Origin: Diphasiastrum complanatum
Taxonomy: Eukaryota > Streptophyta > Lycopodiopsida > Lycopodiales > Lycopodiaceae
NCBI GenBank assembly: GCA_029204225.1
Contig: CM055113.1
Location: 20,109,798 to 20,173,797, forward strand
Length of the DNA: 64,000 bases
Direction: 5' to 3'
In this document: positions 1 to 64,000 of the stretch, one piece after another
How positions within the stretch are numbered: the stretch's first letter is position 1
Layout of the letters: every line of letters begins with the position of its first letter
The notes under the pieces: generated by a model
What the model was told of the DNA's origin: nothing
Database searches by the model: none
What the model saw: only the letters and a program-made list of their open reading frames with translations
Position numbers and translations under genes: made by a program

Positions 1-310
1 ATTTCATAAGATGTGGTTAAATAGCTGATTTGTTATAAGGGTTTTACATACATATAGATTTTTATAAGCTATAGATTTCTTGTTCGGTGGTGGTACTGAC
101 CCAAAGTTATACCTAATCAGTGTCTCATGCTTTGTGACACTTGGAGTTGAATGACACTATAGGTAACCATATAGATTAAATGACAAGCAACACCAAAAAC
201 ATAAATGGCATCTAAATGTTGTTGGATATTCTTCTCTTTCCATGTAATCTCTCTCTAGAGTCAAACTTGTTAGAGGGCCCATTTTGAGCCCATATTTTTC
301 CTAATGTCAG
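1..310. other. Unassigned AT-rich sequence
   Basis: I see no convincing gene here. The last bases, from about 295, already resemble sequence found upstream of the gypsy-C integrase at 27.6 kb, so the right edge is probably the start of that repeat. Confidence 0.4.
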
Positions 311-878
311 TGAAATTTTTTTGATTTTAAGTCTACAGGGTCACTTTTGGTCAGCTGTATTTCATAAGCTAGAAACATCACTTAGTTTTAGTTCTATTGA
401 TTATCCTAAATCAGATGGCCAGACGGAAATAACTAATCAGACTATGGAGGATATGTTGAGGACTTATGTGTCTCATAGACAGTCACAATGGGAGAATTAC
501 ATTCATTTAATTGAGTTTGCTTACAATAGTAGAAAACATTCTGCTTCAGGTTATAATTTGTTTATGCTTATATACAATTTTCAACCTAGATCTTTGGTAA
601 ATGTAAAAACAAAATATGTTAAGATCCAGAAAGTTGTGGATTTCTTGCATGATATGCAAGAAATGTTGCAAGTGACACATGATAGTATTTGTAGTGCTCA
701 TGATAGTATCCATAATGACACATGACATGCAAGAAATGTTGCAAGTGACATGTAATAGTATTCGTAGTGCTCATGATAGAGCTAAGCACTAACCCGATCT
801 TAAAAGGTCTCTCCGGAGATTTTAAAGTTGATGACTGGGTATATCTTAGAATTTCAAAAGATTGTAAGATTATGCATA
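311..878 (+). pseudogene. Ty3/gypsy integrase C-terminal stub (gypsy-C family)
   Basis: Forward-strand translation gives the end of a gypsy integrase core: an HFWSAVFHKL stretch, then DYPKSDGQTE, where the final E is the expected catalytic glutamate (the GQTE motif), then NQTMEDMLRTY. After a small duplicated block (GATAGTATYYRTAGTGCTCA-like) the frame shifts and continues as SLRRF-KVDDWVYLRISKD, the start of the SH3-like/chromodomain-type tail. It is a close copy of the reverse-strand block at 27,598-27,040, in opposite orientation. It stops abruptly at about 878, where a reverse-strand copia element begins. The fragment has no reverse transcriptase and no LTR, so it is a dead remnant. Confidence 0.85.
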
Positions 879-2963
879 GCAAACACACCTTAGATTTATC
901 CTTGATGAATCCTTGAGGTTGTTCCATGTATATCTCCTCCTCAAGATAGCCATTCAAAAAAGCGTTGGAGACATCAAGTTGATACAACTTCCACTTAAAA
1001 AATAAGGCAAGAGAGATTATGATTCTTATTGTCACCATCTTTGCTATAGGAGCAAAGGTTTCTTCATAGTCAAGGCCATATATTTGTGCAAAGCCTTTAG
1101 CACAAAATCTTGCCTTGTACTTGTTGATGGAGCCATCATGATTGTACTTGATCTTGAACACCCGCTTGCATCCAATGATTGGCATGTTAGGTGGTGGATC
1201 CGCTAGCTCCCATGTGTGATTGGTGATCAAGGCATCATATTCAATCTTCATGGCCTCATACCACTCCTTGGTATTGAGGGCTTCTTGGACATCATTGGGC
1301 TCGTCATGAGAAACAAAATAAGCATAAGTGGAGCCAAGATCCACTTGTTTTCCTTTGTCATCATAAGTGAGCCTCTTAGGCTCGGATCTCTCCCTCATGG
1401 ATCTTCTAGGAGTGAAAATCCAAGGACTTCCATCTTCAAATCTCGACCCCTCCATATGTTGATTGTCTTCAATAACAAAAGGTGATAGATTTTGAGGTTG
1501 CTTGATCTCGGCCCCTCCAAGATTGGACTTTTCTTCTTCATGAAAAACTACATTTCTACTTTCAATCACTTTAGAAGTAGAGAGCATGTAGATTCGATAG
1601 GCTTTCTTGTTGGATGAATATCCAACCATTACTCCTTTGCTTGCAAAAGGATCATCCTTCTTTCTCATTTCCAAGGGAATATGGACAAAGCATATGCATC
1701 CAAATACTCGAAGGTGATCAACCTTAGGTTTCTTTAAATAAAGTGCTTCATATGGTGACTTTCCTCCAAGTGCAACATGAGGGAGTCGATTGCAAAGATA
1801 GTTTGAACAATTGATGGTCTCACCCCAAAAGTCTTTTGGCAAGGATGCCTCAATTCTAATGGATTTGGCACATTCACACAAGGTTCTATTCTTTCTTTCA
1901 GCCACCCCATTTTGAGATGGTGTATATGCAAAAGAAAACTCCCTTTTAATGCCTTCAAGCTCACAATAATCATGAAATTTATTGGAAGTGTACTCACCAC
2001 CTCCATCACTTCTAAGAATCTTGATTTTGTATGAAAATTGCTTTTCAACTAGAGCTTTGGACTTTAGGAAATATTCAAACACCATAGACTTTGAAGCTAG
2101 AAGATATAACCAAGTAAATCTTGTGAAATCATCAATGAAAGTTACAAAGCAAGTAGCACCACCCTTGCTCTTTGAAGATGAGAAGTGCACATCCGAGTGT
2201 ATGAGCTCTAATGGATGTGTAGTCTTGATAGATGACTTTGAAAAAGGCTTCTTATGAGACTTAGATATGGCACAAGCCTCACATGGCTTGAAATTCTTGG
2301 AGAAGTGATTAGGCAAGCCAATAGCTTTGGCTTTCTTGACCATGGACACCATAGAACTATAGTTAGGATGTCCCAACCTTCTATGCCATAGTTCCTCCAA
2401 AGAAATATGAGAAGCAAAATCACCATTACAAGAGTTAGCATACTCTTTGGGATCAAGCTTGTAGATTCCACCATATCTAGACCCAAATGCAAGGATCTCA
2501 TCATGCTTCTTGATTGTACATGTATCAACATTGAAATTCACATCTAGTCCACTATCAAACAATTTCCCAACACTAATAAGATTTTTTGTTAACTTAGGAA
2601 CAAAAAGTACTTTAGACAGAGAAAGAACTTTTGATGATGACAGCTCCAAGGGAATGGTCCCTATGCCTTCAATAGCACACTCATGATCATTTGTTGTGTA
2701 GATGGACTGCTTGGCTCCTTCATAAGGTGTCACGGATGAAAAATAATGCTTGGAACTACACATATGTGAGGAAGCTCCACTGTCGATATACCACGAACCA
2801 TCCTTCTTGAAAGGTGATGAAGAAAAACTCGAGACCATAAGAGATCCCTCTCCATCACTTGCATGAGCATCTTCCTTGTTGGCTTGCTTGAATTGACTCT
2901 TCTTTTTGAAACAATTGGTGGCATAATGCCCCTTCTTGCCACAAAAGAAACACTTGTGTTTTC
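879..2963 (-). pseudogene. copia-1 pol: zinc knuckle, protease, integrase, start of RT
   Basis: Read on the reverse strand this starts with a zinc knuckle CFFCGKKGHYATNC (CX2CX4HX4C) near 2,945-2,900, followed by the protease motif WYIDSGASSHM, the GAG-pre-integrase HRRLGHPN and CEACAISK, and an integrase core with HSDVHFS, LRSDGGGEY and NGVAERKNR, so all three catalytic acidic residues are present. It then runs through the GCKRVFKIKY start of the reverse transcriptase to YQLDVSNAFLNG and ends at DKSKVCLL. The long open frame does not stop there: it runs about 85 residues further (to 619) into antisense gypsy-C sequence. The RT palm with YVDD, RNase H and the 3' LTR are missing. An indel in a GAA-repeat near 2,960-2,985 separates the zinc knuckle from the upstream gag frame. 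This is a truncated but relatively young copia. Confidence 0.92.
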
Positions 2964-3950
2964 CTTCTTCTTCTTGGATGTGAAAGCTTGAGAGGACTCA
3001 TCCTCTTCTCCTTTCTCCTTGGAAATAAGATTGTTCTTGCTTGAAGAGGGTTGGTGTTGATTCTTACTTCTTGACTTGTGCTTGTCTTTGGTAAAGAGGG
3101 CTTTACCATCAATGTTGAGAGAAAGTCTTTCCATTTTCAAGAGTGTATATTCTTGTCTTGATTCTTCATAAATGAGCACACTTTGGAGTGCTTCCAAACT
3201 TGGTAGCTCCTCCTTAATGGCATAACTCTAAACAAGGTTGCCATATTCCTCCTTTAACCCATTAAGTATGACTTGAACAAGTTCATTTTGGTTGATGGAG
3301 TCTTAATTCTACAAGATGTGATGAATATTGTACTTGATATTAAAGAAGAACCACAAATTCCTCAAGAAATTCCAAAGTACAAAAAGAGAGCTAGGATGGC
3401 TCTACATTATATTAAAATCATGTCTCAAATGACATCCTAAGAGAAATTGGTGCTTGTATTAATGCCAAAGATGCTTGAAATACTCTCAAGTCCATCTATG
3501 AGGCAAAGAATACTTCTAGACTTCTAACACTAAGAAACATGACAATTCTCAATGGAGGTCTTTAACTCTCATTACATAAGCTGAAGCACATTCGTCACTT
3601 CTCTGTACACTTTGAAAATGTTGGTTTCTTAGTGTTAGAAGTCTAGAAGTATTCTTTGCCTCATAGATGGACTTGAGAGTATTTCAAGCATCTTTGGCAT
3701 TAATACAAGCACCAATTTCTCTTAGGATGTCATTTGAGACATGCATTTTAATATAATGTAGAGCCATCCTAGCTCTCTTTTTGTACTTTGGAATTTCTTA
3801 AGGAATTTGTGGTTCTTCTTTAATATCAAGTACAATATTCATCACATCTTGTAGAATTAAGATAGATTCCATCCTAACCTTCCAAATTGAGTAATTGGAG
3901 GTTGACAATCTTTCACTTGCTTCTAATAGAAAGACACCCATTGAAGCCAT
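2964..3950 (-). pseudogene. copia-1 gag, interrupted by an inverted duplication
   Basis: The probable start codon is at 3,950-3,948 on the reverse strand (MASMGVFLLEASERL), followed by SNYSIWKVRMESIL, the typical N-terminus of copia gag (UBN2/DUF4219 type). The gag proceeds to SIYEAKNTSRLLTLRN at about 3,624, then meets an inverted copy of itself (see the repeat at 3,301-3,862). It resumes at about 3,300 with NQNELVQVILNGLKEEYG and continues to the lysine-rich LSLNIDGKALFTKDK part. There are in-frame stops (a TGA replacing the expected Trp in AKDAW, and LV*SYAI), so the protein is not made as a single chain. Confidence 0.8.
3301..3862. repeat. Long near-perfect inverted repeat inside gag
   Basis: The arms are 3,301-3,538 and 3,624-3,862, about 238 and 239 bp, separated by an 85-bp spacer. 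I checked both arms by eye: they differ by one substitution (CCTCAAG versus CCTTAAG) and one single-base indel (AAAATCATG versus AAAATGCATG). The right arm is the sense copia-1 gag on the reverse strand. The left arm and the spacer are gag in the opposite direction. Transcription through it from either side would give a long hairpin RNA. Confidence 0.93.
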
Positions 3951-4685
3951 AAAGAATGTTGGAAATCAAAACAGATGAATGAAAAAATTGCTTATCTTCT
4001 CACTATAGGAACCAATCAAGGGTAAAAAAGCAAATCTTATGTAAGACTAAGCAAAAAACTGTGAGATAGATCTCACTAGCTTGACAATCTCTCTAAAACA
4101 AGATTTGAATCATAAAAAAGGATGAAGTATGGCAAAAGTTATGGTTCTTTGAATTTCACACATGTGAAATATTCCAAAAAATGTCAAATTGACTCAAATA
4201 CAATCTATTTGTATGAAACAATTTGCCTAGAACCTATAAATTTTGTCTAAATCACATATAGATGAGATTGTGCAGCTTCTGGATGATTTTTGTGATCATT
4301 CAAGCAATAAATGTCATGTACACATGATTTGCCACAGGTCTAGGCGCCCTACCTATGACTCTTCAAAAGCTTATAACTTCTGATTCGCTTATCCAACTGT
4401 CGTGATTCAAATTGCATATGATTTTGCACATTTCTAGCTTTCTAGTGGGCTAATTTGCAAGAAATTTGGATCTAAGGTGAGAGAGAACCATCAATCTGAA
4501 AATGGGCGGATTTCACACGTGCCAGCACCTGAAATTCCGTACGATACCCATTCAATGTGGTTTGAAGCTCTAAATCACCAGAAAACTGCAAACTAGCTAG
4601 AAAGTAGAATCTAGACAATTCCTAGCTTGAAATCTGATCCGATCTGCAAACTTTTTGATTAGATTTGCTTGTAAATCTTAGGTAG
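3951..4685 (-). other. copia-1 untranslated leader
   Basis: This stretch lies between the primer binding site and the gag start on the reverse strand. It contains no long open frame. It is most simply the 5' leader of copia-1, rather long at roughly 735 bp. Confidence 0.6.
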
Positions 4686-4697
4686 GCTCTGATACCA
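4686..4697 (-). promoter_or_regulatory. copia-1 primer binding site (tRNA-iMet type)
   Basis: The reverse strand reads TGGTATCAGAGC directly after the CAACA end of the LTR. This is the standard complement of the 3' end of initiator methionine tRNA used by plant copia elements. It fixes both the orientation and the inner LTR boundary. Confidence 0.92.
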
Positions 4698-5282
4698 TGT
4701 TGAATTCACACGTGTGGGATGCCCTACATATGTACTTTTGATCTCCTAAGCCCAATAATACCATAAAGATCAAACTAGCATTGATTGACAAGAGGAAAGC
4801 TGATCATACAAGAAATATTATTGTCTTACAAGCAAGATCTATCAACAAAACATGAAACTAAGTACAATAAATGCCTCAACTCGGCTTGAGAGAGAATATA
4901 AAAGTACAAACTCGAGTAGAGAGAGAGGGCACAAAGAGCTTAGTCTCCAAATTTGCATTACACACAAAAATCATCATCTTCTCAATGAGAGTACATCACA
5001 TATATATAGATCCATGGACTCTCCTCCCACTTTGAGTTGAATTGGAGTTATAAATCCACCTCTCAAGCTATCTAAACTTATTCAAGCCACCTGAATATGT
5101 CTAATTGTGCCACCTAGTCTTTTCATGCATTAAATGTGGCATGCAAAGTACAAATGGCAATTCCTATGGTAGCTCGAGTTTCTACTTCTACCTACCTTGA
5201 ATATTTTATTCTAAGATGAGTCTTTACTAAGCCAAAAGAGCTCAATTCATCTTTGGCATTTTAAGGACCCCTACTTACAACA
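4698..5282 (-). mobile_element. copia-1 5' LTR
   Basis: The 585-bp LTR is bounded by TGTTG and CAACA, and its inner end abuts the primer binding site. On the reverse strand a TATA-like TATATATG lies near 5,005, which would start transcripts towards the gag. The matching 3' LTR is absent because the element is cut off at 879. The outer boundary (5,282) rests on the 5-bp inverted termini only. Confidence 0.72.
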
Positions 5283-5494
5283 TTAGATAGATTTTTCCAA
5301 TATTTCAACATTCAAACCCACTTCAAAGCTATTTCAACTGCCCATCAATGACATTTTAGGGCAAACGTGGACCAATAAAAAGTTTCAAAACACGTTTTCT
5401 CTATCATTGCTGACATTCTCACACAAAAAGCATAACAATATGTCCGTATGTGTGAATATGTGATATGGTAATAAGTCGCTCTCAACATTATGCA
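5283..5494. other. No feature recognised
   Basis: AT-rich spacer between the copia-1 LTR and the next copia leader. I see no coding potential or repeat signal here. Confidence 0.4.
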
Positions 5495-5770
5495 TGTTGG
5501 AATTTAATCTTACTCCTACTCATCCTTTTACCCCCTCATCTCTTAAGAAAAATTCCTCTCTCAAATAGTCTGCAGAAATACACGTAAAATGCCTAACAGG
5601 CAGAACCACAATTGCATTGCAATATCTTGCCTATGGTCACTTACGAAAAGAATCCAAAGTAAACCGTAAAGGAGAAGAAGAGATGATCAATCAATACATC
5701 TATTCCACTGCAGCCTGTCAGACCAACCTCCGCGTGTGTCTATCATTCCTTCATCATCATCCCCTACACA
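5495..5770 (+). mobile_element. Candidate copia-2 5' LTR
   Basis: It begins TGTTGGAATT and ends CTACACA one base before a TGGTATCAGAG primer site at 5,772-5,782. The right edge is well supported by that primer site. The left edge is a guess from the TGTTGG start, and no second LTR is available to test it. Confidence 0.45.
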
Positions 5771-5771
5771 G

Positions 5772-5782
5772 TGGTATCAGAG
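5772..5782 (+). promoter_or_regulatory. copia-2 primer binding site
   Basis: TGGTATCAGAG on the forward strand, complementary to the initiator tRNA-Met 3' end, is followed about 100 bp later by a copia gag start on the same strand. Confidence 0.88.
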
Positions 5783-5885
5783 TCTGTTTTGGATTTAATA
5801 GAGTCTTAAGATAAAGAACCTTTTATGTTTTTACTTTCCAAAGCTAGTTTTATATATGATTTGTAATCTTTGTTCATTGATCATC

Positions 5886-6454
5886 ATGGAAGGCTCAACC
5901 TCAGAGATCCACTTGATCAACAAGTTTAGCGGAGACAATTTCCACATGTGGAAGTTCAAGATGAGGATGATCTTGATCGAAAAGGAGCTATGGGGATACG
6001 TAACTGGTTCGATAGCCAGATCGACAAAACCAAAAATGCTACTAACATGGAAAACAAAGGATTGCAAAGCTCTTGCCATCGTATCCTTGAACCTGAAGGA
6101 CACTCAGAAATCTCATGTATCAAACTATACCACCTCCAAAAAACGGTGTCGGGTATCTTAACAAGCATTTATGAAACATCAAATATTTCGGCTCGTCTCT
6201 TCTTGAGAAAGAAGGTCCTTACTCTCAAAATGAATGAAGGCACCTCAGTCAGTGATCATCTGAATGAGTTCAAGCAGTTGCTGAATCAACTAGCTACAAT
6301 AGGTTCACCTATTTCAAAAGAGGACTCTACGATGTCTCTTCTAGTCAGTCTTTCATCCTCCTATGACAATCTGGTATTGCTTCTGAGCAATACACCTGAT
6401 TGTCTTTACCTTTACATACCCAGACCCACAATTTCCCGATCACCGGACCTCTAG
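5886..6454 (+). pseudogene. copia-2 gag (UBN2 type), frameshifted
   Basis: It starts MEGSTSEIHLINKFSGDNFH and continues MWKFKMRMILIEKELWGYV, the hallmark N-terminus of Tnt1-like gag. The frame changes at about 6,110-6,140, after which another frame gives ILTSIYETSNISARLFLRKK and VSDHLNEFKQLLNQLATIG. The ending LVSLSSSYDNLVLLLSN is typical of the middle of gag. The zinc knuckle and everything downstream are lost at about 6,450, where sequence from another element begins. Confidence 0.85.
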
Positions 6455-6772
6455 TTTTGGATTTTTGTCTTGATGTTCGATTCTGACGTGTCGAATTGAG
6501 ACGGATTATAAAATTTTTGAAAATCCATCGGACGCCCGCAATATGCTATTGTGAGAGCTCTAATATATAATATTAGAGCATACCTTCATGATAGCAGAGC
6601 AATCTGTTATACCAAGGCTCTAATACTTGATATCTTTCGCGATATCAAATCGATATCATATTCTTCAATTTGTGGTATCAAATTTCAGTATTAGATAGTT
6701 GATGTCCAATTGTAGCGCAACACGATATCTCTCTCATAACATCATCAATATATCGATAGACTAAAGTTCCAG
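6455..6772 (+). other. Probable copia-3 LTR end and leader
   Basis: There is no gene here. A weak primer-site-like word TGGTATCA occurs at 6,673-6,680, about 100 bp before the copia-3 gag start. This suggests LTR to the left and leader to the right, but the match is short and the LTR cannot be delimited. Confidence 0.35.
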
Positions 6773-7785
6773 ATGGATTCTCAGAATAAAGCCGGTCTTA
6801 TCATAGACAAGCTGAATGGATCCAATTACTCCTTGTGGAAATTTAAGATGAAGATCTTGCTAATCACCAATAAGTTGTGGGATGTTGTCATAGGTACAAA
6901 AGAGAAGCCTAGAGACAACACAACCATCTCAAAATGGAAGTCAAAGGATGGTAAAGCTTTTGTGCTTATTACTCTCAATATATCAGACACTTAGATTGGC
7001 CACATAGCTGAAGCTCAAACTTTGAAACAACTATGGGACATCATGAGCTCACTATATGATGTAAATGTCATAACTTCTAAGTTACATCTATGAAGAAAAT
7101 TCTTCACTCTCAAGATGTCAAATGGTGATTCAATTTAGAATCATGTTAACCAGTTTAAGAATCTCTTGCAACATATGACCATTATCTGATCAATAATAGA
7201 TGATTAAGATGAAATCATGACATTGCTTTCAAGCTTGCCCTCTACATATGAGAACTGGTTGATGATCATATCAACACACTCAGATTTAACTCTTACCAGA
7301 GTTATCACTATGTTGTTGCAAGAGGATAATCGAAGAAGTCTAGACACGTCATCGACTTCATCATCTCATGCTCTATATGTCAACAAAGGCTCAAAATGAC
7401 AGAACTACAATAGCTCTAAGCAGTCCGCATCAAACTAAAAATTGACTCAAAGTCAAGAACAACTATCAAATTCATAGTCGAAGAAGAAGATGTTTTGTAA
7501 GTATTGCAAGCGCACTAATCATGAGATCCAGGATTGTAGGGTTCTCAAAGCGAAGAATGCCAGTAAGCCGCCCAAATCAACAAGCAAATGTAGTCACCTA
7601 ATCTCCTAACATTGACATGGATGAAGGAGCATTTATGTTCAAAGACCGAAAAGCACTATTGGAAAATTCCTGGTTTTTGGATTTTGGAGCTACTCAACAT
7701 ATGACCAGTCATCGTGAACATTTTGACTCCTATATGTCTTACAGTACAAAGAAGTATGTTCAAGTCGATAGTTCAATATAGACTG
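6773..7785 (+). pseudogene. copia-3 gag-protease, heavily decayed
   Basis: Start MDSQNKAGLIIDKLNGSNYS, then LWKFKMKILL, a copia gag N-terminus. Stops occur at SDT*IGH, HL*RKF and others, yet the frame recovers each time, so decay is by point mutation. Near 7,495 there is a zinc knuckle CKYCKRTNHEIQDC (CX2CX4HX4C). Near 7,670 there is a protease-like WFLDFGATQHMTSHREHFD in which the expected DSGA reads DFGA, so the active-site neighbourhood is altered. The reading ends at VDSSI*. Integrase and RT are missing. Confidence 0.82.
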
Positions 7786-8018
7786 CATGGGAATTCTAGA
7801 GAGAATATTCTCTCTCTTGGAGAGAATATATCCTATGGAAACTCGCCCATCTCCCTATTGTGAATTCAGATTCTTGAGCCAGTTTCTCCTCTCCTCTCTT
7901 GTGTTCTTCACTATGGCTTGGGGGCTAGGTCCATGAGGAAACTCCAGCAGGGATCTAGGTTTGAATGGGTGGTTTTACTCCACAGGTGTCCTTTTGGTTG
8001 TTTTGCAACAGGATCTAG
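7786..8018. other. LTR-like non-coding stretch
   Basis: No gene. The words around CTCTCTTGTGTTCTTCACTA and a 35-bp segment near 7,960-7,995 resemble parts of the gypsy-C LTR region at 26.3-26.45 kb (one piece direct, one inverted). It is probably remnant LTR sequence. Confidence 0.35.
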
Positions 8019-8311
8019 TCAGATCTTCATAAGGCGATTCTTAGATAACTGATGCTTGTTTCTAGGTTGTTTTCTTAGTAAGCAATCTTCACAGATAGTC
8101 TGATTAGTTGTGGAAGCAACATTAATGACCATGTCCTTGACCATACTATTATGATGCATATACAAGATCGACCTCATGTTTAAATGTCCTAATCTTTGAT
8201 GCCACACATGAGCATCAGAATTACTCACAAAAGTAGTAAGTGCATATTCATGACTCAAGACATATAAATTTCCTTGGGGTACTCTCATATAATGTAAATA
8301 TATAATACTTC
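8019..8311 (-). pseudogene. copia-4 fragment: GAG-pre-integrase domain
   Basis: Reverse-strand translation includes NLYVLSHEYALTTFV, then VWHQRLGHLNMRSI and ICEDCLLRKQPRNKH: the conserved HxxxxH and CxxC of the zinc-binding part in front of copia integrase. The open frame runs beyond it at its 5' side into gypsy-1 gag through a CACTA-like terminus at about 8,312-8,335, so the 115-residue frame is a chimera of two elements. Confidence 0.8.
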
Positions 8312-8321
8312 CTGAAATCGT

Positions 8322-8804
8322 GTGTCTTGTTGTAGTGTATAGACCTTCTAAAAACCACATAATCATAGCGTCATTATTTATTAGTTCCGGTTCACACTCT
8401 AATCTTAGATGCTTGACCCATTCAATATACTCTCACACCCTTTCTTTCTTTTCCATTTTAAGTTTACTTAAAAGTAGGAAAGGATCTTCCAAAAACTTTC
8501 TATGTTCAAATGTTGTGATTAGGCTAGCTTTAACCACTTCTCGATCCATACGTTTAGTCTCATCCTGGTTGTAAAGCCAATCTTGTGTTGCTCATGTTAA
8601 GGCCATAGGAAATAGCTTAAGTTTATTTTGTGAAAAAACTTCGCCATAAACCTCACATGATTCAGAAAAGATTTTGAGAAATCTGACTAGATCATACAAC
8701 CCATTATACTTTGGTAACTCTAGACGAGGTGATCTTCTAACAATAACTTGTGGAGCAACAATCGGAGGATCAGGTAAATCAGGTCCATTATCTAAATCAG
8801 CCAT
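8322..8804 (-). pseudogene. gypsy-1 gag (Retrotrans_gag), D1 copy 1
   Basis: Reverse-strand start MADLDNGPDLPDPPIVAPQV, then SPRLELPKYNG and VRFLKIFSESCEVYGE, followed in frame (after a stop at ALT*) by WLYNQDETKRMDREVVKASL and FEHRKFLEDPFLLLSKLK. The pattern, a Trp-containing segment followed by helices, is the capsid part of plant gypsy gag. A second stop lies at KERV*EYIEW. It is cut at about 8,322 by the CACTA-like terminus. The copy at 39,695-40,167 has the same breakpoint. Confidence 0.75.
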
Positions 8805-9059
8805 TCTTCCAAATCACTTCAAGGAACAATGAGATTGGATCTAGACTTTTCAATTAACTCCTATCTCTGATCAGATTTGGAAGAAACTTTATCACTTGAT
8901 TTCAATTAGATTTTGATTTTGAAAAAAAAATCTTGATCCTCAACGCTTCTAGAAATAAGAATTTCACAGAACCAATGGAAAATTGTAACAGAATCTTCCA
9001 AAAATTTGACAGTAGCTAGATCTGATAGATCAAAACTAGAATATGAATTAAAGTACGAG
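8805..9059. other. gypsy-1 leader region
   Basis: AT-rich sequence lies between two oppositely oriented gypsy parts. It is duplicated at 40,168-40,415 with few differences. No coding signal. Confidence 0.4.
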
Positions 9060-10870
9060 CAACAAGAACAAAGGCTTAACTACTGGAAGGAAAGAAGAAC
9101 AATCCAGGTGGTTTGAGAAAATGAAGATGCGGATTCAAAAAGTGAGTGTATACACTAAAGCAACAGTGGATCGACAACCGCATGTGCATGAAAGAAAGAA
9201 ACTTTTGAAGATGAAAATGATCCCAGCAATGAGTCTGATGAGCAAAGTGACAACGACGAAGCAGATGAGCGAAGCGAGGACAATGAGTCAGATGAGCAAA
9301 GTGACAATGAAAGTCAAGTCCCAGATCCGAATACAGTTGTAGGCAACAAATGTCCAATTCAAAATCCAAATCAAGTTCCAACAACAGATGGTAAAAGTCA
9401 GGATTAGATGGAAGTCAAGATTCAGATCAAGATGTGAAGATAATTGAACATCCTTTCGAGTTTCACTTCACCCATCAAAGTCCAGAACTTTACCTACATC
9501 CATGCCTTAATCTAGTCCATAAACAAGCAACTATGGATCGTCAAATTGAGAATATTGCTATGCTCAAAGAAAGTCGCTCAAGGCATTCACCAAACTTTCA
9601 AAATGAGGACTATATGGCACCGATATTCCATGGCTTGGAATTGAGTGGCTATTTAAAGGATTTGATCTGCAAACCAATTCAATTTAATTTGGGAGCTTTT
9701 GAGAATATTTTTTATTTTGACAACAATCTAATGGAGTATGAGGTATTCAACAAGGATATTGTCCACAATGAAGAGATTTCATTATTTCGTATAAATCCAA
9801 CTTATATCAATACTTTGGATTATTTTCAATGCCTCATAGATCCATTTGACAAGATCTTCAAGTGACTTCAATTGAAGAACCATATTCCTATGAATTCTCT
9901 AGAACTCAATTGTCAATATCTAATTCATCCGCTTATCCAGAATGCATGGATGTGAATAATGACTGTGAATGTTCTCTCAGTCAACCAAAACTCTATCGAA
10001 AACTGACTTTAAAATATGCCAGCAATTTGTATTAGTTTCTTTGGAGAAGTTTGCATTGCTGAGTGGATACTAAATCGGAGAATCTTTTATTGAGTAATGT
10101 CAACAATGATTGTTCATCAATGGTTATTTGGAACAATCGAAACATCAAATCTTTGGTTCAGCTTTGGAATGTATTTTTACTATTTGGGATTGATGCTTCA
10201 ATGATTTATATGGGCAACTTCAAATTTTATATTTCAAAACGAGAGTCGATTTTTGAGGTCAATCAGGTCAATTATTCACAATCACCTATGAATGAGGTGC
10301 TGACCAAATTTGAAGAAATATATTTTGGTCAACAATATGCCCAGGGATATGCTTCACTGTACAACAGAATGTCAACATTCATGTCGACTACTTCGTATGG
10401 AGCATTTATATGAGCAGCAATTCATCACTACCATTGTTTATGACATAATTATAATTTCCTTCGTAAATTGGCCAAACAACATGGATTGCCAGTTACAATA
10501 GAAGAGCCAGATGCAAGACAAAAACAAGAATCCAAGGGAATTGCATAAGCATCAGAGTTGGTATGATGTCGAGGAAATAGACAAAAGAGAATATTGTGTT
10601 GATACACTCTGTCCATTCCATACAGATTGGTTGCCAACAAACAATATGGTGCTTCATCACCCTCTTCTTCAACCATCACTTTTCCTTCATGGGAACAAGG
10701 ATTACAATCTAAAGCTAGCAAAAATGGATTCAATTCGACAGCTTTGGATGTGTAATGAGGCAATAATTTTGTGGATGACACATCCTCAATCATGAGTACT
10801 TGAGCAAGGCAATCAAGCTAATCAGACAAGCATCTTTATTTTGAGGACAAAAATGTTTAATTAGGGGGAG
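9060..10870 (+). pseudogene. gypsy-2 3' region with unknown ORF and polypurine tract
   Basis: The forward strand contains an acidic stretch (NESDEQSDNDEADERSEDNE) near 9,215-9,290, then a 143-residue open frame at 9,434-9,865 (DRQIENIAMLKESRSRHSPN onwards), more broken frames (NLLLSNVNNDCSSMVIW; KNKNPRELHKHQSWYDVEE), and a gypsy-like final segment with TSIFILRTKMF just before a polypurine tract (TTAGGGGGAG) at 10,861-10,870. Position immediately before PPT and LTR shows it is the 3' end of a gypsy element. I do not recognise the main ORF. It could be an env-like or additional ORF. The duplicate is at 40,418-41,715 with an internal deletion. Confidence 0.55.
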
Positions 10871-11668
10871 TGTCATGTACTTTTAGTACATTCGTGCTTA
10901 TACATGCAAGATAATATCCAATTTAAAGCTTTGTAGGCCCAAAAGGAGCCATTAACCTTAAGAACAAGGCGGTTCCCTCTTTAGGCCCTCCAAAGTAATT
11001 AATAAGGATAATAGGCCAATAAGGTCCCAATGTAGTTTAAATAATACTTAACAAGGGCTAACTATCCCTCAAGATAGTTATGTTTAGTTAAGTAAGACAT
11101 CAATTTGTGAATCTTTTGGCTCATTTGTAGGTGAGAGCTTCTTGCTTCCTCCTTGTGAATGTGAGCTATGGGAATTTCCTTTGTTAGGTCTCATGTGCCC
11201 TATCCACATGAATTCATGCACATTTTCCACTGATTGTACTCTTTCTTTCATTGCTAATGTGATTCAATGATGATCTCCATCTTTGTAGCTTTCTATGGAC
11301 ATGCTATCTTGATTGTCTTCTTGAAGAAACAAAACGTTTCTAATTACAAAGCCTTGCTAGCCTTCAGTCCTCAGCCCAACGAAGACATTCGCGAACTCGA
11401 AGATCTGGAGACACGAAGCACAAAAAGTTTCTTGAACACGAAAGTCAAAGGAAACAAAGAAGAACAGTTTACGAAGACGGAAGTCAAAGGAGACGAAGAC
11501 GAACGAATAGTGAACACGAAAGATCCAGAACGAGATTCCTTTGCGGTCCAGTACGAGAGAAAGGCATACGAGCAAAATGAAACCCGTTTTGCCCTCACAC
11601 TCCAAAGAGTACCAGCTAAGATCACGCAAGTACCCAGAAGTATAGAGATCTGATCTGATGACATGACA
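10871..11668 (+). mobile_element. gypsy-2 3' LTR, D1 copy 1
   Basis: It starts TGTCATGTAC directly after the polypurine tract and ends CATGACA, giving 7-bp inverted termini TGTCATG/CATGACA. The length is 798 bp, identical to the copy at 41,716-42,513. It contains an open frame described separately. Confidence 0.85.
11267..11653 (+). CDS. Hypothetical 128-residue ORF inside the gypsy-2 LTR
   Basis: The frame starts MMISIFVAFYGHAILIVFLK, a hydrophobic N-terminus, and continues with a charged region rich in Glu, Lys and Arg (VKGNKEEQFTKTEVKGDEDE). The duplicate at 42,112-42,498 encodes the same protein apart from one residue (Ser4 to Cys), and both opposite-strand frames are also open over much of it. 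The body has repeated GAACACGAAAGTCAAAGGA-type words, so it may be low-complexity LTR sequence, not a gene. No function recognised. Confidence 0.25.
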   Translation: MMISIFVAFYGHAILIVFLKKQNVSNYKALLAFSPQPNEDIRELEDLETRSTKSFLNTKVKGNKEEQFTKTEVKGDEDERIVNTKDPERDSFAVQYERKAYEQNETRFALTLQRVPAKITQVPRSIEI

Positions 11669-12346
11669 TCAGCAGATACTTCCTAGGCCGTGGCTAATCT
11701 GCCACTCTTGTAACTTCTTGACTACTTGCTTAATCACTCTAATCTTTGATTTACATAGAGCGACCATGCTTACTAGATGATACTTGACATATAGATCAAC
11801 AGAATACACACAGTGTAACAACAAAACAGTCTGATACAATAATTAATCAAGATGAAAAATACAGAATACTTGTTCACCTACGTGCGAAGACAATTCTGTC
11901 TAGGATCAGAAGATCCAACTATCCGCTAGTAAAGCGAGACGATTACTCATGAGATAACCACATTTCTCTCACGCCAATGCAGTGCGTGGGTATGCACGTA
12001 GTGCTCGAAGAATCAGAGAAGAAAATCAGTAGATGATATTGTAGCCTTCGCGCACATATCAATTTGTGTTGTGTCTGATCTCGAATGCAAATGTTTCTAC
12101 TGTTAATCGCGTGTCTGATTTTCTTTTTGTTCATTCTGAATTTTGCACTTTGGTTGAAACTATGTTGAATGCTATATTAATTTTATGTAGTGACTGACTA
12201 CACTCTGGAGGACTATAGGAGTGATTCAGTTGATAGTGTCCAGTGATCGCATCTGAACTCCATCCGAGACGAAGAGAGTCGTGCTTGATTCACCTTTGCG
12301 AAAGTTTCGCGAATCTGACGAATTCATCAGTCATCATTCTCAACAG
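11669..12346 (+). mobile_element. copia-E LTR/upstream region, D1 copy 1
   Basis: The segment ends TCTCAACAG directly before a primer-site word at 12,347, so its right part should be an LTR. Its left limit is not clear because it abuts the gypsy-2 LTR. A piece of it (about 11,885-12,010) recurs inverted at 33,590-33,760, and the whole recurs at 42,514-43,204. Confidence 0.6.
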
Positions 12347-12356
12347 TGGTATCAGA
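12347..12356 (+). promoter_or_regulatory. copia-E primer binding site, D1 copy 1
   Basis: TGGTATCAGA preceded by CAACAG. Copy 2 has the same word at 43,205-43,214. It is followed about 110 bp later by the copia-E gag start. Confidence 0.8.
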
Positions 12357-12458
12357 TCCCACCCTGTCATACTCTGACATAGCCGATAAGCTATCAGATC
12401 CAGGAGGCCAAGCATTTAGACAATCAACCATCAACAAGGAAACAAACTTCGAGAAGCA

Positions 12459-12492
12459 ATGGTTTCAATCAGCAGCATGCAGAGCAAGACTA
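12459..12492 (+). pseudogene. copia-E gag start, truncated at a deletion junction
   Basis: ATG at 12,459 begins MVSISSMQSK, matching the gag at 43,317. After about 11 codons the sequence jumps into the last part of the copia-A 5' LTR at 12,493. Comparison with copy 2 shows that this is a deletion of roughly 1.3 kb running from copia-E gag into the LTR. Confidence 0.8.
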
Positions 12493-12579
12493 TTCTTTGA
12501 TCAATCTTGTGCAATCACAACACCTCAGTAAGATCATGTAGGGTGTGTGGTGAAGTTCACACGTGCTAGAAACTTCACA
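12493..12579 (+). mobile_element. copia-A1 5' LTR remnant
   Basis: Only the last 87 bp of the LTR remain, ending in CTTCACA at 12,579, directly against the primer site. The intact LTR of the same family is 729-730 bp (see 16,977-17,705 and 44,039-44,768). Confidence 0.9.
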
Positions 12580-12591
12580 TGGTATCAGAGC
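12580..12591 (+). promoter_or_regulatory. copia-A1 primer binding site
   Basis: TGGTATCAGAGC immediately follows the CTTCACA end of the LTR. The same arrangement is found in copia-A2 at 44,769. Confidence 0.93.
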
Positions 12592-13289
12592 TTCATGCTT
12601 TGAAGATGTGAGGGTGTATACATCAAATCATCAGTGTTTTTGCTTGCAGGAACTCAGATTCTGGAGAGGGATTCAAACTTCGCTGAGAAACAAGCAATCT
12701 GTGGATCATAAGTGGATCAAATCAAGGATGATCTGATCCATCGGAGCTCTGTACGGATAGAGAGCTCACACGTGTGAAATCAGCCCTCATTAATGAGTGC
12801 TACTTCTCAAGGAATGATCCAAATTTGATGTTTTATAGCTTGTTGGATAGGTATTGAAGAGTAGAATGTATTGCTCTTATTTCTAAATCAATTTGATTTG
12901 TTTTTAGAGAAGTTTTAGGCAATCAGAGAGTTTGAGAGGGTACTCAACTCGTGGGATATGCCAAAGTGAGCACACATCTGTCTTTTATACCATTTTCATC
13001 AATTTTCACTTTCAATAAAGTAGAATTGGATAGAAGTGAGTGTTCTGAGGTCTTAGACTTTCCATTTCACACATATTACTGTGTTTGAGTTGAAAGTAAG
13101 TTCCTAGAGAGTTTATCAGTACTTTGAAACTCGTGGGAGAGATAGACTTCTTGCTTGCATGTGTTTCTTTTTTTGTGACTGAAGCAAGATCCAAATTCAA
13201 GATAGATTGACTTTCAGTATTGAGAATTTGTTCTCACATTTGTTGCTAGATTTCATAGGGTGGATCAACGTATGTGTTAGATCCTAGAC
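12592..13289 (+). other. copia-A1 leader and decayed gag N-terminus
   Basis: An ATGAGTGCTACTTCTCAAGG start of a gag-like peptide (MSATSQGMIQI) is seen near 12,795 but stops at once. The rest has no usable frame. Copy 2 shares the first part (44,781-45,160) and then has a deletion. This is probably a gag N-terminus destroyed by rearrangement. Confidence 0.45.
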
Positions 13290-16200
13290 TGAGATAGCAA
13301 GCAACATCCTTTCAAGAGAGATCAGTACATGCACCACTGCCAAGGGAGCTTGGGATACTCTAAAAACAATCTATGAAATCAAAAATACTTCTAGATTTTT
13401 TACACATGAAACCAAATATTTCTAAGTTATCATAGAGTAGATGAGAGTGCTTCATCATATGTCATGAGAGTTAAGGATCTTCATCAAGAGCTAGCTGGTA
13501 TTAGTGATGCTCTTAAGGACACTGAACTTGTTCAAGTAGTCCTAAATGGACTTAGAGATGAATATTGTGCAATATTGTGCAGACTTATGCTGTCAGAGAG
13601 GATCTTCCATCCTTGGAGACACTGCAAGGTGTTCTCATTGCTGAAGAAAGCAGGCAAGAGAACAAGATGCTGAGGATCAACAAACTTTCATTGAAAGATG
13701 GTGGAGATGACAAAGCACTCTTCATCAGAGACAAGTCAAGAGGCAAGGGAAAAGGACAACAACACTTCAAGAAGGACAAAGCCAAAAAAGGTGGTGAGGA
13801 TCAATCCTCACAAGCTGCAACATCCAGTGGCAAGAAGAAGTTGTCAAAGATCAAGTGTTTTTTCTGTAGCAAGAAAGGACACTATGCATCAAATTGTTTC
13901 AAGAAGAAGAACCAATCTAAGCAAGCTAACCTTACTAACGAGGATGAGTGTGAGGGTGTAGAGAGTGAAAGAGAGGATTCATTAATGATGTCTACTTTTT
14001 CATCTTTTCCATTTAAGAATAAAGAAGTCTGGTGGATAGATAGTGGGGCTAGTTCCCATATGTCTAGTTCTAGGAACTCTTTCACTAATCTCATGCCATA
14101 TCTAGGTGCAAAAAGGTTAATCTATATTGCTAATGATGTAGAGTGTAGGATTGAAGGAATAGGTAGCATTCCATTGCATGCATCATCATCAAAATCTTTT
14201 TGATTAAATGATGTACTATATGTACCTAGATTGACTAAGAATCTCATTAGTGTAAGACAATTGTTTGATAGTGGATTGGATGTCAAGTTTCAAGTTGACA
14301 AGTGTATAATCTCAAGAGAAAATGAAGTTATTGCTAGAGGATCTAGAATTGGTAAGTTGTTCAAACTAGATTCTAGGGAGAGTGCTAACATTTCAGATAT
14401 TGCTTATGAGACCAAGGTTCTACAGGAGGATCTGTGGCACAAGAGATTAGGTCATCCCAATTTCAAAGCCATGCAATCTATGGTCAAAGAAGGAAAAGTT
14501 GTTGGTCTACCAAAGACACTGTCAAAGGAGCTTCTACCTTGTGAAGCTTGTGTGCTGGCAAAGTCACACATAAGGCCTTTTCCTAGTTCAAGTATCAAGA
14601 CAAAGCAACCAGTTGAACTTGTACACTCAGATATTCATTTCTCATCAACTAAGAGCAAAGGAGGAGCCAACTGCTTTGTCTCTTTTGCAAATGATTATAC
14701 AAGACATTCTTGGATCTATATGTTGTCTTCAAAAGCCATAGTCTATGATGTTTTTCTTACTTTTAAAGCTTATGTAGAGAAGCAATTTCCTTTCAAGTTA
14801 AAAGCTTTAAGAAGTGATAGTGGAGGAGAGTACACTTCTAATAAGTTTAAAGACTTTTGTGAGAGAGAGAGTATTCAAAGAGAGTTTTCTTGTTCATATA
14901 CTCCTCAACAAAATGGAGTTGTTGGGAGAAAAAATAGAACTTTGTGTGAATGTGCAAAAGCCATTAGGCTAGAAGCTTCTCTGCCTAAAGAATTTTGGGG
15001 AGAGGCAGTTGCATGTGCAAACTATCTTTGTAATAGGCTTCCAAATCTTGCAGTAGGAGGAAAGACACCATTTGAGATGTTCTTTAAGAAAAAGCCTAAG
15101 GTAGATCATCTTAGGATTTTTGGCTGTGTATACTTTGTGCATGTGCCTTTAGAAACTAGGAAGAAGGAAGATCCTAGTGTAGTAAAAGGAATTTTTGTAG
15201 GATATGCATCCACTAAAAAAACATACAAGATTTATTTGCCCTCTACTGACAAAAATGTTGTTATTAGAGATGTGATCTTCCATGAAGATCAGAAGTTTAA
15301 CTTGGATGATGCACAGATCAAGGAGACTCATGCAAGATCAATCATCAATCTTGATGTTGTTCAAGAAGAGGTGAGGCTGAGGCTTGAGGAGGAGCAAATT
15401 CAAGCTACCACACCCAGAAGATCTACACGAGCAAGATCTGAGCCAAGGAGGCTCACATATGATAAAGAAGGAAGGCAAGTGAAAGGTGAAACTTCCTATC
15501 ATGCACTTTTTATATCAGATGTAGAGCCTAAGGATGTCCAAGAAGCTTTTCAATCCAAGGAGTGGGTTGAAGCAATGACCCAATAATTTGAAGCCTTGAT
15601 GTCAAATAACACATGGGAGCTTGTGGAGCCACCAAACAACATGCATGTGATTGGATGCAAGTGGGTATTCAGAATCAAGTATAAACATGATGGATCTATC
15701 AATAAGTATAAAGCAAGACTTTGTGCCAGAGGCTACTCACAGATTAAAGGACTTGACTATGAAGATACCTTTGCAGTAGTTGCAAAGATGGTAAAAATTC
15801 GAATACTCATCTCTCTTGCATGTTTTCACAAATGGAGTATGTTCCAGCTTGATGTTTCTAATGAATTTATCAAAGGTTACCTTGAGGAGGAGATTTATAT
15901 GGAGCAGCCTCCAGGTTTTGTGAAGGAAGGTGATGAATCAAAAGTTTGTCTTTTGTTCAAAGGTTTGTATGGACTGAAGCAGGCACCAAGGTCTTGGTAT
16001 GCAAGGCTAAATTGTATTCTCATATCACTTGGATTTTGTCTAAGTGAATATGACCCTTCTCTGTATTATAAGTTTGTAGATAACTTTGTAATCATTCTTC
16101 TCATCTATGTAGATGATATCATTCTTTGTGGAAACAATGAGAAGTTAGTTGAAGAAACTAAGCATGCACTTGGTACTGAGTTTAAGATGCAAGACTTAGG

Positions 16201-16963
16201 AGTTCTTTACTATATTCTAGGCCTTGAAATAGATTTTTGGAGTTCTATTAAAGATGATGAAAAATCCTTTGAGGACATCACTCTTTATATGAGTCTTATT
16301 GGCTCACTTATTTGGTCATCAATGACTAGGCCTGATCTAAGCTTTTGTGTTCATAAGCTAAGTCAACACATGCAGGATCCAAAGTTATATCATTGGAAGT
16401 TGGCTAAAAGAGTCTTGAGGTATATATTTTCTAACTTGGATTATGGACTATTATATGAAGGAGAAGATCTGACTTTGATTGCTTTTTCAGATTTAGATTT
16501 TGCAGGAGACAGTTTGGATAGGAAATCCACAAGTGCTTACACTATATTTCTTGGAGGAAATTCGGTTTCTTGGCTATCAAGGAAATAGACAACTATTTTC
16601 TTATCATCCTGTGAAGCTGAATACAAATCTCTTACAACCACAACAAAGGAGATTTTATGGATCAAAAGGCTACTTTTGGAGCTAAAGTGTTATGCAGATG
16701 AAGATTTACCAATTATCAAGAATGATAACATTTCTGCTCAGGCTCTTGCAAATAGTCCAGTCTTTCATGAAAGGAACAAGCATATTGAAGTGGCTCATCA
16801 TTTTGTAAGAGAAAAAGTCATTGGGAGACAGATCTCATTGGAGCATGTTTCATCTTCAGATTGTGTTGCAGATATTCTCACCAAGCCTCTACTCAAGAAC
16901 GTATTTATGAAGATGAGGTCAAACCTTGGCCTAATTTTGAAGTCTATTTTGATAGGAACATAA
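13290..16963 (+). pseudogene. copia-A1 gag-pol polyprotein, several stops
   Basis: The domains run in the copia order: gag (CTTAKGAWDTLKTIYEIKNT, two frameshifts near 13,420 and 13,565), zinc knuckle CFFCSKKGHYASNC near 13,855, protease WWIDSGASSHM, GAG-pre-integrase HKRLGHPN, integrase (HSDIHFS, LRSDSGGEY, NGVVGRKNR), RT (QLDVSNEF; IYVDDIILCG intact) and RNase H up to KHIEVAHHFVREK and SSSDCVADILTKPL. Breaks: TGA at 14,201-14,203, TAA near 15,586, TAG near 16,588, and an RT deletion after LGLEIDFWSS. The integrase catalytic glutamate (normally NGV-x-ERKN) is Gly here, GAG to GGG. In copia-A2 the first stop is an intact Cys codon, so the copies decayed independently. Confidence 0.95.
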
Positions 16964-16976
16964 TTTTTAAGGAGGA

Positions 16977-17705
16977 GTGTGAAGATTATTAAATATTATA
17001 TTCCTATCTCGAGTTTGGGGTCATGTCCATGGTGATTTCCACTAAAATTCATGTTGTACATAAAAGGAGTGTGAATTGAGCACATATCCTTCTAGTGTAG
17101 CTCGGATTTGAGTTAGATAGGTTCAATTATGATGACATGCAGATGTTTAGATAGCATGCAAAGTTCTACTGTATGCATGCAAGCCACATGCAATCAGTGC
17201 ATGCAACATGCAAAGTAGTTTTTGTGATCTATACATGTTTAGGTAGTTTTATGAGTTGACATGCAGTACATGCAACATCCATGCATGCAGTTACACATGT
17301 GGATCTCTGGTACGTGAATTAGTTCAGTTAAGTGGACTTTCTATGCAACTCCACTGTAGGAATTTGAGTCTCTCTCATGTAGGGAAAGCTGGGCATGTTT
17401 TGCCATATTGTGATATTGAAATTTTGGTGTTTTGGACCCATTCTCTCTCTACTCGAGTTTTCTATGCTTGATTTTCTCTCTCTACCCAAGAACAGCCTCT
17501 TTTTTTCATACTGAACACTTAGAATTATTTTTGACATTCATTTCTCATAGTGAAGAGTTAGATTTTTTCATCAGATGTATGCCATTGTGCTTTTGCCTTA
17601 GATTTATCAAGCATGCTGTTCTTTGATCAATCTTATGCAATCACAACACCTCAGTAAGATCCTGTAGGGTGTGTGGTGAAGTTCACACGTGCTAAAAGCT
17701 TCACA
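16977..17705 (+). mobile_element. copia-A1 3' LTR
   Basis: It starts TGTGAAG at 16,977 right after a polypurine tract (TTTTTAAGGAGGAG) and ends CTTCACA at 17,705, 729 bp. It is the same family as the two solo LTRs in the D2 copies and the copia-A2 5' LTR. The flank ACTGG on its right continues the copia-E gag, which indicates the target gene of the original insertion. Confidence 0.95.
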
Positions 17706-17842
17706 ACTGGGAGACCAAAGGGAGGTCGAAACAACAAGGTGCAGACAAGAAGACTTGTGTGAGATGCAAAAGATACGGGCATACAGTAGATACCTGCTGC
17801 CTCAATCCCAAGATTGAGTGTATCCACTGCCACAAGAAGGGT
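17706..17842 (+). pseudogene. copia-E gag zinc-knuckle region, after the nested copia-A1
   Basis: Forward translation gives NWETKGRSKQQGADKK, then CVRCKRYGHTVDTC (CX2CX4HX4C) and the start of a second knuckle CIHCHKKGHTT. The left half of the same gag is at 43,317-44,038 in D1 copy 2, ending KGNC at the copia-A2 LTR. Joining positions, not sequences, shows that copia-A inserted in the copia-E gag at a GGCAACTGG site. Confidence 0.85.
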
Positions 17843-18652
17843 CACACGACCGTTTTTTTTAGCATTTTTTGTGAAGAGAGAATTTAAAATTAATCGCGGG
17901 GGAGTGGAATGCTCGAGCGTCGAGTTCGACATTTGTCCTTGGTATAAGCCTTGCAAATTTCACCGTTTTTTTCAAAGATTTCTAGGGAGGTTTATATAGA
18001 GGGTTATAAAGAACGTTATAGAGAGGGTTGTAGGGAGGGTCAAGCAGGCCAAGAAGCATTCCAAAATACTCTGTTCACCGAGAGTAATATCATGACTGAT
18101 GAAAAAAAGGCCTCTCGGTATAAACCATGGTATGTTACAGAATGTAAATGGATCTCACTTTTGAAAATTGTTGTCTATCAACACACTGAATTCCGATTTC
18201 TATCAGCAACAGTTGCCATATCCACAAGTAAATAAAGAAATTTATGTATCACAAAAATATCATGACCACAATTTGTGTACTGCGTCGACTTCTTGTTTGA
18301 TGTCAACTAGTCAAATAATAAAGTGTGATTGCATCTATGAGCAATCTGATTGATATTATCATGAGTTGAAATAGATTGGACTGTCACACTTATTCATTTG
18401 GTGGTTACTCGTTATCATTTGCCGCATGATCATGCGACAAATCCGCCAATCCAAATGAGTCTATATCTAATTCTCACTACAACAAGATGCGCGATTTCCA
18501 GCGCTTTTTTTGAGTATTTTTTTGTAAAGATAGAATTTAAAATGAGTCGCAGGCGGAGTGGAAAGCTCAAGCACCAGGTCCGGCATCTGGCCTCGGTATA
18601 AGCCTTGAAAATTTGAACGTGTTTTTCAAAGATTTATAGGGAGGGTTATAGG
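17843..18652 (+). mobile_element. CACTA-like DNA transposon ends (two tandem termini)
   Basis: Two related modules lie in a row. Each starts with a terminus and a TTTAAAAT-GAGTCGC segment, then a GGTATAAGCC word and several TATAGGGAGGGTTATA-like subterminal repeats. The second module has the full terminus CACTACAACAAGATGCGC at 18,478. The first has lost the first bases by fusion with copia-E. An inverted, near-complete copy of the block is at 38,918-39,695. CACTACAA termini and subterminal repeats are features of plant CACTA (En/Spm) elements. No transposase is visible. Confidence 0.6.
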
Positions 18653-18790
18653 AAGGTTTATAAGAAAGGCTATAGAGAGGGTTATAGGGAGGGGAGGGTC
18701 AAGCAAGCCAAGAGGCATTCCAAAATACTTTGCTCATCGAGAGTAATAGCGTGACTGATGAAAAAAAGGCCCCTTGGTTTATGGATAGAT

Positions 18791-21752
18791 GAGTAGAGAA
18801 AGCTTTCATTACTTGTAAGAAGGAACTAAAAATTCAATAGGCATTACTGCCTCTTGACCATAAATGAGGTGGAAGGGTGTGACCCATCTAGTGACCTTGT
18901 TGGGAGTGGTACGATGTGCCCAAGTAGCTAACAACAGCTTGGTTTTCCAATCTAATCTACTTGTCTCAACTATCTTCGTCTGAATCTTGCAGATGGTCTT
19001 ATAGTGAATTCTGCTTGGCCATTACATCGAGGATAGTAGGGGGTACTTTTTCGATATACAACAAGGTAATGGCGTAAGAGATTATCAACTACTACATTTA
19101 AGAAGTGTGATCTCTATTACTAACAGGCTCGATTAGGACAACCAAACACATAATGATGTTTTCATATAGAGAACGCACGATGATCTTTATATTGGCGTCC
19201 TTTGTGGCTCTAGCCTCAACCCATTTGGTAGCGTAATTTGTGGCAATAAAGATGTAACAAGCTTGAGTGTTTTTGGCTGCTGGGCTGATGGGCCCAACAA
19301 AGTCTAAATCCCATTAAGAAATCTTCGTCTTCTATAATTGGGATTAGCGGCGTGAAGTCAGCTTTTTCTGTCTTCTTGGCTTGTTGACAAACATGATCAT
19401 GATCACATGTTTTTATAATAGCAAATGTATCCTTAAACAATGATCACCACCATAACCCTGCTCGGAGGATGATCTTAACAGTCGCTTCAGTAGAGAAGTG
19501 ACTACCACCAATGCCTTCATGAGCCTGAGATATGATAGGTCGTATCTCAGATTCATAATCGCATCGGCGTATTATTCCGTCAACATCCCTTCTATATAAC
19601 TGTCTGGCGATAAGTTGAAAAAATTCACTTTTATTAAAAAATTGCTTTTGGCTACTTGACTTAGTTCTTCTTTAAGTCGGCGGACAGTGGTAAGGAGTTG
19701 AGTGATTTCCTCAGCCCAAGGTGGAGTGGCATCAATCCGAAAAAGACATGCATCAAGTAGTTCATTGTTGATTGGGATATCGGCCTTTTCAGCATTTGGA
19801 AGTCGGGACATGTGGTTGGCCATGAAGTGTTGTGTGTCTTTTCTTACGACTACCCAAAAGGTGAATTCCTCAAGGATTAACAGCCATCGAGCTATTCGTC
19901 TGGTTTTACATGGTTTATTTACAATATATAATAGGGCTTGATGGTCCGTGTAAAATGCAAAGGTTTGGCCTAGAAAATAATGTTGCAATTGTTGTACGGC
20001 GTAGACCATGGCTAGTGCTTCACGTTCAATTGTTGTATAGTTTACTTCAGTATACACCACTTGTCTGCTCAAGAAACGTATAGAAAATCTTTGTTATACC
20101 GGTCTGGTTGTGCTAGGATACCACCAATAGCATACTTACTTGCGTAAGTATGCACATGGAATTCCGTCGTGTAATCAGGAGAACATAGTATTGGCATGGT
20201 GGTGAGAGCGGTCTTGAATTCCTCAAAAGCTTTTATTCGTTCCTTGGTCCACCTAGGGTCAACCACAACCAAATAAAGGAGCTGCGCCTTGCCGACATAG
20301 TCGATTATGAAGATGTGGTAGTAGTTAGTATGGCCTAGGAAAACGTAGACTTCCTTCACGGTCGTAGGTAAGGGCATCTCAACTATAACTTTGATTTTAG
20401 AAGGATTGGTAGAAATACCGTCCTTTGATATGATATGTTTGAGTACAACCCCATGGGTTACCTAGATTTGGCACTTCTCAGGGTTTAGTGATATTCCAAA
20501 CCATTGACAACGAATGAAGATCTTTTCGAGTGCTTCGAGATATTTTTCTGCTGAAGGATGCACCCCCAGATCATCAAGATAAATCTCGACGATGTGGTTG
20601 AGCAAATCTTGAAACGCCATTTGCATGACGCATTGGAACGTGGAAGGGGCGTTGCATAGGGCAAAAGTCATTACGTTGTAGCATAAATGCTATATTCTGT
20701 GGCGAAAGCCATCTTGTGTAGATCCTTAGGGACTATCTAGACTAGGAAATAGCCACTAAATCCATCTAAAAAGTTGAAAGCCTCAACTCCTACCATTTTC
20801 TCTAGAATTTGTGTTGTTAAGGGTGTGAAGTTTTTAGCACGTGTGAACTTCACCACACACCCTACAGGATCTTACTGAGGTGTTGTGATTGCACAAGATT
20901 GATCAAAAAACAGTATGCTTGAAAAATCTAAGGCAAGAGCACAATGGCATACATCTGATGAAAAAATCTAATTCTTCACTATGAGAAATGAATGTCAGAA
21001 ATAATTCTAAGTGTTCAGTATGGGAAAAAGAGGCTGCTCTCGGGTAGAGAGAGAAAATCATACATAGAAAACTCGGGTAGAGAGAGAATGAGTCCAAAAC
21101 ACCAAAATCTCAATATTCACAATATGGCAAAACATGCTCAGCTTTTCCTACATGAGAGAGACTCGAATTCCTACAGTGGAGTTGCATGGAAAGTCCACTT
21201 AATTGAATAATTCACTTACCAGAGATCCACATGTGTAACTGCATGCATGTATGGTGCATATACTGCATGTCAACTCATAAAATTGCCTGGACATATGTAA
21301 ATCACAAAAACTACTTTGCATGTTGCATGCACTGATTGCATGTGGCTTGCATGCATTCAGTAAGACTTCGCATGCTATCAAAACATCTGCATGTCATTAC
21401 AGTTGAACCTATCTAACTCAAATCTGAACTACACTAGAAGGATATGTGTTCAATTCACACTCCTTATATGTACAACATAAAATCTAGTGGAAATTATCAT
21501 GGTCATGACCCCAAACTCGAGATAGGAAGATAATATTGCAATAAACTTCACAAAGGGCAACGGGAAATGGTCTTTTTTAGTAACCACGTTAAGATTCTTG
21601 AGGTCAACGCAGATACGAAGCTTGCCATTTTTCTTGGGCACCAACACAATGGCCGATATCCAATCCATATGTTGGACTTCATAAATGAAGCCAACATCAA
21701 GTAGCTTCTTAATATCCTCATCGATCCTTTCTCGATAAACATGGTTACAACG
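18791..21752 (-). pseudogene. gypsy-3 pol (RT, RNase H, integrase), D2 copy 1
   Basis: On the reverse strand, RT begins near 21,700 (IVLVPKKNGKLRICVDLKNL), is split by the solo LTR, and resumes with ALCNAPSTFQCVMQMAFQDL and the catalytic IVEIYLDDLGVH (YLDD intact) at 20,671-20,462. RNase H follows (VHTYASKYAIGGILAQPD; YTTIEREALAMVYA; TFAFYTDHQALLYI), then the integrase with WDLDFVGPISPAAKNT, ANYATKWVEA, FNRDSHF-like and CNGQAE motifs, decayed by stops and frameshifts, ending at about 18,800. The gag and protease are absent. Confidence 0.93.
20824..21552 (-). mobile_element. Solo LTR of the copia-A family, with target-site duplication
   Basis: A 729-bp LTR with ends TGTGAAG/CTTCACA lies inside the gypsy-3 reverse transcriptase. 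It is flanked by AAGGG at 20,819-20,823 and AAGGG at 21,553-21,557, a perfect 5-bp target-site duplication. There is no internal sequence, so it is a solo LTR left by LTR-LTR recombination. The related gypsy-B gene has an uninterrupted version of the site (ACAAGGGAAAATGG near 34,720). Confidence 0.97.
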
Positions 21753-21975
21753 GTAAGGCCCTTCCGCCGCAGAAGAATGTGTAAAAATTTAGCTACTTGT
21801 TTATGATTGGATGCCAGATACATGATTACCAGTTGAAGACCGTCTATCTAAAAATTTCTTGGCCAAGGGGGGGGGGAGGTCCTACCGAGAGGCCCTTCCG
21901 CCGCAGAAGAATGTGTAAAAATTTAGCTACTTGTTAGATACATGATTACGAGTTGAAGACCGTCATGCGTTTTCG
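21753..21975. repeat. Tandem pair of a GC-rich transposon-like unit
   Basis: The word GGCCCTTCCGCCGCAGAAGA followed by ATGTGTAAAAATTTAGCTAC and a GAGTTGAAGACCGTC end occurs twice, at 21,758-21,850 and 21,891-21,965, separated by a poly-G tract. The same unit occurs at 34,248-34,336. It looks like the end of a non-autonomous element. Confidence 0.6.
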
Positions 21976-22479
21976 TTATCGTAGAGAGCGTCTCTGCAGA
22001 GAACGTTCTTCTACGGGTTGAATTTCTTGCTTGGAGAGTTTGGTCAGTTGAAGTGACAGCCCAGAGGTGGCTGCTATTCTCAGAATTGATCTGCCACTGT
22101 TCATAGTACATAGTACTACATACCTTGTTCAATATAATACAGAGGATCTAGAATCCTTACTAGCTAGTTGAAGAGGTTGTAAAGTATGAACAATGTGTCA
22201 ATGACTCTGTATATGGATATCACTACCATGGAGTAGCGTTCAATACTTATAACAAGAGCTGAATTTGCAGCAGCGCAACAAGCGTAACAGCTAACTCACT
22301 CAAGTGATAGTCATTTAGGACTCAGGAATACCGAATCAAAAAGTCATAGCTGTTGAGAACTTAGAAGTACAAGAAGTGCAAGCTACTGCTCATTCACTCG
22401 AATCGAAGGCATTTAGAACTCACGAGTACAAGAAGTGCAAGTAAGTGAAAAGGGACACCTGGCGTGAGATATCGATGAC
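21976..22479 (+). other. Upstream region of the GDSL lipase gene
   Basis: There is no repeat match to the rest of the window. It contains a short local duplication (AAGTACAAGAAGTGCAAG at about 22,365 and 22,425). It is probably part of the 5' region of the lipase gene that follows. Confidence 0.4.
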
Positions 22480-22482
22480 ACT

Positions 22483-22512
22483 CTCTCTCTCTCTCACACA
22501 CACACACACAAA
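22483..22512. repeat. CT/CA microsatellite
   Basis: A (CT)n tract runs straight into a (CA)n tract, just upstream of a TATA box in the lipase promoter. Confidence 0.9.
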
Positions 22513-22518
22513 CACGCA

Positions 22519-22526
22519 TATATATA
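22519..22526 (+). promoter_or_regulatory. TATA box of the GDSL lipase gene
   Basis: TATATATA followed by G, 174 bp upstream of the ATG at 22,700. The spacing and the flanking CT-rich sequence are usual for plant promoters. Confidence 0.55.
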
Positions 22527-22699
22527 GTTGGTGGCACCTTACCGGAGCTTACTACACAGGGGAGACGGGAAATCATTTTTGCCTAGAATACATCAGCTAT
22601 AGCCTGGAGTCTGAGATTGTCCATGCAAGTTTATAGATGCTGCTACTTTCTGAGCTGGAGAAAAGCAGAAGATAATTGAAGTTACGAGAATATACGAAG

Positions 22700-23918
22700 A
22701 TGGCTCTTGGAGTATTGCCAGCGATGAGTGTCATAGCTCTTCTCAGCTTAGTTATGCTACAACCTTCTACTCATGCAAGTCAAGTTCCGGCGTTTTAATT
22801 TTCGTCTTTGGAGATTCCTCTGTCGATACGGGCAACAACAACTATTTGCCCAATAGTCTGACTAGAGCAGATAATCCTCCTTATGGTAGAGATTTTGATC
22901 CTCCAGGTCCAACAGGAAGATTTTGCAATGGCAAACTTACTGATGATTACATAGGTAGGTGCACCAATGACTTCATCCAAATTTTGTGGCATTGATCGTT
23001 GTATTGTACCTAAAAGTAAATATTCTTTATCTAGTCGTAGAGTGTCAATTAATTACGGCCTGGGGAGATAATTAATCTGATTGTGATCTTGATATTTCAC
23101 AGCTGAATTTCTGGGCCTTCCATATCCCATAGATTTGTACAACCCTCAAGCACAAGGCCAGAAGCTCCTCCAAGGTGTTAATTTTGCATCAGCGGGTTCA
23201 GGCCTTCTTGACCAAACCGGAAATGCAACCGTAAGTGACGACTGGCAACTCTGGTTGCCAGTTTGAGCTTGAGATCAGTGGGGTGTGAGTACGGGCATGA
23301 TTGCCAATCTAGTATCATTTAGTATCATCTAGTATCAAATAGACTTAACGCCTTGTATACTCCGCATAGATGATCAGTCATATTAGATCCCTCGTTGTTT
23401 AGTTTTATAGGTTATATTATATACTCATGTACTGACTAAGCGCTTATGATGGACATATATAGGGTTCTATCTCTTTTTTGAAGCAGTTGCAGAATTTTAT
23501 AGATGTCCTGAGAAATATATCACAATCAATCGGCCAAGGAAATGCGACAAAATTGATTGCCGGCTCCATTTTCCTGATCAGCAGCGGAGGTAACGATTTG
23601 CTCGATTACCAGCTAAATGTGAGCCAAAGAGCACAGTTCAATGCAAAGCAATTTAATTCACTGCTGGTCTCAAAAGCACTGAACTACAATCAGGTAAGCT
23701 ATCTTTTTGCTTCGAGATTTTGCATAATCCACGTCGTGATGACGATCTGATATTGCCTCTATCGACAGACTCTTTACAACTTGGGCGCTAGAAAGATGGT
23801 AATTGTATCCTCTGCTCCACTTGGGTGCCTGCCAGTAGCTCTCACCGTGTTCCATAGCCCAGATGGAAGCTGTATTCGAAGAATAAACTCCCAAGGTGTT
23901 AATTTTGCATCAACGGGT
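22700..23918 (+). pseudogene. GDSL esterase/lipase, exons 1-4, broken
   Basis: ATG at 22,700 opens a signal peptide (MALGVLPAMSVIALLSLVML, cut expected after THA). A one-base shift in a T run creates a TAA at 22,796-22,798 just before block I FVFGDSSVDTGNNN, which holds the catalytic Ser. Exon 1 ends at 22,954. Exon 2 (23,103-23,230) holds block II GVNFASAGSG, exon 3 (23,463-23,693) holds block III GGNDLLDY, and exon 4 starts at 23,769 (LYNLGARKMVIVSSAPLGCL). All introns are GT-AG. Exon 4 breaks at about 23,895, where it is fused to a repeat of exon-2 sequence. The last exon with the catalytic Asp-His (block V) is missing. An inverted partial copy is at 55,152-55,926. Such enzymes are secreted ester hydrolases. 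Confidence 0.93.
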
Positions 23919-24399
23919 GATAGTAGATATCTATCCGTTTACGATGGTTGATATTCAAATAGACGCTTTGCTTCTAGGGTCGAATAGATTCTGTTCGCAA
24001 ATTATTTGCGACAGTTCATCTCTTCGTCTCAGCTTCGTGTTTCGCGAATTGTTCATGACACTTGTCTGTTCGCGACATTTTTGTCTTTCGTGAATTGTTC
24101 ACGACAGATGACAACTTTGAGCATGAAGAAGAAATTCGGAATATTTCGCGAACTGTTCACGACAGGTGAGCTTGAAGAACCGTCTAGAAGATTTCGTGAA
24201 TTGTTCGCGACAATTTCGCGACATCTGAGATTTTCGCGACAAGATTCTATTCGCGAATCTTGTGAGCTTCAACAAGAAAGCCAATAGCTTCTGCAAGAAA
24301 CTATTTCGTGAATCTTTCGACTTGATTGCAAGACAAATTTTGAGAATCCTTCGAGGTTGATCACGAATAAAAATGTTTCCAGTTCACGTTCATTTCTTT
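23919..24399. repeat. Copia 3' tail repeat, copy 1, rich in TTCGCGAA words
   Basis: Many copies of TTCGCGAATTGTTCGCGACA-like words are present. The stretch from about 24,062 to 24,466 matches 24,945-25,373 as a direct repeat that includes the very end of a copia pol frame (LDKG*). It is the 3' untranslated/LTR start of the copia whose RNase H lies between the repeats. Confidence 0.75.
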
Positions 24400-24950
24400 C
24401 TCATCCTTTGTCAAATAAATTGTGCACTTTGTTAGTAGAATCAAGATCTGTTTGATCAGTTGTTCTACGGCTCCCTCTCAAAGTGGGCAGTTGGATTAAT
24501 CCCAATCTTCTTCGTTGCTTCTCGAACAAAGCTTTACTGAGTGGCTTCGTAAAGATATCAGTTGTCATTTTCTCTATGAGTATGAAGACTATCTTCAGTA
24601 TCTTCTTCTTGACTAAGTCCCGAATCACATGATACTTGATAGCTTGTGCTTCATTTTCGAGTGAAATACAAGATCTTTTGTAAGATAGATTGCTGAAGTG
24701 TTATCCAATAACAAGACATAAGGTTCAGAAATAAAATCATCAAATCCTTCCAACATCTGTTTGATCCAAATCAGCTCAATTGCCATCTTGGCTGCTGCTA
24801 CATATTCTGCTTCACAGGAAAATTGAGCTACTGTTGTTTGCTTTTTGCTTATCCAGAGAATGGTTGCGCCAGATGCCAAAGTACAACCTCTTGAAATACT
24901 TTTGCTATCATCCTTCATGGATGCCCAACTTGTGTCACTGTAAGATTCGA
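24400..24950 (-). pseudogene. copia-F RNase H and pol C-terminus
   Basis: Reverse translation gives ESYSDTSWASMKDDSKSISR, then FSCEAEYVAAAKMAIELIWI, LLLDNTSAIYLTKDLVFHSK and KMTTDIFTKPLSKALFEKQR: the canonical copia RNase H (S-E-A-E-Y, D-N-x-S-A and T-K-P-L). A frame slip at about 24,625 separates the two halves. The fragment is flanked by the direct repeats at 24.06 and 24.95 kb, so a tandem duplication has trapped it. Confidence 0.9.
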
Positions 24951-25373
24951 TGTGAATTGTTCACGAAAGATGACAACTTTGAGTATGAAGAAAAAATTCA
25001 GAATATTTTGTGAACTGTTCGTGACAGTTTCATAACAGGTGAGCTTGAAGAACAGTCCAGAAGATCTCGCGAATTGTTCACAACAATTTCGTGACATCTG
25101 AGGTTTGAACAAGAAACAGAGTATTTCACGACAAGATTTTGTTCGCGAATCTTTTGAGCTTCAACAAGAAAGCCATAAGCTTCTACAAGAAACTGTTTTG
25201 TGGATCTTTTGAGAATCTTTCGAGTTGACTACAAGACAAATTTCGAGAAATCCTTCGAGGTTGATCACGAATAAAAATGTTTTGAGTTTCCATTCGTTTC
25301 TTTCTCATCCTTTGTCAAGTAAACTGCGCGCTTTGTTAGTAGAATCAAGATCTGTCTGATCAGCTGTTCTACA
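24945..25373. repeat. Copia 3' tail repeat, copy 2
   Basis: Direct copy of 24,062-24,466 with scattered differences, including the same terminal pol codons (TNKARSLLDKG). It carries the same TTCGCGAA-type words, partly decayed to TTTGTGAA. Confidence 0.85.
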
Positions 25374-26069
25374 TTCATAACAGACAAAAATCGAAATTGT
25401 CAACCTTTGACACCTTCGATTGTTCGTTGTCGTTGTCAAATCCACCTATTACGCGATTCTCATATATTTTTGCAGACTATGTAGAAAACTGTAGAACTAG
25501 ATAAATGAATGGTAGGATTATGGGAGAATAATCAAGCACTCTTGCTTAATCTGAATCCATGAATGCCTTGACTTTTAAACTTAGTTTTGCACAAAACTTG
25601 TTACATCCAAGCTTAATGCCTTAGTAAAAATATCAATCGTCATGTCTTGCGTTTGACAACACTACAAGTTTGCCTCTTTGTTGAGAACTTTGCTTCTGAC
25701 ATAATTCTACTTAATTTCAATTTGCTTACTTCTAAAATGAAACACGGGATTGGTTGGTCAAGCAATAGCAGTTTGATTATCAAAAAATAAAATTTTCGAA
25801 GCATATTGTTCAGACAAACATCCGAGAGCAAACTTCTCAGCCATATTGTTTTCTTCATAGCTTGAGAGGCTATGATATACTCTGATTGAGTAGATGACAG
25901 AGAAATTTGCTTGCGATTGTTCCATGAAATTGAGTCTTTGTCGAGGAAGAACGTCAATATGGATGTGGATTTAAGAGTGTCTACATCTCCTAATGTTATG
26001 GCCATATTCAATTAAGGATTTGGAATAGTTCTAATATGGTACATAGGACCTTCGATATTCAATATTTTT
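25374..26069 (-). pseudogene. copia-I RNase H end and start of its 3' LTR
   Basis: Reverse translation at 26,011-25,640 reads GDVDTLKSTSILTFFLDKDS, SISWNNRKQISLSSTQSEYI and QAMKKTIWLRSLLSDV: copia RNase H with the expected S-x-x-E-Y changed to SSTQSEY. The end near 25,620-25,540 corresponds to the TKALSL-type tail and to a polypurine/LTR junction (TGCTTGATTATTCTCCC). The same tail and LTR start are found at 63,933-64,000, so two copies of this family are present. Confidence 0.8.
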
Positions 26070-26645
26070 TGTTATGTCTTGATTTAATTCTATATCAATG
26101 CTAGTTTTTAGCTAATAACCTTGAGAGGACCCATATGTGGAGCAGTGCATGACTTGTGACAGTTGTATGCATGTGGATAGCATGGGATATGTGACTTATT
26201 GTTTAGATGGACAACATGGGAGATTGCATGGGTGCATGCACAAGTTTATTACCCCTGTGTATACGGGTAGGGACATGCCCTCCTCCATTCTAAGTTCGGC
26301 TTGATTGCTAGTTTCTCTTCTCTCCTTAGGTATTCACTTGCCATGGCTCAGGGGTGAGGTGTTCGAATATATTACAATCACCAAGTGAAGATCTCCTTAA
26401 ATCATGTTACATGCATCCAAAAGGACATCTGTGGAGCAAAACCACCCAAACAACAAGAACTGGCTAGTCAAAACCTTGACCACTTCACCCCTATCGATCT
26501 TTTTTTTCATGATTCAGATGTCATGGTGGGATTTAGCAAGTGAAATTTCTGAATGACATGGCATAACTAATAACCCTATACACTGGAGTACCGGCTATCC
26601 ATGTCAGATTATTCCAAATCCCACATAGCGGACATGGACATAACA
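26070..26645 (-). mobile_element. gypsy-C 3' LTR
   Basis: The 576-bp element has 9-bp inverted ends TGTTATGTC (26,070) and GACATAACA (26,645). On the reverse strand it directly follows a polypurine tract (CAAGGGGGGAAGAA), which in turn follows the end of the integrase frame. That makes it the 3' LTR of gypsy-C. Confidence 0.8.
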
Positions 26646-26659
26646 TTCTTCCCCCCTTG

Positions 26660-28360
26660 AATGACTCATGTCCTTAGAAGTGAAAACTAGAAAGTTATTC
26701 TTTATGTTATCAACCCTTTTTCACAAATCATCATTCTCAGCGTCCCTCCCACCTAATCAAGCACTCAGATATAGAATGATTTCTCAATTGTTTATCTCTA
26801 GTTCTAAGCACTCTTCCAAGTTTCAAAGGTAAATTAAGAGATAAATCCTTCAAGTGGGTAAGATCCTCATCAAATCCAACTACATCACCTTCATGTAAAC
26901 TTAATTCTAACCGGCATATATGAAACACTAGGTGAGCAACCGACTTATCCTGAAGATCAAGTTCGTAAGCTAAAGAACCAATTTTATTTATAATCCGAAA
27001 TGGTCCACAATATCTGGTAGACAACTTATAATGCTTACCGGTATGCATAATCTTACAATCTTTTGAAATTCTAAGATATACCCAGTCATCAACTTTAAAA
27101 TCTCCGGGAGACCTCTTAAGATCGGCATAGTGCTTAGCTCTATCATGAGCACTACGAATACTATTACGTGTCACTTGCAACATTTCTTGCATGTCACGTG
27201 TCATTATGGATACTATCATGAGCACTACAAATACTATCACGTGTCACTTGCAACATTTCTTGCATATCATGCAAGAAATCCGCAACTTTCTGGATCTTAA
27301 CATATTTTGTTTTTACATTTACCAGAGATCTAGGTTGAAAATCGTATATAAGCATAAACAAATTATAACCTGAAGCAGAATGTTTTCTACTATTGTAAGC
27401 AAACTCAATTAAATGAATGTAATTCTCCCATTGTGACTGTCTATGAGACATATAAGTCCTCAACATATCCTCCATAGTCTGATTAGTTATTTTCGTCTGG
27501 ACATCTGATTTAGGATAATCAATAGAACTAAAACTAAGTGATGTTTCTAGCTTATGAAATACAGCTGACCAAAAGTTACCCTGTAAACTTAAAATCAAAA
27601 TTTTTTCTTCACAATTTTTATGGTATATTCTTCATATTTTAAACCAATAGACAAATTACAAATTCTCAATAAATACTCCTTCATAATCTAAATAGAGGTC
27701 TACAATTACTAGTTTTTGAAGCAAAAACTTGCTTGAGCATTTTCTATTTTGACATTGAGAGATTGAAATTAATCGTTCTAATCCATATAGCATGGTTGAG
27801 GGCCTCCACTGAATAATATCAATTTCAATACTATCAATGGAATCTTACTCAAAACTTGTTAGCTAGAAGATTTAAAATCGTTAGTGACTTGCTCAAAGTA
27901 GCAAAACTAGAGTTTCAGAGGTTCAGAGGGCACATTTCTTCTGGGTATGAACATAACTAGATTAGTTAACCTATTCACTACAACCCAAATATAATCATTC
28001 TAACGTTGGGTCTTTGGAAGTCCAACTTCAAAATTCATAGATATGTTTTCCATCATTTCTAAGGAATATCTAAAGGATGCAACAACCTTCTAACCTTTAA
28101 GCATTCTGCTTTGGCTACCTGGCAAGGTTTACATTTAACTACATAAACTCAACAAATGGCTTGAGTTTTGGCCAATAAAACTCTCTTCTGACCGAGTCCA
28201 AAGTCCTGTGTATACCTAGATGACCTAAATAGGGCACGTCATGACAATAAATAATTCTCTTCTCTATCTCATCATCCACTAGTACACAAACTTTCTCATT
28301 CCGAAATAGCAAACCGCCTCAGATGGAAAACTATTCCATTGTCTTCTTATCTTTCTTAAA
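26660..28360 (-). pseudogene. gypsy-C integrase with chromodomain-like tail
   Basis: On the reverse strand the order is: zinc-binding domain near 28,340-28,090 (YCHDVPYLGHLGIHRTLDSV, REFYWPKLKPFVEF, then CxxC as CKPCQ-like with a stop), a decayed core, then HKLETSLSFSSIDYPKSD and the end of the core (27,598-27,194; GQTE reads VQTK, so the catalytic Glu is lost in this copy). The tail has HDRAKHYADLKRSPGDFKVD, WVYLRISKDCKIMHTGKHYK and FRIINKIGSLAYELDLQD, a gypsy SH3-like tail. It ends WEGRDAENDDL close to the polypurine tract. RT, RNase H and gag are missing. Confidence 0.9.
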
Positions 28361-28867
28361 AACCTGAGATCCCTGTGAATTAATCTCTATCCCATTCTCA
28401 TTTTTCCCAGTCTCAACCATTTTCCAAATGCGACCAAAATGAGAATCTGTTTTACACATATGCATTGGTCCATGAGTGATTTCCATCTCCACATACAAAG
28501 GGTTTTCCCATCTATGGGAGAAATAATGTAGATGGATTCAAGAGATTCACACAATTTTGAAAAACTTTGCTATCTAGTTCTATATGACTAGAAGATATAT
28601 CTACCTAATAGTTCTATGGTCGTATGATTTTTTTTTTTGCAAATTTGCTATCATGCTAACAATACTATCAAATGATCGATCTAGCCTGCTATTTGGCGCT
28701 ATTTCAAATGTCATACAGAGCCATGGTAGTTCTAATAGATAGTTGGTTAGTTTGATCAGTCAGTTAGAAAAGTGAATAAGAAATATTTAGAACTACATAT
28801 AACAAACAAAGATCGTTAACTAAACCATGAATCCAAACTTAATGAACTAGTATGAACTATATCAGAG
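28361..28867. other. No feature recognised
   Basis: AT-rich sequence between the gypsy-C zinc-binding region and the next LTR. It may contain more decayed gypsy-C pol, but I see no motif I can name. Confidence 0.35.
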
Positions 28868-29606
28868 TGTTGGAGGGTTTGCGGATCGGCAACTCTAACC
28901 CTAGTTAATAAATGAGAGGGATTTGGCACCCTACGTGTGTAAGTCCAACCTGATGATCACATAGTTACTTGATTAATTAGAAGTCAATAAAAGGACTTTA
29001 GCCTTTCTGCGGGACCTTTAATATCATAGGGCCTAATAGTCAAGTTAGCGAATAAAATAGGGGTCCCCACCAAAATTCAAATTTAAATTGGTTCCCTCCA
29101 TGAGTTTCCTCCACTTTTTGAATCTTAGGGTAGATATTGGCCAATAGGATTTGAGGCCAATCCACTATAAAGAGTGGTAATTTCAAATCATTTGTACATG
29201 TTCTCTTCATTTCAATACAAGCAGGTTGGCCCTCTTATGAAATGGATATGGAATGTCCTTGCTCTCCATCTTTCCTCCTCTAGCTCTCATGTTTTCTTTG
29301 GATTTGCTATTTGTTGGATGTGATGCTTATTGAGATTATATGTTCTTATGCTCTTTTTTTTTGTGTGTGTGAGAGAGAGAGAGAGAGAAGAGTAAGTTTC
29401 TATTGTTGTGGATCTAGTATTAATTGATGTAATGTTAATGGATCTTAGTGTTAATGATGAATCATATGCACATGCTGAATTATGAAATATGCTATTGCTC
29501 TCATGGAAACGAATTTCCGCGTGACAACTAGTTAATCCTCATCATCTCCTTAATGCTTGTTTGCTTGGATCTAGGGTTGAGAGAAGAATAGGAAATGCCC
29601 ACTACA
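28868..29606 (+). mobile_element. gypsy-4 5' LTR (Athila/Tat-like primer site)
   Basis: It begins TGTTGGAGGG and ends CACTACA, five bases before a primer binding word TGGTGCCGTTGCC. A TATA box (CACTATAAAGAG) is near 29,165 with ACAAGC-rich sequence after it. The 739-bp length is inferred from one copy, so the left edge is less certain than the right. Confidence 0.65.
29361..29392. repeat. TG/AG microsatellite
   Basis: A T run, then (GT)n, then (GA)n, within the gypsy-4 LTR. Confidence 0.9.
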
Positions 29607-29610
29607 ATTT

Positions 29611-29623
29611 TGGTGCCGTTGCC
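29611..29623 (+). promoter_or_regulatory. gypsy-4 primer binding site
   Basis: TGGTGCCGTTGCC on the forward strand is close to the TGGCGCCGTTGCC site of Athila-type gypsy elements. Confidence 0.8.
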
Positions 29624-30153
29624 GGAAAGCTATGCCAATTTTTTAGTTTTCAACATGTTTGGATGGATGTTAGCTTGCATTTAGACATCTTGTTTTGGCA
29701 TTTTAGGATTAAATTGGGAGAGATCTTGCTTGATTTGAGTGGATTTTCTTGTTTGAAATCTAATTTGATTATTGAGCAGGGAAAGCCATATAGATCACCA
29801 TTCTTAAGATCCATTTGGATCTGAGAAATAAGAGAAAACAAAGAAAATCATTCATTTATGCCATTTTAGTGACAAAGGAGGCAAAATCGTCATTAGTCTT
29901 GATAACTTTTTGTTCCCTGGCAAAGAACCTTCGCCGAGTTGCAAACAACACCGCCTTCATACATAAATTTTTTAGTTTGAAGGGCGAAGAAAATTTTTAA
30001 CATATTTGCAGAAACAGAACAAAAACCATCACAAAACCATAAAAAACCCTAAAAAACAAAAAAAAGAACCTTCGTCCGTTTCACTGGACATAGGTGTGAT
30101 TCAGAACTATCTACTGTCAGGTTAGCGAAGGTTAATACCAAAATTAGAAGGCC
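29624..30153 (+). other. gypsy-4 leader, truncated
   Basis: The leader follows the primer site and holds two short open frames without recognisable motifs. It ends where D2 copy 2 begins. Confidence 0.45.
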
Positions 30154-33100
30154 AAGGTTTATAAGAAAGGTTATAGAGAGGGTTATAGAGAGGGGAGGGT
30201 CAAGCAAGCCAAGAGGCATTCCAAAATACTTTGCTCATCGAGGGTAATAGCGTGACTGATGAAAAAAAGGCCCCTTGGTTTATGGATAGATGAGTAGAGA
30301 AAGCTTTCATTACTCATAAAAAGGAACTAAAAATTCAATAGGCATTACTGCCTCTTGACCATAAATGAGGTGGAAGGGTGTGACCTTCTTGGGAGTGGTA
30401 CGATGTGCCCAGATAGCTAACAACAGCTTGGTTTTCCAATCTGATCTACTTGTCTCAACTATCTTCGTCTGAATCTTGCAGATGGTCTTATAGTGAATTC
30501 TGCTTGGCCATTACATCGAGGATAGTAGGGGGTACTTTTTCGATGTACAACAAGGTAATGGCATAAGAGATTATCAACCACTACATCTAAGAAGTGTGAA
30601 TCTCTATTACTAACAGGCTCGATTAGGACAACCAAACACATAATGATGTTTTCATATAGAGAACGCACGATGATCTTTGCATTGGCGTCCTTTGTGGCTC
30701 TAGCCTCAACCCATTTGGTAGCGTAATCTATGGCAATAAAGATGTAAAAAGCTTGAGTGGTTTTGGCTGCTGGGCTGATGGGCTCAACAAAGTCTAAATC
30801 TCATTTATGGAAATCTTCGTCTTCTATAATTGGGATAAGCGGCGTGAAGTCAGCTTTTTCTGTCTTCTTGTCTCGTTGACAAACATGATCATGATCACAT
30901 GTTTTTATAATAGCAAATGTATCCTTAAACAATGATCGCCACCATAACCCTTCTCGGAGGATGATCTTAACAGTCGCTTCAGTAGAGAAGTGACTACCAC
31001 CAATGCCTTCATGAGCCTGAGATATGATAGGTCGTATCTCAGATTCATAATCGCATCGGCGTATTATTCCGTTAGCATCCCTTCTATATAATTGTCCGGC
31101 GATAAGTTGAAAAAATCCACTTTTATTAAAAATTTGCTTTTGGCTACTTGACTTAGTTCTTCTTTAAGTCGGCGGACAGTGGTAAGGAGTTGAGTGATTT
31201 CCTCAGCCCAAGGTGGAGTGGCATCAATCTGAAAAAGACATGCATCAAGTAGTTCATTGTTGATTGGGATATCGGCCTTTTCAGCATTTGGAGGTCGAGA
31301 CATGTGGTCAGCCATGAAGTGTTGTGTGTCTTTACTTATGACTACCCAGAAGGAGAATTCCTCAAGGATTAACAGCCATCGAGCTATTCGTCTGGTTTTA
31401 CATGATTTATTTACAATATATAATAGGGCTTGATGGTCTGTGTAAAATGCAAAGGTTTGGCCTAGCAAATAATGTTGCACGACGTAGACCATGGCTAGCA
31501 AATAATGTGCTTCACGTTCGATTGTTGTATAGTTTACTTCAGCAGGCACCACTTGTCTGTTCAAGAAACGTATCAGAAAATCTTTGTTATACCCGTCTGG
31601 TTGTGCTAGGATACCGCCAATAGCATACTTACTTGCATAAATATGCACATGAAATTCCTTCATGTAATCAGGAGAACATAGTATTGGCATGGTAGTGAGA
31701 GCGGTCTTGAGTTCCTCAAAAGCTTTTATTCGTTCCTTGGTCCACCTAGGGTCAACCACAACCAAATAAAGGAGCCGCGCCTTGCCGACATAGTCGATTA
31801 TGAAGATGTGGTAGTAGTTAGTATGGCCTAGAAAAACGTACACTTCCTTCACGGTCGCAGGTAAGGGCATCTCAACTATAACTTTGATTTTAGAAGGATC
31901 GGTAGAAATACCGTCCTTTGATATGATATGTTTGAGTACAACCCCATGGGTTACCTAGATTTGGCACTTCTCAGGGTTTAGTGATATTTCAAACCATTGA
32001 CAACGAATGAAGATCTTTTTGAGTGCTTCGAGGTATTTTTCTGCTGAAGAATGCACCCCCAGATCATCAAGATAAATCTCGACGATGCGGTGGAGCAAAT
32101 CTTGAAACGCCATTTGCATGATGCATTGGAACGTGGAAGGGGCGTTGCATAGGGCAAAAGTCATTACGTTGTAGCATAAATGCCATATTTTGTGGCAAAA
32201 GCCATCTTGTGTAGATCCTTAGGGGCTATCTAGACTAGGAAATAGCCACTAAATCCAATTAAAAAGTTGAAAGCCTCAAATCCTGCCATTTTCTCTAGAG
32301 TTTGTGTTGTTGAGGGTGTGAAGTTTTTAGCACGTGTGAACTTCACCACACACCCTACAGGACCTTACTGAGGTGTTGTGATTGTAGAAGATTGATCAAA
32401 GAACAATATGCTTGAAAAATCTAAGGCATGAGTACAATGGCATACATCTGATGAAAAAATCTAACTCTTCACTATGAGAAATGAATGTCAGAAATAATTC
32501 TAACTGTTCAGTATGGGAAAAGGAGGCTGCTCTCGGGTAGAGAGAGAAAATCATACATAGAAAACTCGGGTAGAAAGAGAATGAGTCCAAAACACCAAAA
32601 TCTCAATATTCACAATATGACAAAACATGCTCAGCTTTTCCTACATGAGAGAGACTCGAATTCCTACAGTGGAGTGGCATGGAAAGTCCACTTAATTGAA
32701 CTAATTCACCTACCAGAGATCCACATGTGTAACTGCATGCATGTATGGTGCATATATTGCATGTCAACTCATAAAATTGCCTAGACATATGTAGATCACA
32801 TAAACTACTTTGCATGTTGCATGCACTGATTGCATGTGGCTTGCATGCATTCAGTAAGACTTTGCATGCTATCAAAACATCTGCATGTCATTACAGTTGA
32901 ACCTATCTAACTCAAATCCGAGCTACACTAGAAGGATATGTGTTCAATTCACACTCCTTATATGTACAACATAAAATCTAGTGGAAATTATCATGGTCAT
33001 GACCCCAAACTCGAGATAGGAAGATAATATTTTAATAAACTTCACAAAGGGCAACGGGAAATGGTCTTTTTTAGTAACCGCGTTAAGATTCTTGAGGTCA

Positions 33101-33252
33101 ATGCAGATACGAAGCTTGCCATTTTTCTTGGGCACCAACACAATGGGCGATACCCAATCCGTATGTTGGACTTCATAAATGAAGCCAACATCAAGTAGCT
33201 TCTTAATATCCTCATCGATCCTTTCTCGATAAACATGGTTACAACGGTAAGG
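30154..33252. repeat. Duplicon D2, copy 2
   Basis: It matches 18,653-21,752 in order and orientation, including the nested solo LTR at the same position. Its right side extends further into gypsy RT (to about 33,357), where copy 1 is cut by the GC-rich unit. Confidence 0.92.
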
Positions 33253-33357
33253 CTTATCCCAAATAGGCTTAGAGTTTTCCTTGAGTGGAATGGTATGGAC
33301 TGCTACTTTTTTACAAAGGAAATGGTGGTGCCTCATAGAACGTAATTTGTGGGGCAA
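30290..33357 (-). pseudogene. gypsy-3 pol, D2 copy 2
   Basis: The reverse strand starts near 33,357 with HHHFLCKKVAVHTIPLKENS and KKLLDVGFIYEVQHTDWVSP, then VPKKNGKLRICIDLKNLNAV up to the LTR insertion. RT resumes at 32,316 and shows VEIYLDDLGVHSS (YLDD intact). A single 268-residue frame at 31,870-31,064 covers the RT connection and RNase H (FHVHIYASKYAIGGILAQPD; FYTDHQALLYIVNKSCKTRR). The integrase follows with stops (VSNRDSHFLDVVVDNLL; RCNGQAE). The longer open RNase H frame suggests that this copy is slightly less decayed than copy 1. Confidence 0.93.
32317..33046 (-). mobile_element. Solo LTR of the copia-A family, D2 copy 2
   Basis: A 730-bp LTR with TGTGAAG/CTTCACA ends. The flanks are GAGGG on the left and AAGGG on the right, that is the AAGGG duplication of copy 1 with one substitution. 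The shared site shows that it was duplicated with its host gypsy. Confidence 0.95.
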
Positions 33358-33575
33358 ATTTTTTTTTCGACGTTGAAAGGTGCACGTAAAAAAATTTACT
33401 TTTTTTTACATGCACCTTACCTTCCGCCCGGAAGGTGCGTGTAACAAAAAATTTACGTCAAAAAAAAATGTAAAAACAGAATTCATGCAAGGGAAGGGCG
33501 CCGGCTCCTTGGCCCTTCCGCCCACGGAAGAATGTGCGCCCTCCGGCCTCCACCCTATCTATATTGATTTTCTCT
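33358..33575. repeat. Hairpin-rich repeat, copy 1
   Basis: It contains ACATGCACCTTACCTTCCGC followed by CCGGAAGGTGCGTGTAA, an obvious stem-loop, then poly-A tracts and a GGCCCTTCCGCCCACGGAAG palindromic segment. The same succession is found at 33,975-34,200. There is no coding potential in either strand beyond accidental frames. Confidence 0.75.
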
Positions 33576-33840
33576 GATTTTTTCAGGGCACTGCATGCAA
33601 ATCCACGCAGTGCATTGGCATGAGAGAAGCACGGTTCTCTCACGAGTAGTAGTCTCGCTTCACTAGCGGACAATTGGATCTTTTGATCCTAGACATAAGT
33701 ATCTTCTCGCACGCAGACGAAGCTTCTGTCTGCTTTCGTTTCGATTGCTTTACTAGCATCAGACTTCTTAAGTGTCTCTTCTCTTAGTTACACTATGTGT
33801 ATCATGTTTAGATTATACATCTACAACTAATCAGGGAATT
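33576..33840 (-). repeat. Inverted fragment of the copia-E LTR
   Basis: About 33,590-33,760 is the reverse complement of 11,885-12,010 and its copy at 42,725-42,860 (shared words include CTAGCGGA and GATCCTAGACA). It separates the two hairpin repeat copies. Confidence 0.7.
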
Positions 33841-34336
33841 ACAAGACACATGGTTACAACGGCAAGGCTTAGCCCAAATAGGCTTAGAGTTTTCCTTGAG
33901 TGGAATGGTATGGACTGCTACTTTTTTACAAAGGAAATGGTGGTGCCTCACAGAACGTAATCTGTGGGGCAAATTTCTTTTACATGCACCTTCTGGACGT
34001 TGGAAGGTGCACATAACAAAATTTACTTTTTTTTACATGCACCTTACCTTCCGCCCGGAAGGTGCGTGTAAAAAAAAATTACGTCAAAAAAAAAAATGTA
34101 AAAACAGAATTCACGCAAGGGAAGGGCCTGCTCCTCGGCCCTTCCGCCCGCGGAAGAATGTGCGCCCTCCGGCCTCCGCCCTCGGGCGCACAATCTTCCG
34201 GTATCTATCTAAAAATTTCTTGGGGGGGGGGGGAGGTCCTACTCAAGAGGCCCTTCTACCGCAGAAGAATGTGTAAAAATTTAGCTACTTGTTTATGATT
34301 GGACGCCAGATACATGATTACGAGTTGAAGACCGTC
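33841..34336. repeat. gypsy RT scrap and hairpin-rich repeat, copy 2
   Basis: Positions 33,850-33,970 repeat 33,243-33,357 (gypsy-3 RT start). Positions 33,975-34,200 repeat the hairpin unit, with GGCCCTTCCGCCCGCGGAAG. Positions 34,248-34,336 repeat the unit at 21,758. A 12-bp poly-G run sits at about 34,222. Confidence 0.75.
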
Positions 34337-34375
34337 CTTTGAAATTATATGTCCGAGTACTACCCCATGGGTTAC

Positions 34376-34996
34376 TCAAATTTGACACTTATCAAGGTTT
34401 AGTGAAATTTCAAATCGACGACAACGAATGAAGATTTTCTCCAATGCATCAAGGTGCATAGCCGCTGAGGAATGTACACCCAGATCGTAGAGATAAATCT
34501 CGACAATCCGATGTAACAGGTCTTGGAAAGCCAGTTGCATGGCCCTCTGAAATGTGGAAGGGGCATTGCATAAACCAAAAGGCATGACATTATAAGCATA
34601 AACCTCATTTTCTGTGGCAAAGGCCATTTTATGTTTATCTTCAGGGGCTATTTGAACAAGGAAATAACCGCTGAAAGCTTTAGTTCCTAACATTTCCTCT
34701 AAGATTTGGGTCATTAAAGACAAGGGAAAATGGTCTTTCTTTGTAACCGCATTAAGGTTTTTTAAATCAACACAAATACGAAGTTTTCTGTTTTTCTTGG
34801 GTACAACCACAATGGGTGATACCCAATCAGTATGTTGGACTTCATAAATGAACCCATCATCCAGCAATTTCTTAATATCTTCATTGATTTTCTTGCAATA
34901 GACAGGGTTACATCTGTAAGGTTTAGCCCTAGCAGGCTTAGCGTTGTCTTCTAAAGGAATCATATGAACTGCTACTTCAGGTGAGATTCCTTTCAT
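34376..34996 (-). pseudogene. gypsy-B reverse transcriptase
   Basis: A single 206-residue frame covers the RT fingers and palm: MKGISPEVAVHMIPLEDNAK, FIYEVQHTDWVSPIVVVPKK, LRICVDLKNLNAVTKKDHFP, LEEMLGTKAFSGYFLVQIAP, NVMPFGLCNAPSTFQRAMQ. The catalytic box reads EIYLYDLGVHSS: the first Asp of YLDD is Tyr, so this RT is dead despite its open frame. The upstream frame (34,997-35,392) is separated by one stop only. It also offers the empty site equivalent to the solo LTR insertions of gypsy-3. Confidence 0.95.
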
Positions 34997-35392
34997 TTAT
35001 GTATAGTTCCATGCAAATACATCCATGTATTTGTGAAGTAAAGTTTCTAGATCAAAAAGTTGTTTAAAGGAAAGGTGTGCACCAACATGAACTATTTGAT
35101 CCATCTCCTCGTTAGGATCTTTAAGGTTTAACATAATTGTTTTAGCAGGTCCTTCAAAGAAGTTGGAACTTGGTGTAGGTTCCTGGCGTGCTTGGAGTAA
35201 CTGGATAACAACGTCATCCAGTGTGAAATCTTTAAGCTTTTGTGGAAGATCAAAAGGTGGTTCCACAAAGTTTTCTGGAACTTTGGAAATCATCTGAGCT
35301 GAGGCACTACCGGATGTGGAAGCTTGGTCTGATTGTTTGGTTGCTGCCTCTTTAGACAAGGGCTTAATCGGTTGCTTAAGCTTCTCACACAT
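34997..35392 (-). pseudogene. gypsy-B gag-pol linker upstream of RT
   Basis: Reverse-strand frame of 131 residues: a low-complexity Ser/Ala part (SDQASTSGSASAQ), then IMLNLKDPNEEMDQIVHVGA, the usual segment before plant gypsy RT (DPN..E...I.IG), and LLHKYMDVFAWNYT directly before a stop and the RT frame. The normal protein reads through as DVFAW....MPGI, so the stop is a mutation or a readthrough site. Confidence 0.85.
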
Positions 35393-36580
35393 CTGTTTTT
35401 GACGCTTGGTTAATTTTGTATCAATTATTTTATTTTTTTGTAACCGAGGTTTTTAGGTTTTTGAGTGGGCGGTGTTGTTGCCTCACTTATCATATCAGCA
35501 TCGATTGTATACCAAACTTCGTTTGGATACACGTCCGATGTGTATACTTTGGGCTTGGGCCTATATGCCTGTGTGTTGGGTACTTTGGATGTCAGTTGGA
35601 CATGAGTCTACAAGATGTGTTTGTGCATTTTCTCAAGTGTGTCTATGTTTTTGTGCTCCTAGATCATGTTGTCCTCGTGGAGGTGGTCCTATGAGTGCTA
35701 GTTGTGGTTAATGTTCATGTCTAGATTGTCTGGGTAAGTCTTGTTTATGGACTTGGTTGTTTCATGGTGGATAGTGATGACTTTGGTTTTGTGAAACAAA
35801 CTGTTGTCGAGGAGGTTAATAATGTCCCCCTGACTGGTTGTGAGGCTTGTTCCTTGGGTTATAATAGCAATAAAGAAAGGTATGACCCATAAAGTCACAG
35901 ATGTCACATTTGATCAATGAAGTATTTGGGATCGGTTGGTATGAAGAGCACTCATTGCCAGTGTGTGCGATACGACAGTGAGGGCACCATGTATTCTCTC
36001 GTCTATGGTGGATTTGGCCAGTGGGTAACTGACCTGGCATCGATAGACTTAAGAGTGTTTTGAAACACTTTCGTGAGTTTCTCCATCTGTTGCTAGTGTT
36101 GCTAGTTAAGCAATTCCATTTGTGTTTTCCATAACTATTCTCGTGTTTCCTCATTTGGTTGAGCTTCTTAAACAACACGATGTTCTCTCCGTTCACGTGG
36201 CTCATCGACATCTGAGCCCTCGCCTTCTTCCCGAATGGCATCAGACATGGCTTGTTTCAATGATGTGTATTCATCATTGGAGCAAAGTTCGCATCGTATC
36301 CATGGTGTGAGTCCAACGAGGAGCCAAATGATGAGCAGATATTCTGTTGGTTGTTCTTGGACCTGACTTTTTAATCTTTTAAATCATTCAATGTAGTCAC
36401 ATACTTTATCATCTTTTGTCATTTTGATGTTACTCAACTTGACAAAAGGACTTTTGATCAAGCGAAATGGCTTGAATCGTTTGATAAATGCTTCCTGCAA
36501 GAGTGACTAGTCTCGTTTATCTTCACGATCAAGGTTAAAAACCATTATCATGCTCGATCGATCATGGTCATCGAGAAGAG
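35393..36580 (-). pseudogene. gypsy-B gag C-terminus with zinc knuckles
   Basis: The reverse frame at 36,241-35,816 contains WCPHCRIAHTGNEC (a degenerate knuckle) and CDICDFMGHTFLYC (CX2CX4HX4C), then NPRNKPHNQSGGHY. Between 35,815 and 35,393 the frame is lost in Gly/Gln-rich sequence, and part of it shows no frame at all. Between 36,242 and 36,580 a decayed capsid domain is likely (KSFC-like and KFE-like words) but I cannot place it well. Confidence 0.75.
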
Positions 36581-36961
36581 CTATACCATGGCTTTTGGTG
36601 ATGTCTCGCCATAGACATTGCATTTGTTCTCAAAGACTTGAAGAAATCTTTGAGGGACAGTGTTGTCATCGTACTTAGGTAAATCTAACTTGGGAGTACA
36701 TTTTCCAGTTTGCGAAACATTATTTGCAAAAGCTCTGTTTAAGTGATCTTGTGCATGTGAAGATTCTACAGCATGAAAGTCTAGTCGATCGTATGGAGCT
36801 TCAAAATGCATGGATTCCCATCTGTCAAATGGGTTGGTTGATGGCTCTTGGACTTGGAATTTCATCCTAGAATATCTATTGAATCGAGCCTGTTTGGTAG
36901 ATGGAGAGTCCATCTCTGGTGGATAGTCCTCTGTGGAATTCGGATCGTAAGGACGATCCAT
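36581..36961 (-). pseudogene. gypsy-B gag N-terminus
   Basis: Start MDRPYDPNSTEDYPPEMDSP at 36,961. It continues to PKLDLPKYDDNTVPQRFLQV and FENKCNVYGETSPKAMV, which aligns with gypsy-1 gag PRLELPKYNG..VRFLKIF..CEVYGE at 8,700. This is the start of the capsid domain. The frame ends in decayed sequence at 36,581. Confidence 0.82.
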
Positions 36962-37194
36962 AACAAATCTAGAGTACCTTAGGATTGAGTAAGTAGGCCT
37001 CTTGGACTCTTTGGTAACTTGACTGGTGTGTGTCTGTGTGTTTTTTTTTTTTTAAAATATTAGTCAGAGACGAATAATGTGGTGGTGTCCAAATGGCACA
37101 GTTGTTTTGATTTTTGGTGTTAGGGTTTTGCAATAAATTTGGAAAGAACTGTGGTATTTGGCAAACACTAAGACCTAGTCAAATAATAAAGAAG

Positions 37195-37930
37195 ATGTTG
37201 TTTTGAAGTTGACTTGGTTCAGGTTGGAAGTTGAAGCTCTCGGTTGAAATTTGATAGGGAATCCTCAGTTGAGAATTGATAGAAAGGTCCGGTGGTGAGC
37301 TGAGAGGGCTTCGGTCGAGATCAGATAAAGTACTTCGGTTGAGATCTGATAGAATACGTTGGTTGAGATCTAATAGAGTACTTCGGTTGAGATCCAATAG
37401 AACGCTTCGGTCGAGATCCAACAGAACACTTCAGTCAAGATCTAACAGAATGCTTCGGTCGAGATCTAACAGAACGCTTCGGTCGAGATCCAACAAAATG
37501 CTTCGGTTGAGATCTAACAAAATGCTTCAGTCGAGATCAAGATGGAAGGCTCCGGTCAAGATCTAACAGAAAGCCTCTGGTTGAGATATGATAGAAAGCT
37601 TCGATTGAGATTTGATAGAAAGCTTCCGGTCGAGATCTGACAAGATGTCTCTAGTCAAGATTTGAGAGAAGCCTCCGGTGAGATCTGACAAGATGTCTCC
37701 GGTCGAGATTTGAGAGAAGCCTCCGGTCGAGATTTGATAGGATGTCTTCGATCGAGATTTCACAGGTTGCTTCGGTTGAGACTAGATAGAAAGCTTCCAG
37801 TTGAGATCTTACAGGATGCCTCCAGTCGAGATGTAACTGAAAGGCACCAGTTGAGATGCGACAGAAGGTCTGTGGTCGAGATGTCAATTGAAAGGCTCGG
37901 GTGAAATCTGATCAATGAGCATCGGTTGAG
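37195..37930. repeat. 24-bp minisatellite in the gypsy-B leader
   Basis: The unit CTTCGGTCGAGATCCAACAG plus AACG (24 bp) is repeated in tandem with substitutions. The central part from about 37,330 to 37,530 keeps exact 24-bp spacing and the outer part varies by a few bases. Because 24 is a multiple of 3, both strands are open: forward it reads LRSRSNRT repeats (96 residues, 37,276-37,566), reverse it reads DLNRSTLL repeats. It lies between the primer site and gag, so it is a repeat in an untranslated leader. Confidence 0.92.
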
Positions 37931-38210
37931 GATTAACTCAGGACTTGGCAAGATATTCCTAGTAGCGTTTCGGTCAAGAGTTGGTGTGTAGTTTTAATAG
38001 GTGAATGAAACAAGGTTCCGTCCAGTCCATATGAGAGTCGTGAAGCTCGGCTAGGTAAGGAGCATGAAGCCTCATTCGAAAACAGAGCTATACATCAGTC
38101 GAGACCAAAGTGACGAGCTCGGTAATGATGTGTGTGGGAGACTTCAAAGCGATGGTTTGGCAGCACAGATCGAAAAGGTTTGACGTTGATAAGTGTCTGT
38201 ATAGCTGTGG

Positions 38211-38221
38211 AAATGGCACCA
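38211..38221 (-). promoter_or_regulatory. gypsy-B primer binding site
   Basis: The reverse strand reads TGGTGCCATTT two bases after the LTR end. It resembles the gypsy-4 site TGGTGCCGTTG. Confidence 0.75.
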
Positions 38222-38223
38222 AA

Positions 38224-38915
38224 TGTTCACAGATTTCAGTCGAATCTGTGAACACATTTTTTTCTTCTTACTTCAAGTGGTTACCGCTCTGGAAAACGGG
38301 TGTTTCTGCCTGTTTCCAACAACCAGTTCTTTATAGTCAACTCTTCTTGCTTAGAACGGTTCCTAGGCAGAAGTATATCTCAGTTTGCAACGTGTATTCC
38401 TAGCCTGTCAGTGGGTTGAAATGGTTACGTTCACTCAACTACATGCATTTACAAGCCATGCAACCAATCCTAGCTCAAGTATAGATGAACGTTCTGGAAG
38501 AGAGCAAATCTACAATCTATCTACCAAACTATCTTGGGAAATCAGAGAATAATGCAATAACAAGATTAAGCTACTCAACAAGAAACAAGAAAGCTAACCT
38601 CCTAACAACATTCTACCAGCCCAAGAATCAAGAAACACCCATTTCTTGATGCTTGGAATACCCAAGAACAATCAAGGACATGATTGTCAGTGAATATGCA
38701 AAATCAAATCCACAATCTCAGCCTCTTTTGTTTACCTGCATGCTGAAACTACAAAATCAAGAAACAAGGAAGTTAATCCACATCTACATTCCACAAAGCA
38801 AGAAAGCAAGCAAGAGATCTAATTAATCCACAATCACAAAAGAAATCAGAACATGCTCATAGGAATTTCACTCAAGAAGATTGCCATGAACAAGGAGCTT
38901 CACAATTATCTTTCA
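38224..38915 (-). mobile_element. gypsy-B 5' LTR (outer edge uncertain)
   Basis: The inner edge is TGTTCACAGATT at 38,224 (reverse strand end AATCTGTGAACA). A second copy of AATCTGTGAACA in the opposite direction at 38,243-38,254 makes a perfect 12-bp hairpin at the edge. A reverse-strand TATA box CTATAAAG is near 38,335. The outer boundary must lie before 38,918, where CACTA-like sequence begins. I could not identify a CA end with confidence. Confidence 0.6.
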
Positions 38916-39695
38916 AGGCTTATACCGAGGCCAGATGCCTGGCCCGGCGCTTGAGCTTTCCGCTCTGCCCGCGACTCATTTTAAATTCTATCTTTACAAA
39001 AAAATACTCAAAAAAGGCGCTGGAAATTGCGCATCTTGTTGTAGTGAGAATGAGATATAGACTCATTTGGATTGGCAGATTTGTCGCATGATGATGCGGC
39101 AAATGATAACGAGTAACCACCAAATGAATAAGTGTGACAGTCCAATCTATTTCAACTCATGATATCAATCTGATTGCTCATAGATGCAATCACACTTTAT
39201 TATTTGACTAGTTGACATCAAACAAGAAGTCGACGCTTGTGAGTACACAAATTGTGGTCATGATATTTTTGTGATACATAAATTTCTTTATTCACTTGTG
39301 GATATGGCAACTATTGTTGATAGAAATTGGAATTTAGTGTGTTGATAGACAACAATTTTCAAAAGTGAGATCCATTTACATTCTATAACATACCGTGGTT
39401 TATACCGAGGGGCCTTTTTTCCATCAGTCATGATATTACTCTCGGTGAACAGAGTATTTTGGAATGCTTCTTGGCCTGCCTGACCCTCCCTATAACCCTC
39501 TCTATAACATTCTTTATAACCCTCTGCATAACCCTCCCCATAAATCTTTGAAAAAAATGGTGAAATTTGCAAGGCTTATACCAAGGACAAATGTCGGACT
39601 TGACACTCGAGCATTCCACTCCCTCGCGACTCATTTTAAATTCTCTCTCCACAAAAAATGCTCAAAAAGACGTTGGAAATCGTGTGTCTTGTTGT
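38916..39695 (-). mobile_element. CACTA-like ends, inverted copy
   Basis: Reverse-strand order: terminus CACTACAACAAGACACACGA at 39,695, subterminal TATAACCCTC repeats near 39,480-39,540, a second terminus CACTACAACAAGATGCGCAA at about 39,048, and the GGTATAAGCC word at 38,918-38,930. It is an inverted relative of 17,843-18,605. Both termini point the same way, so they are not a terminal inverted repeat pair. Confidence 0.62.
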
Positions 39696-40167
39696 AGTGT
39701 ATAGACCTGCTAAAAACCACATAATCATAGCGTCATTATTTATTAGTTCAGGATCACACTCTAATCTTAGATGCTTGACCCGTTCAATACACTCTCACAC
39801 CCTTTCTTTCTTTTCCATTTTAATTTTACTTAAAAGTAGGAAAGGATCTTCCAAAAACTTTCTATGTTCAAATGTTGTGATTAGGCTAGCTTTAACCACC
39901 TCTCGATCCATACATTTAGTCTCATCCTGGTTGTAAAGCCAATCTTGTGTTGCTCATGTTAAGGCCATAGGAAATAGCTTAAGTTTATTTTGTGGAAAAA
40001 ACTTCACCATAAACCTCACATGATTTAGAAAAGATTTTGAGAAATCTGACTAGATCATACAACCCATTATACTTTGGTAACTCTAGACGAGGTGATTTTT
40101 TAACAATAACTTGTGGAGCAACAATCGGAGGGTCAGGTAAATCAGGTTCATTATACAAATCAGCCAT
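39695..40167 (-). pseudogene. gypsy-1 gag, D1 copy 2
   Basis: Start MADLYNEPDLPDPPIVAPQV, then SPRLELPKYNGLYDLVRFLK and CEVYGEVF, followed by a frame slip in a poly-T/A run near 40,000. After that, the same WLYNQDETK and FEHRKFLEDPFLLLSKLK sequence as copy 1 is seen. It is cut by the CACTA-like terminus at the same base as copy 1. Confidence 0.75.
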
Positions 40168-40417
40168 TCTTCCAAATCACTTCAAGGAACAATGAGATTG
40201 GATCTAGACTTTTCAATTAACTCCTATCTCTGATCAGATTTGGAAAAAACTTTATCACTTGATTTCAATTAGATTTTGATTTTGAAAAAAAGATCTTGAT
40301 CCTCAACGCTTCTAGAAATAAGAATTTCTCAAAACCAATGGAAAATTGTAACAGAATCTTCCAAAAATTTGACAGTAGCTAGATTTGATAGATCAAAACT
40401 AGAATATGAATTAAAAT

Positions 40418-41715
40418 ATGAGCAACAAGAACAGAGGCTTAACTACTGGAAGGAAAGAAGAACAATCCAGGTGGTTTGAGAAAATGAAGATGCGGATTCA
40501 AAAAGTGAGTGTATACACTAAAGCAACAGTGGATCGACAACCGCATGTGCATGAAAGAAAGAAACTTCTGAAGATGAAGATGATCCCAGGAATGAGTCTG
40601 ATGAGCAAAGTGACAACAACGAAGCGGATGAGCGAAGCGAGGACAATGAGTCAGATGAGCAAAGTGACAATGAAAGTCAAGTCCCAGATCCGAATACAGT
40701 TGTAGGCAACAAATGTCCAATTCAAAATCCGAATCAACTTCCAACAACAGATGGTAAAAGTCAGGATTAGACGGAAGTCAAGATTCAGATCAAGATGTGA
40801 AGATAATTGAACATCCTTTTGAGTTTCACTTCAACCATCAAAGTCCAGAACTTGACCTACATCCATGCCTTAATCTAGTCCATAAACAAGCAACTATGGA
40901 TCGTCAAATTGAGAATATTGCTATGCTCAAAGAAAGTCGATCAAGGCATTCACCAAACTTTCAAAATGGCACCGATATTCCATGGCTTGGAAGTGAGTGG
41001 CTATTTAAAGGATTTGATCTGCAAACCAATTCAATTTAATTTGGGAGCTTGTGAGAATATTTGTTTTTTTTGACAACAATCTAATGGAGTATGAGGTATT
41101 CAACAAGGATATTGTCCACAATGAAGAGATTTCATTATTCCGTACAAATCCAACTTGTATCAATACTTTGGATTATTGTTCAATGCCTCATAGATCCATT
41201 TTACAAGATCTTCAAGTGACTTCAATTGAAGAACCATATTCCTATGAATTCTCTAGAACTCAATTGTCAATATCTAATTCATGCGCTTATCCATAATGCA
41301 TGGATGTGAATAATGACTGGGAATGTTCTCTCAATCAACCAAAACTCTATCGGAAACTGACTTTAAAATATACCAGCAATTTGTATCAGTTTCTTTGGAG
41401 AAGTTTGCATTGCTCAGTGGATACTAACTCGGTGAATCTTTTATTGAGTAATGTCAACAATGATTGTTCATCAATGGTTATTTAGAATAATCGAAACATC
41501 AAATCTTTGGTTCAGCTTTGGAATGTATTTTTACTATTTGGGATTGTTGCTTCAACGATTTATATGGGCAACTGCAAATTTTATATTTCAAAACGAGAGT
41601 CGATTTTTGAGGTCAATCAGGTCAATTATTCACAATCACCTATGAATGAGGTATTGACCAAATTAATCAGACAAGCATCTTTATTTTGAGGACAAAAATG
41701 TTTAATTAGGGGGAG
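40418..41715 (+). pseudogene. gypsy-2 3' ORF region, D1 copy 2
   Basis: It matches 9,060-10,870 but lacks about 515 bp after GAGGTATTGACCAAATT (41,664). Frames are shorter than in copy 1 (the 143-residue frame is split by a deletion at 40,965 and a T-run indel at 41,065). The polypurine tract AGGGGGAG lies at 41,708-41,715. Confidence 0.6.
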
Positions 41716-42513
41716 TGTCATGTACTTTTAGTACATCCATGCTTATACATGCAAGATAATATCCAATGTAAAGCTTTGTAGGCCCAAAAGGAGCCATTAG
41801 CCTTAAGAACAAGGCGGTTCTCTCTTTAGGCCCTCCAAAGTAATTAATAAGGATAATAGGCCAATAAGGGCCCAATGTAGTTTAAATAATACTTAACAAG
41901 GGATAACTATCCCTCAAGATAGTTATGTTTAGTTAAGTAAGACATCAATTTGTGAATCTTTTGGCTCATTTGTAGGTGAGAGCTTCTTGCTTCCTCCTTG
42001 TGAATATGAGCTATGGGAATTTCCTTTGTTAGGTCTCATGTGCCCTATCCACATGAATTCATGCACATTTTCCATTGATTGTACTATTTCTTTCATTGCT
42101 AATGTGATTCAATGATGATCTGCATCTTTGTAGCTTTCTATGGACATGCTATCTTGATTGTCTTCTTGAAGAAACAAAACGTTTCTAATTACAAAGCCTT
42201 GCTAGCCTTCAGTCCTCAGCCCAACGAAGACATTCGCGAACTCGAAGATCTGGAGACACGAAGCACAAAAAGTTTCTTGAACACGAAAGTCAAAGGAAAC
42301 AAAGAAGAACAGTTTACGAAGACGGAAGTCAAAGGAGACGAAGACGAACGAATAGTGAACACGAAAGATCCAGAACGAGATTCCTTTGCGGTCCAGTACG
42401 AGAGAAAGGCATACGAGCAAAATGAAACCCGTTTTGCCCTCACACTCCAAAGAGTACCAGCTAAGATCACGCAAGTACCCAGAAGTATAGAGATCTGATC
42501 TGATGACATGACA
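41716..42513 (+). mobile_element. gypsy-2 3' LTR, D1 copy 2
   Basis: 798 bp, TGTCATG..CATGACA, same length as copy 1. It contains the 128-residue frame at 42,112-42,498, nearly identical to the one in copy 1. Confidence 0.85.
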
Positions 42514-43204
42514 TCAGCAGATACTTCCTAGGCCGTGGCTAATCTGCCACTCTTGTAACTTCTTGACTACTTGCTTAATCACTCTAATCTTTGATTTACA
42601 TAGAGCGACCATGCTTACTGGATGATACTTGACATATAGATCAACATAATACACACAATGTAACAACAAAACAGTCTGATGCTAGTAAGCAATCAAGACA
42701 AAAAATACAAAATTCTTGTCCGCCTGCGTGCGAAGACAATTCTATCTAGGATCAGAAGATCCAACTGTTCGCTAGTAAAGCGAGACGATTACTCATGAGA
42801 GAACCGCGTTTCTCTCACGCCAATGCACTGCGTGGGTATGCACGTAGTGCTCAAAGAATCAGAGAAGAAAATCAATAGATGATATTGTAGCCTTCGCACA
42901 CATATCAATTTGTGTTGTGTCTGATCTCGAATGCAAATGTTTCTGCTATTAATCACGTGTCTGAGTTTCTTCTTGTTCATTCTGAATTTCGCACTTTGGT
43001 GGAAACTATGGTGAATGCTATATTAATTTTATGAACGTAGATCAATAGTGATTGACTACACTCTGGAGGACTGTAGGAGTGATTCAGCTGAGAGTGTCCA
43101 GTGATCGCATCTGAACTCCATCCGAGACGAAGAGAGTCGTGCTTGATTCGCCTTTGCGAAAGTTTCGCGGATCCGACGAATTCATCAGTCATCATTTTCA
43201 ATAG
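42514..43204 (+). mobile_element. copia-E LTR/upstream region, D1 copy 2
   Basis: Matches 11,669-12,346, with an extra GAACGTAGATCAATA near 43,033 that copy 1 lacks. It ends ATTTTCAATAG before the primer-site word at 43,205. Confidence 0.6.
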
Positions 43205-43316
43205 TGGTATCAGATCCCACCCTGTCATACTCTGACATAGCCGAGAACCTATCAGATCCAGGAGGCCAAGCATTTAGACAATCAACCATCAACAAGGAAA
43301 CAGACTTCAAGAAGCA

Positions 43317-44038
43317 ATGGTCTCAATCAGCAGCATGCAGAGCAAGATCTGCACGATACTTGATTCTTCAGGATCTAACTTTCTAGCCTGGAAAGTTAAA
43401 ACATCTTTGATACTCAAGGGAAAAGGACTCTTCCCCTGGGTGGATGGCACAGAAGAAATGCCTATGACAACATGCAAGGAGCTACGTGAATGGAAGGAGA
43501 AAAACGACAAGGCAGTAGCCTTGCTATCATCTTCCATCGAAGATAGCCTCACACTTGACCTGGCTACACTCTCCAAGGCTAAGGAGATGTGGGATGCATT
43601 ACTCACTAGATTTTAAATGAAATCAAGAAGTCATATCATGATGCTGGAAGATCAGATGACGAATTTGTAGTGGGATGGAAAAGACCTCACCTCTTTCGTA
43701 AGAAAGATGAAGAGACAATTTCTATCGCTACATAACTCTGGAGCAGAGAATGTAGTGTCAGCTGAGAAGCAGCTCATGGACCTGTTGAGAGCCTTACTCA
43801 GATCATTCCATATGACAAGAACCCTGCTCAAAAAAAATCCCGCCATGAACCTCGAAAAGGCGATTGTCGAGATTCGAGAGGAAGTCATGGGCAGAGAACA
43901 TCTGGATCACAAAGATGGTTCTGACCAGGCCCTCTACGGCAACAAAGAAAAATCAAAGAAGCAATTTAAGTCTAAGAGGGAGTCCAATCAGAGGCAGGAT
44001 CGTGATCAACAAGCAGAGGGAACAAGCAAGGGCAACTG
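43317..44038 (+). pseudogene. copia-E gag N-terminal two thirds, D1 copy 2
   Basis: Start MVSISSMQSKICTILDSSGS, then FLAWKVKTSLILKGKGLFPW and KAVALLSSSIEDSLTLDLAT and KEMWDALLTRF, the standard capsid region of copia gag (UBN2). A TAA occurs right after LLTRF, and another frame carries VRKMKRQFLSLHNSGAENV and EKAIVEIREEVMGREH. It ends at SKGNC, where the copia-A2 LTR begins at 44,039. The missing knuckle part is represented by 17,706-17,842. Confidence 0.88.
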
Positions 44039-44768
44039 TGTGAAGATTATTAAAATATTATCTTCCTATCTCGAGTTTGGGGTCATGTCCATGGTGATTT
44101 TCACTAAAATTCATGTTGTACATAAAAGGAGTTTGAATTGAGCACATATCCTTCTAGTGTAGTTCGGATTTGAGTTAGATAGGCTCAATTATGATGACAT
44201 GCAGATGTTTAGATAGCATGCAAAGTTTTACTGTATGCATGCAAGCCACATGCAATTAGTGCATGCAACATGCAAAGTAGTTTATGTGATCTACACATGT
44301 CTAGGCAATTTTATGAGTTGACATGCAGTACATGCAACATCCATGCATGCAGTTACACATGTGGATCTCTGGTAGGTGAATTAGTTCAGTTAAGTGGACT
44401 TTCCATGCAACTCCACTATAGGAATTCGAGTCTCTCTCATGTAGGGAAAGCTGAGCATGTTTTGCCATATTGTGAATATTGAGATTTTGGTGTTTTGGAC
44501 CCATTCTCTCTCTACCCAAGTTTTCTATGCTTGATTTTCTCTCTCTACCCGAGAGCAGCCTCTTTTTCCCATACTGAACACTTAGAATTATTTCTGACAT
44601 TCATTTCTCATAGTGAAGAGTTAGATTTTTTCATCAAATGTATGTCATTGTGCTCTTGTCTTAGATTTTTCAAGCATACTGTTCTTTGATCAATCTTGTG
44701 CAGTCACAACACCTCAGTAAGATCATGTAGGGTGTGTAATGAAGTTCACACGTGCTAAAAGCTTCACA
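44039..44768 (+). mobile_element. copia-A2 5' LTR
   Basis: 730-bp LTR, TGTGAAG..CTTCACA, followed at once by the primer site TGGTATCAGAGC (44,769-44,780). The left flank is copia-E gag ending CAACTG, which matches the ACTGG right flank of copia-A1 if one base is lost. Confidence 0.95.
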
Positions 44769-44780
44769 TGGTATCAGAGC
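44769..44780 (+). promoter_or_regulatory. copia-A2 primer binding site
   Basis: TGGTATCAGAGC adjacent to the LTR end, as in copia-A1. Confidence 0.93.
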
Positions 44781-45164
44781 TTCATGCTTTGAAGAGGTGA
44801 GGGTGTATACATCAAATCATCAGTGTTTTTGCTTGCAGGAACTCAGATTTTGGAGAGGGATTCAAACTCGCTGAGAAACAAGCAATCTGTGGATCATAAG
44901 TGGATCAAATCAAGGCTGATCTGATCCAGCGGAGCTCTGTATGGACAGAGAGCTCACACATGTGAAATCAGCCCTCATTAATGAGTGCTCCTTCTCAATG
45001 AATGATTCAAATTTGATGTTTTATAGCTTGCTAGATAGGTATTGAGGAGTAGAATGTATTGTTTTGGTTTCTAAATCAATTTGATTTGTTTTTAGAAGAA
45101 TTTTAGGCAATCAGAGAGTTTGAGAGGGTACTCAACTCATGGGATATGCCAAAGTGAGCACACA

Positions 45165-46187
45165 CTGCAACATCCAGTGGCAAGAAGAAGTTGTCAAAGA
45201 TCAAGTGTTTTTTTTGTGGCAAGAAAGGACACTATGCATCAAATTGTTTTAAGAAGAAGAACCAATCTAAGCAAGCTAACCTTACTAACGAGGATGAGTG
45301 TGAGGGTGTAGAGAGTGAAAGAGAGGATTCATTAATGATGTCTACTTTTTCATCTTTTCCATTTAAGAATGAAGAAGTCTAGTGGATAGATAGTGGGGCT
45401 AGTTCCCATATGTCTAGTTCTAGGAACTCTTTCACTAATCTCATGCCATATCTAGGTGCAAAAAGGTCAATCTATATCGCTAATGATGTAGAGTGTAGGA
45501 TTGAAGGAATAGGTAGCATTCCATTGCATGCATCATCATCAAAATCTTTTTGCTTACATGATGTTCAGTATGTATCTAGATTGACTAAGAATCTCATTAG
45601 TCTAGGACAATTGTTTGATAGTGGATTGGATGTCAAGTTTCAAGTTGACAAGTGTATAATCTCAAGAGAAAATGAAGTTATTGCTAGAGGATCTAGAATT
45701 GGTAAGTTGTTCAAACTAGATTCTAGGGAGAGTGCTAACATTTCAGATATTGCTTATGAGATCAAGGTTCTACAGGAGGATCTGTGGCACAAGAGATTAG
45801 GTCATCCCAATCTCAAAGCCATGCAATATGTGGTCAAAGAAGGAAAAGCTATTGGTCTACCAAAGACACTGTCAAAGGAGCTTCTACCTTGTGAAGCTTG
45901 TGTGCTGGCAAAGTCACACATAAGGCCTTTTCCTAAATCAAGTATCAAGACAAAGCAACCAATTGAACTTGTACAGTCAGATGTTCATTTCTCATCAACT
46001 AAGAGCAAAGGAGGAGCCAACTGCTTTGTCTCTTTTGTAGATGATTATACAAGACATTCTTGGATCTATATGTTGTCTTCAAAAGCCATGGTCTATGATG
46101 TTTTTCTTACTTTTAAAGCTTATGTAGAGAAGAAGTTTCCTTTCAAGTTAAAAGCTTTAAGAAGTGATAGTGGAGGAGAGTACTCAT
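45165..46187 (+). pseudogene. copia-A2 zinc knuckle, protease and part of integrase
   Basis: The frame begins at GKKKLSKIKCFFCGKKGHYA directly after leader-like sequence, so the capsid was deleted. The zinc knuckle is CFFCGKKGHYASNC. TAG replaces the Trp before IDSGASSHM at about 45,380. From 45,410 a 261-residue open frame covers protease C-terminus, HKRLGHPN, CEACVLAKSH, and the integrase up to LRSDSGGEY, then stops at a junction at 46,187. Residues such as SKSFCLHDVQYV are intact where copia-A1 has a stop. Confidence 0.93.
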
Positions 46188-46816
46188 TAATATAATATAC
46201 AGGCAAATTGAAAAGACATTTCGACTCCTCTATAGGGTTGGATTCATCATCAGATGTATTTAGTCCAATAAAAGAATCCTGGAAAACATCAGCATTTACA
46301 TCAATATAAGTCACTTTCCTTATCAGGAGTGTCAATAAGAAAGTGACTGATATCCTTAATAGCTAACTGAACAGAGGATGATGCAAAAGGAGGGTCAACA
46401 ACATAAACTTCCTCATCATCTGGGATCTAAACTAACAGGAAAAGTACGAAACTACTCTGATATTCGACCAATCGACATATCTTGTTGCAATATAGACACA
46501 TTGAACTGCTTTTGAAAAGTTCAAACAATTTGGTGAACATTCTATCCGGTCTATGTCTGAAAGCTGGGAAGAAATGAACAAGATCAGTATAATGCATGTA
46601 CTGGAGTGGACCTATGGAGAAAACATGCTTACTAAGTATATCTCTGAATCTAACATAATGTTCATAAAATAAGTCAGAATTTGGTTGTGCAGTCCTGAAA
46701 ACATGTAGATATGGCCTGAATAGGTTGTGGAAGTAGTCTAGGTTTTCAGTAATCCCAAATTTACTAAAAAATGAACTCAAGCCTGAATCTCGTGAGGATC
46801 CTGAGGAAGAGGCCAT
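46188..46816 (-). CDS. Unknown gene, probably two exons, truncated
   Basis: The reverse strand has ATG at 46,816 (MASSSGSSRDSGLSSFFSKF) and an open frame to 46,427, with aromatic-rich HYVRFRDILSKHVFSIGPLQ and HYTDLVHFFPAFRHRPDRMF. After FKSS a GT at about 46,497 and an AG near 46,435 could bound an intron. The next segment, down to 46,200, reads acidic sequence (DDEEVYVVDPPFASSSVQLA; SDDESNPIEESKCLFNLPVY) with one frame slip near 46,315. It is cut at 46,187 by copia-A2. I do not recognise the family. Composition and length suggest a real gene, not a transposon. It is divergent from the histone-like gene at 47,631 and shares the repeated upstream motif. Confidence 0.45.
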
Positions 46817-47630
46817 GGTAGTAACGTGAATATCGCACTTGTGTGCAAGGGAGAACTGAAACAAAACTAACTATCAAGATGGCGCACAAGAGGGATATGT
46901 ACAGCAGGCAGATACCAAATATCGCACTTGTGCGCAAGTAGGTATCGTTGCAAGCAAACGAACAACAATGCGTGCGCACAAGAGCGATATGCCGCGAATT
47001 TCGATAACGGAAAAGGTAAAAAATTAATCGGTTTTCATGCCATTTATACTAAATTTTTGCACGTGATGGACAAAGGACACATGTCTACTTTCAATTGGAC
47101 TACAGGCACTGGCACATGTGAGGTGACACTCGGACACGTGTAACCTGGACACGTGTCGCGTGTTCATTCGTTTGCTCGACAACACGTGTCGCTCTCGCAT
47201 TTTCTCATACAAATCCCACACTTGTAATGTGACCGGGTAACACATGTTGCTCTCGCATTTGTCCATACAACTCCCACATGTGTGATAGGATGTTCTTTCA
47301 CACGTGCGAATCGTGATATAAAATCATAAACTTCGATGAATTTTTTTCACTTTTTTGTTCGCTCCGCATATCGCACTTGTGCGCATCCTTCACAATCGAT
47401 GTTCCTCCTACCGCCTTCCATGCGCACAGGTCCGATACATCTGCCTACGAGTCTCCCCGTATCACACTTGTGCGTCTTTCTTCAAAACTAATCGCTCTCT
47501 CTTATATTTGGCTCGCACAAGTCCGATATACCGTATGTCCGTACATATCGGTCCTCTGCGAGGTGTTTATCATCCCTCCCTGCTCATCCTAACCGTCACG
47601 CACAAGTCCGCTATCCCATAATACACGTCC
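46817..47630. promoter_or_regulatory. Intergenic region with repeated TATCGCACTTGTGCGC motif
   Basis: Between the divergent genes the word ATCGCACTTGTGCGC, in either direction and with 1-3 changes, occurs at about 46,828, 46,875, 46,920, 46,975, 47,366, 47,418, 47,461, 47,510 and 47,598. The part 47,090-47,300 adds CACGTG (G-box) palindromes at about 47,136 and 47,150, and near-matches (CACATG, CACGTG in CACACGTGCG) elsewhere. A TATAAAA box lies at 47,317-47,323 on the forward strand. The last motifs are close to the ATG at 47,631. Confidence 0.7.
47317..47323 (+). promoter_or_regulatory. TATA box candidate for the histone-like gene
   Basis: TATAAAA preceded by GTGA, 308 bp upstream of the ATG. 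Plausible but not proven. Confidence 0.4.
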
Positions 47631-48160
47631 ATGGATAGGAGAAAGCAGACAAGGATGGACTTCTTCTCTCCTGGATCATCCTCAACCCCTGCGGTTGCCA
47701 TTACACCACCCGCTAGACCTAGAACGCGCAACCGTAGCAGGTGGCTCTCTGAGATACGCAAGTATCAGAGATCAACAGCTCTGTTGATCCCAAGAGCTCC
47801 ATTCTACCATGTTTTTCGAAACATAACAAGAAATGATCTTGGACAGCTAGTTAGATTCACACCCAGTGCTCTTCAGTGCCTTCAGGAGGCTGCTGAAGAT
47901 TACATTAGCCTTTTTTTGAGGATTTTTTTTTGCTTGCAATCCATTCCAAGAGAGTCACCATAATGCCCAAGGATTTTCAGCTCCTGATGAGAATGAGGGA
48001 TAGGTATTGTAGGTTACACATATCTCAGTCTGCTACTCCTAGACCAACTCCTCTAGATAGGACCGATTTTTCTACGAAGCATCCTAAGAAGCAGACAGCA
48101 TCCCAAGAGAGCTCCGAAGAAAGTAAGGAGGGTAGACACCATAGATTCAATGAAGCCTAA
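47631..48160 (+). pseudogene. Histone H3 variant, CENH3-like, one-base frameshift
   Basis: The first frame, from ATG 47,631, gives a divergent 40-residue tail (RRKQTRMDFFSPGSSSTPAV) and then the histone fold: EIRKYQRSTALLIPRAPFYH, VRFTPSALQCLQEAAEDYIS. After the T7 run at 47,911-47,917 the frame is lost. One base away it continues LLAIHSKRVTIMPKDFQLLM, the H3 alpha-2/alpha-3 sequence, and ends at TAA 48,158-48,160 after a long Ser/Glu/Lys tail (ASQESSEESKEG). LLIPRAPF and LQEAAEDY, and one extra residue in the loop between PF and RF compared with H3, are CENH3 hallmarks. Canonical H3 has LLIRKLPF and LQEASEAY. There are no introns, although plant CENH3 genes usually have several, so it may be a retrocopy. 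The protein would sit in centromeric nucleosomes if functional. Confidence 0.85.
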
Positions 48161-48401
48161 TCCGAAATCCATTATAGATAACGCTGGTGTTGATAATGTT
48201 GTAAATATAGCTACATCTGTTTTGGATACCCCTTTAATTCATGTAGATACTACACATCCACCTCCTCCTCCTCCTCCTCCAAATTTTTATACATATATAG
48301 ATTCGGATGATTATCTTAAATTTGAGAAAGATATATCTGATGCTATAGATACAATTGGTACTCCTTTTTGTTTCAGACTAGATGAACTTGATCTAGTATA
48401 A
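48150..48401 (+). CDS. Hypothetical 83-residue proline-rich ORF
   Basis: MKPNPKSIIDNAGVDNVVNI, a run of eight Pro encoded by CCT repeats, then acidic DSDDYLKFEKDISDAIDTIG and FCFRLDELDLV. It overlaps the end of the histone-like frame by 11 bases in another frame, so it may be the original C-terminus of that protein after a frameshift, or a separate small gene. No family recognised. Confidence 0.3.
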   Translation: MKPNPKSIIDNAGVDNVVNIATSVLDTPLIHVDTTHPPPPPPPPNFYTYIDSDDYLKFEKDISDAIDTIGTPFCFRLDELDLV

Positions 48402-48689
48402 ATTTTAGAGTTCTAGATTGCTTGGATCTCAAAGACAGACGGGCTTCTATCAGTGATCATGTGATAGAGTCCGGGCTTACATTCTTGCATTATGACATTG
48501 CAAGAGATTCATCCAATGAGTTGTTGGGGCTGAGTAGCTTTTTGCTTTAGGCCTTCAAGGAGAATAATGACACATTGTCATAGTGTCTGACAAGTGGTTT
48601 TACACCAGCAACAAAGCTGTTTTATGCATTAACATTGGCATTGTCAATGGAAATAGTTCTCAGAATTGCAGCTAAAGAAATTTTAATCT
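48402..48689 (+). other. Degenerate coding-like stretch
   Basis: A forward frame reads FRVLDCLDLKDRRASISDHV and FALTLALSMEIVLRIAAKEI-like segments with stops at intervals. It may be a decayed gene part. I cannot name it. Confidence 0.3.
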
Positions 48690-49430
48690 TTTTGGTCCAC
48701 GTTCATGATTATAATTAGTCCCAGTTTGCTACGCCCCCCTGGATTACACTCAATCTTTATGAGAAAGGGATTCGTTTTTGGTGGGTCTACAAAGTAATTC
48801 ACTCACCAAAAAAAAAAAAAAACCTCATTACTACTTGTGAAGATCAACTTATCAATAATGATGCTATAGGACATATTTTGGTAGAATTGGAGATAGACTC
48901 ATTTGGTTTGGGCGATTTGTCACATGATGATGTGGCAAATGATAACGAGGGACCACCAAATGAATAAGTGAGATAGCATGATGTATTTCAGCTTATTGGA
49001 ATATTAATCATATTGCTCACAGATGCAATTGCACTTTATTATTTGACTAGTTGACATCAAACACGAAGTCGATGCTTGTGAGTACACAAATTGTGGTCAT
49101 GATATTTTTGTGATACATAAATTTCTTAATTCACTTGTGGATATGGCAACTATTGTCGATAGAAACTGGAATTCAGTGTGTTGATAGACAACAATTTTCA
49201 AAAGTGATCTTTTGGAATCCAACAATAACATATTTCTAGCTTGATATGGTTTTTGGTCCACCTCCATGATTATAATTAGTCCCAATTTACTAACACCCCC
49301 CCCCCTAGATTGCACTCAATCTTTATGAGAAAGGGATAAGTTTTTGGGGTGGTGACTCTAGATTATACTTGTTATCTTTTTATGTTCTACAAAGTAATGC
49401 ACTCACTGGTAAAAAGAAAATCTCATGTAG
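48690..49430. repeat. Direct repeat flanking a CACTA-like fragment
   Basis: About 48,690-48,800 and 49,250-49,420 share TTTTTGGTCCAC, CATGATTATAATTAGTCCCA and ACTCAATCTTTATGAGAAAG. Between them, 48,885-49,207 matches the internal CACTA-like sequence at 39,055-39,368 (same orientation). A poly-A run (16 A) is at 48,808-48,823 and a poly-C run at about 49,296. Confidence 0.7.
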
Positions 49431-50823
49431 AAACTTCATGACAACATTCAAAGTATGACAATGATGACTTTCCCATCAATTCTCCTCTAAAACTATTGTC
49501 GAAAGCTTATGATCTATGACTCGTTTACGTATAGAATATTTTTTCAGTGAGATTCATGAAGATGATTACTATTCCAATACCCTAGAGGAAAATTTTTTGT
49601 TCATTAATTCAAGCACCAAGTGGAGAGAAAAGGTTGAAGGAAGTAAGTAAACTCCTAGTGAGAAAACTTAGCCTCTTGGCCTATAGATTGCTTACCCGAG
49701 CTCTCTTTTTCAAAATAAAAAGACCACTTATCTCGAAGAGACTATGGCCCTCCTGTAATCATTTTGTTACATTCTAATAGGAGATACTACTATCTACTCA
49801 ACTAATGTTGTTAATGTGTGACATATGTGTAGGCTAGCAACTTTATGGTTCATATGCATGGCAAGGAACATAACTAGAGTCCTCTCTGCATAGCTAGAAT
49901 TTCTCATGCTTAATGATTGTTTGGCTTGTGTGACAAATCTTTTGCATGCTCACTATAAATCTTGCTGAGCACTTAGATTTTCTTGTTTAGAAAAAATATT
50001 CTTAGTATCAAATTCTTTTGGCTCTTCTATGGCAACATACTTTTGAAATCATGTTTGTAGTATGCTCCTTAGTTGGGTCAGCACTAGTCAACACCTCAAC
50101 TTCCTCTTGACTAATTTTTGTAATCATTTATGATGGTTTATTAAACTGTAATTAATTTGTTCTGATCCTAATACTATCATTTATGATGGTTTCCAAAAAG
50201 GTGACAAACTACCACAAATTCTCACTGATGTTTTGATGAATCTTTTATGTAGGGCAGCAAGTTTTTGTCTTCTTGAGCTATTTTCCACCCTATAATGGAA
50301 CTAGGGTTATCAAAGTAATGGAGAATTCCTTAGCATTGGATATTGAAATTGATCACATTAATAGCGCATAAGATAGTCACATAACATATTGTCTCGAAGA
50401 TAGCGTCTCGCATGAAAACAAACTAGTATTAAACTGAAATAGTGGTAGAAGTGCTTAGTTAATAGTAAAGTGAATGTTAGCAAAAGACAACGTAGTAGTA
50501 ACAATGAGAATGTGCAATAGTACTAGACTAGTCTCCTCTCCATGAGTTTTTGCTAATGATATGTGCCTTTGGTTCCTCCCTTGTGGAGTAATTTATTTGA
50601 GACTTCGTTGAGGTATAGAACTAAGTTGTTGTGCTCACAAATTTACAAGATTTGAAATATTAACATGAGATGCAATGGATTGAGGACCCGATATGAGGCC
50701 GTTAGCTAGGATTATGTACATGTGTTGAGTGGGATGGATCAAATCCCAAAAAACATATTCGCTTGCATTTGCGCACACATATACTGTAGGTTTGTAGCCA
50801 TAAGCACCTCCATATTTGTCGTC
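49431..50823. other. No gene recognised
   Basis: AT-rich sequence. One forward frame near 50,255-50,370 reads GQQVFVFLSYFPPYNGTRVI and then stops. It might be a remnant of a retrotransposon tail, but the support is weak. Confidence 0.3.
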
Positions 50824-50828
50824 TCCAC

Positions 50829-51317
50829 TGTTGGTAAACTAGAGCGGCAGTGGTACCAGATCAGTTCATATAACAAGAATATATAAGCGCACAATCAGAT
50901 ATAAGTAAAACAGCCACACACACAAAATAGACAAGAAAATCTACTAACACATTGATTGAATGAAGTTTACAGCATATAAAAATGGTTCAATCCGATAGAC
51001 AGTTATCATAAGTATTCACTATCATGAACTTTTTAGTGGTGCATCAGTATCAGAAGCTACATTAACTATTACTAACAATCAATGCTACAAAACTATTGTT
51101 AGGATCACAATTCCTTGAATACAGTACTACCCAAAAAAAAAGAAGAAGCTATTTCTAGTCTGTGCGGTCTCCCTTTTTATATTTTTCTTTTGAATTAAAA
51201 GAACTAATTAATTGCTAAACCGGTTCTAATTCTCTAACTAATTTCTGATAGCGCACGTAGTGGATTCGTGGCCCTGCACGTCGTGCTTACTGGATGTGCA
51301 CTATACTTTATCTAACA
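50829..51317 (-). mobile_element. copia-D 3' LTR
   Basis: 489 bp, TGTTGG at the left and TCTAACA at the right. A reverse-strand TATA-like word (CTTATATATTC) lies near 50,887. The inner edge is next to the polypurine tract. Confidence 0.85.
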
Positions 51318-51333
51318 CCCCCCTTACAATGCA

Positions 51334-52960
51334 TCATCCTAAACCCATCCTTTTCACAAATTGGATGTGTTTTTGTTTTCCCAGGCTTTTGGTCATTATA
51401 TCTGCAACCATTTCCAGGCTGATACAGTAGATTAATTCCACTTCTCCATTTTCAACGGCCATTCGTAGAAAATGGTACTGCACTTCCACATGCTTCATTC
51501 TCTTGTGGAAAGCTACATTTCTAGATAAGGATATGCAGCCATAAATCGTCAATGCTCCTGGGATCTGTTCCCCAAGTTCAAGGAATCGTTTTAACCATAT
51601 TGCCTCCTTGGTTGCTTGGGTCATATCTATATACTCAGCTTCAGTTGAGGACAGAGCTACACATGCTTGTCTCTTGCTGTTCCAGCTGATTGCACCTCCA
51701 TCGTACTTGAAGACGTAACCTGATGTTGATCTCTTGGTGTCTATGTTTCCTGCCCAGTCGGCATCAGAGTAGCCTATCATGCCCTCATGAAGTCGATTGC
51801 AATATCCCAAATGGAGGTTCAGAGTCCCCTTAATGTACCTGAGTAGCCTTTTTAGTGCAATCCAATGAGGTTGTCCAGGGTTTTTGGAGAATTGACTCAG
51901 TACTCCAACAACATATGCTATATCTGGCCATGTGCAGACCATCTCGTACATCAAACAACCTAATGCTTGTCTATATGGTATGTTTTTCTTCTTTGTTATC
52001 TCTCCAATTCCTTCAGGTCGTTGTTCTTTACTTAGGTTGATTGTTGGTTCCATGGGCGTTGAGACAGGATTGCATTCACACATCCCAAATCTCTTGAGCA
52101 CATCCTTTAAGAATGTCGTTTGACTGAGCTCTATTTGGCGCTGGCCCCTGTCTCTTTCCACCTGAATTCCTAAAATGTATTCAACTTCACCTAGATATTT
52201 CATTTCAAATTTTGATGACAACATTTGTTTCAGCTCTTTTGTCATCTCTGTGTCATTTCCTGCTAATATCAGGCTGTCAACATAAACAAGGATTATCATT
52301 ACTTTGTCATTTAACTTCTTGATGTAAGCACTTGGATCACACATGCTTCTACTGAATCCGTGCTTTACAAAAAAATCATCTATGTTTTTGTATTGGGCTC
52401 TTGATGCCTGTTTTAATCCATAAAGTGCCTTTGTTAGTTTACAGACATGATTTTCTCTTCCTTTGACAACAAATCCCTTTGGTTGGTCTATATAGACTTC
52501 CTCATGTAAATCTCCATTAAGGAAAGTTGTGACCACGTCCATCTGGTGAACTTCAAAATCTCTCAGTGCTGCCAGTGACAAAACAACCCTTATGGAGGTC
52601 AGTTTGGCATCTAGTGCAAAGGTTTCAAAGTAGTCCTCCCCCTCTGTCTGATTGTACCCTTTTGCCACTAGTCGTGCTTTATAGCGACTGATTTCCCCAT
52701 TCAGCTTATTTTTTAGCCTAAAAAACCCATGGTAACTTTATAGCGACTGATTTCCCCATTCTTCTTCCCTATGGTAACTCTGTGGGAATCCATGCTCCAT
52801 TTTTGGCTATTGATGTGAGCTCTTGATTCATTGCTTCAAGCCAATGGCTTGACTCTTCAGTATCTAATGCTTCCTCATATGTTCCAGGCTCCTTGGCATC
52901 CAGTTCTGACACTACCAAGCTATAATCCTCTAATCTCTTGGGCAATCTTCTATTTCTTTC
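51334..52960 (-). pseudogene. copia-D reverse transcriptase and RNase H
   Basis: The 444-residue frame has RT motifs HQMDVVTTFLNGDLHEEVYI, HVCKLTKALYGLKQASRAQY and MIILVYVDSLILAGND. The catalytic box YVDD reads YVDS, so the second Asp is lost. RNase H follows (GYSDADWAGNIDTKRSTSGY; SSTEAEYIDMTQATKEAIWL; HVEVQYHFLR; MVADIMTKSL) and ends LGK. Upstream of the frame (52,669-52,960) the RT N-terminus continues in other frames and contains a 26-bp tandem-like duplication (TTTATAGCGACTGATTTCCC twice, 59 bp apart). Confidence 0.95.
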
Positions 52961-54091
52961 AGACCTTCTTCTTCCTCTCCATGCTCCTCTGCATTATACT
53001 CATGAACCTGCTCTTGCTCCTCTTAAACATTTTGCTTTTGATGGGTTCATCTAGAAGGTTGATTGATTCCTTTGTATTGCTGGTTACCTCAGCTTTTACA
53101 GTTGTCTCTTCTGATTCATCAAACTCTACGTCTCTGCTTTTGATTATGCACCTAGTGACTGGATTGTACAGTCTATATCCACTCCCATCTTCACAATACC
53201 CAACAAAAATGCATTGTACTAATTTGCGCTCAGGTTTGCTTTGTTTCTGATCTGGTATATGCATAAAGGCCCATCTCTTAAAAACTCTAAAATGTGATAC
53301 ATTGGGTTTCCTTCCACACCATGCTTCTTCAGGAGTTTTGTTCCTCAATGCTTTTGTTGGGCAGCGATTGCATATGTACGTCACTGTTAATATTGCCTCA
53401 GCCCAAAAGTCATATCCAAGCCCTTTTCCATGAATCATGCTATGTGCCATTTCCATGAGTGTACGGTTTTTGTGTCCAGCCACCCCATTTTGTTGGGGTG
53501 TGTAGGGCATAATCATTTCTCTTTTTATACCATGCTCAAAGCAATAATTCCGAAACTCCTTTGATGTATACTCTCCTCCATTATCTGTTTTAATTGCCAA
53601 GATCCTCCTCCCATTTTGTTTCTCCACATAGGACTTGATTTATTTTTGAGAATATAGGTGAAAACCTTTCTTGAGTGATCATCTATGAATGTCAGAAAAT
53701 ATTTACCCCCACCAATGGACAGGGTTTTCAACGGTCCACAAATGTCTGAGTGAATCAACTGCAGTACATGTTCTGTTGTTGATTCAATTGTTGAGAAGGG
53801 TTGCCTTCTTTGTTTTCCCATCATGCATGCTTCACAAATTCTGGAATTTTCCCAAGGACAAGGATTGATTCCTCTGACCATTTTTCTATCAGTCAACTGA
53901 TTTAGACTCTTCATACCCAAGTGTCCAAATCGCCTGTGCCATAATCGGGCCATTTCTGCACCTTCCTCAATGCATGCCATTCTTGCATCTGCTCTGTCAG
54001 TTGTTGCTTCTATTTTGACCGTTCCTTGCAGACGGTAAAGGTTCCCACAACGCACTCCTCTGGCTATTTCATTTCCAGCTTTGCTCTGCAT
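52961..54091 (-). pseudogene. copia-D integrase
   Basis: GAG-pre-integrase HRRFGHLGMKSL and CEACMMGKQRRQPFS, core start HSDICGPLKTLSIGGGKYFL and IDDHSRKVFTY, then a frameshift near 53,630. The rest has KTDNGGEYTSKEFRNYC, NGVAGHKNRTLMEMAHSMIH and CNRCPTKALRNKTPEEAWCG. The catalytic Glu of NGVAERKN is Gly (GGA). The frame ends near 52,960 with a Lys/Arg-rich stretch. Confidence 0.95.
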
Positions 54092-54097
54092 CGAACA

Positions 54098-54714
54098 TTA
54101 GTCTTTGTCAAAACTTATGATGAACCTTGCATCTGCTATTTTGCTTATTGATAGCAAATTCTTTTCAAGTCCTGGCACATACATGACATATCTGATGACT
54201 GTCGTAGCTCCACTTGGCATTATTACATTAATGTCACCTGATCCTATTCCATACTGTCGTCCCTTGTCTTCCATTTTTACTTCTCTCGGCTTTTCATACA
54301 TGACACAGTTCCTGAACCATTCACGTTTATGGCTCATGTGCCTGGTCGCTCCTGAATCCAGGTACCATACGTTATTGCCTTCCTCACCTGGTTGTGCAAC
54401 TACAAAATCAAATTCATCATCTGCACTGTTCACTTGTTGTTTCCTTTGCCTCTGGTCTACTCCTTTCTTTCTGCAATTGCTTGCATAGTGCCCAACCTTT
54501 TTGCAGTAGTAACAGGTTATTCTGCTCATGTCCTTCTTTCTAGGCACATTCTGAGCAGTTTCTTCCCTCAATTGTATTTGAGCAGCTTTCTATGTCACGT
54601 TGGCAATGCTGCAGTCCTCGACCTCCGTGAGATTTCGACTGGCTTGAATTTCACACTTCCTGTTGCTGGTCTCAGCACTGTGACATGCCGCATCCTGGCT
54701 TTCCTACTGCACCT
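54098..54714 (-). pseudogene. copia-D protease and gag C-terminus
   Basis: The reverse frame has CYYCKKVGHYASNC (zinc knuckle) near 54,500 and VWYLDSGATRHMSHKREWFR, an intact DSGA protease box. The frame continues upstream through one TAG (NVT*KAAQIQL). The gag is cut at 54,714 by the deletion that joins it to the LTR remnant. Confidence 0.92.
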
Positions 54715-54861
54715 TTTCTTTTGAGTTAAAAGAACTAATTAATTCCTAAACCGGTTCTAATTCTCTAACTAATTTCTGACAGCGCACGTAGTGGGTTCGT
54801 GGCCTTGCACGTCGTGCTTACGTGCTTACTGGATGTGCATTGTACTTTATCTAACATCCAC

Positions 54862-55926
54862 AGCATGCCTTGTGTCCATACTTGAAACCTACAAATCGAC
54901 ACACTTGAGATTCCATTTGGCACAATTTTCTGTGCACCACTCAAAGATTCTGACTCATTCTAAGATATGAATTGAGGTATTTTCCCTGGGACTAATGTAA
55001 AACTGACTTTGCAAGGATTGGTTTTTTCATTTGACGTGGCATGTGAGTTGTAGCATGAGTCCGTAGACAGCTGCGAATACACAATTGCAAGAAACATCAA
55101 TAATCCAGAAATCGTTGCTTCGACCTTGTTTAAATTTTTGTCTTTGCTTACCTGATTTGGTGGGGTTTTGAATTGCTGCCAGGATGGAATCGTAGACATT
55201 TCCATAGACAAAGTTTACTCCAAGTAGCTGGCAAGGAAGCGTTGAGATGTTTGATTGCAAGCCTGCGTTAAAATCCTTCGTTTGGGAGTATATTCTTCGA
55301 ATATAGCTTCCATCTGGGCTATGGAACACGGTGAGAGCTACTGGCAGGCACCCAAGTGGAGCAGAGGATACAATTACCATCTTTCTAGCACCCAAGTTGT
55401 AAAGAGTCTGTCGATCGAGGCAATATCAGATCGTCATCAATATGTGGATTATGCATAATCTCTAATTACAAGCAAGAAGCAAAAAGATAGCTTACCTGAG
55501 TGTAGTTCAGAGCTTTTGAGACCAGCAGTGAATTAAATTGCTTTGCATTGAACTGTGCTCTTTGGCTCACATTTAACTAGTAATCGAGCAAATCGTTACC
55601 TCCGCTGCTGATCAGAAAAATGGAGCCCGCAATCAATTTTGTTATATTTCCTGGGCCGATTGATTGTGATATATTTCTCAGGACATCTATAAAATTCTGC
55701 AACTGCTTCGAAAAAGAGATAGAACCCTATATATGTCCGTCATAAGCACTTAGTCAGTACACTGAGTATATAACCTATAAAACTAAACAACGAGGGATCT
55801 TATAATATGATTGATCATCTATGCGGAGTATACAAGCCGTTAAGTCTATTTGATAGAGAAACCACAAGAGGAACTAAATGATACTAGATATGGCAATCAT
55901 GCCCTCGTACTGATCTCACCCCACAA
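54862..55926 (-). pseudogene. GDSL esterase/lipase, exons 3-4, inverted copy
   Basis: Exon 3 is 55,726-55,496 (SKQLQNFIDVLRNISQSIG; LISSGGNDLLDY then TAG where the other copy has Gln). Exon 4 is 55,407-55,152 (NLGARKMVIVSSAPLGCLPV; FNAGLQSNISTLPCQLLGVN; YDSILAAIQNPTKS), longer than in the first copy. Intron sites are GT-AG at the same positions. A downstream stretch to 54,960 carries a frame (NPCKVSFTLVPGKIPQFIS) that does not look like lipase block V, so the last catalytic exon is absent here also. The homology upstream ends within intron 2 at about 55,926. The copy at 22,700 is the forward partner. Confidence 0.92.
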
Positions 55927-56327
55927 ATTCAGATCATTTATCACAAATATAATGCACCAATGATAGATGAACCCAAGAGAACTCATGTATAAGCATGAAC
56001 TGAGATAAGAGAGAGAGAGAGAGAGAATGTGTCTCTTCCCATGAGTGTACAACTATATATAACAGATCCATGACTCATTAATGAGTTTGGTTTCCCTCCA
56101 TGACAAAAGCCCTACCATTAATGTGGACTAGATTCTAATGTCTCCACATTCAAATTGAATCTTCTAAAACTTGTGTACTACATTTTCTCACACTTTCAAA
56201 AAATGTTTATTCAAATGCCTTTAGACTAATATAACTTTGAAAAGTCAAACTCTAAGTCTAATTTGAAAATTGGCCTCAATTGCCAAATATACAAGACCAA
56301 AATAGCAAAACTAGTTGAAATTTTTCA
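55927..56327 (-). mobile_element. copia-H 3' LTR
   Basis: It starts (reverse strand) TGAAAAATTTCAACTAG directly after a polypurine tract (AAAAGGGAGAG) at 56,328-56,340, and continues to the edge of the lipase intron near 55,927. A TATA word (TATATATAG) on the reverse strand lies near 56,050. The outer end cannot be fixed. A GA microsatellite is at 56,009-56,026. Confidence 0.65.
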
Positions 56328-56340
56328 CTCTCCCTTTTCA

Positions 56341-58110
56341 ACTAGTTTTAGCATAGACTTTGAGAACACTCCAAGTGATGTCCTATGATTCATGAACAAG
56401 ACCTTTCTCAATGCTTTGGTGAAGATATCAGCTACACATTCCTTTGAGGACACATGTTGAAGCTCCACCTCCTTTGCCAAGACTTACTCCCTCACAAAGT
56501 GATATGCCACCTCAATATGCTTGCTCCTAGCATGAAAGATAGGATTGGTTGCCAACTTTTGGGCTGATAGGTTGTCACAAAAGATGATTGGGCTCTCTAA
56601 AAAATCCAGCAAGTGAAGATCCTTGATCATCCTCTTGTTCCATACCATCAATGTGTAAGTGCTTTGTACTTGGCCTCACTAGATGACAATGAGATAGTGG
56701 CTTGTTTCTTTGACATCCATGATATAGATCCATCACCTATGAAAATCCAAACAAGTTAGGTAATGATTTCTCATACAATATGCCAAAATCTCGAGTTCCA
56801 ATGATGTATCTCAAAACTGGTTTCCCTAGCTTCCAATGCTCTTCACTAGGATCTTGCATGAATTGGCTCAATATACCAACACAATAGCTTAGATCTGGTC
56901 TTGTGATGGCTAGATAAATGAGTGAACCAACTAGCTTCCTATAGAGAGTAATCTCCTTGAAGGATCTTTCATTACCTCTTATAGTTAGCTTTACATTTGA
57001 CTCCATAGGTGTATCACAAGACTTTGCATCTACTATATGAAATCTTTCTAGAATAGAATTAGCATGCTTCTCTTGACAAATGAAAGTAGATTGAGCAGAT
57101 CTAATAACTTCTTTTCCTAAAATGTAATGCAAATGACCAAGATCATGCACCTCAAACTCCTTCTTGAGAGCACTCGATATCCTCCACATCTTGGTTGTCT
57201 CCACCACTCAAGATGATATCATCCACATAGATTAGCAAAATGGTAACATCACTTCCAGGAAACCTATAATAAAGTGAATGATCATACTCACTCATAACAA
57301 AGCCTTGAGAGAGTAAAAAATTGTTAAGCTTGGCATACCAACTCCTTGGTGCTTGCTTAAGGCCATATAAACTCTTTTGTAGTAAACCCGAATACTCACC
57401 ATCTTTGCCACGGGTGCAAAGATTTCATCATAGTCAATGCCATGTTCTTGAGCATATTCTTTTTCCACCAACCTTGCCTTATGCTTATTGATAGATCCAT
57501 CTTGGTTTGTCTTCACCTTGAAGATCATTTTACATCCAATAGCTTTCTTTTCCTTAGGTAACTCCACCAATCTCCATGTTTCATTCTTCATAAGAGCTTG
57601 CAATTGATACTCAAGATCCATTGCTTGGATCCACTCCTCTTTGTTCCTTGCTTCATCTACACAAGTAGGTTCATCAAAAGAGTTTAGGAAGGCAAAGTGT
57701 GTACCTCCAACAACTTGCTTACCTTTTTCATCATATGTGAGCCTTGAAGGCATATGTCTTTCCCTTGATGTTCTCCTTGGCTTTTGACTTGATGAAGGTC
57801 CTTCATCATCACCATCTAAAGTAGGATCCTTTACAACAACATCAAGAATGTTAGATCCATCCACACCATCATCACTTGAAGACACCTTTGGAATATTTCC
57901 CTCATCAGAAATGACATCTCTACCAATATTCACCTTATTAGTAGTAGGAATGTAAACCTTGTAGGCTTTACTCACCGCACTATATCCAACAAATATACCT
58001 AATTCCTTGAAGATGGATCCTTCATTGTCCTATCATCAAGAGTTATTTTGACATAGCAAGTACATCCAGAAGTCTTAAGAAAGTTGACACTCGGCCTCCT
58101 CTTGAATAGC
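56341..58110 (-). pseudogene. copia-H RT, RNase H and integrase end
   Basis: Reverse order: integrase tail near 58,110-57,980 (TFGCTCYVKITLDDRTM-like words), a 227-residue frame with CKMIFKVKTNQDGSINKHKA and HGIDYDEIFAPVAKMVSIRV, then an in-frame jump to YMALSKHQ (57,390-57,340): the palm segment with QLDVxNAFLxG is deleted. It resumes with VTILLIYVDDIILSGGDN (YVDD intact) at 57,215, and 57,207-56,737 reads HDLGHLHYILGKEVIRSAQS, CDTPMESNVKLT and CVGILSQFMQDPSEEHWKLG. A decayed RNase H leads to the TKALRKVLF tail near 56,400. Confidence 0.92.
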
Positions 58111-58592
58111 ATCGTTAGCACACAACAAAGCTTGATCCACTAAGTAATACCTATATTCTCAATCTAATGACTCTTGCCACTTCCTAAGATTGACTCTGAT
58201 TATTATCAACAATGAGTACAATGGCATGAACTTATAACTTCAGCTAGTTGAGCATGATAAGCAGCTAGCTACAGAGTGATAACTCTGATCGTTGTGTGTG
58301 ATAACACAGGCAATGGAACAATCTTAATAAATTGATAGAAACAATTATCAGATTTTTTGGTTATTAGATGATTATCAGAATTGTTGAAGTCTATCAGAAG
58401 GAGTTTGTATATCAGAAGAAGTTTTCTAATGAAGATTCTAGGATTAGATATACTGAAAATATCTACAACTAACTCGCATTGAATGCTATTTTCTGTATTA
58501 ATTGCAACTACCTCAGACTGTACAATATAGGCGAACTTCCAATGTGAAGTCATTGGGTCGGATCTCCGACCGACAGTGTTCAAAAATTACAT
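58111..58592. other. No gene recognised
   Basis: Copia-H sequence fades out by about 58,150. The rest is AT-rich with repeated TTATCAG words. It may be an LTR or host spacer. Confidence 0.35.
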
Positions 58593-58972
58593 ATGTTCGG
58601 ATTTTATACAAAGGGAGAGCTACGAAGATCAACAAGAGAGAAGACACAACCTGAAAGGTATGAAGAAAATTATGCTCTCTTATCTAGCATTATTCAAAGC
58701 AAAGAACCTTCGACTTATAGTGAAGCAAAGGATGATGACATTTGGGTCAAGGCCATGGGAGAGGAGATGGAGTCAATTGCTAAGCATAGCACATGGGACC
58801 TAGTAGAACCACCAGTTGGCAAGAAACCCATTGGTTGCAAATGGGTATACAGGACTAAGTACCATGCAGATGGAAGTATAGCAAAGCACAGGGCAAGATT
58901 GGTGATGAAAGGGTATGCACAAAGTAAAGGCATCGACTATGAGGAGATCTTTGCGCCGGTTTGTAAGTGGCT
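58593..58972 (+). pseudogene. copia-J fragment: integrase end and RT start
   Basis: The forward frame MFGFYTKGELRRSTREKTQP contains the ST-R-x-x-x-P-x-R-Y motif of copia linkers, then WVKAMGEEMESIAKHSTWDL, GKKPIGCKWVYRTKYHADGS and ARLVMKGYAQSKGIDYEEIF, ending at APV. The reading then breaks into non-copia sequence. Confidence 0.92.
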
Positions 58973-59333
58973 TCACATTTTGGTTGGGAGGTCGGAAAAA
59001 TTAGACAACATGTTCGAAGGTGCTCGGATAATTTAGTGAAGGTTGAGAAATATTCCGAACTGATCTGGCCTGACCCAGGTGGAGGAAGGCCTAGGGAGAG
59101 AGAGGAAAGAGAAAAAATTTATTATTGACCAAATCGTTTCACCGTTGGTGTTTCTGGACGCCAATTTACTCAATATCTTTGGATAACTAGAAATGTCGCT
59201 GTAGTATTCATTGCGAATATTACATATCACGGTTCATTCACTTTTTTACACATACTTATCATACAAAAGAAGAGATTTCTCTCTCTCTACCTACTTGCCC
59301 CTAGTACCCCATCCATTTTCTCTCTTTGAATAG
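58973..59333. other. Unassigned, possibly upstream part of the methylase-like gene
   Basis: There is no motif I can name. A forward frame (RFTVGVSGRQFTQYLWITRN) is open for about 40 codons near 59,140. It may belong to the gene that follows. Confidence 0.3.
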
Positions 59334-60060
59334 ACCCCATCCTTTCCCACTCGGTCTTATACAATTGAACAAGGCGATGCAAGAGAAATCACGAAGTTTG
59401 TGAAAAGAAGACTATACACTCTTTACATCGTAGACATTCCTTACAGCTTTAAATTGGCGGGCTCGTTGAAAGACAATCGCCCTTTTAAATATAATGAGCT
59501 GAAGGAGGCTGTTGCTGGTTTCCCGGAGGTCACCACAACTCCATTGTAGAGGATAGTGGTATTCCACTCCAGTCGACAACAAGTTGGCGTGCACAAAGCA
59601 CTTCTCAAAGTTTGCAATGCATGAATTGAGAATGCAATTTGGGAAGTAACTGTTTTATTTTTGCCCGAGCACATTTATTAGCTATTCCTCTACTCTGAAC
59701 ATTTTCTATCAACTTAATTGGCCAATTTCTAGTCATTTTTTTTTACTAATTGCAGATTCAAGCCAAATGTAAGAAATTCTGGTGGTGCTCACCTTTGTAA
59801 TACGATTGAATATCTCTCTATTGGCTATTTTTCAACCGATGGCAAGAGGTCAATGCTGCAATACAACACTGTAGAAAGTATTGATTTTGGCACACATTTC
59901 GAATTTCCTACAGTGACAAAAAAGTTGAAGAATCCCATAACTATTGCTCAAGTATATTCAAATTCTAGAGGGGCTGCTAGTCCTAACCCAAACGATTTGG
60001 TCGAAAATTTTCGACTACAGCGTACAAATATAAGCGAGCAACGTTTGATTTTTATTTTCT
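59334..60060 (+). pseudogene. DNA methyltransferase-like relic (N6-adenine/N4-cytosine type)
   Basis: The forward frame reads YTIEQGDAREITKFVKRRLY, then VDIPYSFKLAGS, in the place of the DPPY/SPPY motif IV of this family. It goes on PFKYNELKEAVAGFPEVTTT. After a TAG (59,547-59,549) comes RIVVFHSSRQQVGVHKALLK, typical of the region after DPPY, and after a TGA (59,622-59,624) IENAIWEV. A possible intron (59,646-59,755) with GTAACT and TTGCAG ends leads to a second part, NSGGAHLCNTIEYLSIGYFS and TDGKRSMLQYNTVESIDFGT, open to about 60,030. The later SAM-binding part with the FxGxG motif is not found. Orthology is by pattern only. Such enzymes are known in bacteria and in some plants and rotifers. 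Confidence 0.55.
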
Positions 60061-61170
60061 CTAGTCGTATTATCAAGCTGCAAATATAGTACTTGGGGCA
60101 AAACACCTTCCTAGTTTGTGATTATATAATGCAAAATAGTAATTGTCAAGCTAGGATCATTATAAATATTTGGATAGGTCAAGGATACACAAGTCTGAAG
60201 TGCTCGATGGTAGATAAGAGACCCCACAAGATGCATTTGAACAAATGTATCTTCTTTGATTTCTTTCAAAAGTCTTACAAAATGTGGAATGTCTATCATT
60301 TTTTATCCATGCCATCAAAAACAATTCCAAAATACTCTCATCATACTTTAAACATATTTTTTTGTGCTTTGTTAACTTTGCTCTTTCTTCAACTTGTTGT
60401 TCTCGATGCACTCTAAGAGCTTCATTCACCTTACCTACATATTTAAAAATTCCAAAAGTCATTTCAAAGTAACAAGAGCAATCACAATCAAAACACATTC
60501 AATTTGAAAAAATATTACAATCAGTACCTTAATCTATACTCGACTTCGCATTTTGCCTTTGAACTTTGAGCCATGCACATATAGTGCATAGTCCCATCCT
60601 AGGCTTTCCTTAATAAATACATTGTTAAAATAGTGTTTCCAAAGCCTGGTGAAATGACTATAGCTAGTAAATTGCTCACTTCCACGAACCATTTCCTCCC
60701 TGTAGATATTGTACACCCCACGCCTTGTAAAATTGTTTGTCAGGTGCCACCTACCAGTAGTTGGCATAATCACGAACTAAAATAGCTCTCCATCCAAGAT
60801 ATCGATAAATTTCCAACTGGACCAACCATACAATCATATCTATAATTGTAAATAGAAGTATTTTTTAAAAGTCTCTCATGCAACCTGCCAAGTCTTGAAT
60901 TTCCAATAGAATGAACATGTTTGAATGCGCTTCTACAAACAACGTAATTTTCCTAGCTATACTCAATTTGATCTTTGAAGTCCAGCTTTAATGTAGATCA
61001 ACAAACTTCGGGACAAATGTCTCCTTTGGATCATCGTCAATGCCCGAGTCTCCAGCCTGATGACTCTCCCTTTGCCTCCTCTCAACTTTTGCCTTTTGAA
61101 GGTGGGTTTTAAATTACTCAAAAAGCTGCCCACTCTTCTTATCTTCAGAACTCTGTGAAAAATAAAAAAT
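60020..61170 (-). pseudogene. Transposase-like gene with LYLQLDNTTRENKNQ signature
   Basis: On the reverse strand: near 61,070 AKVERRQRESHQAGDSGIDD, near 60,960 ENYVVCRSAFKHVHSIGNSR and LGRLHERLLKNTSIYNYRYD, then 60,773-60,534 RGVYNIYREEMVRGSEQFTS and YSHFTRLWKHYFNNVFIKE, then (frames slip near 60,470 and 60,240) RVHREQQVEERAKLTKHKKI, IDIPHFVRLLKEIKED, LTYPNIYNDPSLTITILHY, and finally LPQVLYLQLDNTTRENKNQT near 60,050. The ordering of these blocks matches a family of unnamed plant transposon-like proteins that I recall without a firm name. D-N in LQLDN may be catalytic. Many stops and frameshifts. Confidence 0.55.
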
Positions 61171-61660
61171 TGCCTACGTTACTCAATATTCGTAATTCAA
61201 CTACTCGCTTCAATCGAACATCCAAAACCACGATAATTAGTTCTTCCTCTCTGCTTCGCCAGAGTATAGTTTTAGGAAGAATGCGACTTTTCTTGCATCT
61301 TTAGACACATTGTACTATCTTCGACCGAATAATTTGTTCTAGTGATCTAGGTTGTCTTGCGTATTGTGTTGAATGCATGTTAATTTTGTTTGATCTTTTT
61401 TTCATGTCATGCAGATTCATTCATTCATAGATTAAAATGTTCTTATAGCTGATAATGATGTGTTGATCTGAATGCGCAACAATACTCTCTGAATACGCAT
61501 CGAGTTGTTGATGTTTTGAAAAGTATTTGTAGTCTATGGTTGGCCATGAAATTATGAAGATATTGTTTGCAGTACGTTGTGGAGAATTTGTAGCAATGAT
61601 TTAAGATTTACCTTTGGATGCTTGTATGTAGCGATTGTGTGCATGTGGAATCATGTGCCT
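61171..61660. other. No feature recognised
   Basis: AT-rich sequence between the transposase-like gene and the endonuclease-like tail of the helicase. It has no motif that I can name. Confidence 0.35.
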
Positions 61661-63180
61661 TTGTTGAATATCGCATGTGTTATTTCAATGCCATTTGTGT
61701 TGAATGTTTTGGCATTGTGGAGTATTTGTGTCGGCTTGTAAAATAGCGTATTTCCAGCAAATGAAATGTTATTGTAGCTTTGAAATATGTGTGGAAAGTA
61801 GCTGCTTGTTTGTTTTTGACGTGTTCTTGAAAGCAAAGTATAGTGTAATTCATTAAGTGGTCGCTCGATTTTAGGTCATCGTGGTATTCTTCTAAGAATA
61901 TTGTGTTCAAAGAGTGTATGATGAGGTGTGTGCTTACATAATAGTTATTGTTGGGAACAATGAGCTTCCAAGCAGTTGTGTCATGTAGTCTTTGCATTTC
62001 TTGTTTCACTTTTTTGTCAACGATGAAGTTTTCCAGCTTGCAATGGCTGTAGGAGATACAGATTATTAGTGTCCTTGATTCTTGAAAGTGTTGTATAAGT
62101 TAGACCATGCACTTTGATACCTTTTGGATTGAATGTGAGTTTGTCCATTGTCAGTCCTTGTGTGCACGATGTATTTTGTCCGTGCTATGGCCAATGGGAT
62201 TGGAAATTGTTTTCTAGTGTGATATTTAGATGATTGTTTCCAATTTGTATTTCTTTGGCAAGCCGTCCTATAGGTGTCCACGTTTGGTGGATTTCTTGGT
62301 TGTAAATATGACTGTTTTTGTATCTAGATTTTGGCACTTGTATTTGTGTCAGAGAATTGTATCCAGATAATGTCTTCGACCATTATTGTTGTTTTCATTT
62401 TAAAGTATCCTTCGGCATCGTTGACCAATCCATCATCAATGTTTAGACTTGAAGTGCACAACTCAATCAACATGCCATGTTTGACTCTGATAATTATGGA
62501 TAAGCCACCTGTATTTTTGGAATCGCTTGGAATTTTTAGGTTCAATTGACATGAAATATGGAATGAGTCAATTTCTTGTAAGATGTATTCTGTTTCAGTT
62601 GGTTGTTGCAAGGCGTCATCATTGTGCTTTGCTTTGTCAAAGTTTGTATACAATAGGTGTGGAAATGTGTGATTGAATGGGGGTCTGTGATGACATAGTT
62701 CGTTTAAGAAATCTATGTTGTCAGAAGTTGTGTGTTTGCATTGTCACATTTTGTTAAGGATATGAAATTCTTATCTTTTTGTCTCATTGTTTCAACCAAT
62801 TCATAACAACGTGGCTCATCCGTGGCCACAATTTCACAAGTGCCCAATAAGTGGTGGATTATGAAAATTGCTACAAATCAATCGCTCCATGCGAGGGTCA
62901 TAATCTAATAGGATTGTATCAAGATATTTGTAGCGAAAAACTGAACTTTCCAACATTGTTTTGTGGCCACAGAAGAAAGTTGGTGACGAGCAACAAGCTC
63001 CCATACCAAAAAATTGCCAATTGAGAGATCTTACATTACGAACACAAATTTTGTCAACACAAACCCAACATCTTCTACTAACTTCGATATGTATACGCTT
63101 ACGAAAAGGTGCAAGAAACCAAACATTCGAACGTCTCCCAATTACAAATAGCACCTTAAACATACTGGAAAGAGGTGATA
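61660..63180 (-). pseudogene. PIF1/Helitron-like helicase with endonuclease-like tail, decayed
   Basis: Reverse-strand fragments follow the helicase order: CVDKIC near 63,065 (a weak Walker B, normally DE), CEIVATDEPRCYELVETMRQ and FLNELCHHRPPFNHTFPHLL near 62,800-62,650 (frames slip), LYTNFDKAKHNDDALQQPTE, TGGLSIIIRVKHGMLIELCT, IDDGLVNDAEGYFK (normally DGLVNGA.G) and QFPIPLAIARTKYIVHTRTD. Then, at 62,010-61,680, KQEMQRLHDTTAWKLIVPNN and EEYHDDLKSSDHLMNYTILC-FQE, which resembles the start of an endonuclease/exonuclease/phosphatase domain (N..SL....DD.K.....Y.ILCFQE). Helicase plus this domain is known in Helentron-type Helitrons. No Rep domain is seen. Confidence 0.6.
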
Positions 63181-63199
63181 ATGCAATAAGCTTGTGAAC

Positions 63200-63933
63200 G
63201 ACTTATTGAGCGCAACAGAATGAGCCTACTTTCCTAATGCATGGCTACGCCTATCAATATTGAACAAAACATAATGACAAGAGTCACATTCAATCTTTTA
63301 GCAACTAACTTTGAAATCATCAGATCTAAAGTGATTACGCAGCCAAACAATGAAGAACTGAATTATTAGACAAAAGCAATATGAGGTTTATCAACTACAA
63401 AACTATCACATAGATGCATACATTCTGATATAGTATTGAATGCAATAAAGGAGATTCAGCATAAAACATATGATGATGAGTACAAGACAATTGTGGATAG
63501 AAACTGCATACTCTAAGTTATCTCTGAGTAATTGAAGATCTATGTTTGAATTTGCAGTTCCACTAATAAGCAGTAAGCGCTAATAGCAAAACTCTAAATG
63601 AACTGAGCTAGAATGCTCAAGAGTGTTCAAGCTTGAAATCTTGAGAGAGCTGTTACTTGATTCAAAATAATAGAAGTATGATCAACTATATATACTAAGC
63701 AAATGCGGCTAGTCCAGTAGGACAACTAATTAGGTCGTAGATCTTAATGACCAATTGGCCATAGTGAGCTAACTTTTTGGAAATTTACTTGCTAGATGGG
63801 CAAGTCTTTAGCTTGAGCAATTCTCGAGTATTTCTATAGATTGTGTAGAAACATGCATAAAACTGCAGAGTTGGATAATGTAGTGGATGAAGATTAAAAA
63901 AGATTAGTCGATAATCAGGAGAATAATCCAACA
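63200..63933 (-). mobile_element. copia-I 3' LTR (left edge unresolved)
   Basis: The right edge CCAACA at 63,928-63,933 follows the polypurine tract GGGGGAG of the next coding end in reverse orientation. A reverse-strand TATA word (TATATATAG) is near 63,690. The family matches the LTR start near 25,530. The left edge is only an estimate. Confidence 0.5.
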
Positions 63934-64000
63934 CTCCCCCTTAATCTGAATCCATGAATGCTTTGATCTTCAAACTTAGTTTTGCACAAAATTTTGTGTG
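63934..64000 (-). pseudogene. copia-I pol end, cut by the window edge
   Basis: The reverse strand reads a polypurine tract and the coding end LCKTKF..QSIHGF-like, corresponding to the sequence at 25,545-25,610. The rest lies beyond the window. Confidence 0.7.

Follow-up and report, generated by a model that had tools for sequence, protein, structure and literature searches.

Organization of the histone locus

The window, by which we mean the whole 64,000-nucleotide stretch of Diphasiastrum complanatum DNA analyzed here, lies on contig C22 of a genome of 1,744,706,496 bases in 5176 contigs. It contains an H3-like histone gene whose fold is divided between two reading frames (Table 1): the short tail MDRRKQTRM and helices alpha-N to alpha-2 are read in frame 1, and alpha-3, together with a Ser/Glu/Lys tail, is read in another. 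Both frames match Pfam Histone, with E values of 1.6e-14 for the first piece (47631-47912) and 4e-07 for the second (47909-48157), and no intron interrupts the fold. In these respects the locus is as the sequence-only reading described it, down to the run of exactly seven T at 47911 where the frame breaks. The roughly 50-residue C-terminal tail that it reported is also present, but is merely the remnant that precedes the next stop; in six copies elsewhere in the genome that were chosen for open frames (L009-L013, L023), the extension is continuous with the fold and the frame runs about 200 residues beyond it.

The fold carries the motifs LLIP and EAAEDY, and its loop 1 exceeds that of the aligned canonical H3 rows by one residue. 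Library proteins are 43-58% identical to it in the best local stretch, and no close copy is found among them (both statements for 120 of the 140 matches). A PDB chain search returned the centromeric protein cnp1 first with canonical H3 close behind, and a 365-aa query read across the gaps matched 30 proteins, every one of which has a histone domain. Open copies from subfamilies A and B score 95 and 104 bits, respectively, against Pfam Histone, and with the window pieces these place the protein in the histone H3 superfamily, with an H3-type fold.

Table 1. Features of the histone locus, in window coordinates.
Feature	Position	Strand	Basis or remark
Internal fragment of a histone-carrying element, subfamily A	46193..48683	.	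blastn and by-eye alignment of the tail
Start of the divergent "left" gene, 129 aa then TAG	46430..46816	-	decays; cut at 46193
Putative shared divergent promoter region	46830..47614	.	ten ATATCGNACTTGTGCG copies in five inverted pairs
Promoter core with nine CACRTG sites	47060..47306	.	site scan and alignment
H3-like histone gene	47631..48160	+	Pfam Histone in both pieces
T7 run at the frame break	47911..47917	+	8 T in 6/6 copies chosen for open frames
Remains of the C-terminal extension of the histone gene	48150..48401	+	further frame; strong period-3 signal

The histone gene forms part of a larger unit, from 46193 to about 48683, in which it adjoins a divergent gene on the opposite strand across a symmetric region with an array of inverted 16-mers. 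This 2.5 kb holds the divergent ORF, a 0.8-kb intergenic region, the histone, and then coding remains as far as about 48683, a limit set by aligning the tail by eye. By blastn it is 86-90% identical to the same six open copies, at most over 46184-48616. Inverted ends and a transposase-like gene, both found in complete copies (see below), are missing from it.

The left gene starts with an ATG at 46816. Its counterpart in L010 reads about 280 aa from its own ATG, and the two proteins are 87% identical over 169 residues. No homologue with E up to 1 was found for it among 5.8 billion proteins, and no Pfam family scored above its cut-off; a single-sequence structure model of the ORF is of low confidence (mean pLDDT 50.7) and was set aside. 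The region between the two genes comes within 14 bp of one ATG and ends 17 bp short of the other. Ten matches to ATATCGNACTTGTGCG with up to 3 mismatches occur, against 0.99 expected from whole-window shuffles, and all ten 16-mers lie between the two start codons, with the partners of a pair 53-56 bp apart and with a core of about 380 bases that separates two pairs on its left from three on its right. At the same threshold there are 6 sites in L009, 8 in L010, 9 in L011 and 8 in L012, compared with 10 in the window, and the region can be aligned across L009, L010 and L012. The predicted divergent promoter with its inverted 16-mers is thus a feature of the family, largely kept in four other copies. 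The CACRTG sites of the core are of the E-/G-box type; over the whole window there are 107 of them against 54 expected, nine of which fall within the 250 bp of the core.

The T run and the broken reading frame

Frame lengths vary among the 150 matches to the window piece that were listed: 54 frames are exactly 99 residues long, 23 are 113, and 28 reach at least 270. The 99-residue frames were at one point attributed to one-base insertions in the T run, an explanation that was rejected when 20 copies were read and a base change was found to make the stop. These 20 were picked by hand at about every seventh row of the match list and judged by eye at the codon after the T run: 10 are open, 6 carry a stop and 4 show a one-base shift, "open" applying to that spot only. 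In the copies with a stop, one and the same Glu codon at the end of the T homopolymer has repeatedly undergone a nonsense change (L031-L069; 47911-47920 in the window). In a tree of 19 sampled copies, the six open copies and the window, the stops fall in both main halves, and the change therefore arose at least twice. The T run is a recurrent hot spot, either of mutation or of assembly error.

Copy number and structure of the complete element

A search of the genome with the window piece gave at least 150 matches at 87-100% identity, the window included (5193 loose candidates), and the matches listed cover every contig from C1 to C24 with at least one each. The true copy number is probably larger than 150 and may be in the thousands, although some copies may be segmental duplicates, as L018 and L019 are 99% alike over 8.8 kb. 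The Pfam histone model gave at least 153 matches (6325 candidates). At the top of its list stand 13 rows near 164 bits, eight of which were read and are all canonical H3, while many of the lower-scoring rows lie in open frames of about 330 residues. Fifteen loci drawn from these matches, a choice biased toward long open frames, fall into three subfamilies, with six in A, the window's own, eight in B and one in C.

The sampled copies align up to sharp common ends. Three complete copies with both ends measure 9305 bp (A_C2), 8681 bp (A_C7) and 8850 bp (B_C9), and inverted ends beginning CATTAGAGGAGTTCTC and CATTAGGGCCCTTTTT stand on both sides of all three; the end sequence of A is CATTAGAGGAGTTCTCAATATC and that of B CATTAGGGCCCTTTTTGGACTC, and each recurs in inverted orientation on the opposite side. 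When as many as 4 mismatches are allowed, the loci examined contain eight A-type and eight B-type ends. No target-site duplication flanks any of the three complete copies. For B_C9 an empty site was found: when its flanks are joined they align to two copia copies of the window at about 85%, and no gap falls where they meet.

A complete element of about 9 kb carries a transposase-like gene, so labelled from its position and from acidic motifs seen by eye, three genes without recognised relatives, and the H3-like gene. These partners are common to A and B by blastp: the transposase-like protein aligns in three pieces at 36, 42 and 52% identity, an upstream N-terminal piece that we take to belong to it at 37%, one piece of the left gene at 33%, ORF4 at 34% and a small fifth gene at 29%; the larger left-gene piece of A found no blastp match in B. 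The fifth gene lies near the right end on the minus strand (L011 7603-7992, L017 6632-7267). Its by-eye likeness to a BAH domain was dropped for lack of Pfam support, and its best Pfam row in A is TnsA-like_N at a sub-threshold 18.5 bits against a cut-off of 26.5.

In 25 Pfam scans of 23 different pieces only Histone exceeded its cut-off, and the superfamily is therefore left unassigned; a CENP-T_C row for the histones stays below the Pfam cut-off. No hAT domain was matched in the pieces scanned by Pfam, and no 8-bp target-site duplication was seen. A PDB profile search with the transposase-like pieces, used as pieces only, returned no match, and NCBIfam gave nothing useful in five proteins.

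From these results we consider it highly probable that the window holds a decayed piece from the interior of a DNA element, and that this element is dispersed, has inverted ends and repeatedly counts an H3-like histone among its genes. The window copy itself is dead, with broken frames, lost ends and no transposase-like gene. Among the origins offered by the sequence-only reading, its third option, a diverged transposon-borne histone, is the one that fits, with the histone inside a dispersed element. A functional host gene with an assembly error is contradicted by the recurrence of the promoter, the neighbouring genes and the ends in other copies, and a processed retrocopy fails to account for that recurrence.

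The element could instead be the relic of an endogenous DNA virus, or of some other large mobile element that is not a cut-and-paste transposon. Histone genes do occur on selfish DNA in the form of viral histones (PMC9145170), a likeness that the present gene shares. The compact multi-gene unit with its divergent regulatory region, the partner genes without recognised relatives and the lack of a target-site duplication would all suit such an origin. However, inverted ends, a copy length of 8.7-9.3 kb and an empty site do not, and no virion gene was recognised in the pieces scanned. IMG/VR scans with the histone piece, the histone alignment, the divergent ORF, ORF2 and the pattern of 16-mer pairs confirmed no relative, which is a weak negative, the scan with the H3 alignment having itself confirmed none. 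Unlike the viral histones, the gene sits between inverted ends, in at least 150 copies in one genome, with no viral relative in those scans, and we regard a viral origin as quite improbable.

Three subfamilies of transposon histone

The subfamilies differ in where the fold lies. In A and C it is near the N-terminus and is followed by a long C-terminal extension, and B carries it at the C-terminus, preceded by a proline-rich stretch. This polyproline stretch, between the H3-like start and the fold of B, is long and of variable length (L014-L019, L021, L022). All eight B copies have, upstream of the fold, MSEEMA and then an H3-like stretch, in which ARTKQTAR is exact in two copies and altered by one or two changes in the other six, one of the changes being a stop. 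The H3-like start and the fold share one open frame in none of the eight copies, and their union is read across copies: L017 reads the start in one frame with the Ser/Arg stretch that follows, and L015 reads that stretch in one frame with the fold. Subfamily C has the start MARTESTAR and the fold in a single frame, and another C-like stretch reads MARTKSTAR; A starts with MDRRKQTRR. The C stretches are at L020 4323-5318 and L027 3716-3787, and L020 also has A-like stretches nearby.

Within the fold, a Trp before L-x-[E/D]-I is present in all 15 transposon sequences and in none of the 123 library proteins that contain the motif. H113, R116 and T118 are present in all 15 folds, and 14 of the 15 keep D123; these four residues build the H3-H3 bundle and loop 2 in canonical H3. 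The longer loop 1 noted by the sequence-only reading holds for A, and is absent from B and C, where the loop is one residue shorter than in A.

The sequence-only reading took the window gene for a CENH3 copy, and the alternative weighed against the transposon histone was a host CENH3 gene, as a paralogue or a retrocopy, whose T run had been wrongly assembled. The LLIP and EDY motifs do resemble CENH3, as does, in subfamily A only, a loop 1 lengthened by one residue. In a histone tree of 101 columns, with long branches and a bootstrap that has not settled, the transposon histones, represented by four A folds, four B folds and one C fold, group in a single clade (95/83), and ten green CENH3-type rows group apart from them in another (97/89); among the ten only P0068 and the Arabidopsis sequence are named CENH3, and the others, including P0067, were assigned by their place in the tree. 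P0067 is a D. complanatum protein, and its grouping with CENH3 suggests that the host probably has a CENH3 of its own. A tree with the window histone alone gave no firm placement. The expected link with CENH3 fares unevenly in the tree: the CENH3-type clade excludes the transposon rows, yet AU tests do not reject a grouping with CENH3 (p 0.43, and p-AU 0.488 with the transposon and CENH3 rows held together). What speaks against CENH3 is the multi-copy context with common ends. At least 149 other copies exist, those examined have the same promoter and neighbours, and matches in such number at 87-100% identity do not describe a low-copy host gene. Additionally, the genes lie on a mobile element, B and C do not have the longer loop and start like canonical H3, and all fall outside the ten-row clade that includes the host's own P0067. 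We judge a host CENH3 paralogue or retrocopy with an assembly error extremely unlikely; a CENH3 identity in the wider sense is not supported, though the tests do not formally reject it.

Selection on the element genes

Between subfamilies silent sites are saturated, with pS at about 0.79 and pN at 0.29-0.39. Within A, dN/dS is 0.24 (0.13-0.41) for the fold, or 0.22 by another averaging, 0.49 (0.36-0.65) for the left gene, 0.48 (0.20-1.09) for ORF4 and 0.71 (0.49-1.09) for the C-terminal extension, and in B it is 0.45 (0.22-0.88) for the fold and 1.35 (0.49-4.64) for the transposase-like ORF, all from rows chosen for open frames, which lowers the values somewhat. Only the fold of A shows clear constraint, and the left gene shows moderate constraint; for ORF4, the extension and the transposase-like ORF there is no firm constraint.

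These values bear on whether the histone is passive cargo, that is, a host H3 captured once by transduplication and without a role for the element, as in the fungal hAT elements discussed below. Elements with hundreds of inactivated H3 copies do exist (PMC6710886), and here too the frame is lost in many copies, 10 of the 20 sampled being broken at one spot of the fold. Mere cargo would not be expected, however, to keep its fold across three subfamilies whose silent sites are saturated, to show constraint on the fold of A, or to travel with partner genes common to A and B, and we judge this explanation unlikely.

Relation to known systems and a possible role for the histone

Histone H3 is only rarely known as transposon cargo. 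The nearest precedent is that of Dothideomycete fungi, in which hAT DNA transposons of about 9.5 kb with TIR carry a captured histone H3; 26 copies, 23 of them apparently functional, are reported for Pyrenophora, and 784 H3 copies inactivated by RIP for Pseudocercospora fijiensis (PMC6710886). The element described here is like these fungal elements in having TIR, a length of about 9 kb, many copies and an intronless H3-like part inside. It differs from those elements, which have a hAT domain, an 8-bp duplication and an H3 that comes from the host's own gene and is inactivated by RIP in most species, in that it shows no Pfam transposase domain and no duplication and has a strongly diverged H3, retained in three subfamilies along with partner genes. 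In the open literature that we searched, which misses most subscription journals, we found no description of a histone-carrying transposon in plants.

Two further systems join a transposon to chromatin. Fungal DNA transposons encode a TET/JBP dioxygenase that is thought to aid escape from silencing (PMC12730594). Those elements, too, carry a chromatin-related gene, but theirs is an enzyme that acts on DNA, found in fungi and in many transposon lineages (PMC12730594), whereas here it is a structural chromatin protein in a clubmoss. The VANC protein of the Arabidopsis VANDAL transposons has anti-silencing activity and targets tandem repeats in non-coding parts (PMC10398659). VANDAL is likewise a plant transposon with an extra gene and with repeats in a non-coding region; VANC is not described as a histone there, and the 16-mers here are putative binding sites of an element protein. 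By analogy with the TET/JBP and VANC precedents, the H3-like protein would act on the chromatin of the element.

We therefore offer, as a tentative but plausible reading drawn from these analogies, that the protein may work as a transposon-made H3 variant or mimic. It might enter nucleosomes, or might occupy the readers and writers of the H3 tail by means of its H3-like start, and could thereby maintain the element in open chromatin or help it to move. In that case an element protein would bind the 16-mer array as its address. A fuller version, which we think doubtful, is that the elements represent a new superfamily in which an H3 variant of their own is a fixed gene that replaces or mimics H3 with an H3K4-like start (ARTKQTAR in B) and, together with a protein that reads the array, would shield the element from silencing. 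Transposon enzymes that act on DNA methylation and H3 cargo in fungal elements are known already; should a lineage have retained a histone and remodelled it across several subfamilies, this would mean that selfish DNA is able to produce a chromatin subunit of its own. Such a lineage would offer a direct test of whether a genomic parasite uses an H3 variant to escape silencing, and would supply H3 variants shaped by natural selection, whose tails and loops are unusual.

Surroundings of the fragment

The window is a mosaic of copia and gypsy-like pieces, of which Pfam assigns only the copia at 45158-46192; the remaining element families were called by eye. A mosaic segment at 8314-14843 is directly duplicated at 39676-46192, with pieces 94-97% identical. 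Its end forms the left edge of the histone fragment, and the copia stops abruptly at 46192 because the duplicated segment ends there. The 2.5 kb that begins at 46193 has no match of at least 150 bases elsewhere within the window, and Rfam at gathering scores finds nothing in the window. Two fragments, at 22654-22992 and 55030-55425, resemble GDSL lipase genes. Near them lies a 91% inverted repeat that pairs 23293-23894 with 55282-55904. Finally, a degenerate tandem array of about 22 copies of a 24-bp unit occupies 37308-37841.
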